Part shown: piece by piece, positions 1-29,317 of the stretch | How positions within the stretch are numbered: the first letter of the stretch is position 1 | Layout: every line of letters starts with the position of its first letter | From: a virus | Direction: 5' to 3' (one strand) | DNA: 29,317 nucleotides | Virus record (IMG/VR): IMGVR_UViG_3300030451_004519 | Location: 2,182 to 31,498 of that record | The notes under the pieces: generated by a model | What the model was told of the DNA's origin: nothing | The model's input: the letters and a program-made list of their open reading frames with translations, nothing else | Database searches by the model: none | Made by a program: the position numbers and the translations under genes

Positions 1-16
1 CCATGTAACTTTTTCC

Positions 17-856
17 TTAAGCATTTTTCAATAATTTTCCTGTGTTATATAAATCTTCTATGTCTGACCACTGATATTTATTAGATGCCATGTAACGTAA
101 ACTTAATCTTGTAGCATTTGTTGTTGTTACTTTGTGATATGACGATAAATTAATAATGTACGGACAGTCGTATCCATATTTTGTAGCAGTAATATCAATA
201 TCCTTTTTCCATAAGTTTACATCTGTAATTTGGTTCAATGCTTTAGATACTCGTAAACCTTGAGATTCGATATATCCATGGTCAGAATTATTTTTCATCA
301 GTTGCATCATCAAACGTTTTTCTAAATGTTGTATCGGCTTTTTTGTTTTTGCAAATTCTACTTTGGTCTTTTCTGCGTCTTTAACATATAAAGGATAGTT
401 TACAGCAAAATTATATCGACTATTTGGACTGAAAGAATGATATGATTTTTCAAACTCTTTAGAAGACCATTCATAAGGAAAGCCTTCTCTGTGCCATGGT
501 GTATTGCCTGTGAACGTAATCAATGAAACAGGAAAAAAGGATTTACCATGCGGTTGTAACCGAATATCACCTAGTATATCTGTATTATATGTTTTATCAA
601 AATGTTCTTTCATAGCATACATCATGTCTTTATCAAATATAAAGCCCATTAGAGATACATCACTATTTGATGGTTTTACTTTTATTACCCCACGTTTTTT
701 AAGACCAACTCCCCAAAAAACTTTGCTAGTTCTTACACCTTCTGGTGGAACATGTTTGGTTTCTAGTATTTCGTAATCTTGATCCTCAAGTAAATCCGAA
801 TGGGTGAACGGTAATGAGATGTCAGGTAAATCTATAAAAGCATTATCATACAACAT
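17..856 (-). CDS. Putative 2OG-Fe(II) oxygenase-like protein
   Basis: The 279-residue protein has the spaced residues of a double-stranded beta-helix 2-oxoglutarate/Fe(II) oxygenase: an H-x-E pair (WHRE, H122 and E124), a distal His (H241 in SSYHKV) and an Arg nine residues later (R250 in ATRLSLRY). Such enzymes use oxygen and 2-oxoglutarate to oxidise protein, nucleic acid or small-molecule substrates, and they are common in marine T4-like phages. The substrate cannot be told. The ATG overlaps the TAA of the gene upstream (TAATG), so the two are translationally coupled and read from the tRNA promoter near 1318-1346. After its stop, the minus strand reads GGAAAAAG and then an ATG at bases 4-2, so another gene probably begins at the window edge. 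The family call rests on motif spacing only and could be wrong. Confidence 0.55.
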   Translation of the reverse strand: MLYDNAFIDLPDISLPFTHSDLLEDQDYEILETKHVPPEGVRTSKVFWGVGLKKRGVIKVKPSNSDVSLMGFIFDKDMMYAMKEHFDKTYNTDILGDIRLQPHGKSFFPVSLITFTGNTPWHREGFPYEWSSKEFEKSYHSFSPNSRYNFAVNYPLYVKDAEKTKVEFAKTKKPIQHLEKRLMMQLMKNNSDHGYIESQGLRVSKALNQITDVNLWKKDIDITATKYGYDCPYIINLSSYHKVTTTNATRLSLRYMASNKYQWSDIEDLYNTGKLLKNA

Positions 857-1104
857 TAGTGTTTTAATTTTCCTAAAGATTCTACCATTGCTTCTATTAC
901 ATCTGGATCATCTAATTTATCAAGCATATCTTTATTCAAGACAAACATAGATTCTCTTTCAAATTTTGTCATTAAACTTTTGTCGTCCATACCCATTAAA
1001 TCTAAAATTTCTTCAAATGTAAGCATATCTTTACCTTGGGCTTTTGCTTCTAGTAAAATTTGTAGAATTACATGTGTAATTGCTTTTTCTAAATCATCTG
1101 CCAT
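856..1104 (-). CDS. Small hypothetical protein, 82 aa
   Basis: An 82-residue acidic protein with no signal peptide or membrane segment; it is mostly predicted helix (for example LEKAITHVILQILLEAKAQG near the N terminus). I do not recognise the family. The reading frame is open further upstream, but that extension would translate tRNA-Ala, so the ATG at 1104, just after the tRNA 3' end, is the sensible start. Its TAA overlaps the ATG of the oxygenase-like gene. It appears to be read on one transcript with two tRNAs, so tRNA processing would set the 5' end of its mRNA. Confidence 0.7.
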   Translation of the reverse strand: MADDLEKAITHVILQILLEAKAQGKDMLTFEEILDLMGMDDKSLMTKFERESMFVLNKDMLDKLDDPDVIEAMVESLGKLKH

Positions 1105-1114
1105 ATTATCTACC

Positions 1115-1190
1115 TGGTGGAGCGGACAGGGGTCGAACCTGCGACCTTCTGGATGCAAACCAGACGCTCTCCCAACTGAGCTACCGCCCC
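1115..1190 (-). tRNA. tRNA-Ala (anticodon TGC)
   Basis: The minus strand folds into a full cloverleaf. The acceptor stem is GGGGCGG/CCGCTCC (one G-U pair), the D arm starts GCTCAGTTGG, the anticodon stem is TCTGG/CCAGA around the loop TTTGCAT, and the T loop is TTCGACC. The anticodon is TGC (Ala). The 3' CCA is encoded (1115-1117). It sits 10 nt upstream of the ATG of the 82-aa gene and 27 nt downstream of tRNA-Ser. Confidence 0.95.
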
Positions 1191-1216
1191 CAGTGTTCAT
1201 ATTTACCAGTTTAAAC

Positions 1217-1306
1217 TGGCGGAGAGGGAGAGATTCGAACTCTCGGTACAGTTACCCGTACTCTTCCTTAGCAGGGAAGTGCTTTAAGCCACTCAGCCAC
1301 CTCTCC
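1217..1306 (-). tRNA. tRNA-Ser (anticodon GCT)
   Basis: A class II tRNA of 90 nt on the minus strand. The acceptor stem is GGAGAGG/CCTCTCC, the anticodon stem is CTTCC/GGAAG around CTGCTAA (anticodon GCT, reading AGC/AGT), a long variable arm follows (TACGGGTAACTGTACC), and the T loop is TTCGAAT. CCA is encoded. It starts only a few bases downstream of the predicted start point of the consensus sigma70 promoter. Confidence 0.95.
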
Positions 1307-1317
1307 AATTAATTTGT

Positions 1318-1346
1318 ATTATAATAGTTATCGAGGTTTTTGTCAA
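1318..1346 (-). promoter_or_regulatory. Perfect-consensus sigma70 promoter for the tRNA operon
   Basis: On the minus strand TTGACA (1346-1341) is followed by exactly 17 nt and then TATAAT (1323-1318). This is a full match to the bacterial housekeeping promoter. The predicted start near 1311 is about 5 nt before tRNA-Ser. It should drive both tRNAs, the 82-aa gene and the oxygenase-like gene with unmodified host RNA polymerase, i.e. early in infection. Confidence 0.9.
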
Positions 1347-1360
1347 GAAGTTAATAAAGT

Positions 1361-1368
1361 GATAAATA
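1361..1368 (+). promoter_or_regulatory. Late-type promoter GATAAATA before gp14
   Basis: GATAAATA differs by one base from the T4 late -10 element TATAAATA and recurs in front of other units in this window. By T4 geometry (element at -13 to -6) transcription would start at about 1374, two bases before the gp14 ATG at 1376. No Shine-Dalgarno sequence fits in between. It lies back to back with the sigma70 promoter at 1318-1346. Confidence 0.75.
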
Positions 1369-1375
1369 GTACATT

Positions 1376-2404
1376 ATGCCAAGATTAAGTTTATGGAACA
1401 AGCACAAAGGTAATGACTATGACTTCATAGACAAGGTTACAGCCGAGTCTATAAATGCTGGTGGTACAGGTGTCTTTGTACACAAATATATAGGCACATA
1501 CCAAGACGACACTACTCAAAGTGTTGGCTCAGGTGATTTATATATTCAAGACGTTGTATTTTTAGAAAATAGAGATAGAAAATATGACAAAGACATATAT
1601 GAATTACGTGGTGCATACACAATAGCAGATCCAGATTTTGATTTAACACAATTTGGTTTATTTGTTAATAACGATGCTTTGTTTATGACATTCCACATGA
1701 ATACATGTGCAAACTTACTTGGTAGACGTTTAATGGCAGGTGACGTAATTGAATTACCTCACCTTAGAGATGACTTGCTATTAGGTGGCGGTGATGCTGT
1801 TAATAGATACTTTGTTGTAAGTGATGCTGGTAGACCAGCAGAAGGTTACGATCCTAGATGGTGGCCTCACTTGTGGAGAGTAAAACTTAAAAACATTACC
1901 GACAGTCCAGAGTACAGAGATATACTTGGTACTGGTGAACAAGCAGATGACCTTAGAAATATTCTTAGCACATACAAAACTGAAATTGAAATCAGTGATA
2001 AAGTTATTGAATTAGCAAATGCAGAAGTAACTTATGATGCAGGATATATGGAAGGAGGACATCTATATGTAGATGAAAACTCGCCAGACAAGCCAGGTTT
2101 ATATTTCCCAGGCGATGGTGCACCACCAAATGGTATTAGTATAGTTGGTAGTGGTAGTAGTATGCCACTAGACTGTAATGACGGAGATTATTTCTTGAGA
2201 ACAGATTTTGAACCAAATAGATTGTTTAAGAAAGTTGGAAGTACTTGGAAACGTATCAGTGATGATAACAAAAAAGTTTGGAGTGCCGCCAATAAATTAC
2301 TCACATCATTTGTTAATAACGATAATATAACTATCAATACAGATGGAACAACTAAAGCAGAAAAAACAAACATGAGTAAGGCAGTGAAGCCAAAGGCAGA
2401 TTAA
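1376..2404 (+). CDS. 14: T4 gp14-like neck protein
   Basis: A 342-residue protein whose N-terminal two thirds align by eye with T4 gp14. The family pattern is visible: AESINAGGTGVFVHKYIG early on, then a stretch around QFGLFVNNDALFMTFHM, then AGDVIELPHLRDD, where T4 has a matching GDLIYFP. In T4, gp14 and gp13 form the neck that closes the filled head and receives the tail. The C-terminal ~100 residues (YFPGDGAPP onwards) are Gly/Asn-rich and extend beyond T4 gp14 (256 aa). gp15 starts one base after the stop, the usual gp14-gp15 order. The start codon has no Shine-Dalgarno sequence and lies 8 nt after a late-type promoter element, so the mRNA may be nearly leaderless. Confidence 0.8.
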   Translation: MPRLSLWNKHKGNDYDFIDKVTAESINAGGTGVFVHKYIGTYQDDTTQSVGSGDLYIQDVVFLENRDRKYDKDIYELRGAYTIADPDFDLTQFGLFVNNDALFMTFHMNTCANLLGRRLMAGDVIELPHLRDDLLLGGGDAVNRYFVVSDAGRPAEGYDPRWWPHLWRVKLKNITDSPEYRDILGTGEQADDLRNILSTYKTEIEISDKVIELANAEVTYDAGYMEGGHLYVDENSPDKPGLYFPGDGAPPNGISIVGSGSSMPLDCNDGDYFLRTDFEPNRLFKKVGSTWKRISDDNKKVWSAANKLLTSFVNNDNITINTDGTTKAEKTNMSKAVKPKAD

Positions 2405-2405
2405 T

Positions 2406-3830
2406 ATGAGTCAGAATTTAGATTACTGGTATGATGCCCAACTTAGAAGATACTTGCTTCAGTTTATGAGAATCTTTAGTGGATTCAAAGTAAGCGAAGG
2501 TCTTAGAGATGGTGCAACTCACTATAATAAAGTGCCTGTTAGATATGCTGATATGCAAAGAATGGTAGCACACATACTCACAAAAGGCAGTGAAAATTTA
2601 GTAAACAGTACTCCTTTTATATCTGCTAGTATTCAAAGTTTACTTATTGCTAGGGATAGAACACAAGATCCAATGCTTATAAGTAAAGTTCAAGTTGCAG
2701 AAAGACAATTTGACAGTAGTACAAATTCATATAAAACAGATAGTGGCTCACAAAGTTTTCCAGGAAACTTGTATAGCACAGACAGATATATGCCAGTACC
2801 ATATAACTTGACTATGAACATAGACATCTGGTCAGGTAACACGGATCAGAAATTGCAATTATTAGAACAAGTTCTAATTTTATTTAATCCAAGTATTCAA
2901 TTACAACAAAATCAAAATCCGTTGGACTGGACAAGTCTATATGAAGTTGAACTTACAGACATACAATGGAGTAATAGAAGTGTTCCTGCAGGTGTCGATG
3001 AAACAATTGACGTTGCAACATTAACATTTTTATTACCTATATGGTTAAGTCCTCCTGCAAAAGTTAAACGACAAAAAATTATTAATACAATTATTACAAA
3101 TATTTACGATACAAATAGTGTAGCAAACTTAGGTTATGATGAAGATGTTTATGATTTCTTTAGAACATTAGATGCTGATTTTGAATTACACACAATTAGT
3201 CCTAACAATTATCAAGTAGAAATTGTAGGCACAGAAGCAACACTATATAAAGATGGAACAACCAAAGCCAATTGGAATGATTTACTTGAAGTGCTGTCTC
3301 CACAAGGTAGTGGAGGTAGTTTAAGTAATACATCTATTAGTATAGATGACATACCTTTAACAACTGGAAGTACATTGCAATTAAATATTTCTAATGATGT
3401 AGACAACTCAACAAGTTTATTATCAGGAACAGTTTCTAGAAATGTTTTAGATTCTGGTAAATTAATATTTAACTTGGATGCTGACACACTACCGTCAACA
3501 ACACTTACAGACATCACACGGATAGTAGACCCAAGTGTAAACTATCCAGGCGACGGAACAATCGACGCCGCAACAACTGGACAAAGATACTTACTAACTA
3601 GTGAAATACGAGGTGACAACTGGGGCATTAATGCTGAAGCAGATGACATAATCGAGTATAACGGCACTGGTTGGGTAATATCATTTGATTCTTCAACTTC
3701 TGTAAACAAGGATACTGTTCATTATGTTAAAAACTTATACACCAATAAACAATTTAAATGGGAAAAAGAACAATGGACAAGCACTTACGAAGGAAAGTAC
3801 AATCCGGGCTTTTGGCGTCTCAACGTGTAG
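2406..3830 (+). CDS. 15: T4 gp15-like tail completion/sheath stabilizer protein
   Basis: A 474-residue protein. Its N-terminal ~250 residues show the gp15 pattern: RRYLLQFMRIFSGFKV, then KVPVRYADMQRM, then MNIDIWSGNTDQKLQLLEQVL and a IQWSN...DVATLTFLLPIWLSPP segment. gp15 caps the upper end of the contractile tail and joins it to the neck. It is longer than T4 gp15 (272 aa). The extra C-terminal region (YPGDGTID..GQRYLLTSEIRG..EGKYNPGFWRL) resembles the extension seen in marine cyanophage and pelagiphage gp15. It follows gp14 by one base, with AAGG upstream of its ATG as a ribosome site. The start of the NUDIX gene overlaps its 3' end. Confidence 0.85.
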   Translation: MSQNLDYWYDAQLRRYLLQFMRIFSGFKVSEGLRDGATHYNKVPVRYADMQRMVAHILTKGSENLVNSTPFISASIQSLLIARDRTQDPMLISKVQVAERQFDSSTNSYKTDSGSQSFPGNLYSTDRYMPVPYNLTMNIDIWSGNTDQKLQLLEQVLILFNPSIQLQQNQNPLDWTSLYEVELTDIQWSNRSVPAGVDETIDVATLTFLLPIWLSPPAKVKRQKIINTIITNIYDTNSVANLGYDEDVYDFFRTLDADFELHTISPNNYQVEIVGTEATLYKDGTTKANWNDLLEVLSPQGSGGSLSNTSISIDDIPLTTGSTLQLNISNDVDNSTSLLSGTVSRNVLDSGKLIFNLDADTLPSTTLTDITRIVDPSVNYPGDGTIDAATTGQRYLLTSEIRGDNWGINAEADDIIEYNGTGWVISFDSSTSVNKDTVHYVKNLYTNKQFKWEKEQWTSTYEGKYNPGFWRLNV

Positions 3831-4315
3831 ACACACAAAAAAGCATACTTGATACTTTAAATCCTTTAACAAATATTCGAAAGCACAAAGGTGTAAGTGC
3901 CGCAGGTGTTTTATTTTTATCTAAAGACACAGGCAGATGTTTATTTCAATTAAGAAACAGTGACAAACGACATAAAGATTGTTGGGGATTTTGGGGAGGC
4001 ATGATGGAAGGAAATGAAACTCCTTATGAATGTATCCAAAGAGAATTATCAGAAGAGATAGGTCTTGTACCAGAATTAAAAAAATTAAATCCAATAGATG
4101 TTTACCAAAGCAAAGATAAAAATTTTATGTACTACAGTTTTGTTTATGTAGTAGATGAAGAATTTATTCCTATATTAAATGACGAGAGTTCAGGTTATGC
4201 TTGGGTAAGGATAGGTAATTGGCCCAAACCTTTACATGAAGGTGCTAGAAACACATTAGGAAGGAACAAAGGTGTAGACAAACTACATACTATACTAGAT
4301 ATAAATTCTAAATAA
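3758..4315 (+). CDS. NUDIX hydrolase
   Basis: The 185-residue protein has a perfect NUDIX box, G-x5-E-x7-R-E-L-x-E-E-x-G-L, at residues 81-103 (GGMMEGNETPYECIQRELSE then EIGL). NUDIX enzymes hydrolyse nucleoside diphosphates linked to another moiety, using Mg2+ held by the box glutamates; likely substrates include oxidised nucleotides, nucleotide sugars or mRNA caps, but none can be chosen here. Its 5' end overlaps gp15 by 58-73 nt in another frame. An in-frame ATG at 3773, preceded by GGGAAAAAGA, is an equally good or better start. The long overlap suggests that it was placed behind gp15 and translated by coupling. T4 places terminase genes after gp15, so this position is a departure. Confidence 0.9.
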   Translation: MGKRTMDKHLRRKVQSGLLASQRVDTQKSILDTLNPLTNIRKHKGVSAAGVLFLSKDTGRCLFQLRNSDKRHKDCWGFWGGMMEGNETPYECIQRELSEEIGLVPELKKLNPIDVYQSKDKNFMYYSFVYVVDEEFIPILNDESSGYAWVRIGNWPKPLHEGARNTLGRNKGVDKLHTILDINSK

Positions 4316-4318
4316 ATA
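4311..4318 (+). promoter_or_regulatory. Late-type promoter variant AATAAATA
   Basis: AATAAATA overlaps the stop codon of the NUDIX gene and ends 5 nt before the ATG at 4324. T4-like spacing puts the predicted start exactly on that A. It differs at the first base from the other copies, so it is weaker evidence alone, but the geometry matches the cyclase promoter. Confidence 0.45.
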
Positions 4319-4323
4319 ACAAC

Positions 4324-4947
4324 ATGTCTAGAGATATTATTAATATTGACTCTATTCGTTTGACAACAGAATTAAACAAATTCAGACGCAACAAAGTTAT
4401 ACCTAGTTCTTTTTTAGATGGCACTTTTACTATTCTTGATTTAAAAGAAAACTACCAAGACTTTTCTGCATCACACAAAAAATTAGCCGACAAACTTATC
4501 GACATGTATAATGTGGAGTTAAGGCAAAGTGCTGAAGGTTTACAAAAGTCGTTGTGTAACGAATACAGAGGTTTTTTAAGGAACCAGTTTACAAGACAAA
4601 GTCACTGGTCGTTTCCTGCTGTCATGAAAAATTATAGAGCAAATATAAATCCTGTTAGAGCAATATATTATGACACTAAGGAAATGATAAAACGTTTCAA
4701 TCAATATGATGACCATCACGGTTGGCTTTTGTCTTTGGTTACTGACAATGAATTTCATCACAGAGTCATGAAAGACATAATAGGTGATAGAAGAAAGGTT
4801 GATAAAATTATAAATTTTTATCATCCATTATTCGAAGCAGGAAAAATTCCAATACCAATCGAAATAACACATTTAAAAACATTAAGGTCAGATTTGTTAG
4901 ACTATGCTAATCTGTTTACTAAAGTAAAAAATTGGAATCCGGAATAA
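4324..4947 (+). CDS. Hypothetical protein, 207 aa
   Basis: A 207-residue, basic, probably helical soluble protein with no signal peptide or membrane segment. I do not recognise it. Charged and aromatic residues cluster in the middle (RGFLRNQFTRQSHWSFP, then FNQYDDHHGWLL and NEFHHRVMKD), giving a His-rich patch, but there is no known metal-binding pattern. It takes the place where T4 relatives have small terminase after gp15, but nothing in the sequence supports that identity. There is no Shine-Dalgarno sequence before the ATG; instead AATAAATA lies 5 nt upstream. Its stop directly abuts the stop of the convergent cyclase gene, with no spacer or hairpin. Confidence 0.8.
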   Translation: MSRDIINIDSIRLTTELNKFRRNKVIPSSFLDGTFTILDLKENYQDFSASHKKLADKLIDMYNVELRQSAEGLQKSLCNEYRGFLRNQFTRQSHWSFPAVMKNYRANINPVRAIYYDTKEMIKRFNQYDDHHGWLLSLVTDNEFHHRVMKDIIGDRRKVDKIINFYHPLFEAGKIPIPIEITHLKTLRSDLLDYANLFTKVKNWNPE

Positions 4948-6978
4948 TTATTTAGAAGTTTTTCTATCAACACCATCCCATTCACCTTCAGGCATTGGGC
5001 GACTAATTCTTTCTGCATATAAATCAGCAAGTGTATTATTCCATTTGTGTTCTCTGAGTATTGAGATTTGATGAGCACAATCACTCCACAACCTGTCTTG
5101 GTAAAAATCTACCATACGTTGTACAGTCCTTGCATACTTATGATTATCCAATATAGTGTAGATGCTGACAGGTTCTGTTTGTCCTTTTACAGCAACTTTG
5201 TCTAATAATACTGTGCCTTCGACACGTTGTATTTGTTTTAGTGTGTGTTCAGTAAACATAAAAAACACACCATATTCCTTAGTTTGTGCTTCTAATCTTG
5301 CGGCGAGGTTAACACTATCTCCGAGCACGGTATAGTCGAATCTCTGGTCACTTCCCATGTTACCAACAACAGCATCGCCAGTGTTAATACCGATACCAAT
5401 GTTGAGTTCAATGAGTCCTTGTTCACGTAGTTCCTTATTTAATTTTGCCAATGCTGGCTCCATAGCCCTTGCTGTATCAACGGCTTGTTGAGCATGGTCT
5501 TCTATATCTAACGGTGCTCCCCAAATTGCCATTAGAGCATCTCCAATATACTTGTCTATTGTTCCGTTCTTCTCCATAACTAAGTCTGTCATAGGTGTCA
5601 TGTATTTGTTAATTAGTTTGCCTAGTCCTTGTGGATCTGTTTTAAACTGTTCACTAATAGGAGTAAAGCCACGTATATCTGAAAACAAATATGTCATTGT
5701 TTTTGTTTCGCCACCTAACTGTAGCAGTTCTGGATTCTTTTGTAATTTTTTAACCATTGCTGGAGCAAGGTAATGTTCAAACTGTTTCTTAATTTGTTCA
5801 CGCAACTTAAACTGTATCCAAAAGTTATTGAAACTTGCTTGAGAAAATATTAAAAACGTTGCTAACACAGGAAATGTAGCATCAAATAAAACCAAATTAG
5901 CAGTATAAGAATGTACACTATAATATACAATTCCGCCCAAAATAGTAACTGTAGTTACTAATCCTGCCCATATAGGTAACTTATATATTGCAAGGGCAAC
6001 TAATATCATGCTCAACAAGGCGCCTAAGAGTTCATATAAAGCACTTAATTCATTTCGCTGTATGTTTGATCCATCTATAAAATTTTGTAGCATATGGCCC
6101 TGTATTTGTTGTGGATATAAGTTGCCACGTGGAGTTGGTACAGGATTTGCAATCCCTTCTGCTGTAACTCCTATAATAACAAATTTACCTGTAAGGTCTG
6201 GTAGGCTATTAAGGTCAGTATATTCTACTTCTTCAAACGTATTATTAAATCTTATAAATGCAGAACCGTCAGGTTGAGTAACAATAGGATCAAAAGGAGG
6301 TACTGCAAATTCTTGTATTCCAATTTCACTTGTCTTTAACATGTAACTAGGCTTCTGCGTAAACACCCTTAACATTTCAACAGCAAAACTAGGATAAATT
6401 TTATCACCTACTGTAATAGCAAGTGGGTATGTTCTTGTTTGATTGTCAGGTTGTGGTGCTGATGCTATTACACCTATGCCTTCTGCATGTTCTTCAATCG
6501 ATGGAATGTTTGTTACTAGATTGGGCCATTTTAGCAAAGATTGGGTCGGGTTTGAAGGTCCAATCGTCCCTGTGCCAATGTGAGGACCGGAACTCCGAAT
6601 TCCTTTTGAAGAGGGGGTCTGGGACAAAACTATCCCGTTTCCTTTGATCCAACTCGCTAGAATCTCGTCTCCTCCAAATCGATCCTTCTCTGGATACATG
6701 ATGTTGAACCCAATTATACCAGCATTCTTCTGTCTGATATCGTGTATCATCTGTGCATAATTCTGTCTCGGCCATGGATATTGTCCCCAATGTTGTAGGC
6801 TTTTTTCGCCAATGTTTATTATAGCAACTTCGTTGCTTTGTTTTACTTCATCAAATTGTTGTAAGTAATCGAATGTTTGCATTCGAAGACTTTGTAATGG
6901 TGTAGGGTCAGCAACTTTTAGTGCCGTAAGTAATAATATAGATATTGCTACGGCCCAGCCGCTGTATAACCATTTCAT
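4948..6978 (-). CDS. CHASE2-domain membrane adenylate cyclase (class III)
   Basis: A 676-residue sensor cyclase. The order is an N-terminal membrane helix (about 5-22), a periplasmic CHASE2 sensor domain (about 30-305), three membrane helices (about 310-380), and a class III catalytic domain (about 420-570). Catalytic residues are intact: metal-binding Asp434 (LFSDIRGFT) and Asp480 (YIGDALMAIW), substrate-binding Lys476, and Asn557/Arg561 (VNLAARLE). Thr550 (in YTVLG) replaces the usual adenine-specifying Asp, which is typical of class IIIb cyclases. It should convert ATP to cAMP in the cytoplasm in response to an external signal. The reading frame is open to an ATG at 7017, but that lies inside the terminator of the preceding gene and upstream of the late promoter, so I choose the ATG at 6978. 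Very unusual in a phage; the ~100 residues after the catalytic domain are unassigned. Confidence 0.93.
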   Translation of the reverse strand: MKWLYSGWAVAISILLLTALKVADPTPLQSLRMQTFDYLQQFDEVKQSNEVAIINIGEKSLQHWGQYPWPRQNYAQMIHDIRQKNAGIIGFNIMYPEKDRFGGDEILASWIKGNGIVLSQTPSSKGIRSSGPHIGTGTIGPSNPTQSLLKWPNLVTNIPSIEEHAEGIGVIASAPQPDNQTRTYPLAITVGDKIYPSFAVEMLRVFTQKPSYMLKTSEIGIQEFAVPPFDPIVTQPDGSAFIRFNNTFEEVEYTDLNSLPDLTGKFVIIGVTAEGIANPVPTPRGNLYPQQIQGHMLQNFIDGSNIQRNELSALYELLGALLSMILVALAIYKLPIWAGLVTTVTILGGIVYYSVHSYTANLVLFDATFPVLATFLIFSQASFNNFWIQFKLREQIKKQFEHYLAPAMVKKLQKNPELLQLGGETKTMTYLFSDIRGFTPISEQFKTDPQGLGKLINKYMTPMTDLVMEKNGTIDKYIGDALMAIWGAPLDIEDHAQQAVDTARAMEPALAKLNKELREQGLIELNIGIGINTGDAVVGNMGSDQRFDYTVLGDSVNLAARLEAQTKEYGVFFMFTEHTLKQIQRVEGTVLLDKVAVKGQTEPVSIYTILDNHKYARTVQRMVDFYQDRLWSDCAHQISILREHKWNNTLADLYAERISRPMPEGEWDGVDRKTSK

Positions 6979-6983
6979 AAAGA

Positions 6984-6991
6984 TATTTATC
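6984..6991 (-). promoter_or_regulatory. Late-type promoter GATAAATA before the cyclase
   Basis: GATAAATA (6991-6984) is followed by TCTTT and then the ATG at 6978. With T4 geometry the start point is the A of the ATG, giving a leaderless mRNA. A TTGACA lies 7 nt further upstream (7004-6999) but has no -10 box at the right distance. Confidence 0.7.
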
Positions 6992-7006
6992 GTATTTTTG
7001 TCAAGA

Positions 7007-7031
7007 AAAAGCGGCACATAGTACCGCTTTT
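7007..7031 (-). terminator. Rho-independent terminator after the lipoprotein gene
   Basis: AAAAGCGG (7031-7024 on the minus strand) pairs with CCGCTTTT (7014-7007) around a 9-nt loop, followed by more T. It lies 30 nt beyond the stop of the frameshifted product and just upstream of the cyclase promoter, so it separates the two units. Confidence 0.75.
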
Positions 7032-7060
7032 AATTATAATTTACTGTAGGAAAAAAGTAA

Positions 7061-7171
7061 TTATTCGCACTCTTTTGGATTTTCTGAACAGTATTTCATT
7101 ATACTCTTAACAAGTATTTTGATATCTGCATCATCTATGCCATTCTTATCTGAATGGCTTATCCCTTTTTT
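7061..7171 (-). CDS. -1 frame extension of the lipoprotein gene (programmed frameshift product)
   Basis: Directly overlapping the end of the lipoprotein gene, the -1 frame is open for 34 codons (GISHSDKNGIDDADIKIL...CSENPKECE) and ends at TAA 7063-7061. It has no plausible start codon of its own except an internal ATG 12 codons from its end. The junction carries A AAA AAG in the lipoprotein frame (7171-7165), a 6-nt spacer and a perfect 7-bp hairpin. Frameshifting would give a protein of about 129 residues. The extension contains a D-x-N-G-x-x-D-x-x-D stretch reminiscent of a short calcium-binding loop, and two Cys near its end. The alternative is a homopolymer miscount of one A. Confidence 0.55.
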   Translation of the reverse strand, partial: KKGISHSDKNGIDDADIKILVKSIMKYCSENPKECE

Positions 7172-7183
7172 GCTTCGTTACCT
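7139..7183 (-). promoter_or_regulatory. -1 ribosomal frameshift signal
   Basis: Read on the minus strand: an SD-like AAGG ending at 7181; 9 nt; the slippery heptamer A AAA AAG (7171-7165) in phase with the lipoprotein codons GCA AAA AAG; 6 nt (GGATAA, containing the 0-frame stop); then GCCATTC (7158-7152), loop AGATAA, GAATGGC (7145-7139). This is the same arrangement as the dnaX-type signal of bacteria: slippery site, stem-loop and upstream internal SD. Confidence 0.65.
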
Positions 7184-7449
7184 TTTTCTTCGTCTTGCAA
7201 TTCGTCGGTTTGATTATCGATTTCTTCACTGACAGTTTCTATTACACCACTAGAGACTTTCGCCGCTGTTGCTGTAATATCTGACACATCTGTTAAGACT
7301 GCTGTACTAACTGTAGCAACACCTTTTACAGAACTATCAATTACACCTGTTGTGAAATCTTTCCCACCTTCAATAACTGCTCCAACTGAGGCACATGATG
7401 GTAGTAATACTAAACCAAGGACTCCAAGAAGTGAATACAATTTATTCAT
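7159..7449 (-). CDS. Small lipoprotein (0-frame product)
   Basis: A 96-residue precursor with a lipoprotein signal peptide: basic start, hydrophobic core and lipobox LLPSC (Cys19). The mature part is rich in Val, Thr, Ser and Ala (GVIDSSVKGVATVSTAVLTD) and looks amphipathic. It then ends in a very acidic, Glu-rich tail. Its size and make-up recall entericidin-like small lipoproteins or phage lysis lipoproteins, but I cannot assign it. The ATG has a clear CAGGAGAAG ribosome site and a 42-nt leader from the GATAAATA promoter at 7497-7504. The last codons form a -1 frameshift site, so a longer form probably exists too. A terminator follows. Confidence 0.85.
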   Translation of the reverse strand: MNKLYSLLGVLGLVLLPSCASVGAVIEGGKDFTTGVIDSSVKGVATVSTAVLTDVSDITATAAKVSSGVIETVSEEIDNQTDELQDEEKGNEAKKG

Positions 7450-7496
7450 ATCTTCTCCTGATTATAAGTTATAAGCCAACTGCTATATAACTATAA

Positions 7497-7504
7497 TATT
7501 TATC
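7497..7504 (-). promoter_or_regulatory. Late-type promoter GATAAATA before the lipoprotein gene
   Basis: GATAAATA (7504-7497) is followed by TTATAG. The predicted start is near 7491, about 42 nt before the ATG at 7449, with an AGGAGA ribosome site between. It overlaps the intergenic space just after the 109-aa gene. Confidence 0.75.
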
Positions 7505-7515
7505 TTTATAACTGT

Positions 7516-7845
7516 TTATATTCTGTATTCGTGTATAGGGTCACCACCTAAACTATGTAGGTCATGATACCATAACTCTTGCAAAAGTAGTTTTCTTGTG
7601 GCTTCGTATTCTGTAGCATTGATTAATGCTATTAGATTATCTCTATTTGATTTTTCTACTTGATATGTTAATTCTATCCATTTATACAAAATATAAAATG
7701 TTGCAGGAACAAAAATTAAACCTATTGCAGTTTCTGGATAAAAATATGCAAATACTAAAAAGTGTAAACCAATTACAGTTGCTAGTTGAATATGTACAGA
7801 ACGTACATATTGCTGAATTCCGTTATTAACCTTTTCCTGCTTCAT
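7516..7845 (-). CDS. Small membrane protein, 109 aa
   Basis: A short basic N terminus is followed by two hydrophobic helices (around VHIQLATVIGLHFLVFAYFY and AIGLIFVPATFYILYKWI) and a charged C-terminal helix ending in HEYRI, so both ends are probably cytoplasmic. I do not recognise the family. The frame is open upstream to an ATG at 7875 and a TTG at 7896. The ATG at 7845 is preferred because the preceding 55-aa gene covers the upstream part and overlaps this start by 20 nt, pointing to coupled translation. It could belong to the lysis or membrane-remodelling functions, but nothing specific shows this. Confidence 0.65.
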   Translation of the reverse strand: MKQEKVNNGIQQYVRSVHIQLATVIGLHFLVFAYFYPETAIGLIFVPATFYILYKWIELTYQVEKSNRDNLIALINATEYEATRKLLLQELWYHDLHSLGGDPIHEYRI

Positions 7846-7993
7846 TAAAAATTTTTTCTTTGAACTCAGTGCCATGCCAATAACTATCCAATCCAATATC
7901 TACCATTAATGCAATTAATACTAAAGTCATAATTACACATAGGTAAAAATTAATAAACGCAGATATTTTCATCCACTTGATTAGATGTTTCAT
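7826..7993 (-). CDS. Small membrane protein, 55 aa
   Basis: A 55-codon gene starting MKHLIKWMKISAFINFYLCV, with one long hydrophobic helix (about residues 11-32) flanked by basic residues and a charged C terminus (HGTEFKEKIFNEAGKG). It is not a recognised family. The ATG has no ribosome site; it lies 6 nt after the TATAAT of an excellent sigma70 promoter, so the transcript should be leaderless. Its 3' end overlaps the next membrane-protein gene in a different frame. Support comes from the promoter geometry and overlap rather than homology. Confidence 0.65.
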   Translation of the reverse strand: MKHLIKWMKISAFINFYLCVIMTLVLIALMVDIGLDSYWHGTEFKEKIFNEAGKG

Positions 7994-7999
7994 AGATAT

Positions 8000-8028
8000 A
8001 TTATAAGATAAAATTATTTAGAAGTCAA
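8000..8028 (-). promoter_or_regulatory. Near-consensus sigma70 promoter
   Basis: TTGACT (8028-8023), a 17-nt spacer and TATAAT (8005-8000) on the minus strand, immediately after the stop of the second curlin gene. The predicted start is the A of the ATG at 7993. It gives the two small membrane proteins host-polymerase (probably early) expression, unlike the late-type promoter used by the curli-like operon. Confidence 0.85.
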
Positions 8029-8031
8029 CCG

Positions 8032-8937
8032 TTAATCTTGCGTAATTGTTATAGAACATCCACCAGCAGTTTGGCATGTTTGATTAAGGTTGTAAGTTTG
8101 TGCTGTACCACTGTTTTGTGTTAAATTTAAAGTGGTCGGTTGTGATCCATACAAAGTAATATTGGCAGTATGAGCACCATTACCTTTTTGTACGCCACTA
8201 ATTTGACTGCCGTTTTGATAACTTTTATAGTTTACAGTTTTGTTTCCATCGTTAATTTGTTTCCACCAAATATCTTGATTGTTACCATATATCCATATAT
8301 TTGCAGTATGAAATCCTGGATTACTTGTGTTTCCATTTGTTTGATATCCAGCAATAACATTGTTGTCTCCATGATAGTCTAATATTACTTTATGTCCACC
8401 ATGCTCACTGCTATCGCCTTCGTTAAATGTTGTATCACTTATGTTGTTTAGTCCAACACCTTGACCCCATCTCATAAGATTGTTGTCTCCCCAAACGTGA
8501 AAACCTGCTTCTGAATATTGGCAACTTCCATCTTCTGTACATTTTTGTTTTATGTAAACATCATTGTCTACACCATCTATATCACCACAAAATGTTGCGT
8601 TTGGACAGTTTACTTTACCCCATGTACTAGTAAATCCAGCAAAATTATTTTGTCCTTCTTGTGCAATTTTTACTAGGTTACCATCACCTGATACTGAAAA
8701 TTCAACATCGTTATCTTCTCCTAGTTGTCCAATCCACATAGTTAAATTATCGACATTACCATATTGTAGTCCTAACTCCAAGTCAATGTGTTGCCCTTTA
8801 CCTTCTTGTAAAATTGTTAATTCTAAGTTGTCACCAACTTGGTCAATATGAACGTGGTTGTGTTCAGGTCCAGCAAATGCATCATAACTTGCTGTAGCAC
8901 AAAATATTGCTAATAATGTTCCTAATATATATTTCAT
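8032..8937 (-). CDS. Curlin-repeat protein B (secreted amyloid-like subunit)
   Basis: A 301-residue precursor with a signal peptide cleaved near ASYDAFA (residue 22). The mature protein is built of curlin-like strand-turn repeats with Q-x-G-x-x-N spacing, best seen at HIDQVGDNLELTILQEGKGQ, in DNLTMWIGQLGEDN, and in DGNLVKIAQEGQNN. Curlins such as CsgA/CsgB are exported through CsgG and form cross-beta fibres outside the cell. It is about twice as long as E. coli CsgA. It has three Cys pairs and ends in C-x5-C then SITITQD, an ending like those of the FecR-like protein and curlin A. Its ATG directly follows the FecR stop (TAGATG). Last gene of the operon; it could act as the nucleator or main subunit. 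Confidence 0.82.
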   Translation of the reverse strand: MKYILGTLLAIFCATASYDAFAGPEHNHVHIDQVGDNLELTILQEGKGQHIDLELGLQYGNVDNLTMWIGQLGEDNDVEFSVSGDGNLVKIAQEGQNNFAGFTSTWGKVNCPNATFCGDIDGVDNDVYIKQKCTEDGSCQYSEAGFHVWGDNNLMRWGQGVGLNNISDTTFNEGDSSEHGGHKVILDYHGDNNVIAGYQTNGNTSNPGFHTANIWIYGNNQDIWWKQINDGNKTVNYKSYQNGSQISGVQKGNGAHTANITLYGSQPTTLNLTQNSGTAQTYNLNQTCQTAGGCSITITQD

Positions 8938-10134
8938 CTAATCTACCTGTATGATTGTAATAAATGTTCCTTCACAATCATTTAAACATATTGTAGCATC
9001 TTTTAAATTACTATCTTCTACAAATATTTGGGCACTATTACCTGAATTTATTCTAACACTTACTGTATTTGTTACTTGTCTAAAAAAGAATAATTTACCA
9101 TCTTCTAAGACTGTGTTAAATTGTGTTTCAGGATCAAACCCTATTGCAGTACCTGTAATTTTATCTGCGGCTAATCTACCTTCAGATTCGCTACCACTAT
9201 CTCCACTATCTTCTTCTACACTTACTTCTTCTATTTCTTCAAGTAAGTCTTGTAAAAAATCAACGTCTAAAAAATTAATATCTAACGTTGAAAATTCTAA
9301 ATCTTCTGTTGTGTCTGCTAATACATCTGCTTCAATGGCATTAGCATCTAATCCGTCGAAGTCTAAGAGTCCAGCATCACCTTTTAATTGTTCTTGTTGT
9401 TCCTCTTTTGCTTCTACAATCTCTTCTGGCTCACTGACAATAAACATATTGTCTATCATATTCAAATCCAAATCTGCTAAAATAACAGGATTTGTTGGAG
9501 CCTGTTCATATGTACTAACCATAACAGCCTGAAAGGCTTCAGTTAATACTTGCACACCACCGTCATTTGTAATTGTTATACTACCCGATGGTCTGCAACC
9601 TTCCTCCAATTTTACTGTATCTGTACAGCCTGAGTCTGGTAATAGTATTACTAGACTTCTGCCTAACTCATCAACAGTAGTTGTAAAGTCAGTACCCCTA
9701 ATACCAATTGTGGCTGTAGGAGTTTGTACGACTATATTTTCCTTTGGCACCAATCCTAATCCACCAGTGGCAAAACGTGCCGTTCCTTGCACAAAATCTA
9801 ATGCCATCCTGCTTTTACTTGGATCAGGATCGTACACATAATCATTTATAATCATATATGTGTGTTCAGTTAAACTTACCTGTGTATCATCGACAAACTT
9901 TAATTTTAAACGACCGTTAACCGTTTCAACTTCGTCCATGCTTTGTATGTCTGTGTCTAGTTCTGCAATCAATCTTTCACCAGACGTTCTACTAATACTT
10001 CCGGGTGAGCCAACTTGCTCAAATACTCCGCCTATACTCTCATTGGCATAGGCGGAAATACTATATGTTGCACTAAACAGCAAAAATGTGTATAAGCAAA
10101 CTTTAGTCAGTTTGTCTGATACTAACCGAAGCAT
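8938..10134 (-). CDS. Secreted FecR-domain protein in the curli-like operon
   Basis: A 398-residue precursor with an N-terminal signal peptide (cleavage near residue 30, SISAYA). A FecR domain follows (about 35-200), with its hallmark TPTATIGIRGTDF at 138-150. Then comes a long acidic, low-complexity region (about 230-320) and a C-terminal beta segment ending CLNDCEGTFITIIQVD. Classical FecR spans the inner membrane and controls a sigma factor; here there is no cytoplasmic anti-sigma part and no sigma gene, so a periplasmic or exported structural role is more likely. The C-terminal Cys pair and QVD ending match those of both neighbouring curlins, suggesting the same export route. It overlaps the end of curlin A by about 32 nt. 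A GTG at 10140 is an alternative start. Confidence 0.83.
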   Translation of the reverse strand: MLRLVSDKLTKVCLYTFLLFSATYSISAYANESIGGVFEQVGSPGSISRTSGERLIAELDTDIQSMDEVETVNGRLKLKFVDDTQVSLTEHTYMIINDYVYDPDPSKSRMALDFVQGTARFATGGLGLVPKENIVVQTPTATIGIRGTDFTTTVDELGRSLVILLPDSGCTDTVKLEEGCRPSGSITITNDGGVQVLTEAFQAVMVSTYEQAPTNPVILADLDLNMIDNMFIVSEPEEIVEAKEEQQEQLKGDAGLLDFDGLDANAIEADVLADTTEDLEFSTLDINFLDVDFLQDLLEEIEEVSVEEDSGDSGSESEGRLAADKITGTAIGFDPETQFNTVLEDGKLFFFRQVTNTVSVRINSGNSAQIFVEDSNLKDATICLNDCEGTFITIIQVD

Positions 10135-10924
10135 TTTCACTATCTAAATCAACGTCAATTTTACCAGTACAGGCAGGAGTACACGATGCCGCATTACTTT
10201 GTAAAAATTGGAAATCACCATCTGAACCTACTAAAACAAATTTTAAGTAATGGTTAGAGTTACCAGTTTGATTTGATGTAATAGCATTATCGTCACCAGT
10301 AATGTTCATTTCCCAAGTTGCGGAACCGGCGTCAACCTTAACACCACTTTGTGAAAAAGCGGCAGTATTGTTCCAATCAGAACCAGGAGTACCACTCCAT
10401 GCTCTTGAGTTAGAAACAGCACTTCTAAAGTCGTTCCTGTCACCTAGTATTGTTAAATCCATATTGAGGTTGTCTGCGGCATAGTTACCACCAATATCTA
10501 CATCAAAAATGTTTGTATCACCTTGAACATTCCAAAGCATGTCAACATTATCTGCACTACCAGTTGCACCTATGTTTAAATCTAATGAATTAGAATCTCC
10601 TAAAAAGTAGAAATCCCATACAGTTGATCCAGAACCGTCTCCAGTCCATGCACCAAATATTTCATTACCATCACCGTCTTGAATGATATCAATAATCAAG
10701 TTAGATCCTGTAATAACTAAATCGCTACCATCAGAAGCATCACCTGATAATTTGTTACCACTACCAGCCTGTAATATAGTCAAAGTCAAATTATCACCTT
10801 GTTGGTCTAACAAAACTTCGTTATCGTCAGCACCTAAGGCAGGAGCAAAAATTCCAAGTCCTAGGCCCATAACAGCGAAGACATTGATTGCAAAATTTCT
10901 AAAGAAATTATTTTTAGTCTTCAT
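10103..10924 (-). CDS. Curlin-repeat protein A (secreted amyloid-like subunit)
   Basis: A 273-residue precursor with a signal peptide (cleavage near APALG, residue 31) and degenerate curlin repeats: VLLDQQGDNLTLTILQAGSG, then IIDIIQDGDGNEI, GDSNSLDL, GDTNIFDV, GDRNDF and GDDNAITSNQTGNSN. It is rich in Asn, Asp, Gly and Ser, and starts like curlin B (DQxGDNLxLTILQxGxG), so the two are paralogues. It ends C-x3-C, a spacer, then SVSIRQTD. The ATG at 10924 has an excellent GGAG site 6-7 nt upstream and overlaps the csgG stop by 11 nt; an upstream ATG at 10936 has no ribosome site. The product should pass through the CsgG pore encoded just before it. Confidence 0.82.
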   Translation of the reverse strand: MKTKNNFFRNFAINVFAVMGLGLGIFAPALGADDNEVLLDQQGDNLTLTILQAGSGNKLSGDASDGSDLVITGSNLIIDIIQDGDGNEIFGAWTGDGSGSTVWDFYFLGDSNSLDLNIGATGSADNVDMLWNVQGDTNIFDVDIGGNYAADNLNMDLTILGDRNDFRSAVSNSRAWSGTPGSDWNNTAAFSQSGVKVDAGSATWEMNITGDDNAITSNQTGNSNHYLKFVLVGSDGDFQFLQSNAASCTPACTGKIDVDLDSENASVSIRQTD

Positions 10925-11894
10925 TATTTTCTCCATTATTCTTTAAGAGCATTTTCTCCCAAAGTTTTTTATCGGCTTTGATGTCCTCTGGATCTATGTC
11001 TACTTTCATCCATGTTGCCTGTTCATCAGGAGAGAGTTCTTGAACTTCCCAGCCTTCCGGATAAACAATTTTCCAGTAACCCCTTTCATCGCCTTGTTGT
11101 ATCAATGCCAATACTGCGGCTTCAATAGCCGAACGTACTGCCCAAGTTACACTTTCATTCTCTGTCATACCACTTTCAAGTTCAAGAAGTTTTGTATCCA
11201 TATCTAAAAATCTAAACACATCGCCTCCTACACCTGTACTCAAAATGGTTTTGTATGTCTGTACGTTGAGTAACACTTCGCCAGTGAGTGTGCTTATGGC
11301 TCTCAGTGATACAACAACACTATCTCTTCGATATTGGTTTGTAGTTCCAATACCGAGATATCTTGCACCGTTACCGCCAGTCTCGATATTAGTATCATAA
11401 CCTATGATGCCTCCCTCTAATATCATGCCTGCGAATAACAATGGTTGGACTCCTTCTGCCGGTGCTTCTTCTGTGGCAAACTGTTCGCGAGTACTACGAA
11501 CAATTTGTCTTTCCCGGACAAGGTGGTCTAAGCCTACTCCTCTCTCTACGACTCTGAACCATGTGCCTTTAGGATTTTCTTTGGCACCTGCGGCTTTGAG
11601 AGAGTCAATTAATAAATCTTTTGCACCTTGTGTAACTGCGGTGCTGAAACTTGCAACTCCATCTGAACTTACTCTTTGTCCAGTTAAATCTGCAAAGTCA
11701 TAAACTGCAACCACTGGCATAACTTCAGCCGGTGGTAAGTTTCTTAATTTTTTATATGTGGGTAATTCTATAAATTGTGGTTCTTCTATACACTCAAGGA
11801 AATTTGAACCACAGGCTTTGTCACCAGGTATGGAAATACTGGCGCATCCGCTAATTAGCAAAGCAAATATTACTGCTATCAATCCTTGTTTCAA
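10914..11894 (-). CDS. csgG: CsgG-like outer-membrane curli secretion pore lipoprotein
   Basis: A 326-residue lipoprotein that follows E. coli CsgG along its length: lipobox LLISGC (Cys17), LPPAEVMPVVAVYDFADLTG, SFSTAVTQGAKDLLIDSLK, VVERGVGLDHLVRERQIVRS, LFAGMILEGGIIGYDTNI, GGNGARYLGIG, and the transmembrane-hairpin region up to KTILSTGVGGDVFRFLD. CsgG forms a nonameric channel in the outer membrane that exports curlins. It is about 50 residues longer than CsgG, with an acidic extra C-terminal tail and an inserted Cys-x7-Cys after the lipobox. The only possible start is TTG at 11894, since an in-frame stop lies four codons upstream. It starts 4 nt after the csgF stop and overlaps curlin A at its end. 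Confidence 0.95.
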   Translation of the reverse strand: MKQGLIAVIFALLISGCASISIPGDKACGSNFLECIEEPQFIELPTYKKLRNLPPAEVMPVVAVYDFADLTGQRVSSDGVASFSTAVTQGAKDLLIDSLKAAGAKENPKGTWFRVVERGVGLDHLVRERQIVRSTREQFATEEAPAEGVQPLLFAGMILEGGIIGYDTNIETGGNGARYLGIGTTNQYRRDSVVVSLRAISTLTGEVLLNVQTYKTILSTGVGGDVFRFLDMDTKLLELESGMTENESVTWAVRSAIEAAVLALIQQGDERGYWKIVYPEGWEVQELSPDEQATWMKVDIDPEDIKADKKLWEKMLLKNNGENNED

Positions 11895-11898
11895 ATTT

Positions 11899-12387
11899 TT
11901 ACCCGCCTAATGTTCCGATTCCGATAGGTATTTCTATTTCCGTAATTGTTCCATCTGCGTCAACAATAGTCAGTTTTATATATTCTATGCCGTCTACTGT
12001 AATTACCTGGTATGAGACGTTACTGTCTTCAATAGTAAATGCACCTTCGGTAGAATTAGTACAAGTTGGTACTTCTGCAGGATTACAAAACATACTATCA
12101 ACTAATCCTTTAGAAATTTGTGAATAGATCCTACTCTCCAAATTTCTAATAAATTTATTAATAGTGCTGTTAGATTCTGCTCTTTCAGCCGCCCTTAAAG
12201 CCGCTTCAATATCATCTCTTATTTTATCTTTTCTACTCTTCTCCTGATTTTCGATTGTTAAATAATGAGCTCCAGTTCCTATTCCACTAAAACTAGGGTT
12301 CTTAAATTTATGTGTAAGTTTGTCAGCAGATGCTGTCATACTGCCAAATGCAAACATTACAACTAAAAAATAATTTAAAATTTTCAT
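11899..12387 (-). CDS. csgF: CsgF-like curli assembly factor
   Basis: A 162-residue precursor with a signal peptide (cleavage near TASA, residue 21). The mature N terminus LTHKFKNPSFSG...HYL matches the CsgF segment (TFQFRNPNFGG in E. coli) that inserts into the CsgG pore and forms its second constriction. The middle is helical, and the C terminus ends in beta strands with a Cys-x7-Cys (FCNPAEVPTC) not present in E. coli CsgF. CsgF caps the pore and helps nucleate fibres at the surface. Its ATG overlaps the stop of the upstream small gene (ATGA), and csgG follows by 4 nt, so pore and cap are made together. Confidence 0.85.
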   Translation of the reverse strand: MKILNYFLVVMFAFGSMTASADKLTHKFKNPSFSGIGTGAHYLTIENQEKSRKDKIRDDIEAALRAAERAESNSTINKFIRNLESRIYSQISKGLVDSMFCNPAEVPTCTNSTEGAFTIEDSNVSYQVITVDGIEYIKLTIVDADGTITEIEIPIGIGTLGG

Positions 12388-12686
12388 TTCTTTTTCTTTT
12401 CAGCCTGCTCTTTTTCAGCAAGGGCCTCCTTTTCTTCTGCGTCCTGCAAAATTTCTTGTCGTGTTCTATATTCTAAAACTACGTCTACTTTCTGTTGCAA
12501 ACGAATTAAGTCTTGATCCAACATTCTTGTTTGGTCTATTACTCTAATAAGTGCCATATGCATTTTACCTAATGCGGGTTTTATTTCACTATTAATATAT
12601 TTCCATACATAGTAAATAAAGTACCCTAAGCCAACACAGGCAACGACTGGAAATCCATATTGAGAGATTAATTGTGCTACGTCCAT
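12384..12686 (-). CDS. Small membrane-anchored coiled-coil protein (paralogue 2)
   Basis: A 100-residue protein with one N-terminal membrane helix (QYGFPVVACVGLGYFIYYVW), then a charged, probably coiled-coil helix and a Lys/Glu-rich tail ending in KKKK. It is a paralogue of the gene just upstream: both begin with a short polar stretch, then GFP, a Gly/Ala-rich helix and GYFI. The fold plan resembles BhlA/YvrJ-type small phage proteins (holin-like), but no function is shown. The start overlaps the upstream stop (TAATG) with a strong AAGGAGAG site, and its stop overlaps the csgF ATG, so it belongs to the same coupled operon as the pore. Confidence 0.75.
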   Translation of the reverse strand: MDVAQLISQYGFPVVACVGLGYFIYYVWKYINSEIKPALGKMHMALIRVIDQTRMLDQDLIRLQQKVDVVLEYRTRQEILQDAEEKEALAEKEQAEKKKK

Positions 12687-12982
12687 TAATCTCTCCTTAC
12701 ATCGAGTTTTCCGTCCTCAATAAAGTTTTCTGCCCTGGCTACTCGTTCTATATCAGGTCTTAATTCCAAAGCAGAACTTACTAACATATCGATTTTAATC
12801 ATCTCATTGCTCATTGTTCTTGCTCTATTTTCTAATGATTCACAAAACTTAGTCAAAGTTTCGACCTGACCGACGACACCGGCCATTAATTGCTTAATTA
12901 TAATAAAGATAAAATAACCCATTACTATCGCTCCGGCAATAGGAAATCCTACCTCTGCTATTAATTGAAATACTTCGTTCAT
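12686..12982 (-). CDS. Small membrane-anchored coiled-coil protein (paralogue 1)
   Basis: A 98-residue protein: MNEVFQLIAEVGFPIAGAIV leads into a single membrane helix ending GYFIFIIIKQL, followed by a long helical region with regular hydrophobic spacing (LTKFCESLENRARTMSNEM). First gene of the curli-like operon. The frame also offers a GTG at 12988; the ATG at 12982 is chosen because it matches the start of its paralogue. A holin-like or membrane-scaffold role is possible (BhlA/YvrJ-like plan). Its coupling to csgF points instead to a partner of the secretion pore at the inner membrane. It follows a GATAAATA promoter with a leader of about 59 nt. Confidence 0.72.
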   Translation of the reverse strand: MNEVFQLIAEVGFPIAGAIVMGYFIFIIIKQLMAGVVGQVETLTKFCESLENRARTMSNEMIKIDMLVSSALELRPDIERVARAENFIEDGKLDVRRD

Positions 12983-13046
12983 TCGCACACTCTGTTTGTT
13001 ATATTTTTTATATGTAGTGTGATGTCTGTCTGTTACTCTACGCAGT

Positions 13047-13054
13047 TATTTATC
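13047..13054 (-). promoter_or_regulatory. Late-type promoter GATAAATA for the curli-like operon
   Basis: GATAAATA (13054-13047) followed by ACTGCG. The predicted start is near 13041, 59 nt before the first gene at 12982. It is the only good promoter seen for the seven-gene operon and faces away from a plus-strand GATAAATA at 13096. Confidence 0.75.
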
Positions 13055-13095
13055 ATTTTTTCTGGCAAAAGAATGCGGTATGCAAAGTTTATTTG

Positions 13096-13103
13096 GATAA
13101 ATA
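13096..13103 (+). promoter_or_regulatory. Late-type promoter GATAAATA, plus strand
   Basis: GATAAATA with predicted start near 13109, 107 nt upstream of the small gene at 13216. Downstream, TTGTAACAT occurs twice (13107-13115 and 13118-13126), 11 bp apart, a possible protein-binding direct repeat. Together with the element at 13047 it forms a divergent promoter pair. Confidence 0.55.
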
Positions 13104-13143
13104 ACTTTGTAACATGATTGTAACATTGCGTTGCAGAACATTT

Positions 13144-13171
13144 TTGTAATACCCAATAGGGCTGATACAAT
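13144..13171 (+). promoter_or_regulatory. Possible sigma70 promoter for the two small plus-strand genes
   Basis: TTGTAA (13144-13149), 16-nt spacer, TACAAT (13166-13171). The match is 4/6 and 5/6. The predicted start near 13178 leaves a 38-nt leader with a GGAG ribosome site before the ATG at 13216. Confidence 0.45.
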
Positions 13172-13215
13172 AACAATGTGTGTAGCAATCATTTACGTCA
13201 CAAACGGAGAATAAA

Positions 13216-13383
13216 ATGGTGAAACCACTAGGAATAGTAGCCATGTTAGTACTCGCTCTTTTATACAGCGGAATAGCATCGGCTCAAACATTAATTGGTA
13301 TTTTTACAATATCATTGATTCCATTCAGTCTTTATGGCTGTGTTGAATTATTCAAAATGGTTCGCGAATTAAAGGAGACATAA
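13216..13383 (+). CDS. Small membrane/exported protein, 55 aa
   Basis: A 55-codon gene with a textbook ribosome site (CGGAGAATAAA before ATG). The product has a hydrophobic N terminus like a signal peptide (GIVAMLVLALLYSGIASAQ, possible cleavage after SGIASA), then a second hydrophobic helix (LIGIFTISLIPFSLYG) and a short basic-acidic tail. It could be a two-helix membrane protein, e.g. a holin, or a secreted peptide; neither is proven. Its stop overlaps the next ATG (TAATG). Confidence 0.7.
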   Translation: MVKPLGIVAMLVLALLYSGIASAQTLIGIFTISLIPFSLYGCVELFKMVRELKET

Positions 13384-13475
13384 TGGCTAAAAAAATCAAA
13401 AATCTATGGACAGAATTTGATACCATGATGAAAGCATCAAGAATTGAAAATGTCGCGGCGGCAGTTTTAAAATAA
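13383..13475 (+). CDS. Very small protein, 30 aa
   Basis: Thirty codons starting MAKKIKNLWTEFDTMMKASR, a basic amphipathic helix with Trp and Phe, no membrane segment. It has its own AAAGGAGA ribosome site inside the end of the preceding gene and is coupled to it by TAATG; a strong terminator follows. The RBS, coupling and terminator are the evidence that it is real. No function can be assigned. Confidence 0.6.
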   Translation: MAKKIKNLWTEFDTMMKASRIENVAAAVLK

Positions 13476-13486
13476 TTTTGTCTAAA

Positions 13487-13513
13487 AAAAAGCACCCGTA
13501 AAGGGTGCTTTTT
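13487..13513. terminator. Bidirectional terminator between convergent units
   Basis: AAAAAGCACCC (13487-13497) pairs perfectly with GGGTGCTTTTT (13503-13513) around GTAAA. A-rich and T-rich flanks make it work on both strands: for the small plus-strand genes ending at 13475 and for the fibre gene ending at 13533. Confidence 0.93.
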
Positions 13514-13532
13514 AATCTCGAGACTGAGTTTT

Positions 13533-16500
13533 TTACATCATATTTACTAATACTTCAATAATACCTTCGCCTGCATCTAAAGAACCAACTGCTTTACCAA
13601 TTATTCTACCTGGTTTTGCATCATTGTCTGCTTTAGCATGTCCTTTAACACCTGCACTTACTAACAAGTCACCTTTAACAACAGGACCAACCACTTTACA
13701 TGGTACTCTTCCTGTTAATGCAACATATTGTCCTTCGCTACCTGCGTTCATCATGTATGCTGGATCTGTTGATATAACACCTGCTACTCTGTGGTCTGCT
13801 TCTGTTTCACATGCACATATTTCTTTTTCTCCACCGAAACATACAACTGTGCCTGCTTCAAGTTCTTCATTGCTTTCGTATTTCTCAGCCAAATCCGCAT
13901 ATTGCGCCGATGTTGCTGTACCCTGAAAAGTAACTGCATATACTTCGTTATATCTGTTACTGCTACTACCTAAGTCAATACTGTTATCTGCACTTGGAGT
14001 TATTGTGCCACTATGTGTATCAGCGGCATCGCTTCTCAAGAAAGAAGTACTGTTTATACCATCTATTGTGCCTGCGTCAACTTCTAATGCGTTTATAAAT
14101 GATGCTGTAACTCTGGCATCAATAGCCGAGTTTGCTCTAGCAACTGTATAATATAAACTTGAACCTTCTGATAAATCACCAGTGTCAAATGCACCCATGT
14201 TTACCGACAATGTCGTACCACTTATAGTGATACCAGTACCTGCATCTAAGAATGCTGTACTACCTGCACTATCGTCCCAGAATAAAATTCTATCGTCATC
14301 TGGATCTGATAAACTTTCAAGTCCTAAATGACTAAGTGCTAAACTTACTGCACCACTTGAACCACCGCCAGTTAAACCAGTTCCTGCTGTAACACTTTCA
14401 ATATCACCAGCATCGTTAGTGAAACTAAATTCACCAGTTGAACTGTTATAACTTAGGTCTCCGCCTGCACTAAACAATCCTCTAACTGTTGAGTTATCAA
14501 GTGATAATGTAACACCACCTGATGTGCCACCACCTGATAGACCTGATCCTGCTGTAACACCTGTGATGTCACCAACATTAGTTGTAAAACCTGAATCGTT
14601 ACTAAATGCACTTAATCCAATTTCTGAAATTAGTTTACGTCTTTGTGAGCCATTATCTAGTAATACAAGTTCATCTTCTGAACTGTTTACTGCGGCTGTC
14701 ATATCTGTTAGTTCACTAAGGTCAACATCTACTTGGTCTGCTTGTACATCTAGCAATGCACCTGCTCCAACATTAAGTGTAACACCACCTGATGTGCCAC
14801 CTCCTGTTAAACCATCTCCAGCAGTAACGCCTGTAATGTCACCAACGTTAGTTGTGAATCCACTGTCATTGTTAAATGCACTAAGATTTATTTCACTAAT
14901 AAGTTTTCTTCTATCATCACCATTATCAAGCAAAATAAGTTCAGTATCTGAACTACTAACAGCATCTGTCATATCTGTCAGTGTACTCATATCAAGATTT
15001 ATTGTGACTGCACCTGAACTGCCGCCTCCTGATAATCCTGTTCCTGCTGTAACACTTTCTATGTCACCTGCGTCATTAGTAAAACTAATTACACCTGTTG
15101 ATGAATTATAACTTAAATCACCTGCAACACTAATTGCCGCTCTGGCTCTTGCAGTAGTGTGATATAAGTTACTTGAACCTTCTGAAAGACTGTCTGTGTC
15201 AGCCGCCGCTATTCTGGCATCTGCTCTTGCGTTTGTAAAGAATAAATTTGTTGATCCTTCTGTAATACCGTCGGAATCTTCGATAAGTTTTTTATAATTT
15301 GTTCCGTCGTTTGTAAATTCCCATTTATCATCTGTTTCATTATATCTAAAAAATACATCTGCACTTGATCCTCTATCAACTTGTAAACCTGCGTTTTCTG
15401 ATGGAGCACCACTTGTTCCGTAATTTAATGTGATAATATTATCTTCTAAATAAAGTGTTTCTGTATTTACAGTTGTTTGCGTTCCATTTACAGTTAAGTT
15501 ACCTGATAGTATTATGTCGTTTTGAAATGTTTTAGCACCGTTAATAGTTTGTGTTCCTGTAGTTCTAACTACTGTACTATCTACTGCTATTGCTCCTGAT
15601 GTAACATCTATACCTGAACCACCACTTACATATCCATCTATTACTGACCTACCTCTTGCAGTTGTGTGATATAAGTTAGTTGAACCTTCACTTAAATTGT
15701 CTGTATCAAAACTACCTAGTGATACTGTTAAATCAATCGCTCCGTCACCTGAGTCATCATATGATGCACTTATACCAGTGTGTGAGCCATTGGTGGCAAT
15801 CTGAGCACCTGCAATATCTTGAACTCTTTCTGTTGTATGGAAAAGGTTACTTGACCCTTCTGTGATATCATCTGAATCACCACTTAATTCACTAAGTGCA
15901 TCTTTGCCTGCTACTTGTGAGTCAACGTATGCCTTTGTTGCCGCATCTGTACTTGCACTTGGTGTACCTAAATTATTAATGTAATTACTGTTCAAGTTAA
16001 GGTTTGAACCCATTGTCAAACCACCTGTACCAGTTAATGTTTGTCCGCTATCTACTGTAATACCTGATTGTAAATTGATTACACCAGTACCACTTGCGTT
16101 TAATTCTATGTCACCTGAACCTGAAGTTATAATTCCTACGTTTTGGTTTGCGTTTGCACTAAATTGAATAGTACCTGAACTGTCACTTAATACTTGTTGT
16201 CCATTAACGTATAATGAACCTGGGCCAATATATACATCTTTCCACACACTTGTTGCACTACCTAGTGAATATGTGTTGTTTGCACTTGGTTCAAAGTTTG
16301 CTGTGAAACCTGTACCACTTGCTGTTTTATCAAAAAATGCATCGTTTACTGTTAAAGTAACTGCACCAGAAGTGCCTCCACCAGACAAACCATTGCCTGC
16401 TGTTACACCTGTAATGTCTCCTGATTCTAATTCTGAATATTTTGCTAGTCTATGTCCACCTGCTGTTGAACCATCGTGGACTCTAATGGTATCTAAATCT

Positions 16501-16586
16501 GTATCGACGGTAATCTCACCTACTAGTCCTGTGAATGAACTATGTTGGGCAGTTGTACCTCTTCTCCATTGGATTGCTGTTGCCAT
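13533..16586 (-). CDS. Repetitive tail-fibre / receptor-binding-type protein, 1017 aa
   Basis: The N terminus (WRRGTTAQHSSFTGLVGE...RVHDGSTAGGHRLA) is the short beta domain often found at the start of marine-phage fibre proteins. The shaft carries five copies of a unit like GDITGVTAGNGLSGGGTSG and five of a unit like DNLSEGSTNLYHTTARGR. The C-terminal ~200 residues start at SGTITPSADNSIDLGSSSNR, continue through QYADLAEKY and end in a domain with VAGVISTDPAYMMNAG and ALTGRVPCKVVGPVVKGDLL. That domain is shared with the next gene upstream and typical of marine T4-like fibres. Likely a trimeric fibre or fibre-associated structural protein that meets the host. A clear AGGAAG site and a leader of about 85 nt with a hairpin precede it. 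Confidence 0.8.
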   Translation of the reverse strand: MATAIQWRRGTTAQHSSFTGLVGEITVDTDLDTIRVHDGSTAGGHRLAKYSELESGDITGVTAGNGLSGGGTSGAVTLTVNDAFFDKTASGTGFTANFEPSANNTYSLGSATSVWKDVYIGPGSLYVNGQQVLSDSSGTIQFSANANQNVGIITSGSGDIELNASGTGVINLQSGITVDSGQTLTGTGGLTMGSNLNLNSNYINNLGTPSASTDAATKAYVDSQVAGKDALSELSGDSDDITEGSSNLFHTTERVQDIAGAQIATNGSHTGISASYDDSGDGAIDLTVSLGSFDTDNLSEGSTNLYHTTARGRSVIDGYVSGGSGIDVTSGAIAVDSTVVRTTGTQTINGAKTFQNDIILSGNLTVNGTQTTVNTETLYLEDNIITLNYGTSGAPSENAGLQVDRGSSADVFFRYNETDDKWEFTNDGTNYKKLIEDSDGITEGSTNLFFTNARADARIAAADTDSLSEGSSNLYHTTARARAAISVAGDLSYNSSTGVISFTNDAGDIESVTAGTGLSGGGSSGAVTINLDMSTLTDMTDAVSSSDTELILLDNGDDRRKLISEINLSAFNNDSGFTTNVGDITGVTAGDGLTGGGTSGGVTLNVGAGALLDVQADQVDVDLSELTDMTAAVNSSEDELVLLDNGSQRRKLISEIGLSAFSNDSGFTTNVGDITGVTAGSGLSGGGTSGGVTLSLDNSTVRGLFSAGGDLSYNSSTGEFSFTNDAGDIESVTAGTGLTGGGSSGAVSLALSHLGLESLSDPDDDRILFWDDSAGSTAFLDAGTGITISGTTLSVNMGAFDTGDLSEGSSLYYTVARANSAIDARVTASFINALEVDAGTIDGINSTSFLRSDAADTHSGTITPSADNSIDLGSSSNRYNEVYAVTFQGTATSAQYADLAEKYESNEELEAGTVVCFGGEKEICACETEADHRVAGVISTDPAYMMNAGSEGQYVALTGRVPCKVVGPVVKGDLLVSAGVKGHAKADNDAKPGRIIGKAVGSLDAGEGIIEVLVNMM
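13884..14388. repeat. Fibre 3' module shared with 17056-17985 (copy 1)
   Basis: Two blocks closely match the other fibre gene at DNA level. Block 13884-14044 matches 17056-17216 at a constant 3172-bp offset with few changes. Block 14186-14388 matches 17781-17985 at an offset of about 3595 bp. They encode the ADTHSGTITP...AQYADLAE region and the SLSDPDDDRILFWDDSAGST region. Confidence 0.85.
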
Positions 16587-16627
16587 TGTCGTATCTTCCT
16601 ATATAGTTTGTCTACATTTAGTGTAGT

Positions 16628-16649
16628 CTATACTCACGTCTGAGTATAG
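16628..16649. repeat. Perfect inverted repeat in the fibre leader
   Basis: CTATACTCA (16628-16636), loop CGTC, TGAGTATAG (16641-16649). It lies between the late promoter at 16677-16684 and the fibre start at 16586, so it would form a 9-bp hairpin in the mRNA leader. No T run follows on the minus strand, so it is not a normal terminator; it could be an RNA stability or translation element, or an operator. Confidence 0.7.
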
Positions 16650-16676
16650 TCAAAAGGATTACCTTTCATATAAGAG

Positions 16677-16684
16677 TATTTATC
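16677..16684 (-). promoter_or_regulatory. Late-type promoter GATAAATA before the 1017-aa fibre gene
   Basis: GATAAATA (16684-16677), then CTCTTA, just after the stop of the 1864-aa gene. Predicted start near 16671, leader about 85 nt. Confidence 0.75.
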
Positions 16685-16689
16685 TAGAT

Positions 16690-19600
16690 TTACTTGATAA
16701 GTGCTTCTACAACGCCTGTAGTGCTGGTTAAGTTTTCACTTATAGCAATACCTATTGCACTTGCACCTGCATGGTATCCGTGGAATGGAGCCGCTTTAGC
16801 ATGACCAGGAGTACTACTTGCAATCAGCACATCTCCTTTTCTAACAGGACCTGTAACTTTTACAGGTACTCGACCTTTAAGTGCAACTGTTACAACATTG
16901 TCACCTTCTAGTCCTGCATTCATTAAGTATGCTGGGTCGGTACTAACAACACCTGCTATTGCTGGACTATTTTCTTTAGTTACTTCTGTAACTTCAGCAC
17001 TTCCGCCTATAACAACTACTGTACCTGCATCGTAAGGTTTGTCTGCAACATAGTTCTCTGCCAAGTCCGCATATTGAGCCGCTGTTGCTGTACCTTGGAA
17101 TGTTACTGCATAAACTTCGTTATATCTATTACTGCTACTACCTAAGTCTATGCTATTATCTGCGTTTGGAGTGATTGTGCCACTATGTGTATCTGCCGCA
17201 TCGCTTCTCAAGAATGAACTAGCATGTAAACTATCAACTGTATCTGCATCTACACTCAAAGCATCAACAAAACTGTTTGTTACTCTTGCATCTATGGCAC
17301 TATTTGCTCTAGCAACTGTGTAATATAAATTAGTTGAACCTTCACTTAAATTATCTGTGTCAGCAGTTACAAAGTCTCCTGTAACTTCTAAGTTACCTGT
17401 AACTTTTGCACCACCGTCTACAGTTTCTAATGTAACATTATTGTTATAGTATATTGATTGTCCTGCACCTGAGTTAGTTGCTATACTTGTTTTTGTACCA
17501 TTTGCATTTGTAATATAAGTTGTACCAGAACGTATGAATATACTTCCTGTACCAACATCTGTGATAAAACTGTTATTACCATCGTGGTATATTTCTAAAT
17601 CTGGTCCATCACCAAATAATGCTTTTTCATTATCACCATATAAAATATTGTGACCGTTAATGTCTAAGTTACCACCTAGTTGTGGAGTTGTATCTTCTGA
17701 TAGATTGTTAATACTAATTGCTTGAACTCTTGCGTCTGTATAATATAAATTAGTTGAGCCTTCTGATAAATTATCGGTGTCAAATGCACCCATGTTCACT
17801 GACTGAGTTGAGCCACTTATCTGTAAGCCTGTTCCCATATCTAGGAATGCAGTACTGCCTGCACTATCATCCCAAAATATAATTCTATCATCATCTGGGT
17901 CTGATAAACTTTCAAGTCCTAAATGGCTAAGTGCTAAACTAACCGCACCACTTGAACCACCACCTGATAATCCTGTACCAGCAGTAACACCTGTAATGTC
18001 ACCAACGTTAGTTGTAAAGCCGGAATCATTATTAAATATACTTAGACCAATTTCGTTTGCCGCTTTTCTTTTCTCGCCAGTTCCACTATCAAGTATAATG
18101 AACTCATCAGTGTTATCCATTGTGCCTGTCATGTCATCGAGTTCACTAAAGTCTAAGTCTAAAGTAACTGTGCCTGCAACACCTCCGCCTGATAAACCAT
18201 TACCAGCAGTAACACCTGTTACTGTACCACCAATTGCAGTTACGTCTTTGAAAGTTATTGCACCATTACCGTCTGTACTTAATACCTGATTATTTGTACC
18301 ATCTGATGTTGGTAATGTGTATGCTCCTGCAATAGTAACATTACCAGGAGATATATTACCATCATAATCTAGTATGGCGGCATTTGCTCTTGCTGTTGTA
18401 TAGTATAAGTTATCACCTTCTGTAATATCAGTTGTGGTTAAACTTTCGCTAACTGTAATAGTTGCGTTTGCGTCATCATAAACTACATTTATATTACCAG
18501 AGCCTGCTAATATACTACCAACTCTATCGTCAATGTTTTCATTTGGTACTGTAAATGTTAATGTGCCTGCGGCATCATCATATGTTTTAACAATGTTTAC
18601 ACCTGCAACAATTAAGTTTGCAACTCTATCATCTACACGTTCGTCTGTGTAATATAAACTTGAACCTTCAGTTAAATTATCTGTAGTATTATTTCCTAAA
18701 GCAACATTTGCCTGTGCTTGTACTTCACTGTTAGTTAGAGTAATTTCATTAGCACTTGCAGTAATACCATATCCGCCTACAACATTTAATGTTGCATCAC
18801 CTGATGTGCCACCGCCTGTTAAACCGTCTCCTGCAATAACACCTGTAATATCACCTATATTATCTGCATCAATTGTAAATGAATTTGCGGCATCATCATA
18901 TGTTACTGTGATGTTTGCACCACCAACTACAAATCCTCCACCTATTCTATCTTCTAGTGCTTCGTTGAAGTCACTAACTTGTGATGCAGTAATACTAATT
19001 GCTTGTTGGCTAGCCGCTGTTAATTGTCCTTGAGCATTGACAGTAAATGTAGGTGTTTGTGATGCTGTACCATAAGTTGAAGCAGTTACACCTGTATTTG
19101 AAATTTCAATATCATTTGCATTTGCAGTTATACCTGTACCACCAACTATATCTAATGTTACGTCTCCTGCTGTTCCGCCACCTGTTAAACCTGCACCTGC
19201 TGTGACACCTGTGATGTCACCTGCTAGGTCGGCGTCTAATGTTAATGTGCCTGCGGCATCATCATACGTTGCAGTAACATTTGCTCCACCTACAATTAAA
19301 CTTGCTACTCTGTCGTCTACTCTTTCGTTTGTAAAATATTGATTTGTTCCTTCTGTAATATCATCAGTTGTTAAGGTTTGAGTTAAAACACCTGTAGAGT
19401 TATTATATCCTAAATTTGCACTACCTGAACTAATGGCACCTCTTGCCACTGATGTAACATGACTGTCATCTATTGCAAGACTTATAACATTACTTGCATT
19501 TATGCTGTCAGTAATACCATCTCCTACTGAGAGTTGATGCATAAACGTTGTGCTACCTGATGCACTTGCAAGTTGATATTCACCTGAACCGTCACCTAAA

Positions 19601-22284
19601 TCTATTGTTGTAACTGTTGCATCAACAAGGTCAACAACTGTATTACCTTGAACACCTTTTAATTTGTTTGTACTTGCATCATAAAAAATTGTACCATTAA
19701 CCAACAAGTTTGCTGGAGTATGTCTAGCACCTAAACTTATAGCACCATCAACAGTTAATCTTTCTAATGGTCTGTTACCTGTTGTATAAATTGATGATGT
19801 ACCTAAATCAAAAACATTTGTATATGTTGAAACGTTTCCGAAGTCTCCAATAAATGTTGTGGATTTACCAAAGTTTTGGAAGTGAGCTCTTTCAACACCA
19901 ACCTCAACTGAATTATAAGCCGCTACTGCATTTAATGTTCCGCTTGTTTCACTGCCTAAGTAAGTATCTGCAGTATCTGTGTTACCAGTTAAAACTAAAA
20001 TATTTGAACCACTAATTACTGTGGCAGAAACTGTTGTATTACTTCCTATTAAGCCACCAAAACTATTTTTATAAAAACTTGTCAATACGTTTGAACTAAA
20101 ACTTTGTCCTGCGGCAAAGGCGGCATTTGCCGACCTAACATGTCGCATGTTACTGACTGATGTAAATGTACCTGCACCATTAAATTCTGCGGCTACATTT
20201 GCATCACCATCTATACCACGTTGTAATAAAACGTCACCTGTTACTGTTAAGTTACCGGATCTTTCCTGTGCTGTTGCCAACTCCCCTGTGCCTTGTGCAC
20301 CTTGATGTAATACCGCATATCTATGGTTATACTGTCTGGTTCTTATAAAAATATTTTGTGTTTCGTCTGTATTAAAGAACGATACGGCATTGTTTGCCGC
20401 ATTTGGATTGTTTAATGAACTGTCGTCACCTGTAACTAGTGTTCCGTTTGCTAATTTACTACCTAGTATAAAGGCGTAAGAACCTTGTAATTCGAAATCT
20501 TTATCAACTTTGTTTGTATCAACATTTGCCTTTAAGGCATTGTTAGCCGCTATAACAGTTGTGTCTACATAATTTTTTGTAGCACCATGTTGTGCCGCTG
20601 TTGGATCTGCTAATGCTACAATATTTTGAGAACCTAAATCTAGGTCTCCTGTCATTGCAACATTACCATTTTTAAATATTGTGTTACCTTCTATATTGGC
20701 GATACCTGCTGTTAATACGTTACCAACATTTGCATCATCTATCAATGCATTTGCAATTTCGCCTAAGGTGTCTAATGCCGCTGGAGCATCTCCAAGCACT
20801 TGATTTATTCTATTGTCTACATATTGTGTAGAAGCAACTTTTGAAGTTGCGTCTGTATTTGCTTCAGTGTTTACTGTTACTACTGCACTTGTAAAATCTA
20901 CATTTGCACTTGCTACTACATCACCGCTAAATGTTTTATCGCCTGTGAATGTTTCTGTTCCACCTAAGTGTGCAACATTGGCATCAGTAACATTTGCTCC
21001 AGAAAAGTCTACGTTTCCTGTGAACACATAATCTGCACCTAATGTATCATTTCTATCTGTTGTAACAACATCTGCTGTTACATCTAAAACACCATTTGCT
21101 TCTGTAACATAAGTACCGTTTTGAATGTATGTGCTTATGTTAGCATTAAAATCTGTAATTTGGTCTGCCGTAATTGCTATTGCAACTGTATTTGAACTAA
21201 CAATCTGTCCTTGTGCATTGACGTTATATGAACTTACTTGACTTGCATTTCCGCCATAATCTCCTGCAGTAACACCTGTATTAGTAATTAAAAATACACC
21301 TGTTGTAGCATTATAAGTTAGTCCTGTTGAAGCACTAACATTTCCTCTGACTCTTTCTGTGAAGTCGAACACTTGATTACTTGCAATGTTGGCTGATACT
21401 GGAGCAACATTTCCTACTCTACCTTTAGTATCTAAATCAAATACCATATGGTGTGTTGCGTTACCATATGTTGTTGTACTTGCTGGTGCGCCTGAATAGT
21501 CAACTAAATCAATTGAATAATCTGCACCTTCTACATTTGAATTACCATTTGCTACAGATATATTACTAGTATTTGCTAGGGTGGCAACGTAATTACCTGT
21601 TGTGTCATCACTTAATGCAACTGCATCTGATTCAACTGTTGTTGTTCCAATTGCGATAGTGATATTTCCACTACCATCAATAGTAGTGTTACCTGTACCA
21701 GTAACATCTCCTGTTAGTGTAGTTGTAATAGTTCTTGCTGTATGCCATTTGTCTGCGGTATTGGCAACACCTGTAAATCTTGAATTTGTTAAAACATTAG
21801 CCGTTGCGCCTGTTCCTACATTTATACTGCCATTAGTAACATCTAAGTTACCACCAACAGTTGTAGTGTCAACAACATTTAAATCATTTGTGATATTTAC
21901 ATTTGAAAATGTAGAATTTCCTGTGACGTTTGCAACACCATCTACAGTAATTAAGTTTGCGTTAAGAGTAATATTATCCGTGTCTGCATAACCTACAGTC
22001 AAAGAGTTGCCACTGACTGCTAGTCTAACGTTTCCAACGTCTGAATTTATTTGTAAGTAAGCATTGCCTACGTCACTGTCACTGTTAATGACATAACCGT
22101 CTGCTCTATTTACTGTTTGCGTATCGTTTAAAAATGTTATGGCGCCGGAGGCTTGTAAGGCTCCGGTAATTGTTACGTCACCGCCAAATGTTGCATTACC
22201 TGTTACGTCTAAATAACTTTCGGAAGTTAAACCTCCCTTTACAAATAAGTTACCGTCTGGATTGAAATTTGTTTTGTTACCCAT
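16690..22284 (-). CDS. Giant repetitive tail-fibre protein, 1864 aa
   Basis: The largest gene of the window. The N terminus (GNKTNFNPDGNLFVKGGLTS, then repeats like LDVTGNATFGGDVTITGAL) is a beta-rich region of the kind seen in long phage fibres. The shaft carries four units like GDITGVTAGAGLTGGGTAG and about five like DNLTEGSSLYYTDERVDDRV. Unlike its neighbour it also has NVDFSGANVTDANV-type stretches and a non-repetitive block near residues 600-850. The C-terminal domain (QYADLAENYVADKPYDAGTV ... STDPAYLMNAG ... LKGRVPVKVTGPVRKGDVLI) is paralogous to that of the 1017-aa protein. It is biased in Thr, Asn, Gly and Asp. Probably a long tail fibre or head/tail fibre. It has its own late-type promoter; the ribosome site (AGGCGA) is weak. 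Confidence 0.8.
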   Translation of the reverse strand: MGNKTNFNPDGNLFVKGGLTSESYLDVTGNATFGGDVTITGALQASGAITFLNDTQTVNRADGYVINSDSDVGNAYLQINSDVGNVRLAVSGNSLTVGYADTDNITLNANLITVDGVANVTGNSTFSNVNITNDLNVVDTTTVGGNLDVTNGSINVGTGATANVLTNSRFTGVANTADKWHTARTITTTLTGDVTGTGNTTIDGSGNITIAIGTTTVESDAVALSDDTTGNYVATLANTSNISVANGNSNVEGADYSIDLVDYSGAPASTTTYGNATHHMVFDLDTKGRVGNVAPVSANIASNQVFDFTERVRGNVSASTGLTYNATTGVFLITNTGVTAGDYGGNASQVSSYNVNAQGQIVSSNTVAIAITADQITDFNANISTYIQNGTYVTEANGVLDVTADVVTTDRNDTLGADYVFTGNVDFSGANVTDANVAHLGGTETFTGDKTFSGDVVASANVDFTSAVVTVNTEANTDATSKVASTQYVDNRINQVLGDAPAALDTLGEIANALIDDANVGNVLTAGIANIEGNTIFKNGNVAMTGDLDLGSQNIVALADPTAAQHGATKNYVDTTVIAANNALKANVDTNKVDKDFELQGSYAFILGSKLANGTLVTGDDSSLNNPNAANNAVSFFNTDETQNIFIRTRQYNHRYAVLHQGAQGTGELATAQERSGNLTVTGDVLLQRGIDGDANVAAEFNGAGTFTSVSNMRHVRSANAAFAAGQSFSSNVLTSFYKNSFGGLIGSNTTVSATVISGSNILVLTGNTDTADTYLGSETSGTLNAVAAYNSVEVGVERAHFQNFGKSTTFIGDFGNVSTYTNVFDLGTSSIYTTGNRPLERLTVDGAISLGARHTPANLLVNGTIFYDASTNKLKGVQGNTVVDLVDATVTTIDLGDGSGEYQLASASGSTTFMHQLSVGDGITDSINASNVISLAIDDSHVTSVARGAISSGSANLGYNNSTGVLTQTLTTDDITEGTNQYFTNERVDDRVASLIVGGANVTATYDDAAGTLTLDADLAGDITGVTAGAGLTGGGTAGDVTLDIVGGTGITANANDIEISNTGVTASTYGTASQTPTFTVNAQGQLTAASQQAISITASQVSDFNEALEDRIGGGFVVGGANITVTYDDAANSFTIDADNIGDITGVIAGDGLTGGGTSGDATLNVVGGYGITASANEITLTNSEVQAQANVALGNNTTDNLTEGSSLYYTDERVDDRVANLIVAGVNIVKTYDDAAGTLTFTVPNENIDDRVGSILAGSGNINVVYDDANATITVSESLTTTDITEGDNLYYTTARANAAILDYDGNISPGNVTIAGAYTLPTSDGTNNQVLSTDGNGAITFKDVTAIGGTVTGVTAGNGLSGGGVAGTVTLDLDFSELDDMTGTMDNTDEFIILDSGTGEKRKAANEIGLSIFNNDSGFTTNVGDITGVTAGTGLSGGGSSGAVSLALSHLGLESLSDPDDDRIIFWDDSAGSTAFLDMGTGLQISGSTQSVNMGAFDTDNLSEGSTNLYYTDARVQAISINNLSEDTTPQLGGNLDINGHNILYGDNEKALFGDGPDLEIYHDGNNSFITDVGTGSIFIRSGTTYITNANGTKTSIATNSGAGQSIYYNNNVTLETVDGGAKVTGNLEVTGDFVTADTDNLSEGSTNLYYTVARANSAIDARVTNSFVDALSVDADTVDSLHASSFLRSDAADTHSGTITPNADNSIDLGSSSNRYNEVYAVTFQGTATAAQYADLAENYVADKPYDAGTVVVIGGSAEVTEVTKENSPAIAGVVSTDPAYLMNAGLEGDNVVTVALKGRVPVKVTGPVRKGDVLIASSTPGHAKAAPFHGYHAGASAIGIAISENLTSTTGVVEALIK
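17056..17985. repeat. Fibre 3' module shared with 13884-14388 (copy 2)
   Basis: Second copy of the two matching blocks (17056-17216 and 17781-17985). Between them this gene carries an extra segment of about 420 bp absent from the other gene. It encodes NLSEDTTPQLGGNLDINGHN and an EIYHDGNNSFITD stretch. Confidence 0.8.
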
Positions 22285-22321
22285 ATATTAAAATCGCCTA
22301 ATGTTTAAAACTTATATGTTG

Positions 22322-22329
22322 TATTTATC
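22322..22329 (-). promoter_or_regulatory. Late-type promoter GATAAATA before the 1864-aa fibre gene
   Basis: GATAAATA (22329-22322), then CAACAT. Predicted start near 22316, leader about 32 nt. It lies 23 bp downstream of the capsid-gene terminator, so the fibre gene is transcribed separately from the head cassette. Confidence 0.75.
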
Positions 22330-22351
22330 TTTTTCGACAAAAAGGCAAAAA

Positions 22352-22377
22352 AAAGCACCACCCGGAGGTGGTGCTTT
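22352..22377 (-). terminator. Strong terminator after gp23
   Basis: AAAGCACCACC (22352-22362) pairs with GGTGGTGCTTT (22367-22377) around CGGA; read on the minus strand it is followed by a T8 run. It ends the head transcript 24 bp after the major capsid gene. Confidence 0.95.
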
Positions 22378-22400
22378 AAATCTAGTAAGTTCCTTAGTTC

Positions 22401-23546
22401 TTACTGGAATGCAACGTTTGACAATGTAATTGCGTCAACGTAGTCTGCCGCATTACCAAGAGATGAAGCAGTATTTGTAAGTTCGATATAACCATATCTA
22501 GTCATAAAACTTACTACTGGTTCAAATGTGCTTGGATCCATAACTGGGCCTGTGCTCATTAATGGAATGTATGGGCAATAGAATGCAGGTGCATCAGTTT
22601 CGCTTGAACCTTTGTAACCAACAAGTACTTTAGTACCGTCAGCCGCATAACTGTCAACAAAAACTTTGATAGATCCGTTAAGGACACCAGCAAGTTTTGT
22701 GTTAGTAGGTGCTTCGAAAGAACCTTCAGTTGTTCTAGCAAAAGTAGAAGTAGACGCTGATTGTAAAATTGTTAATGCTTCTGGTGAAACAACAATATAG
22801 TTACCAGCACCACGTCTTGTTCTTGCCGCGATTCTGTTTGCCGCTCTGTTAATCTCAATAGCCAATAACGCATGTCTGTCACCAACGTATGCTGGTTTGT
22901 AGTCTGTGCTAATGCTGTTAAAGTCAAGAGCTGTACCTGATCCAGCAAGAGTTCTAAGAGAACCAATAATTTCTTGGTCAATCTCTACAACGATCTCTTG
23001 TGCTAGAGCCTGCATGATTTCTGCTTCAACGTCAAGTCCGTGCATTGCTTCGGCATCTTGAGCTGACTCAAATGTCCATCTAGCACTTAAACGTCTTGTT
23101 TTCGCTTCAACAGTTTGTTTCAAGATTTGGATACTCATTTTGTTACCCGCAGTTCCTTCTGAAGCCGCTGTAGCATCAGGTGAACCTGAGTATGAAGTTG
23201 CAATCTTGAACGGTGATAATGCTTCGTCACCAGGGTTAACGCCTGACGCCGCTTGTGCATATCTCACTCTCAATGTGTGAATTTGTCCTACTGGACCACT
23301 CATAGGTTGTACCCCTACAAGTTCGTTAGCAATGACTGAAGGCATAACCCTTCTAATCAAAGGTAACATTACTTTATTTAATGTAGCAATGTTGCCAGCC
23401 TGTGTTGCACCCGCTGTGGATGATTCCTGAAGATATCTTTTGCTATTTTCAAGGACCACGTCAAGTGTACTTTTTCTTGAACCACTTAAACCCTCAAGTA
23501 GTGCATCCTTAGTTGCTGACCAATTGCTTTCAAATAATTCTGCCAT
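22401..23546 (-). CDS. 23: Major capsid protein, T4 gp23-like
   Basis: A 381-residue capsid protein. The diagnostic stretch LIRRVMPSVIANELVGVQPM and SGPVGQIHTLRVRY aligns with T4 gp23 (VRRAIPNLIAFDICGVQPMN). Further family segments are RRLSARWTFESAQD, ARTRRGAGNYIVVSPEAL and FMTRYGYIEL near the end. It forms the hexamers of the HK97-fold shell. It is shorter than T4 gp23 (521 aa). The head protease probably removes an N-terminal piece: an L-x-E site (YLQE, ending at residue 41) lies in the right place before the conserved core. The ribosome site AGGAGA is strong. It is the last gene of the head cassette and is followed by a strong terminator. Confidence 0.97.
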   Translation of the reverse strand: MAELFESNWSATKDALLEGLSGSRKSTLDVVLENSKRYLQESSTAGATQAGNIATLNKVMLPLIRRVMPSVIANELVGVQPMSGPVGQIHTLRVRYAQAASGVNPGDEALSPFKIATSYSGSPDATAASEGTAGNKMSIQILKQTVEAKTRRLSARWTFESAQDAEAMHGLDVEAEIMQALAQEIVVEIDQEIIGSLRTLAGSGTALDFNSISTDYKPAYVGDRHALLAIEINRAANRIAARTRRGAGNYIVVSPEALTILQSASTSTFARTTEGSFEAPTNTKLAGVLNGSIKVFVDSYAADGTKVLVGYKGSSETDAPAFYCPYIPLMSTGPVMDPSTFEPVVSFMTRYGYIELTNTASSLGNAADYVDAITLSNVAFQ

Positions 23547-23556
23547 TTTGTTTCTC

Positions 23557-24663
23557 CTAATTTGAAAGTCCGGCTAATTTACGGATTTCGTCTATTTCGA
23601 CGACCGTCTGCTCATCTTCAGTTGAAGGCTGAACATCTTTATTACCAGTGTGTTCTTTTGTCACTGATTCTGTTAATGGTTTACGATCCTCTTTAAGTGT
23701 TTCGCCGTCTAAAACACTAGGAAGATATTTGTTAAATTGCTTCTCTAAGTTTTCTGTTTTAACACTTTCAAGAAGGTCAACCATAATTTCTTTCTTTCCT
23801 TTTGCTAAAGGCTTTAACAAAGTGTCAAGTTGTTCTTTACGAGCATACTTGTCTTCTGCTATTCTCAACTTGCTTTCAGTAAGTTTAGTTGCTTCTGCTT
23901 TCGCTTCTGCGTCTGCTTTACTTTCTTCAAGTTGTTTTTTGACTTCAGCAATTTGTTTTTCTAAATCTTTTACATCTGAAGATTCATTCAAGTAACTTGA
24001 ACGGTATTCATTTGCAAATGACTCAAATATTCTACGACCAAAATCGTTTTCTCTTGCGGCTGTGATATCGTCTTTAAATTGTGCAACATTCTCTTTGACA
24101 ATCTTGTTGACAACTGTTTCGACCTTGTCAGCGGCTTTCTTAATGAAATCTGCTTTAGATTCAGCAAGTTGTTTTTTGCCTTCTCTAACCATTTTCACTT
24201 TCTGCTCAACTAGTGCTTGTTTGTCTTCATGGAACTCTTTAAGTTCACCTGCTAATTGCTCAACAACAAAGTTATCAAGTTTAGTAACATGTTCTTGAAC
24301 GTTAGTTCTGTCTGCTCTTAACTCTTTAACTTCTTTTGCTAATTGCTCAGCGACAAATTTTTCTAGTTTTTTAGCATGTTCGCTAACAGCCATTTTGTAA
24401 GCAACTCTTTCTTCAGCGACTTTCTGTTTATCTTCAGCAAGTTCAGCCATTTCTGCCTCAACTCTTTCTTTGATAAACCCATCAACTGCTTCAACAATTA
24501 AGCCTTTGTCATGCTCATATCTTTGAGCAAACTCTTCTCTTAATTCTGCTGTAAGTTCCTCACGGGCTTCGGCAAGACGACTTTCCCAGGCCTCAACGAT
24601 ACTTTCACGAACTTCTTCGTTAATATCGCTAGACTCGATAAGGTCTTTAAAATTTACTGCCAT
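23557..24663 (-). CDS. 22: Prohead scaffolding core protein, T4 gp22-like
   Basis: A 368-residue, very charged protein, almost wholly predicted coiled coil with Lys/Glu/Ala-rich heptads (e.g. LEKQIAEVKKQLEESKADAE). It lies between the protease and the major capsid genes, where T4 has gp22. The segment FGRRIFESFANEYRSSYLNE resembles the conserved part of T4 gp22. The scaffold fills the prohead and is destroyed by gp21 before packaging. It is longer than T4 gp22 (269 aa), with an extended N-terminal coil. A good AGGAGA ribosome site precedes the ATG; the gene starts 10 bp after the gp21 stop. Confidence 0.9.
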   Translation of the reverse strand: MAVNFKDLIESSDINEEVRESIVEAWESRLAEAREELTAELREEFAQRYEHDKGLIVEAVDGFIKERVEAEMAELAEDKQKVAEERVAYKMAVSEHAKKLEKFVAEQLAKEVKELRADRTNVQEHVTKLDNFVVEQLAGELKEFHEDKQALVEQKVKMVREGKKQLAESKADFIKKAADKVETVVNKIVKENVAQFKDDITAARENDFGRRIFESFANEYRSSYLNESSDVKDLEKQIAEVKKQLEESKADAEAKAEATKLTESKLRIAEDKYARKEQLDTLLKPLAKGKKEIMVDLLESVKTENLEKQFNKYLPSVLDGETLKEDRKPLTESVTKEHTGNKDVQPSTEDEQTVVEIDEIRKLAGLSN

Positions 24664-24672
24664 AGTAGTCTC

Positions 24673-25299
24673 CTACCTCAATTTTAGCTCATTAATAAAA
24701 TTAATGATTTGTTTACTTAAATGCTTTTCTGCATTTGCGTTGTTATGTGTATAGTCCTGGGCAATATCATATATCATGCTACCACCTCTCATGTTAAACA
24801 AAGACTCATAAATGGTCTTTGGATAGGCATCCGGGGCACTTGGTTGGGCGACTATATCAACAGTAACGATATCAAAATCGGAAACTTTACCGCTTTCGTT
24901 TACGTTACCACTCCCTCTGCTGGATACTCCAAGTTTTGCACCTGCCTTAAGTAAAGCCTTTGCAATGTTCCCCATTGGTGTATCAATTATTTTCAACTTA
25001 CCTAAACCATTTGAGCCATCGCATTGCATTTCTGTAATGATATGACTTACTCTGTCTAGGTTAATTTGTAACTCTTCTGGATGGTCTAATTCTCCCATCA
25101 CAGTTTCACCACCTTGTAATCTACTAGTGACGTTTTCAACAGCACGTTGAATTTCATCCTTTGGATAAACTCGTCCATTCTGGTTCTTCACATCACCTTG
25201 AATGAACAATCCTTGCATGAATAAGTCTTTCCCATCGTTGCCTTCCATAATTTGGATGCCACTTTGTTCTGGACCTAAGTATTCGTATAATTTACGCAC
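24673..25299 (-). CDS. 21: Prohead protease, T4 gp21-like
   Basis: A 208-residue serine protease of the T4 gp21 family. The catalytic His is H73 in MGELDHPEE, the Ser lies in LGVSSRGSG (126-127), and DFDIVTVDIVAQPSAPDAYP follows as in the family. It cuts scaffold and capsid precursors at L/I-x-E sites during head maturation and then itself. The start is GTG at 25299, with TAGGAG about 10 nt upstream. It sits between the acidic core protein and gp22, the usual T4 order. Confidence 0.95.
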   Translation of the reverse strand: MRKLYEYLGPEQSGIQIMEGNDGKDLFMQGLFIQGDVKNQNGRVYPKDEIQRAVENVTSRLQGGETVMGELDHPEELQINLDRVSHIITEMQCDGSNGLGKLKIIDTPMGNIAKALLKAGAKLGVSSRGSGNVNESGKVSDFDIVTVDIVAQPSAPDAYPKTIYESLFNMRGGSMIYDIAQDYTHNNANAEKHLSKQIINFINELKLR

Positions 25300-25324
25300 C
25301 GTTAAAAACTCCTAGTAAACTCAA

Positions 25325-26125
25325 TTAAGCCTTTTTAGGTTCAACGTTGATGTTGTCTGTAGGTGTATGGTCTTTAGCACCTTCACCTTTGTTACCTTCA
25401 CCGCCGTCTTTGACTGCTACAGGTTCCCCTGCGCCTTCAACTTTAGTACCTGCTGGCTTTTTTGTTAATGGTGATTCGTTGTTGTCTGCTTCGCCACCTT
25501 TTGGTTCTGCAACGTTGTCAGATAACTTAGTTGCTTCTTCAACAACTTCGTCTTCTTCTTCTTCAACAACTTCTTCATCTAAATCGTATTCGACTGACTC
25601 TTCTTCCATTTCTGGTTCGTCCATGTCCATGTCCATTGGTTCGTCCATGTCCATTTCTTCGTCGTCGCCTTTGTCTTCATCTGAAAGTAGTTTTTCAAAT
25701 TCAGCTCTAAGGTCTTCTAATTCAGATTCTAAGTCATCGACTTTATCTTCTAAATCTTCGTCACCTTCTTCGCCGTCTTCGTCACCATCTACTTCACCAA
25801 TTTCATCAGATTCGATTTCTTCATCTGCTTCTTCAACATCTGAAACAAAATCTTGTTCTGGATCTGCTTGGTCTATCATTTCTTCAACAGCCTCTTCTTC
25901 TGATTCTTCAGCCTCTTCAACTGCTTCTTCTTCTGATTCTTCTGCTTCTTCGACTGTTTCGTCGTCTTCGGTTGTTTCTTCAACTACTTCATCTTCGTCT
26001 AAAATACGTTCGTACTCTGCTCGAGCAGTTTCAACGACATATTCGTGAAGTAGCTCTTCGGCACGCTCGTTATCTTCAGCAAGTAGGAATTCTAAAACCT
26101 GTTCTAGTTTACTGCGTTCTGACAT
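25325..26125 (-). CDS. Acidic prohead core protein (gp67/gp68-like)
   Basis: A 266-residue, extremely acidic protein. The N-terminal ~40 residues form a helix (LEQVLEFLLAEDNERAEELL) of the kind that opens T4 gp67 and its marine relatives. Then come long Glu/Asp-rich repeats, including a tandem EEAVEEAEESEE unit and a Met-Asp-rich patch (MDMDEPMDMDMDEPEMEEES), and a Gly/Pro/Lys-rich tail. T4 gp67 and gp68 are small core proteins needed to shape the head; gp67 is likewise acidic and cleaved by gp21. Position directly before gp21 supports this. It has an AGGAG site. The composition makes alignment unreliable, so which of gp67 or gp68 it corresponds to is uncertain. Confidence 0.72.
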   Translation of the reverse strand: MSERSKLEQVLEFLLAEDNERAEELLHEYVVETARAEYERILDEDEVVEETTEDDETVEEAEESEEEAVEEAEESEEEAVEEMIDQADPEQDFVSDVEEADEEIESDEIGEVDGDEDGEEGDEDLEDKVDDLESELEDLRAEFEKLLSDEDKGDDEEMDMDEPMDMDMDEPEMEEESVEYDLDEEVVEEEEDEVVEEATKLSDNVAEPKGGEADNNESPLTKKPAGTKVEGAGEPVAVKDGGEGNKGEGAKDHTPTDNINVEPKKA

Positions 26126-26231
26126 TATGAGCTCCTAATATTAATATATAAGTTATTGTATATCTACACATTCGTGGACATATACATAATATAATGTATG
26201 TTTACTTATTAACAGATGTGTTTTTGTGATT

Positions 26232-26255
26232 AAAACAGGCTATTTTGGCTGTTTT
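26232..26255 (-). terminator. Weak terminator-like hairpin
   Basis: AAAACAG (26232-26238) pairs with CTGTTTT (26249-26255) around a 10-nt loop; a T4 run follows on the minus strand and T7 on the plus strand. It lies 42 bp after the SGNH-like gene. The 170-bp gap 26126-26296 holds otherwise only AT-rich sequence with a small ATACAT/ATGTAT palindrome and the ribosome site of the acidic core gene; no clear promoter is seen. Confidence 0.5.
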
Positions 26256-26296
26256 TTTGAGTATCTTTGTGATATGTGAAAGGTTTTTGTATGCTT

Positions 26297-27157
26297 TTAT
26301 TTAGCCATATTATGTTTATTAATGTGCGAAATGACCTTAAAAGAGAAATCCATATGAGATTCAACAGATAAATGATTATCACACCAATTACCAGGACTGT
26401 TTTCCCAACTTCCATATATTTTATCTGCTAAATGTAGTGATTCAGATATACCTGAATTTAACACATTTTCCTCTTTTAAATACTTTAACCAAGGTGTAGG
26501 ATTATTAGGATATTCTGTGTGTTCTTTCTGTTTATCTATGAAAGTATCCTCTGCCCAATCGAATGTATTTGGGCAAAAAATAAATTTTATGGCATTATTT
26601 TGCAGTTTTAAGCAGGCGCCAAGTAAGATAAGATGTTGTTTATATCTTTCTAAATCAGCATCAAAGAAGTATAAAAACCATTTTTTGAATGCTTCATATG
26701 AAGAATCTGAGAACACATCTTTGTATCTTTCATGAAAATGTCCTTCACCAAATTTTTTGTTTAGGTCTTCACCAAATATAGTAGAAAGACTATCTATGGT
26801 AATTGTAGGGTCATATCCTTTGCCATAACCAGGTGCATGTTCGTCTCTAAACTTCTCACCTTGCAACATATTGTAGTCAACATTATCCCAACTTTTACTA
26901 GGATTAAAACGTTTGTTGTTTAAAAGTTTAAGTTCTGTTCTTGTTACTGTTGTAGCATTTATTATTACTAAATCTGGTTTTATATCTTGGTCTATGATAT
27001 AATCAACTTGCATTGCAATACCAGAATTGCTACAGGCTGGTTTAGCCAGGTTAATATATTCTGCGTTATAATAATCGGAAATTAGTTTGCCAAACTCTAT
27101 GTCAGGGATACCTATATCCCGGCAACTCCAACTGCAACCGCATACTGCGATTTTCAT
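26297..27157 (-). CDS. SGNH/GDSL-hydrolase-like protein
   Basis: A 286-residue protein with the block pattern of SGNH hydrolases. Ser9 lies in the opening GCSWS, NLAKPACSNSG carries the conserved Gly/Asn region, DLVIINATTVTR matches the third block, and Asp260-x-His262 (WCDNHLSVESH) is the C-terminal catalytic pair. These enzymes cleave esters, e.g. acetyl groups on sugars or lipids. Similar genes occur in marine T4-like phages. No signal peptide. The ATG overlaps the upstream stop (TAATG), placing it inside the head operon; a role in modifying or degrading host surface sugars, or as a virion component, is possible but not shown. Confidence 0.7.
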   Translation of the reverse strand: MKIAVCGCSWSCRDIGIPDIEFGKLISDYYNAEYINLAKPACSNSGIAMQVDYIIDQDIKPDLVIINATTVTRTELKLLNNKRFNPSKSWDNVDYNMLQGEKFRDEHAPGYGKGYDPTITIDSLSTIFGEDLNKKFGEGHFHERYKDVFSDSSYEAFKKWFLYFFDADLERYKQHLILLGACLKLQNNAIKFIFCPNTFDWAEDTFIDKQKEHTEYPNNPTPWLKYLKEENVLNSGISESLHLADKIYGSWENSPGNWCDNHLSVESHMDFSFKVISHINKHNMAK

Positions 27158-27363
27158 TAAAAGCCGCCAGTATCAGCCTGTTGTTGTTTGGCATACATGA
27201 TAGATGCAAATTCTGCCTGTTCGATATTCTCTTGTTTCTTTAACTCTCTGTACTTGCGTAACTTGTTCAAGGTTTCTAATGTAAGTTTAGTTTTACGAGT
27301 ATCGTCAAAATCTCTTTTTGCGGACCTATCATTTTGCGGATTGTAAAATTCGTCAAGTCTCAT
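27157..27363 (-). CDS. Small conserved head-cassette protein (gp67-like position)
   Basis: A 68-residue, highly charged helical protein (LTLETLNKLRKYRELKKQEN, with a DDTRKTKL motif before it). It lies directly behind the portal gene, where T4 and marine relatives have a small prohead core protein (gp67). The wording of the motif resembles small proteins in this position in marine T4-like phages. Both ends overlap neighbours by TAATG. Whether it or the acidic protein at 25325-26125 is the true gp67 equivalent is open. Confidence 0.7.
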   Translation of the reverse strand: MRLDEFYNPQNDRSAKRDFDDTRKTKLTLETLNKLRKYRELKKQENIEQAEFASIMYAKQQQADTGGF

Positions 27364-29066
27364 TATATTTGTTCTCCTGTGCCTGGTGTCTCTGGAGACA
27401 TTTGAGTAACATCTGGAGTTGCAACTTCTTCTGCAGGATCCGGTATGTCATCTACTGGAGTATCTAAATCCAGGTCTGCACTTGGACCAGGTCTTACACC
27501 TACGTTTCGTAGACCCAATTCTTCGACGCCAGCATTATTAGTATTATATTTGTTTTCTTGTTTCCAATAATGCTCATTGTCTTTCATTTCTTCTTCACTT
27601 AAACCTAAGTATTTTTTCAACTTGAACTGTTGACTTAAATACGGAACTGCTTCTAAACTTGTAAACAACGTTGCTCGTTGTGTGTCTAAGTCTAATTCTC
27701 TGTAACTACTAAAGTTTTGTGGTTCACTAAAGTCTAAGTTAAATGTACTGTTGTCTATTTCTATACCTTTATAATTAAGGTACATTTTAAATTCTCTATC
27801 TAAGTTTCTAATAATTTGTTTTTGTAAACGTTGACAGTATTTTGCAAATTGATGTTCTTGTATATACGCAACTCCTACTTTACCATCGTTGTATTGTGCT
27901 GTTCCGTCATCTGGTCCAGTTGGTAAGTAAGAACTTGGTACTCTCAATCCTCTTAATAATTTGTTATTAAAGTATTTAAGGTCATCAATTTCACCTAAAT
28001 TAGTACCGCCTGGTAGTGTGTCAACTTTACTACCTCTACCATCTGCCGTTTGTGCGAAGAAATAATCTTCTAACATACTCATTGGATTGTAGGCGGCGTC
28101 TGCCACGTTTGCTCCATCCTTGTTTTTATTAGGAACACGTTTTTGTTGTACTTCGTATTTTATTTTTTCTAAGTACTGTTGTGCTTTATGTGGTGGCATG
28201 TTACCAACATCAATAAAGAACACACGTCTTTCAGGTGCTCTATGCACTCTGTAAATAATAATTGAATCTTCTAATAATTCTTTTTGTTTAAAAACTTTAA
28301 ATACTGGCTCTAATATACTAATACCAAAGGGCCAGTTATGGTCCATGCCTTCTGTTAAACTAACATGCACTACATGTTGTGCATCAATTGGGAGTCCTTG
28401 GCTTGCTCCTTGGCTTGGGTCATTTTGTAATTTATAGTTTCCTGCTTGGGCACCTATGTTACCACCTGCTAACATTCCTCCTCCAGCACCATAAGGTCTG
28501 GTGTGTATCGCCGCTGGTGATGTAGCCGCTAATTGTTCAAAGTTTGCTTCAAGGTTTTTAATAAAATATGTTTCTATCTTTTTACCTTTACTTTCATTTA
28601 CAACAACTTTTTCTATGTTTGCTGGATCTGTCCAATACAATTTATAAGTTTCAGGGTCTCTTATAAAAAATTGGTCTCCATATTTTAATGTACTACGGAA
28701 CATTTTAAATGCTCTACGTCTCATATCATTTAAGTTACACCATTGCTCTAGTGTTTTACTTAAAATTTTCATTTCAGTTTCACTTGGATCTTCATTAAAT
28801 GAAAAAGTGAATGGTTGTTCTGTTGTGTCGTCGTCTTGTGTAGAAAATTCTGCGAGAATGTCTAGTGCCGCATTAATTTCTAAGTCGTTGTCCATTTGGT
28901 CATATTGTACATATCGCATTAGCCTATTTGGAGAACCAGCATAAACTTCTGGTAACCAACTGCTATACCTAGTATGGGTCGTACTATATCCGTCTGAGTT
29001 TTGACCTGTAACATTTACAGGTAAACCCGAGTTTGAACTGTTAAAATATTTTCGCCAAGTTGCCAT
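27363..29066 (-). CDS. 20: Portal vertex protein, T4 gp20-like
   Basis: A 567-residue portal protein matching T4 gp20 in layout. The first third has NRLMRYVQYDQMDNDLEINA and ALDILAEFSTQDD. Then come FKMFRSTLKYGDQFF and ILEPVFKVFKQKELLEDSII, followed by IYRVHRAPERRVFFIDVGNM and the core YFNNKLLRGLRVPSSYLP with KVGVAYIQEHQFAKYCQRLQ. It forms the dodecameric ring at one vertex, through which DNA enters and to which the neck binds. The C-terminal tail is Pro/Asp-rich. A GATAAATA promoter lies about 23 nt upstream, making it the first gene of the head transcript, and AAGAGAG is the ribosome site. Confidence 0.96.
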   Translation of the reverse strand: MATWRKYFNSSNSGLPVNVTGQNSDGYSTTHTRYSSWLPEVYAGSPNRLMRYVQYDQMDNDLEINAALDILAEFSTQDDDTTEQPFTFSFNEDPSETEMKILSKTLEQWCNLNDMRRRAFKMFRSTLKYGDQFFIRDPETYKLYWTDPANIEKVVVNESKGKKIETYFIKNLEANFEQLAATSPAAIHTRPYGAGGGMLAGGNIGAQAGNYKLQNDPSQGASQGLPIDAQHVVHVSLTEGMDHNWPFGISILEPVFKVFKQKELLEDSIIIYRVHRAPERRVFFIDVGNMPPHKAQQYLEKIKYEVQQKRVPNKNKDGANVADAAYNPMSMLEDYFFAQTADGRGSKVDTLPGGTNLGEIDDLKYFNNKLLRGLRVPSSYLPTGPDDGTAQYNDGKVGVAYIQEHQFAKYCQRLQKQIIRNLDREFKMYLNYKGIEIDNSTFNLDFSEPQNFSSYRELDLDTQRATLFTSLEAVPYLSQQFKLKKYLGLSEEEMKDNEHYWKQENKYNTNNAGVEELGLRNVGVRPGPSADLDLDTPVDDIPDPAEEVATPDVTQMSPETPGTGEQI

Positions 29067-29088
29067 AAAATCTCTCTTTATATGTGTA

Positions 29089-29096
29089 TATTTATC
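29089..29096 (-). promoter_or_regulatory. Late-type promoter GATAAATA before the portal gene
   Basis: GATAAATA (29096-29089), then TACACA. Predicted start near 29083, leader about 17 nt. A TTGACA (29117-29112) lies 15 nt upstream of the element (17 nt before TAAATA), so it might also be read weakly by host sigma70. Confidence 0.75.
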
Positions 29097-29139
29097 ACTT
29101 TCTTGGATCTATGTCAACTAAAACGGAATTGGTTTATTT

Positions 29140-29317
29140 TTAAAGGTCTAATTCATTAATTGCTTTTGTTTCTTTTTTGAGCAATCTATTATTTTCAGTT
29201 TGTAGGTCTCTGATCTCTGCAAGTAGCATTTCTACTGTATCTCCTGCTTCTGAACCAACTTGTCTAGCACCATCTTTCATTTCATCCAATATGCTTGGTT
29301 TAGGTGATGTAACTGGG
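29140..29317 (-). CDS. C-terminal fragment of an unknown protein (runs off the window)
   Basis: The last 58 codons of a gene that begins beyond the right edge, ending KAINELDL and a TAA at 29142-29140. The visible part is a charged, coiled-coil-like helix (EMLLAEIRDLQTENNRLLKK). Too little is seen to assign it. T4 relatives have tail tube gp19 upstream of gp20, but the sequence does not look like gp19. Confidence 0.7.
   Translation of the reverse strand, partial: PVTSPKPSILDEMKDGARQVGSEAGDTVEMLLAEIRDLQTENNRLLKKETKAINELDL

Follow-up and report, generated by a model that had tools for sequence, protein, structure and literature searches.

What does a membrane-bound sensor cyclase do in the genome of a T4-like phage? 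The question is raised by one gene in a 29,317-nucleotide stretch of viral DNA (IMG/VR record IMGVR_UViG_3300030451_004519, positions 2,182 to 31,498; hereafter the window). The original prediction described this gene as a CHASE2 adenylate cyclase under its own late promoter, held that no well-described T4-like phage was known to carry such an enzyme, and suggested that the phage raises host cAMP late in infection. Our analysis bore out the description of the gene itself, an active-looking class III cyclase with CHASE2 and four helices that is preceded by a late promoter and is not the product of an assembly join. The claims of novelty and of altered carbon use were not borne out. We found that the cyclase belongs with a curli/FecR export cluster (8032-12988), which had been overlooked. 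We lean towards the view that it is a late-expressed receptor adenylyl cyclase in a phage surface-export module, where it would couple fibre export to cAMP synthesis.

The gene encodes a CHASE2 class III cyclase

The gene and the elements directly upstream of it are:

4948..6978, minus strand: CHASE2 transmembrane class III adenylyl cyclase, 676 aa (frame, Pfam, alignment, AlphaFold2 model)
6984..6991, minus strand: predicted T4-type late promoter, GATAAATA, occupying exactly positions -13 to -6 relative to the cyclase ATG (motif scan; -13/-6 rule from the accessible text of PMC1524935)
7008..7030, minus strand: putative hairpin resembling a terminator, with a stem of 7 bp, a loop of 9 nt and a T run; it precedes the cyclase promoter (found by eye)

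The minus-strand frame is uninterrupted over 4948-7017, which allows a longer, GTG-initiated form of 689 aa. We prefer the ATG at 6978 as the start, because the N-terminus MK(W/F/Y)(L/I) is common to the relatives and the promoter lies 13 nt upstream. Pfam matched CHASE2 (7e-38) and Guanylate_cyc (2.5e-20; 73.3 bits against a cut-off of 21.9), both above cut-off, and CHASE2 (28-335 of the 689-aa frame) is flanked by one membrane helix on its N-terminal side and three on its C-terminal side. As predicted, the class III catalytic set is complete: D434, K476, D480, T550, N557 and R561 (window numbering), which we take to be the two metal-binding Asp, the Lys and Thr/Asp for adenine, the Asn and the Arg.

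The AlphaFold2 model (pLDDT 86.5, pTM 0.61) has long helices at 7-23, 312-333, 336-361 and 368-401 of the 676-aa form, consistent with the four membrane helices proposed; a plain hydropathy scan at one threshold picked up three of the four. The catalytic domain of this predicted model matched CyaC, CyaB and Cya2 with TM-scores of 0.82-0.88 over the target domain. A phytochrome-cyclase chimera was also among the fold neighbours, and a sequence search of solved structures returned the same names. Judged from its sequence, the protein looks able to act as a class III adenylyl cyclase.

A predicted late promoter lies at a fixed distance from the start codon

GATAAATA was found eight times in the window against a first-order expectation of about two, and all eight copies are intergenic, although intergenic DNA makes up 6.8% of the window. 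According to the accessible text of PMC1524935, the late element of T4 occupies positions -13 to -6 relative to the start of transcription, and CTAAATA of Aeh1 begins at -12; NATAAATA is used by cyanophages (PMC2984593, accessible part). The spacing at the cyclase was compared across 64 of 80 loci (best 80 of 210 relatives), the 16 others being excluded since the gene start was absent. NATAAATA stood at exactly -13 of the cyclase ATG in 58/64, with variable DNA further upstream, and was replaced by ACTAAATA at the same position in three more. The remaining three (L069, L071, L076) had no motif, and there the cyclase follows close behind a curlin-type gene. These findings agree with the original prediction of a private late-type promoter.

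With the motif at -13 and T4 late-element spacing, the cyclase message is predicted to start at the A of its AUG, i.e. as a leaderless late mRNA. The 250-kb relative discussed below (G001; pieces L105-L117) contains 50 GATAAATA sites, and a downstream ATG frame was assigned for 45 of them. The distance to this ATG was never below 13 and was exactly 13 in 10/45, suggesting that leaderless late genes may form a class in this jumbo phage. The hairpin at 7008..7030 was outside the automatic scan, as its loop is too long. Sigma-70 promoters in the region were uninformative (36 found, 37.2 expected).

The cyclase belongs with a curli/FecR cluster in a jumbo phage lineage

Upstream of the cyclase, the window contains the following features:

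7159..7449, minus strand: small lipoprotein-like protein, LLPSC near the N-terminus, with its own GATAAATA at 7504
7516..7896, minus strand: membrane protein of unknown kind, 126 aa as listed (frame list, Pfam, hydropathy)
8032..8937, minus strand: curlin-like protein 2 (Curlin_rpt 0.0025 and CsgB model 8.1e-8, both below cut-off; C-terminal strand motif)
8938..10140, minus strand: periplasmic FecR-domain protein with curlin-like C-terminal strand (FecR 1.2e-9; motif)
10103..10936, minus strand: curlin-like protein 1 (Curlin_rpt 0.00028, above cut-off)
10914..11894, minus strand: CsgG outer-membrane curli secretion channel (Pfam 1.2e-45)
11899..12387, minus strand: CsgF (Pfam 3.4e-13)
12384..12686, minus strand: tm2, 100-aa small membrane protein (holin-like PHROG)
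12686..12988, minus strand: tm1, 100-aa small membrane protein, paralogue of tm2 (holin-like PHROG)
13047..13054, minus strand: predicted late promoter, GATAAATA, preceding the curli operon (motif scan)

CsgF, CsgG, curlin, FecR and cyclase, which together mark the pelagiphage curli/FecR/cyclase module, were thus all found in one region of the window, surrounded by T4-type head genes (gp23, protease, portal) and gp15. The window capsid protein is 69% identical to those of PA5oct-type jumbo phages and 37-39% to those of the pelagimyophages HTVC008M and Melnitz. The same module is present in a relative, a contig of 250,519 bp whose capsid protein shows 86% identity to that of the window. From these identities and this relative, the carrier is a PA5oct-like jumbo T4-like lineage, distinct from the pelagimyophages in which the module has been reported.

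In the accessible text of PMC9599517 a histidine kinase is named ahead of CsgF. No kinase domain was found by Pfam in tm1 or tm2, which occupy the operon head where a histidine kinase was expected, and the tm-family proteins of the window, HTVC008M, Melnitz and L085, whose lengths range over 83-115 aa, likewise have none. We infer that the tm family corresponds to the genes so named in that part of the paper.

Elsewhere in the window, tRNA-Ala and tRNA-Ser genes are present at 856-1306; the frame listed at 856-1200 probably starts further in, since its listed start falls inside or ahead of tRNA-Ala. The two very large tail-fibre-like proteins at 13533-22284 probably share a part, as they match the same places in two relatives.

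FecR is constant while the exporter varies

FecR is encoded in every one of the 30 viral loci, drawn from three groups, whose upstream sequence reaches 8 kb or more; their exporter was curli in 23 and type I-like in 7, with both in none and neither in none. With 4 kb upstream, FecR was found in 51/54 loci, and no exporter was visible in six jumbo loci. One locus combines a type I-like set with a reversed curli set. Through L085/L086, a relative found on a MAG contig, we reached another viral group (best 80 of 302 relatives). HlyD precedes the cyclase in 37/80 of its loci, many of which end before further genes would be visible. Type I-like loci have upstream, where visible, a 248-aa protein, a TolC-like protein and a long FecR protein (8 loci; 1009-1707 aa when complete), and two small membrane proteins usually follow the cyclase.

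An alternative viral module without curli is seen at L086:2315-12470 and in L176-L255: FecR-adhesin, TolC-like protein, HlyD, CHASE2 cyclase and twin small membrane proteins. No mention of this variant was found in the accessible part of PMC9599517, and a literature search on type I secretion in pelagiphages brought up a single unrelated review, though the variant may already have been published. The contigs L092, L094, L096 and L085 appear to be phage sequence binned in error into MAGs with the titles Pelagibacter, Neomarinimicrobiota, Flavobacteriaceae and Rickettsiales. Conversely, the Acinetobacter phage MD-2021a records (L003) look bacterial because chromosomal isc and mfd genes lie beside the cyclase match, and these contigs were dropped as phage.

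The small membrane proteins raise the possibility of a role in lysis timing, in which the cyclase, two holin-like proteins and the CsgG pore would set the moment of lysis. The tm proteins match PHROG 4898 'holin' (4/9 members, best 1.1e-6), belong to the same module and directly follow the cyclase in the type I-like variant; moreover, the paper on Melnitz suggests that the curli pore acts in lysis (PMC9004378, accessible text). The other 5/9 members miss the holin model at 0.01, however, there is no link between cAMP and holins, and the CsgG pore is absent beside the cyclase in type I-like variants, so that we regard this explanation as doubtful.

FecR is the probable partner of CHASE2

Strong cyclase-profile matches were obtained in 57/142 alphaproteobacterial genomes. 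In 6/20 alphaproteobacterial loci (some contigs end early) a FecR gene lay within 300 bp of the CHASE2 cyclase, as it did in L087 and L093. These FecR proteins are mostly long, and that of L087 has cadherin, Ig and nidogen-like domains. Neither CsgG nor curlin was detected near the FecR-CHASE2 pairs of the six loci, L087 and L093. Since FecR adjoins bacterial cyclases with no curli genes nearby, FecR-CHASE2 is probably the older pair.

A curlin-like C-terminal strand motif was found at 54/62 distinct curli-type FecR ends and 69/97 curlin ends, against 0/6 for FecR-adhesin, 0/45 for CsgG, 3/35 for CsgF, 0/37 for nudix, 0/22 for HlyD, 0/12 for TolC-like proteins and 6/168 background frames; the contrast is exploratory, as the motif is short and was picked after inspection of some of the ends. 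The model of the window FecR protein was confident for the FecR domain only, with a poor C-terminus (mean pLDDT 58).

No known reader of the cAMP was found

The Pfam cNMP_binding domain was detected neither in the 20 window proteins scanned nor in 18 phage records, many of them fragmentary, and a phage-encoded cAMP receptor was dropped as a candidate. On the host side we used 58 genomes of 1.0-1.6 Mb belonging to the same order as G011, whose MAG title is Candidatus Pelagibacter. PF00027 (cNMP_binding) matched in 4/58, in frames of 870-1002 aa, and none of the 58 had a cNMP-binding domain of CRP size; the two translated matches resembled, by eye, an acyltransferase-type and an ABC-transporter-type protein. 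PF00211 (Guanylate_cyc) matched in 1/58, and this was the phage-like contig itself. On these counts from the 58 genomes, a SAR11 cyclase or CRP was rejected. As positive controls, E. coli matched the PF00027 search and Caulobacter both the PF00027 and the cyclase searches. With no receptor in the phage records and none of CRP size in the Pelagibacter-titled order, the cAMP output has no known reader.

These results bear on the original prediction that the phage raises host cAMP, perhaps to redirect carbon use, which would act through host CRP. The cyclase looks active and is apparently expressed late, but a CRP-type receptor is needed and none was seen on either side. With a host survey that covered the Pelagibacter-titled order, we consider the idea improbable and so far unsupported. 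If Pelagibacter-type hosts are infected, phage cAMP would meet no known receptor, and if SAR11-type hosts truly have no CRP, its reader would be new biology.

It is very unlikely that the enzyme serves counter-defence, or jams a cyclic-nucleotide defence as a Pycsar-like cyclase might. The catalytic domain does match the PADLOC PycC models (best 1.5e-30), but these are class III cyclases and match any such domain. In addition, no effector with a cNMP-binding domain was found among the 20 window proteins scanned or in the 18 phage records, the cyclase is in fixed linkage to export genes, and a CHASE2 sensor is not expected in a decoy. Membership of Pycsar was rejected.

The cyclase is conserved and under purifying selection

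In the viral loci retrieved (best 80 of 210 relatives) an opposite-strand nudix gene lies downstream of the cyclase in 80/80, and gp15 and gp14 also follow in most. An assembly join at the cyclase is ruled out by this synteny, in line with the original prediction. The complete set of six catalytic residues, with either S or T at position 550, is preserved in 236/238 viral cyclases from three groups, a count of 234 of 240 loci plus four references from which six loci with <430 aa of the gene were left out; identical loci are still present in some of our counts. The exceptions are one sequence gapped there and Melnitz (D550, S557), which has lost the transition-state Asn, and full activity may thus be dispensable in one lineage.

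Median dN/dS in the jumbo group was 0.075 for the catalytic part, 0.130 for CHASE2 and 0.118 for the whole gene (simple counting method, saturated pairs dropped, leaving 2310, 2145 and 2247 of 3160 pairs, respectively). The sequences thus show an intact catalytic site under purifying selection. In the cyclase tree 28 viral rows were cleanly split from 39 cellular rows (SH-aLRT 100); the cellular rows are Alphaproteobacteria and a few genome contigs, so the split says nothing on other classes, and L085, L092, L094 and L096 were labelled viral from their neighbours (L085 also from viral-contig relatives).

That the cyclase is a passenger, brought in with the module from a bacterium and of no use to the phage, is the least credible explanation, for although FecR-CHASE2 pairs are bacterial, the low catalytic dN/dS, the near-universal catalytic set and the private promoter kept in the jumbo lineage all argue against it.

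Proposed role

Our preferred reading, a receptor cyclase coupling fibre export to cAMP synthesis, would work as follows. Late in infection the phage would make an exporter and its polymer (CsgG, CsgF and two curlin-like proteins), the periplasmic FecR-domain protein alongside them, and the inner-membrane cyclase from its own late promoter. The FecR protein, whose C-terminus resembles a curlin strand, may read the state of the export or fibre machinery. It may then pass this state to CHASE2, which would set cAMP output by analogy with the outer-membrane control seen in Sinorhizobium. The reading draws on the intact site under purifying selection, CHASE2 between helices, the fixed-spacing late promoter and the constant linkage to FecR and an exporter, as these appear in the sequences. 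Points against it are the lack of a known cAMP reader, the shortness of the C-terminal motif, the minority of bacterial loci with adjacent FecR (6/20) and S557 of Melnitz.

A broader and rather speculative extension is that marine phages share an exchangeable export-surveillance cassette, with a constant core of FecR, CHASE2 cyclase and twin small membrane proteins plus either a curli or a type I-like adhesin exporter. FecR would be joined to the growing amyloid through its curlin-like C-terminal strand, and cAMP would act in CRP-less cells, hence through an undescribed receptor. In ocean phages as widespread as these, cAMP from a sensor seemingly tied to fibre export would let a virus gate the surface or fate of its host cell in an unusual way. 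As HTVC008M and Melnitz are cultured relatives, the question is open to experiment.

Comparison with known systems

The closest precedent is the pelagiphage curli (T8SS) cluster of HTVC008M and Melnitz, described in PMC9599517, PMC7029224 and PMC9004378, all cited here from their accessible parts. It has the same order: CsgF, CsgG, curlin, FecR, curlin, cyclase. PMC9599517 reports the curli module with cyclase and FecR in Pelagibacter podo- and myoviruses, discusses the adenylate cyclase in phage curli clusters, and favours an alphaproteobacterial origin with transfer across viral families. PMC7029224 reports CsgF/CsgG and proposes 'sibling capture'. The word 'cyclase' does not occur in the accessible main text of PMC7029224 or PMC9004378, and CHASE2 is not named in what is accessible of the three. 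The cyclases of HTVC008M (annotated 'adenylate/guanylyl cyclase') and Melnitz are 38% and 35% identical to the window cyclase, which is therefore a relative of an already reported phage cyclase and not unprecedented among T4-like phages. The window differs from these phages in its lineage, as the capsid identities indicate, and in having the cyclase apart from the operon behind its own late promoter; other relatives of the window cyclase have a type I-like exporter, which the accessible parts of those papers do not mention.

Sinorhizobium CyaD1, CyaD2 and CyaK are likewise inner-membrane proteins in which CHASE2 is joined to a class III catalytic domain. Their signalling starts at the outer-membrane barrel NsrA, and removal of CHASE2 from CyaD1 leaves cAMP synthesis constitutive (PMC13001267, PMC7529298, PMC5498481, accessible parts), so the likeness may extend to outer-membrane to inner-membrane signalling. 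They differ in being bacterial genes with a CRP-type reader (Clr) and NsrA as receptor, whereas the phage cyclase has FecR and curli and no known reader. In the Burkholderia BiofilmReg operon, according to the accessible text of PMC5192318, a periplasmic FecR-LysM protein likewise stands beside a CHASE2 sensor and is linked to biofilm, but the output is a histidine kinase with a response regulator and not cAMP. Spirulina CyaC, Pseudomonas CyaB and Cya2 have the catalytic-domain fold in common (TM-score 0.82-0.88, as above) and differ in their regulatory domains; Cya2 is titled a guanylyl cyclase.

Set against these systems, what appears new is the PA5oct-like jumbo carrier, the cyclase's own predicted late promoter at -13, the constancy of FecR with either curli or a type I-like exporter, the curlin-like strand at curli-type FecR ends, and the lack of a cNMP-receptor domain in the 18 phage records and of one of CRP size in the 58 genomes of the Pelagibacter-titled order. 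The cyclase is real; it is ordinary as a relative of a reported enzyme, and less ordinary in its lineage, promoter and neighbours.

Follow-up and report, generated by a model that had tools for sequence, protein, structure and literature searches.

Among the closest described counterparts of the site analysed here is that of Escherichia coli dnaX, which has the same slippery heptamer, A_AAA_AAG, and a downstream stem-loop at a short spacing. Among phages, the lambda-type tail assembly chaperone pair G/GT has the same kind of C-terminal −1 extension behind a slippery heptamer, and lambda's own G/GT frameshift site, G_GGA_AAG, is also found in one subgroup of the family described below. Both heptamers are highly shift-prone in E. 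coli, whose only tRNA-Lys can pair with AAG and pairs more strongly with AAA, according to the available text of PMC5009743. The same text describes a C-terminal frameshift extension near the end of the phage gene for the coat proteins of T7 (gene 10A/10B), T3 and A2, as well as a frameshift signal in cso2 that apparently has no 5' SD (PMC5009743). In the SEA-PHAGES set, 2397 of 2476 joined genes are tail assembly chaperones (PMC10885494), and the other phage frameshifts described in the available parts of these sources concern coat and tail proteins (PMC5009743, PMC10885494). In the locus presented here, a small lipoprotein gene from uncultured marine phages, one mRNA very probably yields two lipoproteins by programmed −1 ribosomal frameshifting, as judged from sequence comparison. 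In contrast to dnaX, frameshifting here would give the longer protein, with ordinary translation ending at the site, an upstream SD-like stimulator is not conserved, and the gene is that of a phage lipoprotein; unlike G/GT, it carries a lipoprotein signal and lies in a curli/cyclase module instead of among tail genes; and whereas the T7, T3 and A2 proteins are virion proteins, this one is a predicted envelope lipoprotein.

The window, i.e., the whole stretch of 29,317 nucleotides that was analysed, covers the greater part of an IMG/VR virus record of 31.5 kb, which we take to originate from a T4-like phage on the basis of its gene content, including portal-, protease-, scaffold- and capsid-like proteins at 22.4–29 kb that were named by inspection. 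Curli (T8SS) genes, FecR, a CHASE2 cyclase and two small membrane-protein-like ORFs occupy positions 4948–12988. This puzzling curli (T8SS) module is known from pelagiphages. On the minus strand, the curlin-repeat, FecR, curlin-repeat, CsgG and CsgF genes (8032..12387; Pfam, with one of the two curlin-repeat matches scoring under Pfam's cut-off) lie upstream of the lipoprotein gene, and the CHASE2-adenylate/guanylate cyclase gene (4948..7017, minus strand; PF05226, PF00211) is its usual next neighbour downstream. The lipoprotein gene is positioned between the second curlin and the cyclase, in a module with the same gene order as that of the pelagiphage T8SS (CsgF, CsgG, curlin, FecR, curlin, adenylate cyclase) in the available text of PMC9599517. 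One of the small membrane-protein-like ORFs (7516–7896) is located directly upstream of the lipoprotein gene, and the same distance is seen in many relatives.

The 0-frame lipoprotein of 96 aa (7159..7449, minus strand; ATG at 7449, TAA at 7161–7159) has a signal peptide with an LPSC lipobox, recognised by inspection, and an AGGAG RBS just upstream. Its 3' end reads GCA AAA AAG GGA TAA, in which the heptamer A_AAA_AAG (7165..7171, minus strand) is in phase, 7171 being a third codon position, and, as an addition to the original prediction, a second in-phase heptamer, A_AAG_GGA, overlaps it directly before the stop. The 6-nt spacer GGATAA (7159..7164, minus strand) includes the 0-frame stop and is followed by a putative stimulatory hairpin (7139..7158, minus strand) with a perfect 7-bp stem, GCCATTC (7158–7152)/GAATGGC (7145–7139), and a 6-nt loop. 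The −1 extension (7061..7171, minus strand) consists of KK and 34 further codons, GISHSDKNGIDDADIKILVKSIMKYCSENPKECE, and ends in YCSENPKECE before the stop TAA at 7063–7061. The original prediction of these parts, together with an AAGG 9 nt upstream of the heptamer, was borne out when the coordinates were checked, and reading the frame from 7171 to 7061 confirmed 34 open codons without a start and a long form of 129 residues. The preceding stop in the −1 frame lies 9 nt upstream of the heptamer, with no ATG, GTG or TTG in between. The further claim of a dnaX-type signal in every part held for the heptamer, spacer and hairpin, which are kept in relatives, and failed for the SD-like AAGG (7181..7184, minus strand), which is probably incidental; an SD-like core was found in 4 of 41 members, the window included, and the element was rejected as part of the signal.

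By themselves, the parts of the window's cassette are no more than moderately improbable. The window contains 13 copies of AAAAAAG, with 14.1 expected; the 91-nt local fold at the site has a z of −2.3, equalled by 4 of 200 shuffles; and in synonymous-codon controls the stem was matched by 6/200 and the fold by 2/100. The cassette stands above chance because it is conserved in relatives.

A scan keyed to the lipoprotein gave 86 relatives, of which 80 were kept. When the C-terminal motif of the extension was the sole key, 62 loci were found, or 38 distinct lipoprotein/extension pairs; the pattern was built from an alignment of heptamer-bearing members, with which its matches overlap. The extension was in −1 in 36 of these 38 pairs, in +1/−2 in two and fused in none, and all 36 had an in-phase heptamer (30 A_AAA_AAG and 6 G_GGA_AAG) separated from the stop by 0 or 3 nt. 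Further scans required letters of the heptamer or the hairpin, and counts including them depend on the signal. Across all 325 sources, lipoprotein ORFs were paired with extension ORFs, the latter being counted only if they held C..[NKVIH]P..C, which yielded at least 58 distinct pairs; "distinct" refers to pairs that differ in the DNA running from 30 nt upstream of the 0-frame stop through the extension stop, and kinship among such pairs remains. From the 136 matches, L242, which is cut by a contig end, was left out, and L249 had no lipoprotein on its contig.

Among the matches listed, the 58 distinct pairs comprised 55 with the extension in −1, three in +1/−2 and none fused in one frame; fusion, which the original prediction had named as a refuting outcome in homologues, was therefore rejected for the relatives among the matches listed. 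An in-phase heptamer was present in 55/55 −1 members among the matches listed: 49 had A_AAA_AAG, including the window, which the pairing script labelled by its overlapping A_AAG_GGA, and six had G_GGA_AAG. In every −1 relative among the matches listed, the 0-frame stop came directly after the heptamer or 3 nt later. Homologues lacking the −1 extension, named there as refuting as well, do exist (36 of the 91 distinct lipoproteins placed in a tree), yet none of these 36 has A_AAA_AAG or G_GGA_AAG at its end. Three of the lipoproteins, L016–L018, located near L013–L015 in the tree, and also L082, have AAACAG for the heptamer and no extension, a natural joint loss of signal and tail. In 50,697 phage records, tblastn matched neither the lipoprotein nor the extension, and a scan of genome contigs with the lipoprotein alignment gave 30 pattern matches and no relative.

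The hairpin was likewise kept, while its letters changed. The stem started at +5 to +9 nt, counted from the heptamer or stop codon, in 55/58 among the matches listed, and its arms varied by subgroup: GCCATTC/GAATGGC, GCTCATTCTTT/AGAGAGTGAGC, CTCTATCTTC/GAAGGTAGAG and CCTTCTTA/TAAGAAGG. In controls with amino acids fixed and synonymous codons redrawn, where a pass meant the best 5%, the stem passed in 35/41 members and in 45/58 among the matches listed (13/58 failed), and the fold passed in 48/58 among the matches listed, with a mean z of −2.58 (10/58 failed). In the GCTCATT group, 99.2% of cells were paired, compared with 50–63% in slid controls, most rows of this alignment coming from a scan that required GCTCATT in the 5' arm. 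Covariation was modest, with double changes in 2 of 11 pairs, two sequences each (CG/UA and UA/AU exchanges). A role of the hairpin as a terminator was rejected, the terminator search having found none.

The extension evolves as protein, with purifying selection on both halves of the long form. When all pairs were pooled, pN/pS after the 0-frame stop was 0.38 in the short subtype (11 members) and 0.42 in the long subtype (29 members), similar to the values of 0.41 and 0.44 for the 0-frame part, and it was 0.18 and 0.25 in pairs that were >85% identical. The extension ranges from 32 to 74 residues after KK, and in its alignment (n = 36) only K1, K2, Y27, C28, P32 and C35 (window numbering) were invariant. 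AlphaFold2 gave one helix for the short form (mean pLDDT 53) and, for the extension of a relative, a helix at 35–67 preceded by a loose N-terminal stretch (mean pLDDT 69). These models, of low confidence and too weak for fold searches, suggest a lipid-anchored helical protein, mostly short and partly with a helical tail ending in two cysteines.

Four distinct members have the extension in +1/−2: L031/L342, L307/L366, L308/L345 and L328 (L328, L342, L345 and L366 on the reverse strand), of which L328 was found only by a scan requiring signal letters and stands outside the 58. Their site is GAA_AAG_AAG_TAR, the spacer is shorter by one nt, and the hairpin has 11–13 bp. These hairpins are the strongest of the family; 0/200 controls were as good in two members, and no more than 10/200 in all three tested. 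The letters would fit a −2 shift in which tRNA-Lys moves from AAG onto the AAA that overlaps it. Frameshifting by −2 is known in phage Mu, and the direction taken for one kind of extension apparently makes no difference to phages (PMC5009743, available text). In a tree that was poorly resolved (79 columns) and used only for the scatter of signal labels, the G_GGA_AAG and +1/−2 labels were each scattered, with at least 2 and 3 changes, respectively, forced by supported branches; recombination of the gene's end could also have caused this scatter. It is conceivable, if somewhat short of probable, that one family of marine-phage envelope lipoproteins keeps its extension and swaps the recoding signal, using A_AAA_AAG, G_GGA_AAG or, in L031, L307, L308 and L328, a −2 shift at GAA_AAG_AAG_TAR. 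If so, the dosage of the long, cysteine-tailed form would be a selected trait of a phage-encoded curli system. The family offers experimenters a natural series of signals for one extension, with two heptamers, many hairpins and a likely switch of direction.

The shifted frame could be reached in other ways. RNA polymerase might add or drop a base at the A-run, such that part of the mRNA would encode the long protein normally; the run is of six A in the window and of six or seven in other members, and the protein outcome would be identical. However, the runs at the slip site among the 55 −1 members listed were six A in 42, seven A in seven and GGGAAAG in six, and no run among them reached the length of about 8–9 or more documented for bacterial transcriptional slippage (PMC3711429, PMC5009743, available text). 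This reading is disfavoured because the six distinct G_GGA_AAG members, in which no run exceeds three, keep the frame, the stop position and the hairpin, and the hairpin spacing suits a ribosome; we consider it very unlikely. The same six members, with G_GGA_AAG in place of A6G, argue against a sequencing or assembly error, or a decaying single ORF whose true gene has one frame. A homopolymer at the junction and a single metagenome contig would invite such a reading, but the break recurs at one and the same position in 58 distinct sequences among the matches listed and on many independent contigs, both halves are under purifying selection, and there is no fused relative, which leaves it with hardly any credibility.

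Alternatively, the extension might be a gene of its own whose translation starts after the lipoprotein stop, through re-initiation or internal initiation. Some extensions contain an internal ATG, and three of the four distinct +1/−2 members have an ATG upstream in the extension frame. In the −1 members, on the other hand, the −1 frame from the preceding stop to the heptamer has no ATG, GTG or TTG in any of the 55 among the matches listed, and internal initiation was rejected for them on this count. Conservation starts at the heptamer, and L328 has no upstream start codon in the extension frame, so internal initiation fails there as well; a separate gene is accordingly most improbable. Programmed −1 frameshifting agrees with what was found: an in-phase X_XXY_YYZ at the end of the 0 frame, a stem-loop about 5–9 nt downstream, and a selected shifted frame without a start.

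According to the proposed −1 frameshifting, most ribosomes would end at the TAA at 7161–7159 and release the 96-residue short form. The hairpin 6 nt downstream would pause a minority of ribosomes, on which tRNA-Lys would slip back one base on A_AAA_AAG, and 34 more codons would be read to give the 129-residue form. Once the protein is lipidated, its tail would point into the periplasm, and the two invariant cysteines there might join to form a loop. In the outer membrane, the short and long forms would occur at a set ratio and serve the curli/T8SS module or another envelope function. The cassette, its conservation, the selection on the extension and the absence of start codons are facts at the level of sequence, from which we infer that slippage occurs and yields less of the long form than of the short one.

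Regarding function, we infer a role in the curli module from association only. Cyclase or curli genes were near the lipoprotein gene in 51 of the 58 distinct members among the matches listed; the cyclase was present in 32/37 members with at least 2.5 kb of downstream sequence read, and curlin, FecR or CsgG in 11/17 members with at least 2.5 kb of upstream sequence read. Such neighbours were not seen in 7/58 members among the matches listed (L284, L270, L013, L014, L002, L003 and L305), CsgG was not seen on two long contigs (110 and 80 kb, possibly incomplete), and the lipoprotein gene is absent from the curli modules of the cultured HTVC008M and Melnitz. In L013 and L014, it lies just after the capsid gene and curli or cyclase genes were not seen; thus, the lipoprotein may not depend on curli. 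Small phage lipoproteins with roles in superinfection exclusion or lysis are known, e.g., T5 Llp and the spanins, and members adjoining the major capsid gene would suit a superinfection-exclusion or lysis-timing lipoprotein, not a curli accessory, whose long form tunes or antagonises the short one. This function, which is compatible with frameshifting, seems possible and rather doubtful, since most members sit with cyclase or curli genes and no family match for either role was found in Pfam or PHROGs. Pfam gave no match in 29 members, and hence no homology to a known Csg protein; PHROGs gave weak matches only, with no convincing family, and by both searches no homology to tail assembly chaperones was found.

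The mechanism is known, and the gene family and location are new as far as the literature searches reach. No frameshifted phage lipoprotein was found in searches of open-access papers, and the words "lipoprotein" and "frameshift" are absent from the main text, as available, of PMC9599517, PMC7029224 and PMC9004378. With a predicted envelope lipoprotein, mostly encoded within the curli module, as the carrier of a conserved frameshift, recoding would reach a function at the phage–host interface, and ordinary gene calling would miss the long form. Elsewhere in the window, ARAGORN detected a tRNA-Ala (1115–1190) and a tRNA-Ser (1217–1306) gene; the listed ORF at 856–1200 starts over the tRNA-Ala gene, and therefore its first part is probably non-coding.

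Follow-up and report, generated by a model that had tools for sequence, protein, structure and literature searches.

A predicted curli-type secretion module in the genome of a probable jumbo T4-like phage

The DNA analysed here, referred to as the window, comprises 29,317 nt of the marine bacteriophage record IMGVR_UViG_3300030451_004519 (positions 2,182-31,498; all coordinates below are window positions), and it probably carries phage genes for curli-type (type VIII) secretion, which would be expressed with the virion genes and give rise to fibres on the infected cell. The operon lies on the minus strand and runs from 12988 to 8032 in the order TM1, TM2, CsgF, CsgG, curlin 1, FecR-domain protein, curlin 2. 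A first-pass annotation had proposed a curli-like operon with CsgG, CsgF, two curlins, FecR, and two membrane/coiled-coil proteins, and both this gene content and its coordinates were confirmed. The genes had also been described as all coupled by overlaps, which is nearly the case: TM1/TM2, TM2/CsgF, CsgG/curlin 1, and curlin 1/FecR overlap, whereas CsgF and CsgG are separated by 4 nt and FecR and curlin 2 abut. From the sequence we read gene identities, order, linkage, selection, a promoter element and, in the phage records searched, the absence of CsgE; we infer secretion, assembly, timing, and a benefit to the phage.

The operon is larger than had been claimed: beyond curlin 2, the unit runs on more loosely along the same strand (7993-4948), through three small ORFs for membrane proteins or lipoproteins, as far as the end of a CHASE2-adenylate cyclase gene at 4948. 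The small ORFs, all on the minus strand, encode a 55 aa membrane protein (m2, 7826..7993) and a membrane protein of about 125 aa (m1, 7516..7893), each present in part of the relatives, and a 96 aa lipoprotein (7159..7449) with the lipobox LLPSC. The last gene (4948..7017, minus strand) encodes a CHASE2 sensor (E 7e-38) joined to a class III adenylate cyclase (Guanylate_cyc, E 2.5e-20), whose residues D447, K489, D493, N570, and R574 are kept in 30-31 of 31 homologues. Comparison of gene neighbourhoods around viral csgFG, suggested in the first-pass annotation, revealed one gene order on dozens of viral contigs: TM1-TM2-CsgF-CsgG-curlin 1-FecR-curlin 2-adenylate cyclase is near-invariant across 80 viral loci, and the same order is found in the cultured phages HTVC008M and Melnitz. 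The core genes are under purifying selection (dN/dS of 0.04-0.23 against the closest relative), and the cargo genes are as constrained as the pore genes (0.126 for curlin 1, 0.089 for curlin 2, 0.113 for FecR, and 0.113 for CsgG).

CsgG (10914..11894, minus strand; PF03783, E 1e-45) is a predicted outer-membrane pore lipoprotein with the lipobox LISGC, and it matches E. coli CsgG structures with an E value of 5e-43 over residues 11-276. CsgF (11899..12387, minus strand; PF10614, E 3e-13) has a signal peptide and the pore-inserting peptide F-x-[NS]-P-S-F; the motif F.[NS]P.[FY] is present in 76 of 77 homologues. Together, these two proteins would form an outer-membrane pore. CsgE (PF10627) was detected in none of the eight genomes or phage records searched, two of which are complete phages, while the E. 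coli control was positive. Many bacterial curli loci are likewise without CsgE, which has been reported as non-essential (PMC7029224), and the type VIII secretion/curli assignment therefore stands. The missing CsgE and the constriction of the pore, where E. coli Y51 and N55 are replaced and only the F56 equivalent is retained, count against a role in curli export. These altered residues and the absence of the CsgE gate would suit an ungated two-way pore serving nutrient or cofactor uptake during infection, as proposed previously (PMC7029224, PMC9599517). Such a pore would have no need for CsgF, two curlins, FecR, and TM1/TM2, yet all of them are conserved, and we regard it as quite improbable.

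The presence of two curlin-like (CsgA/B-like) cargo proteins beside this curli-type pore is supported, with weak curlin matches. Both are encoded on the minus strand and have signal peptides. Curlin 1 (10103..10936) is just over the Pfam cut-off for Curlin_rpt (E 2.8e-4) and curlin 2 (8032..8937) is under it (E 2.5e-3); curlin 2 matches the NCBIfam models CsgB (E 8e-8) and CsgA (E 4e-5). The curlin profile matches the CsgA structure weakly (E 0.046). In both proteins, the curlin motifs QxGxxN and PhixPhixQ are commoner than in shuffled sequences, and profile-profile comparison relates the two proteins to each other with a probability of 99.3 (E 4e-20). The AlphaFold model of curlin 1 is all-beta (pLDDT 75.8, pTM 0.70), with a beta-helix (SufD) as its top structural match (Z 17.5), so the beta-solenoid fold anticipated for the cargo was obtained for this protein. 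No single relative of curlin 1 was significant in Foldseek, and VIA-align gave a resemblance to beta-helix folds only.

The gene between the curlins (8938..10140, minus strand) encodes a secreted FecR-domain protein (PF04773, E 1e-9). According to the model, it consists of a signal peptide, a FecR-type beta domain, an acidic linker, and a C-terminal beta domain, whose last strand is of the curlin type (PhixPhixQ) in all 45 distinct homologues. PF04773 is present in all 37 family members, and no other Pfam domain was found in them. Structural matches include the PupR signalling domain (Z 15.4) and the cell-surface anchoring domain 5ix9 (Z 9.6). The cytoplasmic anti-sigma part and transmembrane helix looked for at the N terminus are absent, and the protein starts with a helix resembling a signal peptide, after which comes the beta domain. 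The published FecR label, that of an iron-citrate sigma regulator, looks wrong for a protein that has no anti-sigma part, is predicted to be secreted, resembles pore- and surface-docking domains, and ends in a curlin-type strand. We also considered homology between its C-terminal domain and the curlins, for which profile comparison gave a probability below 1%; because the terminal strand motif alone is shared, we do not claim common descent.

A late-promoter-like element, GATAAATA (13047..13054, minus strand), precedes the operon by about 60 nt and contains ATAAATA at 13047-13053. The late promoter of T4 is TATAAATA. The late-type element that the first-pass annotation saw as shared with the virion genes is real: it precedes the operon, the portal gene (29089), and both tail-fibre genes (16677, 22322). 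GATAAATA is also found upstream of the 96 aa lipoprotein gene, at 7497, where it provides the second ATAAATA near the operon. The window contains 10 ATAAATA sites, a number no higher than chance; only their positions are non-random, with 8 of the 10 preceding a gene on their own strand by 130 nt or less (p about 5e-9). The tail-fibre genes lie directly upstream of the operon on the same strand and have the same element, as might be expected if the curlins or the FecR protein ended up on the particle. However, all cargo carries Sec signal peptides and would leave the cytoplasm, the site of virion assembly, and the HTVC008M operon does not adjoin head genes, which makes virion decoration very improbable.

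TM1 (12686..12988) and TM2 (12384..12686), both on the minus strand, encode paralogues of 100 aa with 24% identity, a size typical of their family (about 100 aa), and belong with phrog_18771 (E 6e-27 and 3e-26, respectively). TM1 has an N-terminal membrane segment followed by a coiled coil, and its dN/dS is 0.036. The pair adjoins csgFG in 79 of 80 loci. Its published label, histidine kinase, was rejected, as HisKA and HATPase domains were absent in 17 members with Pfam E values up to 1. A match to YvrJ in Pfam is marginal (0.013). TM2 also matches the holin phrog_4898 weakly (E 1e-6), a match shared at below 1e-3 by 7 of the 17 members of the family. Together with the late element, the strict linkage of TM1/TM2 to csgFG, and the same idea put forward for Melnitz CsgGF (PMC9004378), this would be consistent with a device for lysis timing or membrane opening, in which TM1/TM2 are holin-like, the CsgG-CsgF pore opens at the end of infection, and the curlins are secondary. 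However, the holin match is confined to the membrane segment of 35 residues (residues 2-36), and almost all intact loci retain both curlins and FecR alongside the pore, under equal constraint; we therefore consider a lysis device unlikely.

The virion genes of the window probably belong to a jumbo T4-like lineage, and the virus is probably a giant one. Its capsid protein is 69% identical to that of the jumbo phage PA5oct and 37% to that of HTVC008M; the portal is 55% identical to that of PA5oct, and capsid and portal are 36-40% identical to their HTVC008M/Melnitz counterparts. The virion-gene synteny is repeated on a 250-kb contig, and the window does not have a pelagiphage (Kyanoviridae or HTVC023P-type) virion backbone. 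Csg genes are mostly bacterial, as would be expected if phage and bacterial DNA had been joined in an assembly chimera. This explanation was rejected, its probability being next to negligible, since the operon and its flanking virion genes recur in independent contigs and the operon is present in the cultured phages HTVC008M and Melnitz.

In the curli-type export that we favour, the curlin-like beta-solenoid proteins would be exported by the Sec system, leave by way of the pore, and assemble on the outside of the infected cell. The FecR-domain protein, also predicted to be secreted, may work with the fibre or pore, from the periplasm or at the pore itself, rather than regulate iron. TM1/TM2 may be an inner-membrane partner absent from the one bacterial operon found, and the CHASE2-cyclase would sense the periplasm and produce cAMP. 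Superinfection exclusion, cell aggregation, lysis timing, and virion decoration had been suggested as possible uses in the first-pass annotation. Most plausibly, the phage would benefit from infected and uninfected cells being held together or from a shielded cell surface. Published expression of the module in ocean metatranscriptomes (PMC9599517) counts for curli export; against it count the weakness of the curlin matches, the lack of clumping in Melnitz-infected cultures (PMC9004378), and the TM1/TM2 pair and cyclase, which are foreign to classical curli systems. A tentative and rather unlikely elaboration joins these parts into an envelope-spanning, signal-coupled curli machine unlike the bacterial one. 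In it, FecR would dock at the CsgG pore or fibre via its retention-module-like, PupR-like beta domain and curlin-type strand, replace the missing CsgE/CsgB, and report to the CHASE2-cyclase; the phage-specific TM1/TM2 pair would be a dedicated inner-membrane part, and the module would have spread among podophages, T4-like myophages, and jumbo phages. If infected plankton cells do form amyloid fibres under viral control, viruses would alter how free-living marine bacteria adhere to one another, exchange DNA, and encounter new viruses. Relabelling matters for experiments, in which TM1/TM2 should be treated as membrane proteins and FecR as a structural or gating partner, and the role of the cyclase has to be weighed against the SAR11 host family, where no cyclic-nucleotide-binding domain match was found in 138 of 147 genomes searched.

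Bacterial curli systems (E. coli csg, Hyphomonas sp. TMED17) have CsgG, CsgF, and curlin subunits in common with the window. The E. coli csg genes include CsgE, CsgC, and CsgD, and the operon is without FecR and cyclase (PMC9599517). The Hyphomonas operon, on a 705-kb contig, includes FecR and CHASE2-cyclase as well, in the same order as the window (csgF-csgG-curlin-fecR-CHASE2-cyclase), with no match to TM1/TM2 at the locus. Curli operons with FecR were also looked for in other Caulobacterales, where only 1 of 299 genomes carries a close FecR homologue. In the CsgG tree, Hyphomonas CsgG falls among phage sequences on a long branch; a topology that keeps all phage sequences together also passes the AU test (p-AU 0.31), so transfer may have gone in either direction. 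In the Burkholderia BiofilmReg operon (PMC5192318), a secreted FecR-domain protein adjoins a CHASE2 sensor, as in the window; however, LysM accompanies the FecR domain there, CHASE2 forms part of a histidine kinase, and there are no curli genes.

Among phages, Methylophilales phage Melnitz shares CsgG, CsgF, and TM1/TM2 homologues with the window. Its paper describes the pore alone and states that cargo is missing (PMC9004378); contrary to this, its own GenBank annotation lists two curlin-repeat proteins, FecR, and cyclase, as in the window, and our profiles also find the cargo. HTVC023P-type podophages and pelagimyophages (PMC9599517, 2022; PMC7029224, 2020) have the same genes in the same order, without CsgE: CsgF, CsgG, CsgA/B, FecR, CsgA/B, and adenylate cyclase, with one or two small genes ahead of them. 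The first-pass view that the window is richer than anything reported does not hold, as the module with both curlins, FecR, and cyclase was described in pelagiphages by Wittmers in 2022 (PMC9599517). The window differs from the pelagiphage system in its virion backbone, in the three additional small ORFs that precede its cyclase gene, and in upstream genes that are not histidine kinases. What is new is the module in a jumbo T4-like lineage, the relabelling of TM1/TM2 and FecR, whose published labels look wrong, and the Hyphomonas operon; the jumbo-type module and the matching operon on a Hyphomonas chromosome provide concrete material for tracing its origin.

The curli-type module lies on the minus strand and comprises TM1 (12988-12686), TM2 (12686-12384), CsgF (12387-11899), CsgG (11894-10914), curlin 1 (10936-10103), a FecR-domain protein (10140-8938) and curlin 2 (8937-8032), followed by small ORFs for membrane proteins or lipoproteins and by a CHASE2-adenylate cyclase (7017-4948). 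All seven components named in the first-pass annotation (CsgG, CsgF, two curlins, the FecR protein and two membrane/coiled-coil proteins) were confirmed by minus-strand gene calls and family matches. CsgG and CsgF are unambiguous. The curlin matches are weak but real: curlin motifs exceed those in shuffled sequences, curlin 2 matches CsgB/CsgA, and profile comparison relates the two curlins to each other (E 4e-20). As proposed, curlin 1 is modeled as a beta-solenoid-like protein, all-beta (pLDDT 75.8, pTM 0.70) with beta-helices as its best structural matches (Z 17.5). CsgE was not found in the phage records searched.

CsgG and CsgF were described in pelagimyophages in 2020 (PMC7029224); in 2022, podo- and myo-pelagiphages were reported to carry all of the module, including the small upstream genes, both curlins, FecR and cyclase, with expression in metatranscriptomes (PMC9599517); and curli genes also occur in a T4-like virus whose predicted hosts are Bacteroidetes (PMC7198788). 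Thus, the initial headline, a complete curli-like export operon inside a T4-like phage, is already published, and the set is not richer than reported. The paper on phage Melnitz states that the cargo genes are missing (PMC9004378); in the phage's own GenBank entry, however, FecR, the cyclase and two curlin-repeat proteins are annotated (L082, 9554-13718).

A CsgG search of viral contigs recovered the order TM1-TM2-CsgF-CsgG-curlin 1-FecR-curlin 2-cyclase in 80 loci, as far as each contig reaches, and cultured HTVC008M and Melnitz share it. Between the window and its closest relative, dN/dS is 0.036 for TM1, 0.045 for TM2, 0.148 for CsgF, 0.113 for CsgG, 0.126 for curlin 1, 0.113 for FecR, 0.089 for curlin 2 and 0.228 for the cyclase. 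The cargo is constrained as tightly as the pore genes, which speaks against a pore acting without cargo, such as a lysis-timing device or a two-way uptake pore. Short contigs with the phage-type operon and TM1/TM2 (L084-L090, L092-L094, L096, L262, L263), binned as Saprospirales, Sphingobacteriales, Planctomycetaceae, Rhodobacteraceae or SAR11-family genomes, are probably mis-binned phage contigs. OR851715.1 (H7), a 1.5-kb record labeled Salmonella phage and encoding a CsgG 42% identical to phage CsgG, looks like a stray fragment.

ATAAATA is not in excess over chance in the window, and 8 of its 10 copies fall in the 130 nt ahead of a gene on the same strand, a zone that makes up 5.7% of the window (p about 5e-9). 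The copy preceding the module, GATAAATA, resembles the ones found in front of the portal gene and the two tail-fibre genes, in agreement with the first-pass annotation; this shared element suggests late expression. Module proteins would then be made late in infection, and cargo would pass through Sec and then CsgG-CsgF to form fibres on the infected cell, with FecR possibly coupled to CHASE2 and TM1/TM2 serving the export module. Aggregation or shielding is a candidate benefit to the phage; no clumping was seen in Melnitz-infected cultures (PMC9004378).

The head genes at 22401-29066 (portal, protease, scaffold, capsid) are nearest to Pseudomonas jumbo phage PA5oct and distant from pelagimyophages: capsid identity is 69% to PA5oct-type phages (286 kb) versus 37% to HTVC008M, and portal identity 55% versus about 36%. 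A 250,519-bp marine contig (G301; loci L171/L273/L274) has one capsid gene, 86% identical to that of the window, and the same order of portal-protease-scaffold-capsid-tail fibres-curli module. Text searches of our literature library found no earlier report of jumbo phages with curli; the module in a putative jumbo-type carrier appears to be new. The window's own record is only 31 kb. Two very long tail-fibre-like proteins (13533-16586, 1017 aa; 16690-22284, 1864 aa) have a C-terminal block and near-identical repeated blocks in common, which suggests recombination between their genes. Tandem tRNA-Ala(TGC) (1115-1190) and tRNA-Ser(GCT) (1217-1306) lie on the minus strand; in the loci of five relatives, no tRNAs were found in the equivalent regions. 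A tail-sheath-like gene (2406-3830) is overlapped at its 3' end by a Nudix hydrolase gene (3758-4315).

Genes upstream of csgF have been labeled histidine kinases (PMC9599517); judging by position and size, they are probably TM1/TM2. For TM1/TM2 that label is rejected: both are 100-aa paralogues that combine a coiled coil with a single membrane segment at the N terminus, and none of 17 family members has a kinase domain. In a TM2-only search, csgF or csgG adjoins in 79 of 80 loci, the remaining one stopping at a contig edge; among 50,697 phage records, only six HTVC008M and Melnitz records have TM2 homologues, all with CsgG. TM1/TM2 thus appear to be a new csgFG-linked membrane paralogue pair.

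The FecR protein begins with a signal-peptide-like helix, has no anti-sigma region, and has FecR as its only Pfam domain across 37 members. In its model, an acidic, disordered linker separates two beta domains, one spanning about 33-210 and the other at the C terminus (327-398). The former resembles the cell-surface signalling domain of PupR (Z 15.4, residues 66-237), and its start matches cell-surface anchoring domain 5ix9 (Z 9.6, 74/76 residues, rmsd 2.1), the sole PDB match of the sequence profile (E 0.022) and presumably the retention region of the Marinomonas primoryensis ice adhesin. A PhixPhixQ motif falls in the last 10 residues of 45/45 distinct phage FecR homologues (background 3.6%) and ends 41/41 curlin-2 proteins likewise, but never CsgG, the cyclase or TM1/TM2. 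It is also kept in the FecR proteins of HTVC008M and Melnitz, which are more distant. Profile comparison detected no domain homology between FecR and the curlins. Fold and shared ending point to a new role for FecR as a partner of the pore or fibre.

The cyclase keeps its catalytic residues, but a search of eight genomes or records, two complete phages among them, detected no cyclic-nucleotide-binding domain. Such domains are also missing from 138 of 147 SAR11-family genomes. That family has almost no class III cyclase or CsgG, and the two clear double positives carry the phage operon; this cAMP puzzle would apply to the window only for a SAR11-like host. In three Caulobacterales loci (L247, L250, L251), a FecR-domain gene directly precedes a related cyclase, with no curli genes. 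Hyphomonas sp. TMED17 carries CsgF-CsgG-curlin-FecR-CHASE2 cyclase among ordinary chromosomal genes of a 705-kb contig. Unlike the phage module, this operon has no TM1/TM2, and its FecR protein lacks the terminal PhixPhixQ. Although it comes from a single genome bin, it is a new case that contradicts the statement that bacterial curli operons are without FecR and cyclase.

Follow-up and report, generated by a model that had tools for sequence, protein, structure and literature searches.

The curli operon of marine phages is already published. In the accessible parts of three reports (PMC7029224, PMC9599517, PMC9004378) the operons of HTVC008M, Melnitz and uncultivated pelagiphages have the gene order csgF, csgG, curlin, fecR, (curlin) and adenylate cyclase, and those same parts do not describe the ending of FecR or the Cys pairs discussed below. 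The portion of PMC10192328 available to us gives a curlin strand signature, N-$-psi-$-psi-$-Q, and a half-repeat ending, both of which match the phage FecR, and describes the last repeat of CsgB as degenerate and implicated in CsgF binding. csgC, csgD and csgE are absent from Alphaproteobacteria according to the available part of PMC3521004. Phages that are widespread in the ocean carry curli genes.

The curli operon of the window

The window, the whole 29,317-nucleotide stretch of DNA analysed here, has the same gene order, and the published operons contain counterparts of its curlin A, FecR and curlin B. Pfam identifies CsgG, CsgF and curlin genes together as a type VIII secretion (curli) operon, with all features described here on the minus strand. 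The csgF gene (11899..12387; PF10614, 50.3 bits) stands next to its partner csgG, which encodes the outer-membrane channel of the operon (10914..11894; PF03783, 155.8 bits). Curlin A (277 aa, 10103..10936) lies between csgG and fecR and narrowly passes the Pfam cut-off for the curlin repeat (PF07012, 21.2 bits, cut-off 20.7); curlin B (301 aa, 8032..8937) falls below it at 18.2 bits, and the repeats of both are visible in alignment. Between them is the gene for the FecR-domain protein (400 aa, 8938..10140), its start overlapping the end of curlin A. The usual last gene of the operon encodes a CHASE2-adenylate cyclase (4948..7017; PF05226, 131.1 bits; PF00211, 73.3 bits). The window holds 41 ORFs of at least 80 aa; of the 20 that were scanned with Pfam, none matched CsgE, CsgC, CsgD or a sigma factor.

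The linkage of fecR to csgG is strict. csgG was found upstream of fecR in 91/91 testable cases and in 67/67 of a further set, and fecR downstream of csgG in 94/94. Because the scans for related loci retained the 80 best out of as many as 588 confirmed stretches, the first set is weighted towards the window. Among the matches listed, and within the E-value limits of a search covering 289 class and 398 order genomes, the only full-length bacterial match to the FecR model is a protein of Hyphomonas TMED17, encoded in a chromosomal curli operon, which ends SVFILE, with E in place of Q. A genome scan with the FecR profile and a viral scan with the Hyphomonas FecR returned no relative.

A closing strand common to three proteins

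The initial annotation proposed that curlin A, FecR and curlin B share a C-terminal module, a Cys pair followed by a terminal strand, acting in export, capping or docking. The endings themselves are confirmed in all three genes, each with a close Cys pair before it: curlin A ends SCTPACTGKIDVDLDSENASVSIRQTD, FecR ICLNDCEGTFITIIQVD and curlin B TCQTAGGCSITITQD (all minus strand). The terminal strands are SVSIRQTD (residues 270–277, 10106..10129) in curlin A, FITIIQVD (residues 393–400, 8941..8964) in FecR and SITITQD (residues 295–301, 8035..8055) in curlin B. Of the proposed module, the closing strand psi-x-psi-x-Q plus 0–4 residues holds and the Cys pair does not; what is common to the three proteins is a curlin-type closing strand and not a disulphide module.

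The Cys pairs are unevenly distributed, C-x3-6-C being present within the last 35 residues of 6/32 FecR, 16/31 curlin A and 30/30 curlin B clusters. The FecR pair (C385-x3-C389, 8974..8988) is a trait of the window's own clade, most relatives having no Cys there, and lies in the last beta-arc, as does the curlin B pair (C288-x5-C294, 8056..8076); the curlin A pair (C252-x3-C256, 10169..10183) lies one strand before the terminal strand. At least two Cys occur in the last 40 residues of curlin A in 28/31 clusters of one set and 18/70 sequences of a second, and both FecR and curlin A of HTVC008M are without the pair. We therefore rejected a single Cys-plus-strand module, given these differing positions and the absence of the pair from 26/32 FecR clusters and most HTVC008M-type curlin A. 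CsgF also carries a Cys pair (73/100 phage sequences), so the pairs are scattered over the system. The Cys pair is a separate, less constant feature than the closing strand, and may represent disulphide staples that some phage lineages have added to their outer proteins.

For the curlins the closing strand is nothing unusual, and we dropped the idea that their endings are. It falls within the last 16 residues in 29/31 clusters of curlin A relatives, and 27/30 curlin B clusters have the terminal pattern. Bacterial curlins end in psi-x-psi-x-Q in 85/110 cases under a broader pattern (A, S and T also allowed, with up to five trailing residues), which also ends 41/807 other bacterial ORFs, and in 32/110 under the strict one. 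We excluded loci 164–169, 171–174 and 192 from the bacterial counts, taking them for phage pieces: 164, 166–169, 171–174 and 192 by gene content and 165, where only csgG is visible, by likeness to the other excluded loci. A comparison with bacterial CsgF was set aside, contigs of this kind being mixed into it. The curlin ending is thus an ordinary last half-repeat, and only that of FecR needs explaining.

The ending had also been read as an export signal replacing the N-terminal one. A C-terminal tag read by CsgG or CsgF would fit the observation that, in the window, HTVC008M and Melnitz alike, each of the three proteins encoded between csgG and the cyclase gene carries the ending. However, a motif of the type DN-E-[IV]-x-[IL]-x-Q directly follows the signal peptide in 27/31 curlin A and 24/30 curlin B clusters and is found in only 1/32 FecR clusters, and the same strand type closes most bacterial curlins, as given above. 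In E. coli, moreover, the known tag is N-terminal, and according to the accessible part of PMC6957492 CsgG reads the CsgA N-terminus. Since both curlins have the N-terminal motif and FecR is without it, such a tag appears very improbable, and the putative role of the ending is most likely capping or docking.

Conservation of the FecR ending

The common ending proves to be operon-specific and conserved among related proteins. In the first set, all 122 distinct FecR proteins end psi-x-psi-x-Q-x(0-4), against 13 of the 436 other ORF clusters, 9 of the 13 being curlins, and 3.0% of shuffled FecR tails. With 87/88 in an added set, the terminal pattern is present in 209/210 distinct phage FecR proteins and in 40/40 clusters at 70%, start-truncated sequences being counted where the end is intact; the lone miss (L349) stops inside the linker. 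As the FecR proteins are homologous, 209/210 measures conservation and not independent events, and the loose pattern has a chance match of about 3% before conservation. The loose ending was found in 0/18 non-curli alphaproteobacterial FecR-domain proteins, a set from which ORFs below 60 bits or with identical last 60 residues were dropped and in which several of the 20 regions stopped short of the gene's end.

A complete half-repeat, G-x-x-[NSH]-x-psi-x-psi-x-Q, is present in 107/210 phage FecR proteins, in 0/426 other phage ORF clusters (the 436 less 9 curlin ORFs and one curlin A removed by name) and in 0.08% of shuffles; at 50% clustering it is found in only 2/12 FecR clusters. Across 73 aligned FecR proteins, I394, I396 and Q398 are the only columns at least 90% conserved in the last ~58 residues. 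Within the C-terminal domain taken by itself, all 72 sequences, otherwise 22–80% identical to that of the window, have I74 and Q78. A matrix built from 94 bacterial curlins ranked the terminal 7-mer first or second within the protein in 27/32 FecR clusters, a ranking made easier by the matrix's demand for Q.

Homology between FecR and curlin is not proven by either profile or fold searches. None of 33 FecR proteins matched the Pfam curlin repeat PF07012 at E 1, and when the profiles of the FecR C-terminus and curlin B were compared, the score of 14.0 was at chance (shuffles up to 14.1). Any strand in a beta-sandwich would be expected to show alternating Ile. The I-x-I-x-Q could simply be needed by the FecR C-terminal domain, which would then have some other function and resemble curlin by accident, as a short motif whose loose form arises in 3% of shuffles, a confident compact all-beta model and the lack of a profile or fold relation to curlin would all allow. 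Yet the longer half-repeat is confined to FecR in the comparison with the 426 other clusters, the strand columns alone are kept within a fast-changing domain and the linkage to csgG is strict, and we consider such a coincidence rather unlikely.

Domain organisation of FecR

About a dozen residues precede a hydrophobic stretch at the FecR N-terminus, residues 2–29 forming a helix in the model. The FecR domain (residues 71–162, 9655..9930; PF04773, 38.9 bits) matches the fold of the PupR periplasmic domain 6ovk (Z 15.8, rmsd 2.4 over 135 residues). It is followed by an acidic linker (about residues 240–325, 9166..9423) modelled mostly at low confidence, with AlphaFold2 pLDDT <50 at residues 260–271, 277–288 and 307–323. 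The C-terminal domain (residues 321–400, 8941..9180) is predicted by AlphaFold2 from 72 sequences as a seven-stranded all-beta fold (pLDDT 93.5, pTM 0.81) closed by the terminal strand, and is limited to FecR proteins encoded with csgG. Its model has no significant neighbour in the PDB (Foldseek best E 0.42; VIA-align best Z 4.1, the curlin fold being absent among the matches listed), and in a viral structure library it matches only another phage FecR (E 4.4e-3). A PDB sequence search with the FecR C-terminal profile gave 7 matches, the best at E 0.21.

A cytoplasmic anti-sigma part was not found in the sequence before the N-terminal hydrophobic stretch, so a direct sigma-factor role as in FecR/FecI is unlikely. 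The same observation weighs against a sensor, in which the FecR strand would bind unsecreted periplasmic curlin and report to the CHASE2-adenylate cyclase, cAMP following the export state of the fibre. An adenylate or guanylate cyclase gene does follow in the window, HTVC008M, Melnitz and Hyphomonas (CHASE2 being shown by Pfam in the window), the FecR domain matches the signalling domain of PupR at the Z of 15.8, and in the accessible parts of the literature FecR-domain and CHASE2 genes adjoin in a Burkholderia biofilm operon (PMC5192318) and the phage FecR is read as a regulator (PMC9599517). On balance we find a sensor distinctly unlikely.

Putative role of FecR

FecR ends in the type of strand that builds fibre subunits, which suggests that it handles them. 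We tentatively favour, at somewhat short of even probability, FecR as a factor dedicated to the handling of curlin, with which it would pair by means of its closing strand. FecR would be sent to the periplasm and, being without the N-terminal motif common to both curlins, would be retained there. Presented as a false curlin edge, its last strand may pair with curlin subunits; at the CsgG channel FecR would then cap them, hold them or serve as their template, a task that falls to CsgC, CsgE, CsgH or CsgB elsewhere. If FecR has this role instead of that of an iron-type regulator, the phages have in this operon a self-contained export-and-assembly set that brings its own substitute for the missing periplasmic helpers, and FecR becomes a candidate for amyloid control in curli systems without CsgC, CsgE or CsgH.

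FecR could instead both anchor and seed the phage curli fibre: the FecR domain would be a periplasmic plug, the acidic linker would thread the CsgG-CsgF channel, and the C-terminal domain would lie outside, starting the fibre with its curlin-like strand. Two observations favour this arrangement: the N-terminal part of FecR resembles the solved structure of a 'cell surface anchoring domain' (5ix9; a middling Z of 7.3, rmsd 2.1 over 73 residues), and FecR-domain frames of great length, up to 6913 residues, are numerous in alphaproteobacteria. We judge it improbable; if true, it would be the curli counterpart of plug-anchored giant adhesins.

Comparison with known systems

Set beside CsgA and CsgB (PF07012), the phage FecR has the closing psi-x-psi-x-Q, and in about half of cases the whole half-repeat GxxNxpsixpsixQ, but shows one recognisable terminal strand and no Pfam curlin or curlin fold match. 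The phage curlins differ from their bacterial relatives in their C-terminal Cys pairs, found in 0/110 bacterial curlins. With the FecR/PupR signalling proteins (PF04773) the phage FecR shares the FecR domain and the 6ovk fold, but it has no N-terminal anti-sigma part and carries an extra linker and C-terminal beta domain. Bacterial CsgC and CsgH, which restrain curlin assembly, are small all-beta domains of the periplasm. Although no sequence or fold match between FecR and CsgC or CsgH appears among the matches listed, the FecR C-terminal domain is, like them, small and all-beta.

Results and discussion

Three adjoining minus-strand genes of the window, encoding curlin A (10103-10936), a 400-residue FecR-domain protein (8938-10140, here FecR) and curlin B (8032-8937), were proposed in the initial annotation to share a C-terminal module of a Cys pair plus a closing β-strand, and the translated genes bear out the three endings letter for letter (SVSIRQTD, FITIIQVD and SITITQD, respectively). 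On curlins such a strand is an expected feature: their strand signature is given as N-$-psi-$-psi-$-Q, with CsgA proteins described as closing in full or half repeats (PMC10192328). For the cellular comparison 80 csgG loci were taken from genomes; scored with a broader psi-x-psi-x-Q pattern, 85 of 110 bacterial curlins have this ending, versus 41 of 807 other bacterial ORFs. Within set 1 (160 fetched phage loci, leaning towards the window), scored as [VILMF]-x-[VILMF]-x-Q-x(0-4)-end, the terminal pattern closes curlin B in 27 of 30 clusters; on curlin A it is seldom at the very end (8/31 clusters) but lies within the last 16 residues in 29/31, as the protein is extended by a short tail in several lineages. 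What needs explaining is therefore the presence of this ending on FecR.

All 122 distinct FecR proteins of set 1 (32/32 clusters at 70%) end in the pattern, as do 87 of 88 from set 2 (125 further phage loci from two other starting points, rich in HTVC008M-type phages), the one exception being cut short within the linker. Together this gives 209/210 proteins, 40/40 clusters at 70% and 12/12 at 50%, counts that measure conservation of one event, since all FecR proteins here are homologous. Elsewhere in set 1 the pattern occurs in none of 25 CsgG proteins and in 13 of 436 other ORFs, nine of these being curlins. Of the 210 FecR proteins, 107 close in a complete curlin half-repeat, G-x-x-[NSH]-x-psi-x-psi-x-Q (14/40 clusters at 70%, 2/12 at 50%). 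None of 426 other ORF clusters has this half-repeat at its end, and shuffled tails yield it at 0.08%.

Across 73 FecR sequences, I394, I396 and Q398 (window numbering) are the sole columns at least 90% conserved in about the last 58 residues, and an alignment of the C-terminal domain alone (72 sequences) keeps I74 and Q78 without exception and I76 almost without; within the domain, the ending is the part that selection maintains. Scored with a weight matrix from 94 bacterial curlins, which demands Q, 27 of 32 FecR clusters have their terminal 7-mer among the top two of the whole protein, and residue statistics suggest strands some 10-11 residues apart before the FecR end, as in curlin repeats. 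No Pfam curlin match was obtained in 33 FecR proteins, and profile comparison of the FecR C-terminus with curlin B stayed at chance level. The AlphaFold2 model of the C-terminal domain (pLDDT 93.5, pTM 0.81) has seven strands, with no significant PDB neighbour and no curlin match; its sole match in a viral structure library is another phage FecR. Given the missing profile and fold relation, the likeness to curlin would be compatible with mimicry or coincidence as well as with descent. By fold, the FecR domain resembles the PupR periplasmic domain (6ovk, Z 15.8), with a weaker resemblance to a cell-surface anchoring domain (5ix9, Z 7.3).

The Cys pair fared less well as part of a shared module. 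C-x3-6-C falls within the last 35 residues in only 6/32 FecR and 16/31 curlin A clusters of set 1 (curlin B, 30/30), and its placement differs: it clamps the last β-arc of curlin B, takes the place of the glycine-rich turn preceding the last strand of FecR, and in the window's curlin A sits one strand before the terminal strand. At least two Cys are present in the last 40 residues of 28/31 curlin A and 30/30 curlin B clusters versus 0/110 bacterial curlins, while the share drops to 18 of 70 curlin A proteins in set 2, with its many HTVC008M-type phages. Among 100 phage CsgF sequences, 73 have at least two Cys in the last 70 residues, near the C-terminal part. Uneven across proteins and found also in CsgF, Cys pairs recur in these phage curli proteins but are not the shared module. 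The window's CsgF (11899-12387) carries the pair CNPAEVPTC near its C-terminal part. No title on a C-terminal curlin cysteine or disulfide in phages was found in the open-licence literature.

FecR is tied to the curli operon: all 91 FecR genes have csgG no more than 2.5 kb upstream (67/67 in set 2, within 2.6 kb), and each of the 94 csgG genes with sufficient flank has fecR no more than 2.5 kb downstream. A FecR-domain match at E 1e-10 was found in 101 of 289 alphaproteobacterial genomes; among the matches listed, only that of Hyphomonas sp. TMED17 spans the whole FecR model, the remainder being confined to the first 258 of its 375 positions, and 398 genomes of the Hyphomonas order gave no further match to the model at E 1e-40. 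The Hyphomonas fecR belongs to a chromosomal csgF-csgG-curlin-fecR-cyclase cluster, named by sequence likeness and by CsgG and FecR profiles, and its product ends NEGASGSVFILE, the same outline as the phage ending with E in place of Q. This cluster (L170:7495-13518, on a 705-kb contig) is the nearest cellular counterpart found. None of 18 FecR-domain proteins taken from other alphaproteobacterial genomes has the terminal pattern. Open frames with a FecR domain in alphaproteobacteria (in genomes G002, G106, G198 and others) are in many cases very long, reaching 6913 residues, an indication that such domains are often part of large surface proteins.

In E. coli, CsgG is reported to read the N-terminus of CsgA (PMC6957492). 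Export through the C-terminal ending, as initially proposed, is unlikely on comparison of the N-termini: a motif of type DN-E-[IV]-x-[IL]-x-Q directly follows the signal peptide (assigned by eye) in 27/31 curlin A and 24/30 curlin B clusters, and is present in 1/32 FecR clusters. The best reading is that FecR is a putative dedicated curlin-handling protein whose last strand would imitate a curlin edge, with capping, holding, seeding, anchoring or sensing as candidate roles. We found no earlier description combining FecR, curlin and CsgG in the open-licence literature, where PMC9599517 alone is, by title, on FecR, curli and phage; it interprets FecR as a regulator.

The viral record containing the window (31,498 bases) has T4-like portal, capsid and tail genes, and the window's minus strand carries csgF, csgG, curlin A, FecR, curlin B, two small genes and a CHASE2-adenylate cyclase. 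The phage-encoded cyclase (4948-7017) is the far gene of the cluster; between it and the curli genes sits a small predicted protein (7159-7449) with a lipobox-like start (LPSCAS) and no Pfam match at E 1. Directly upstream of csgF are two adjacent paralogous 100-residue proteins (12384-12988), both matching phrog_18771, with a weak match also to holin family phrog_4898; Pfam identified no histidine kinase, although PMC9599517 describes one or two histidine kinase genes preceding the curli genes. Curli operons in such phages are already published (PMC7029224, PMC9599517, PMC9004378). PMC9004378 states that csgA and csgB are absent from methylophage Melnitz; contrary to this, the Melnitz GenBank record names two curlin-repeat proteins and the sequence examined holds both. 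Gene order in Melnitz and in Pelagibacter phage HTVC008M is nearly identical to that of the window's curli operon.
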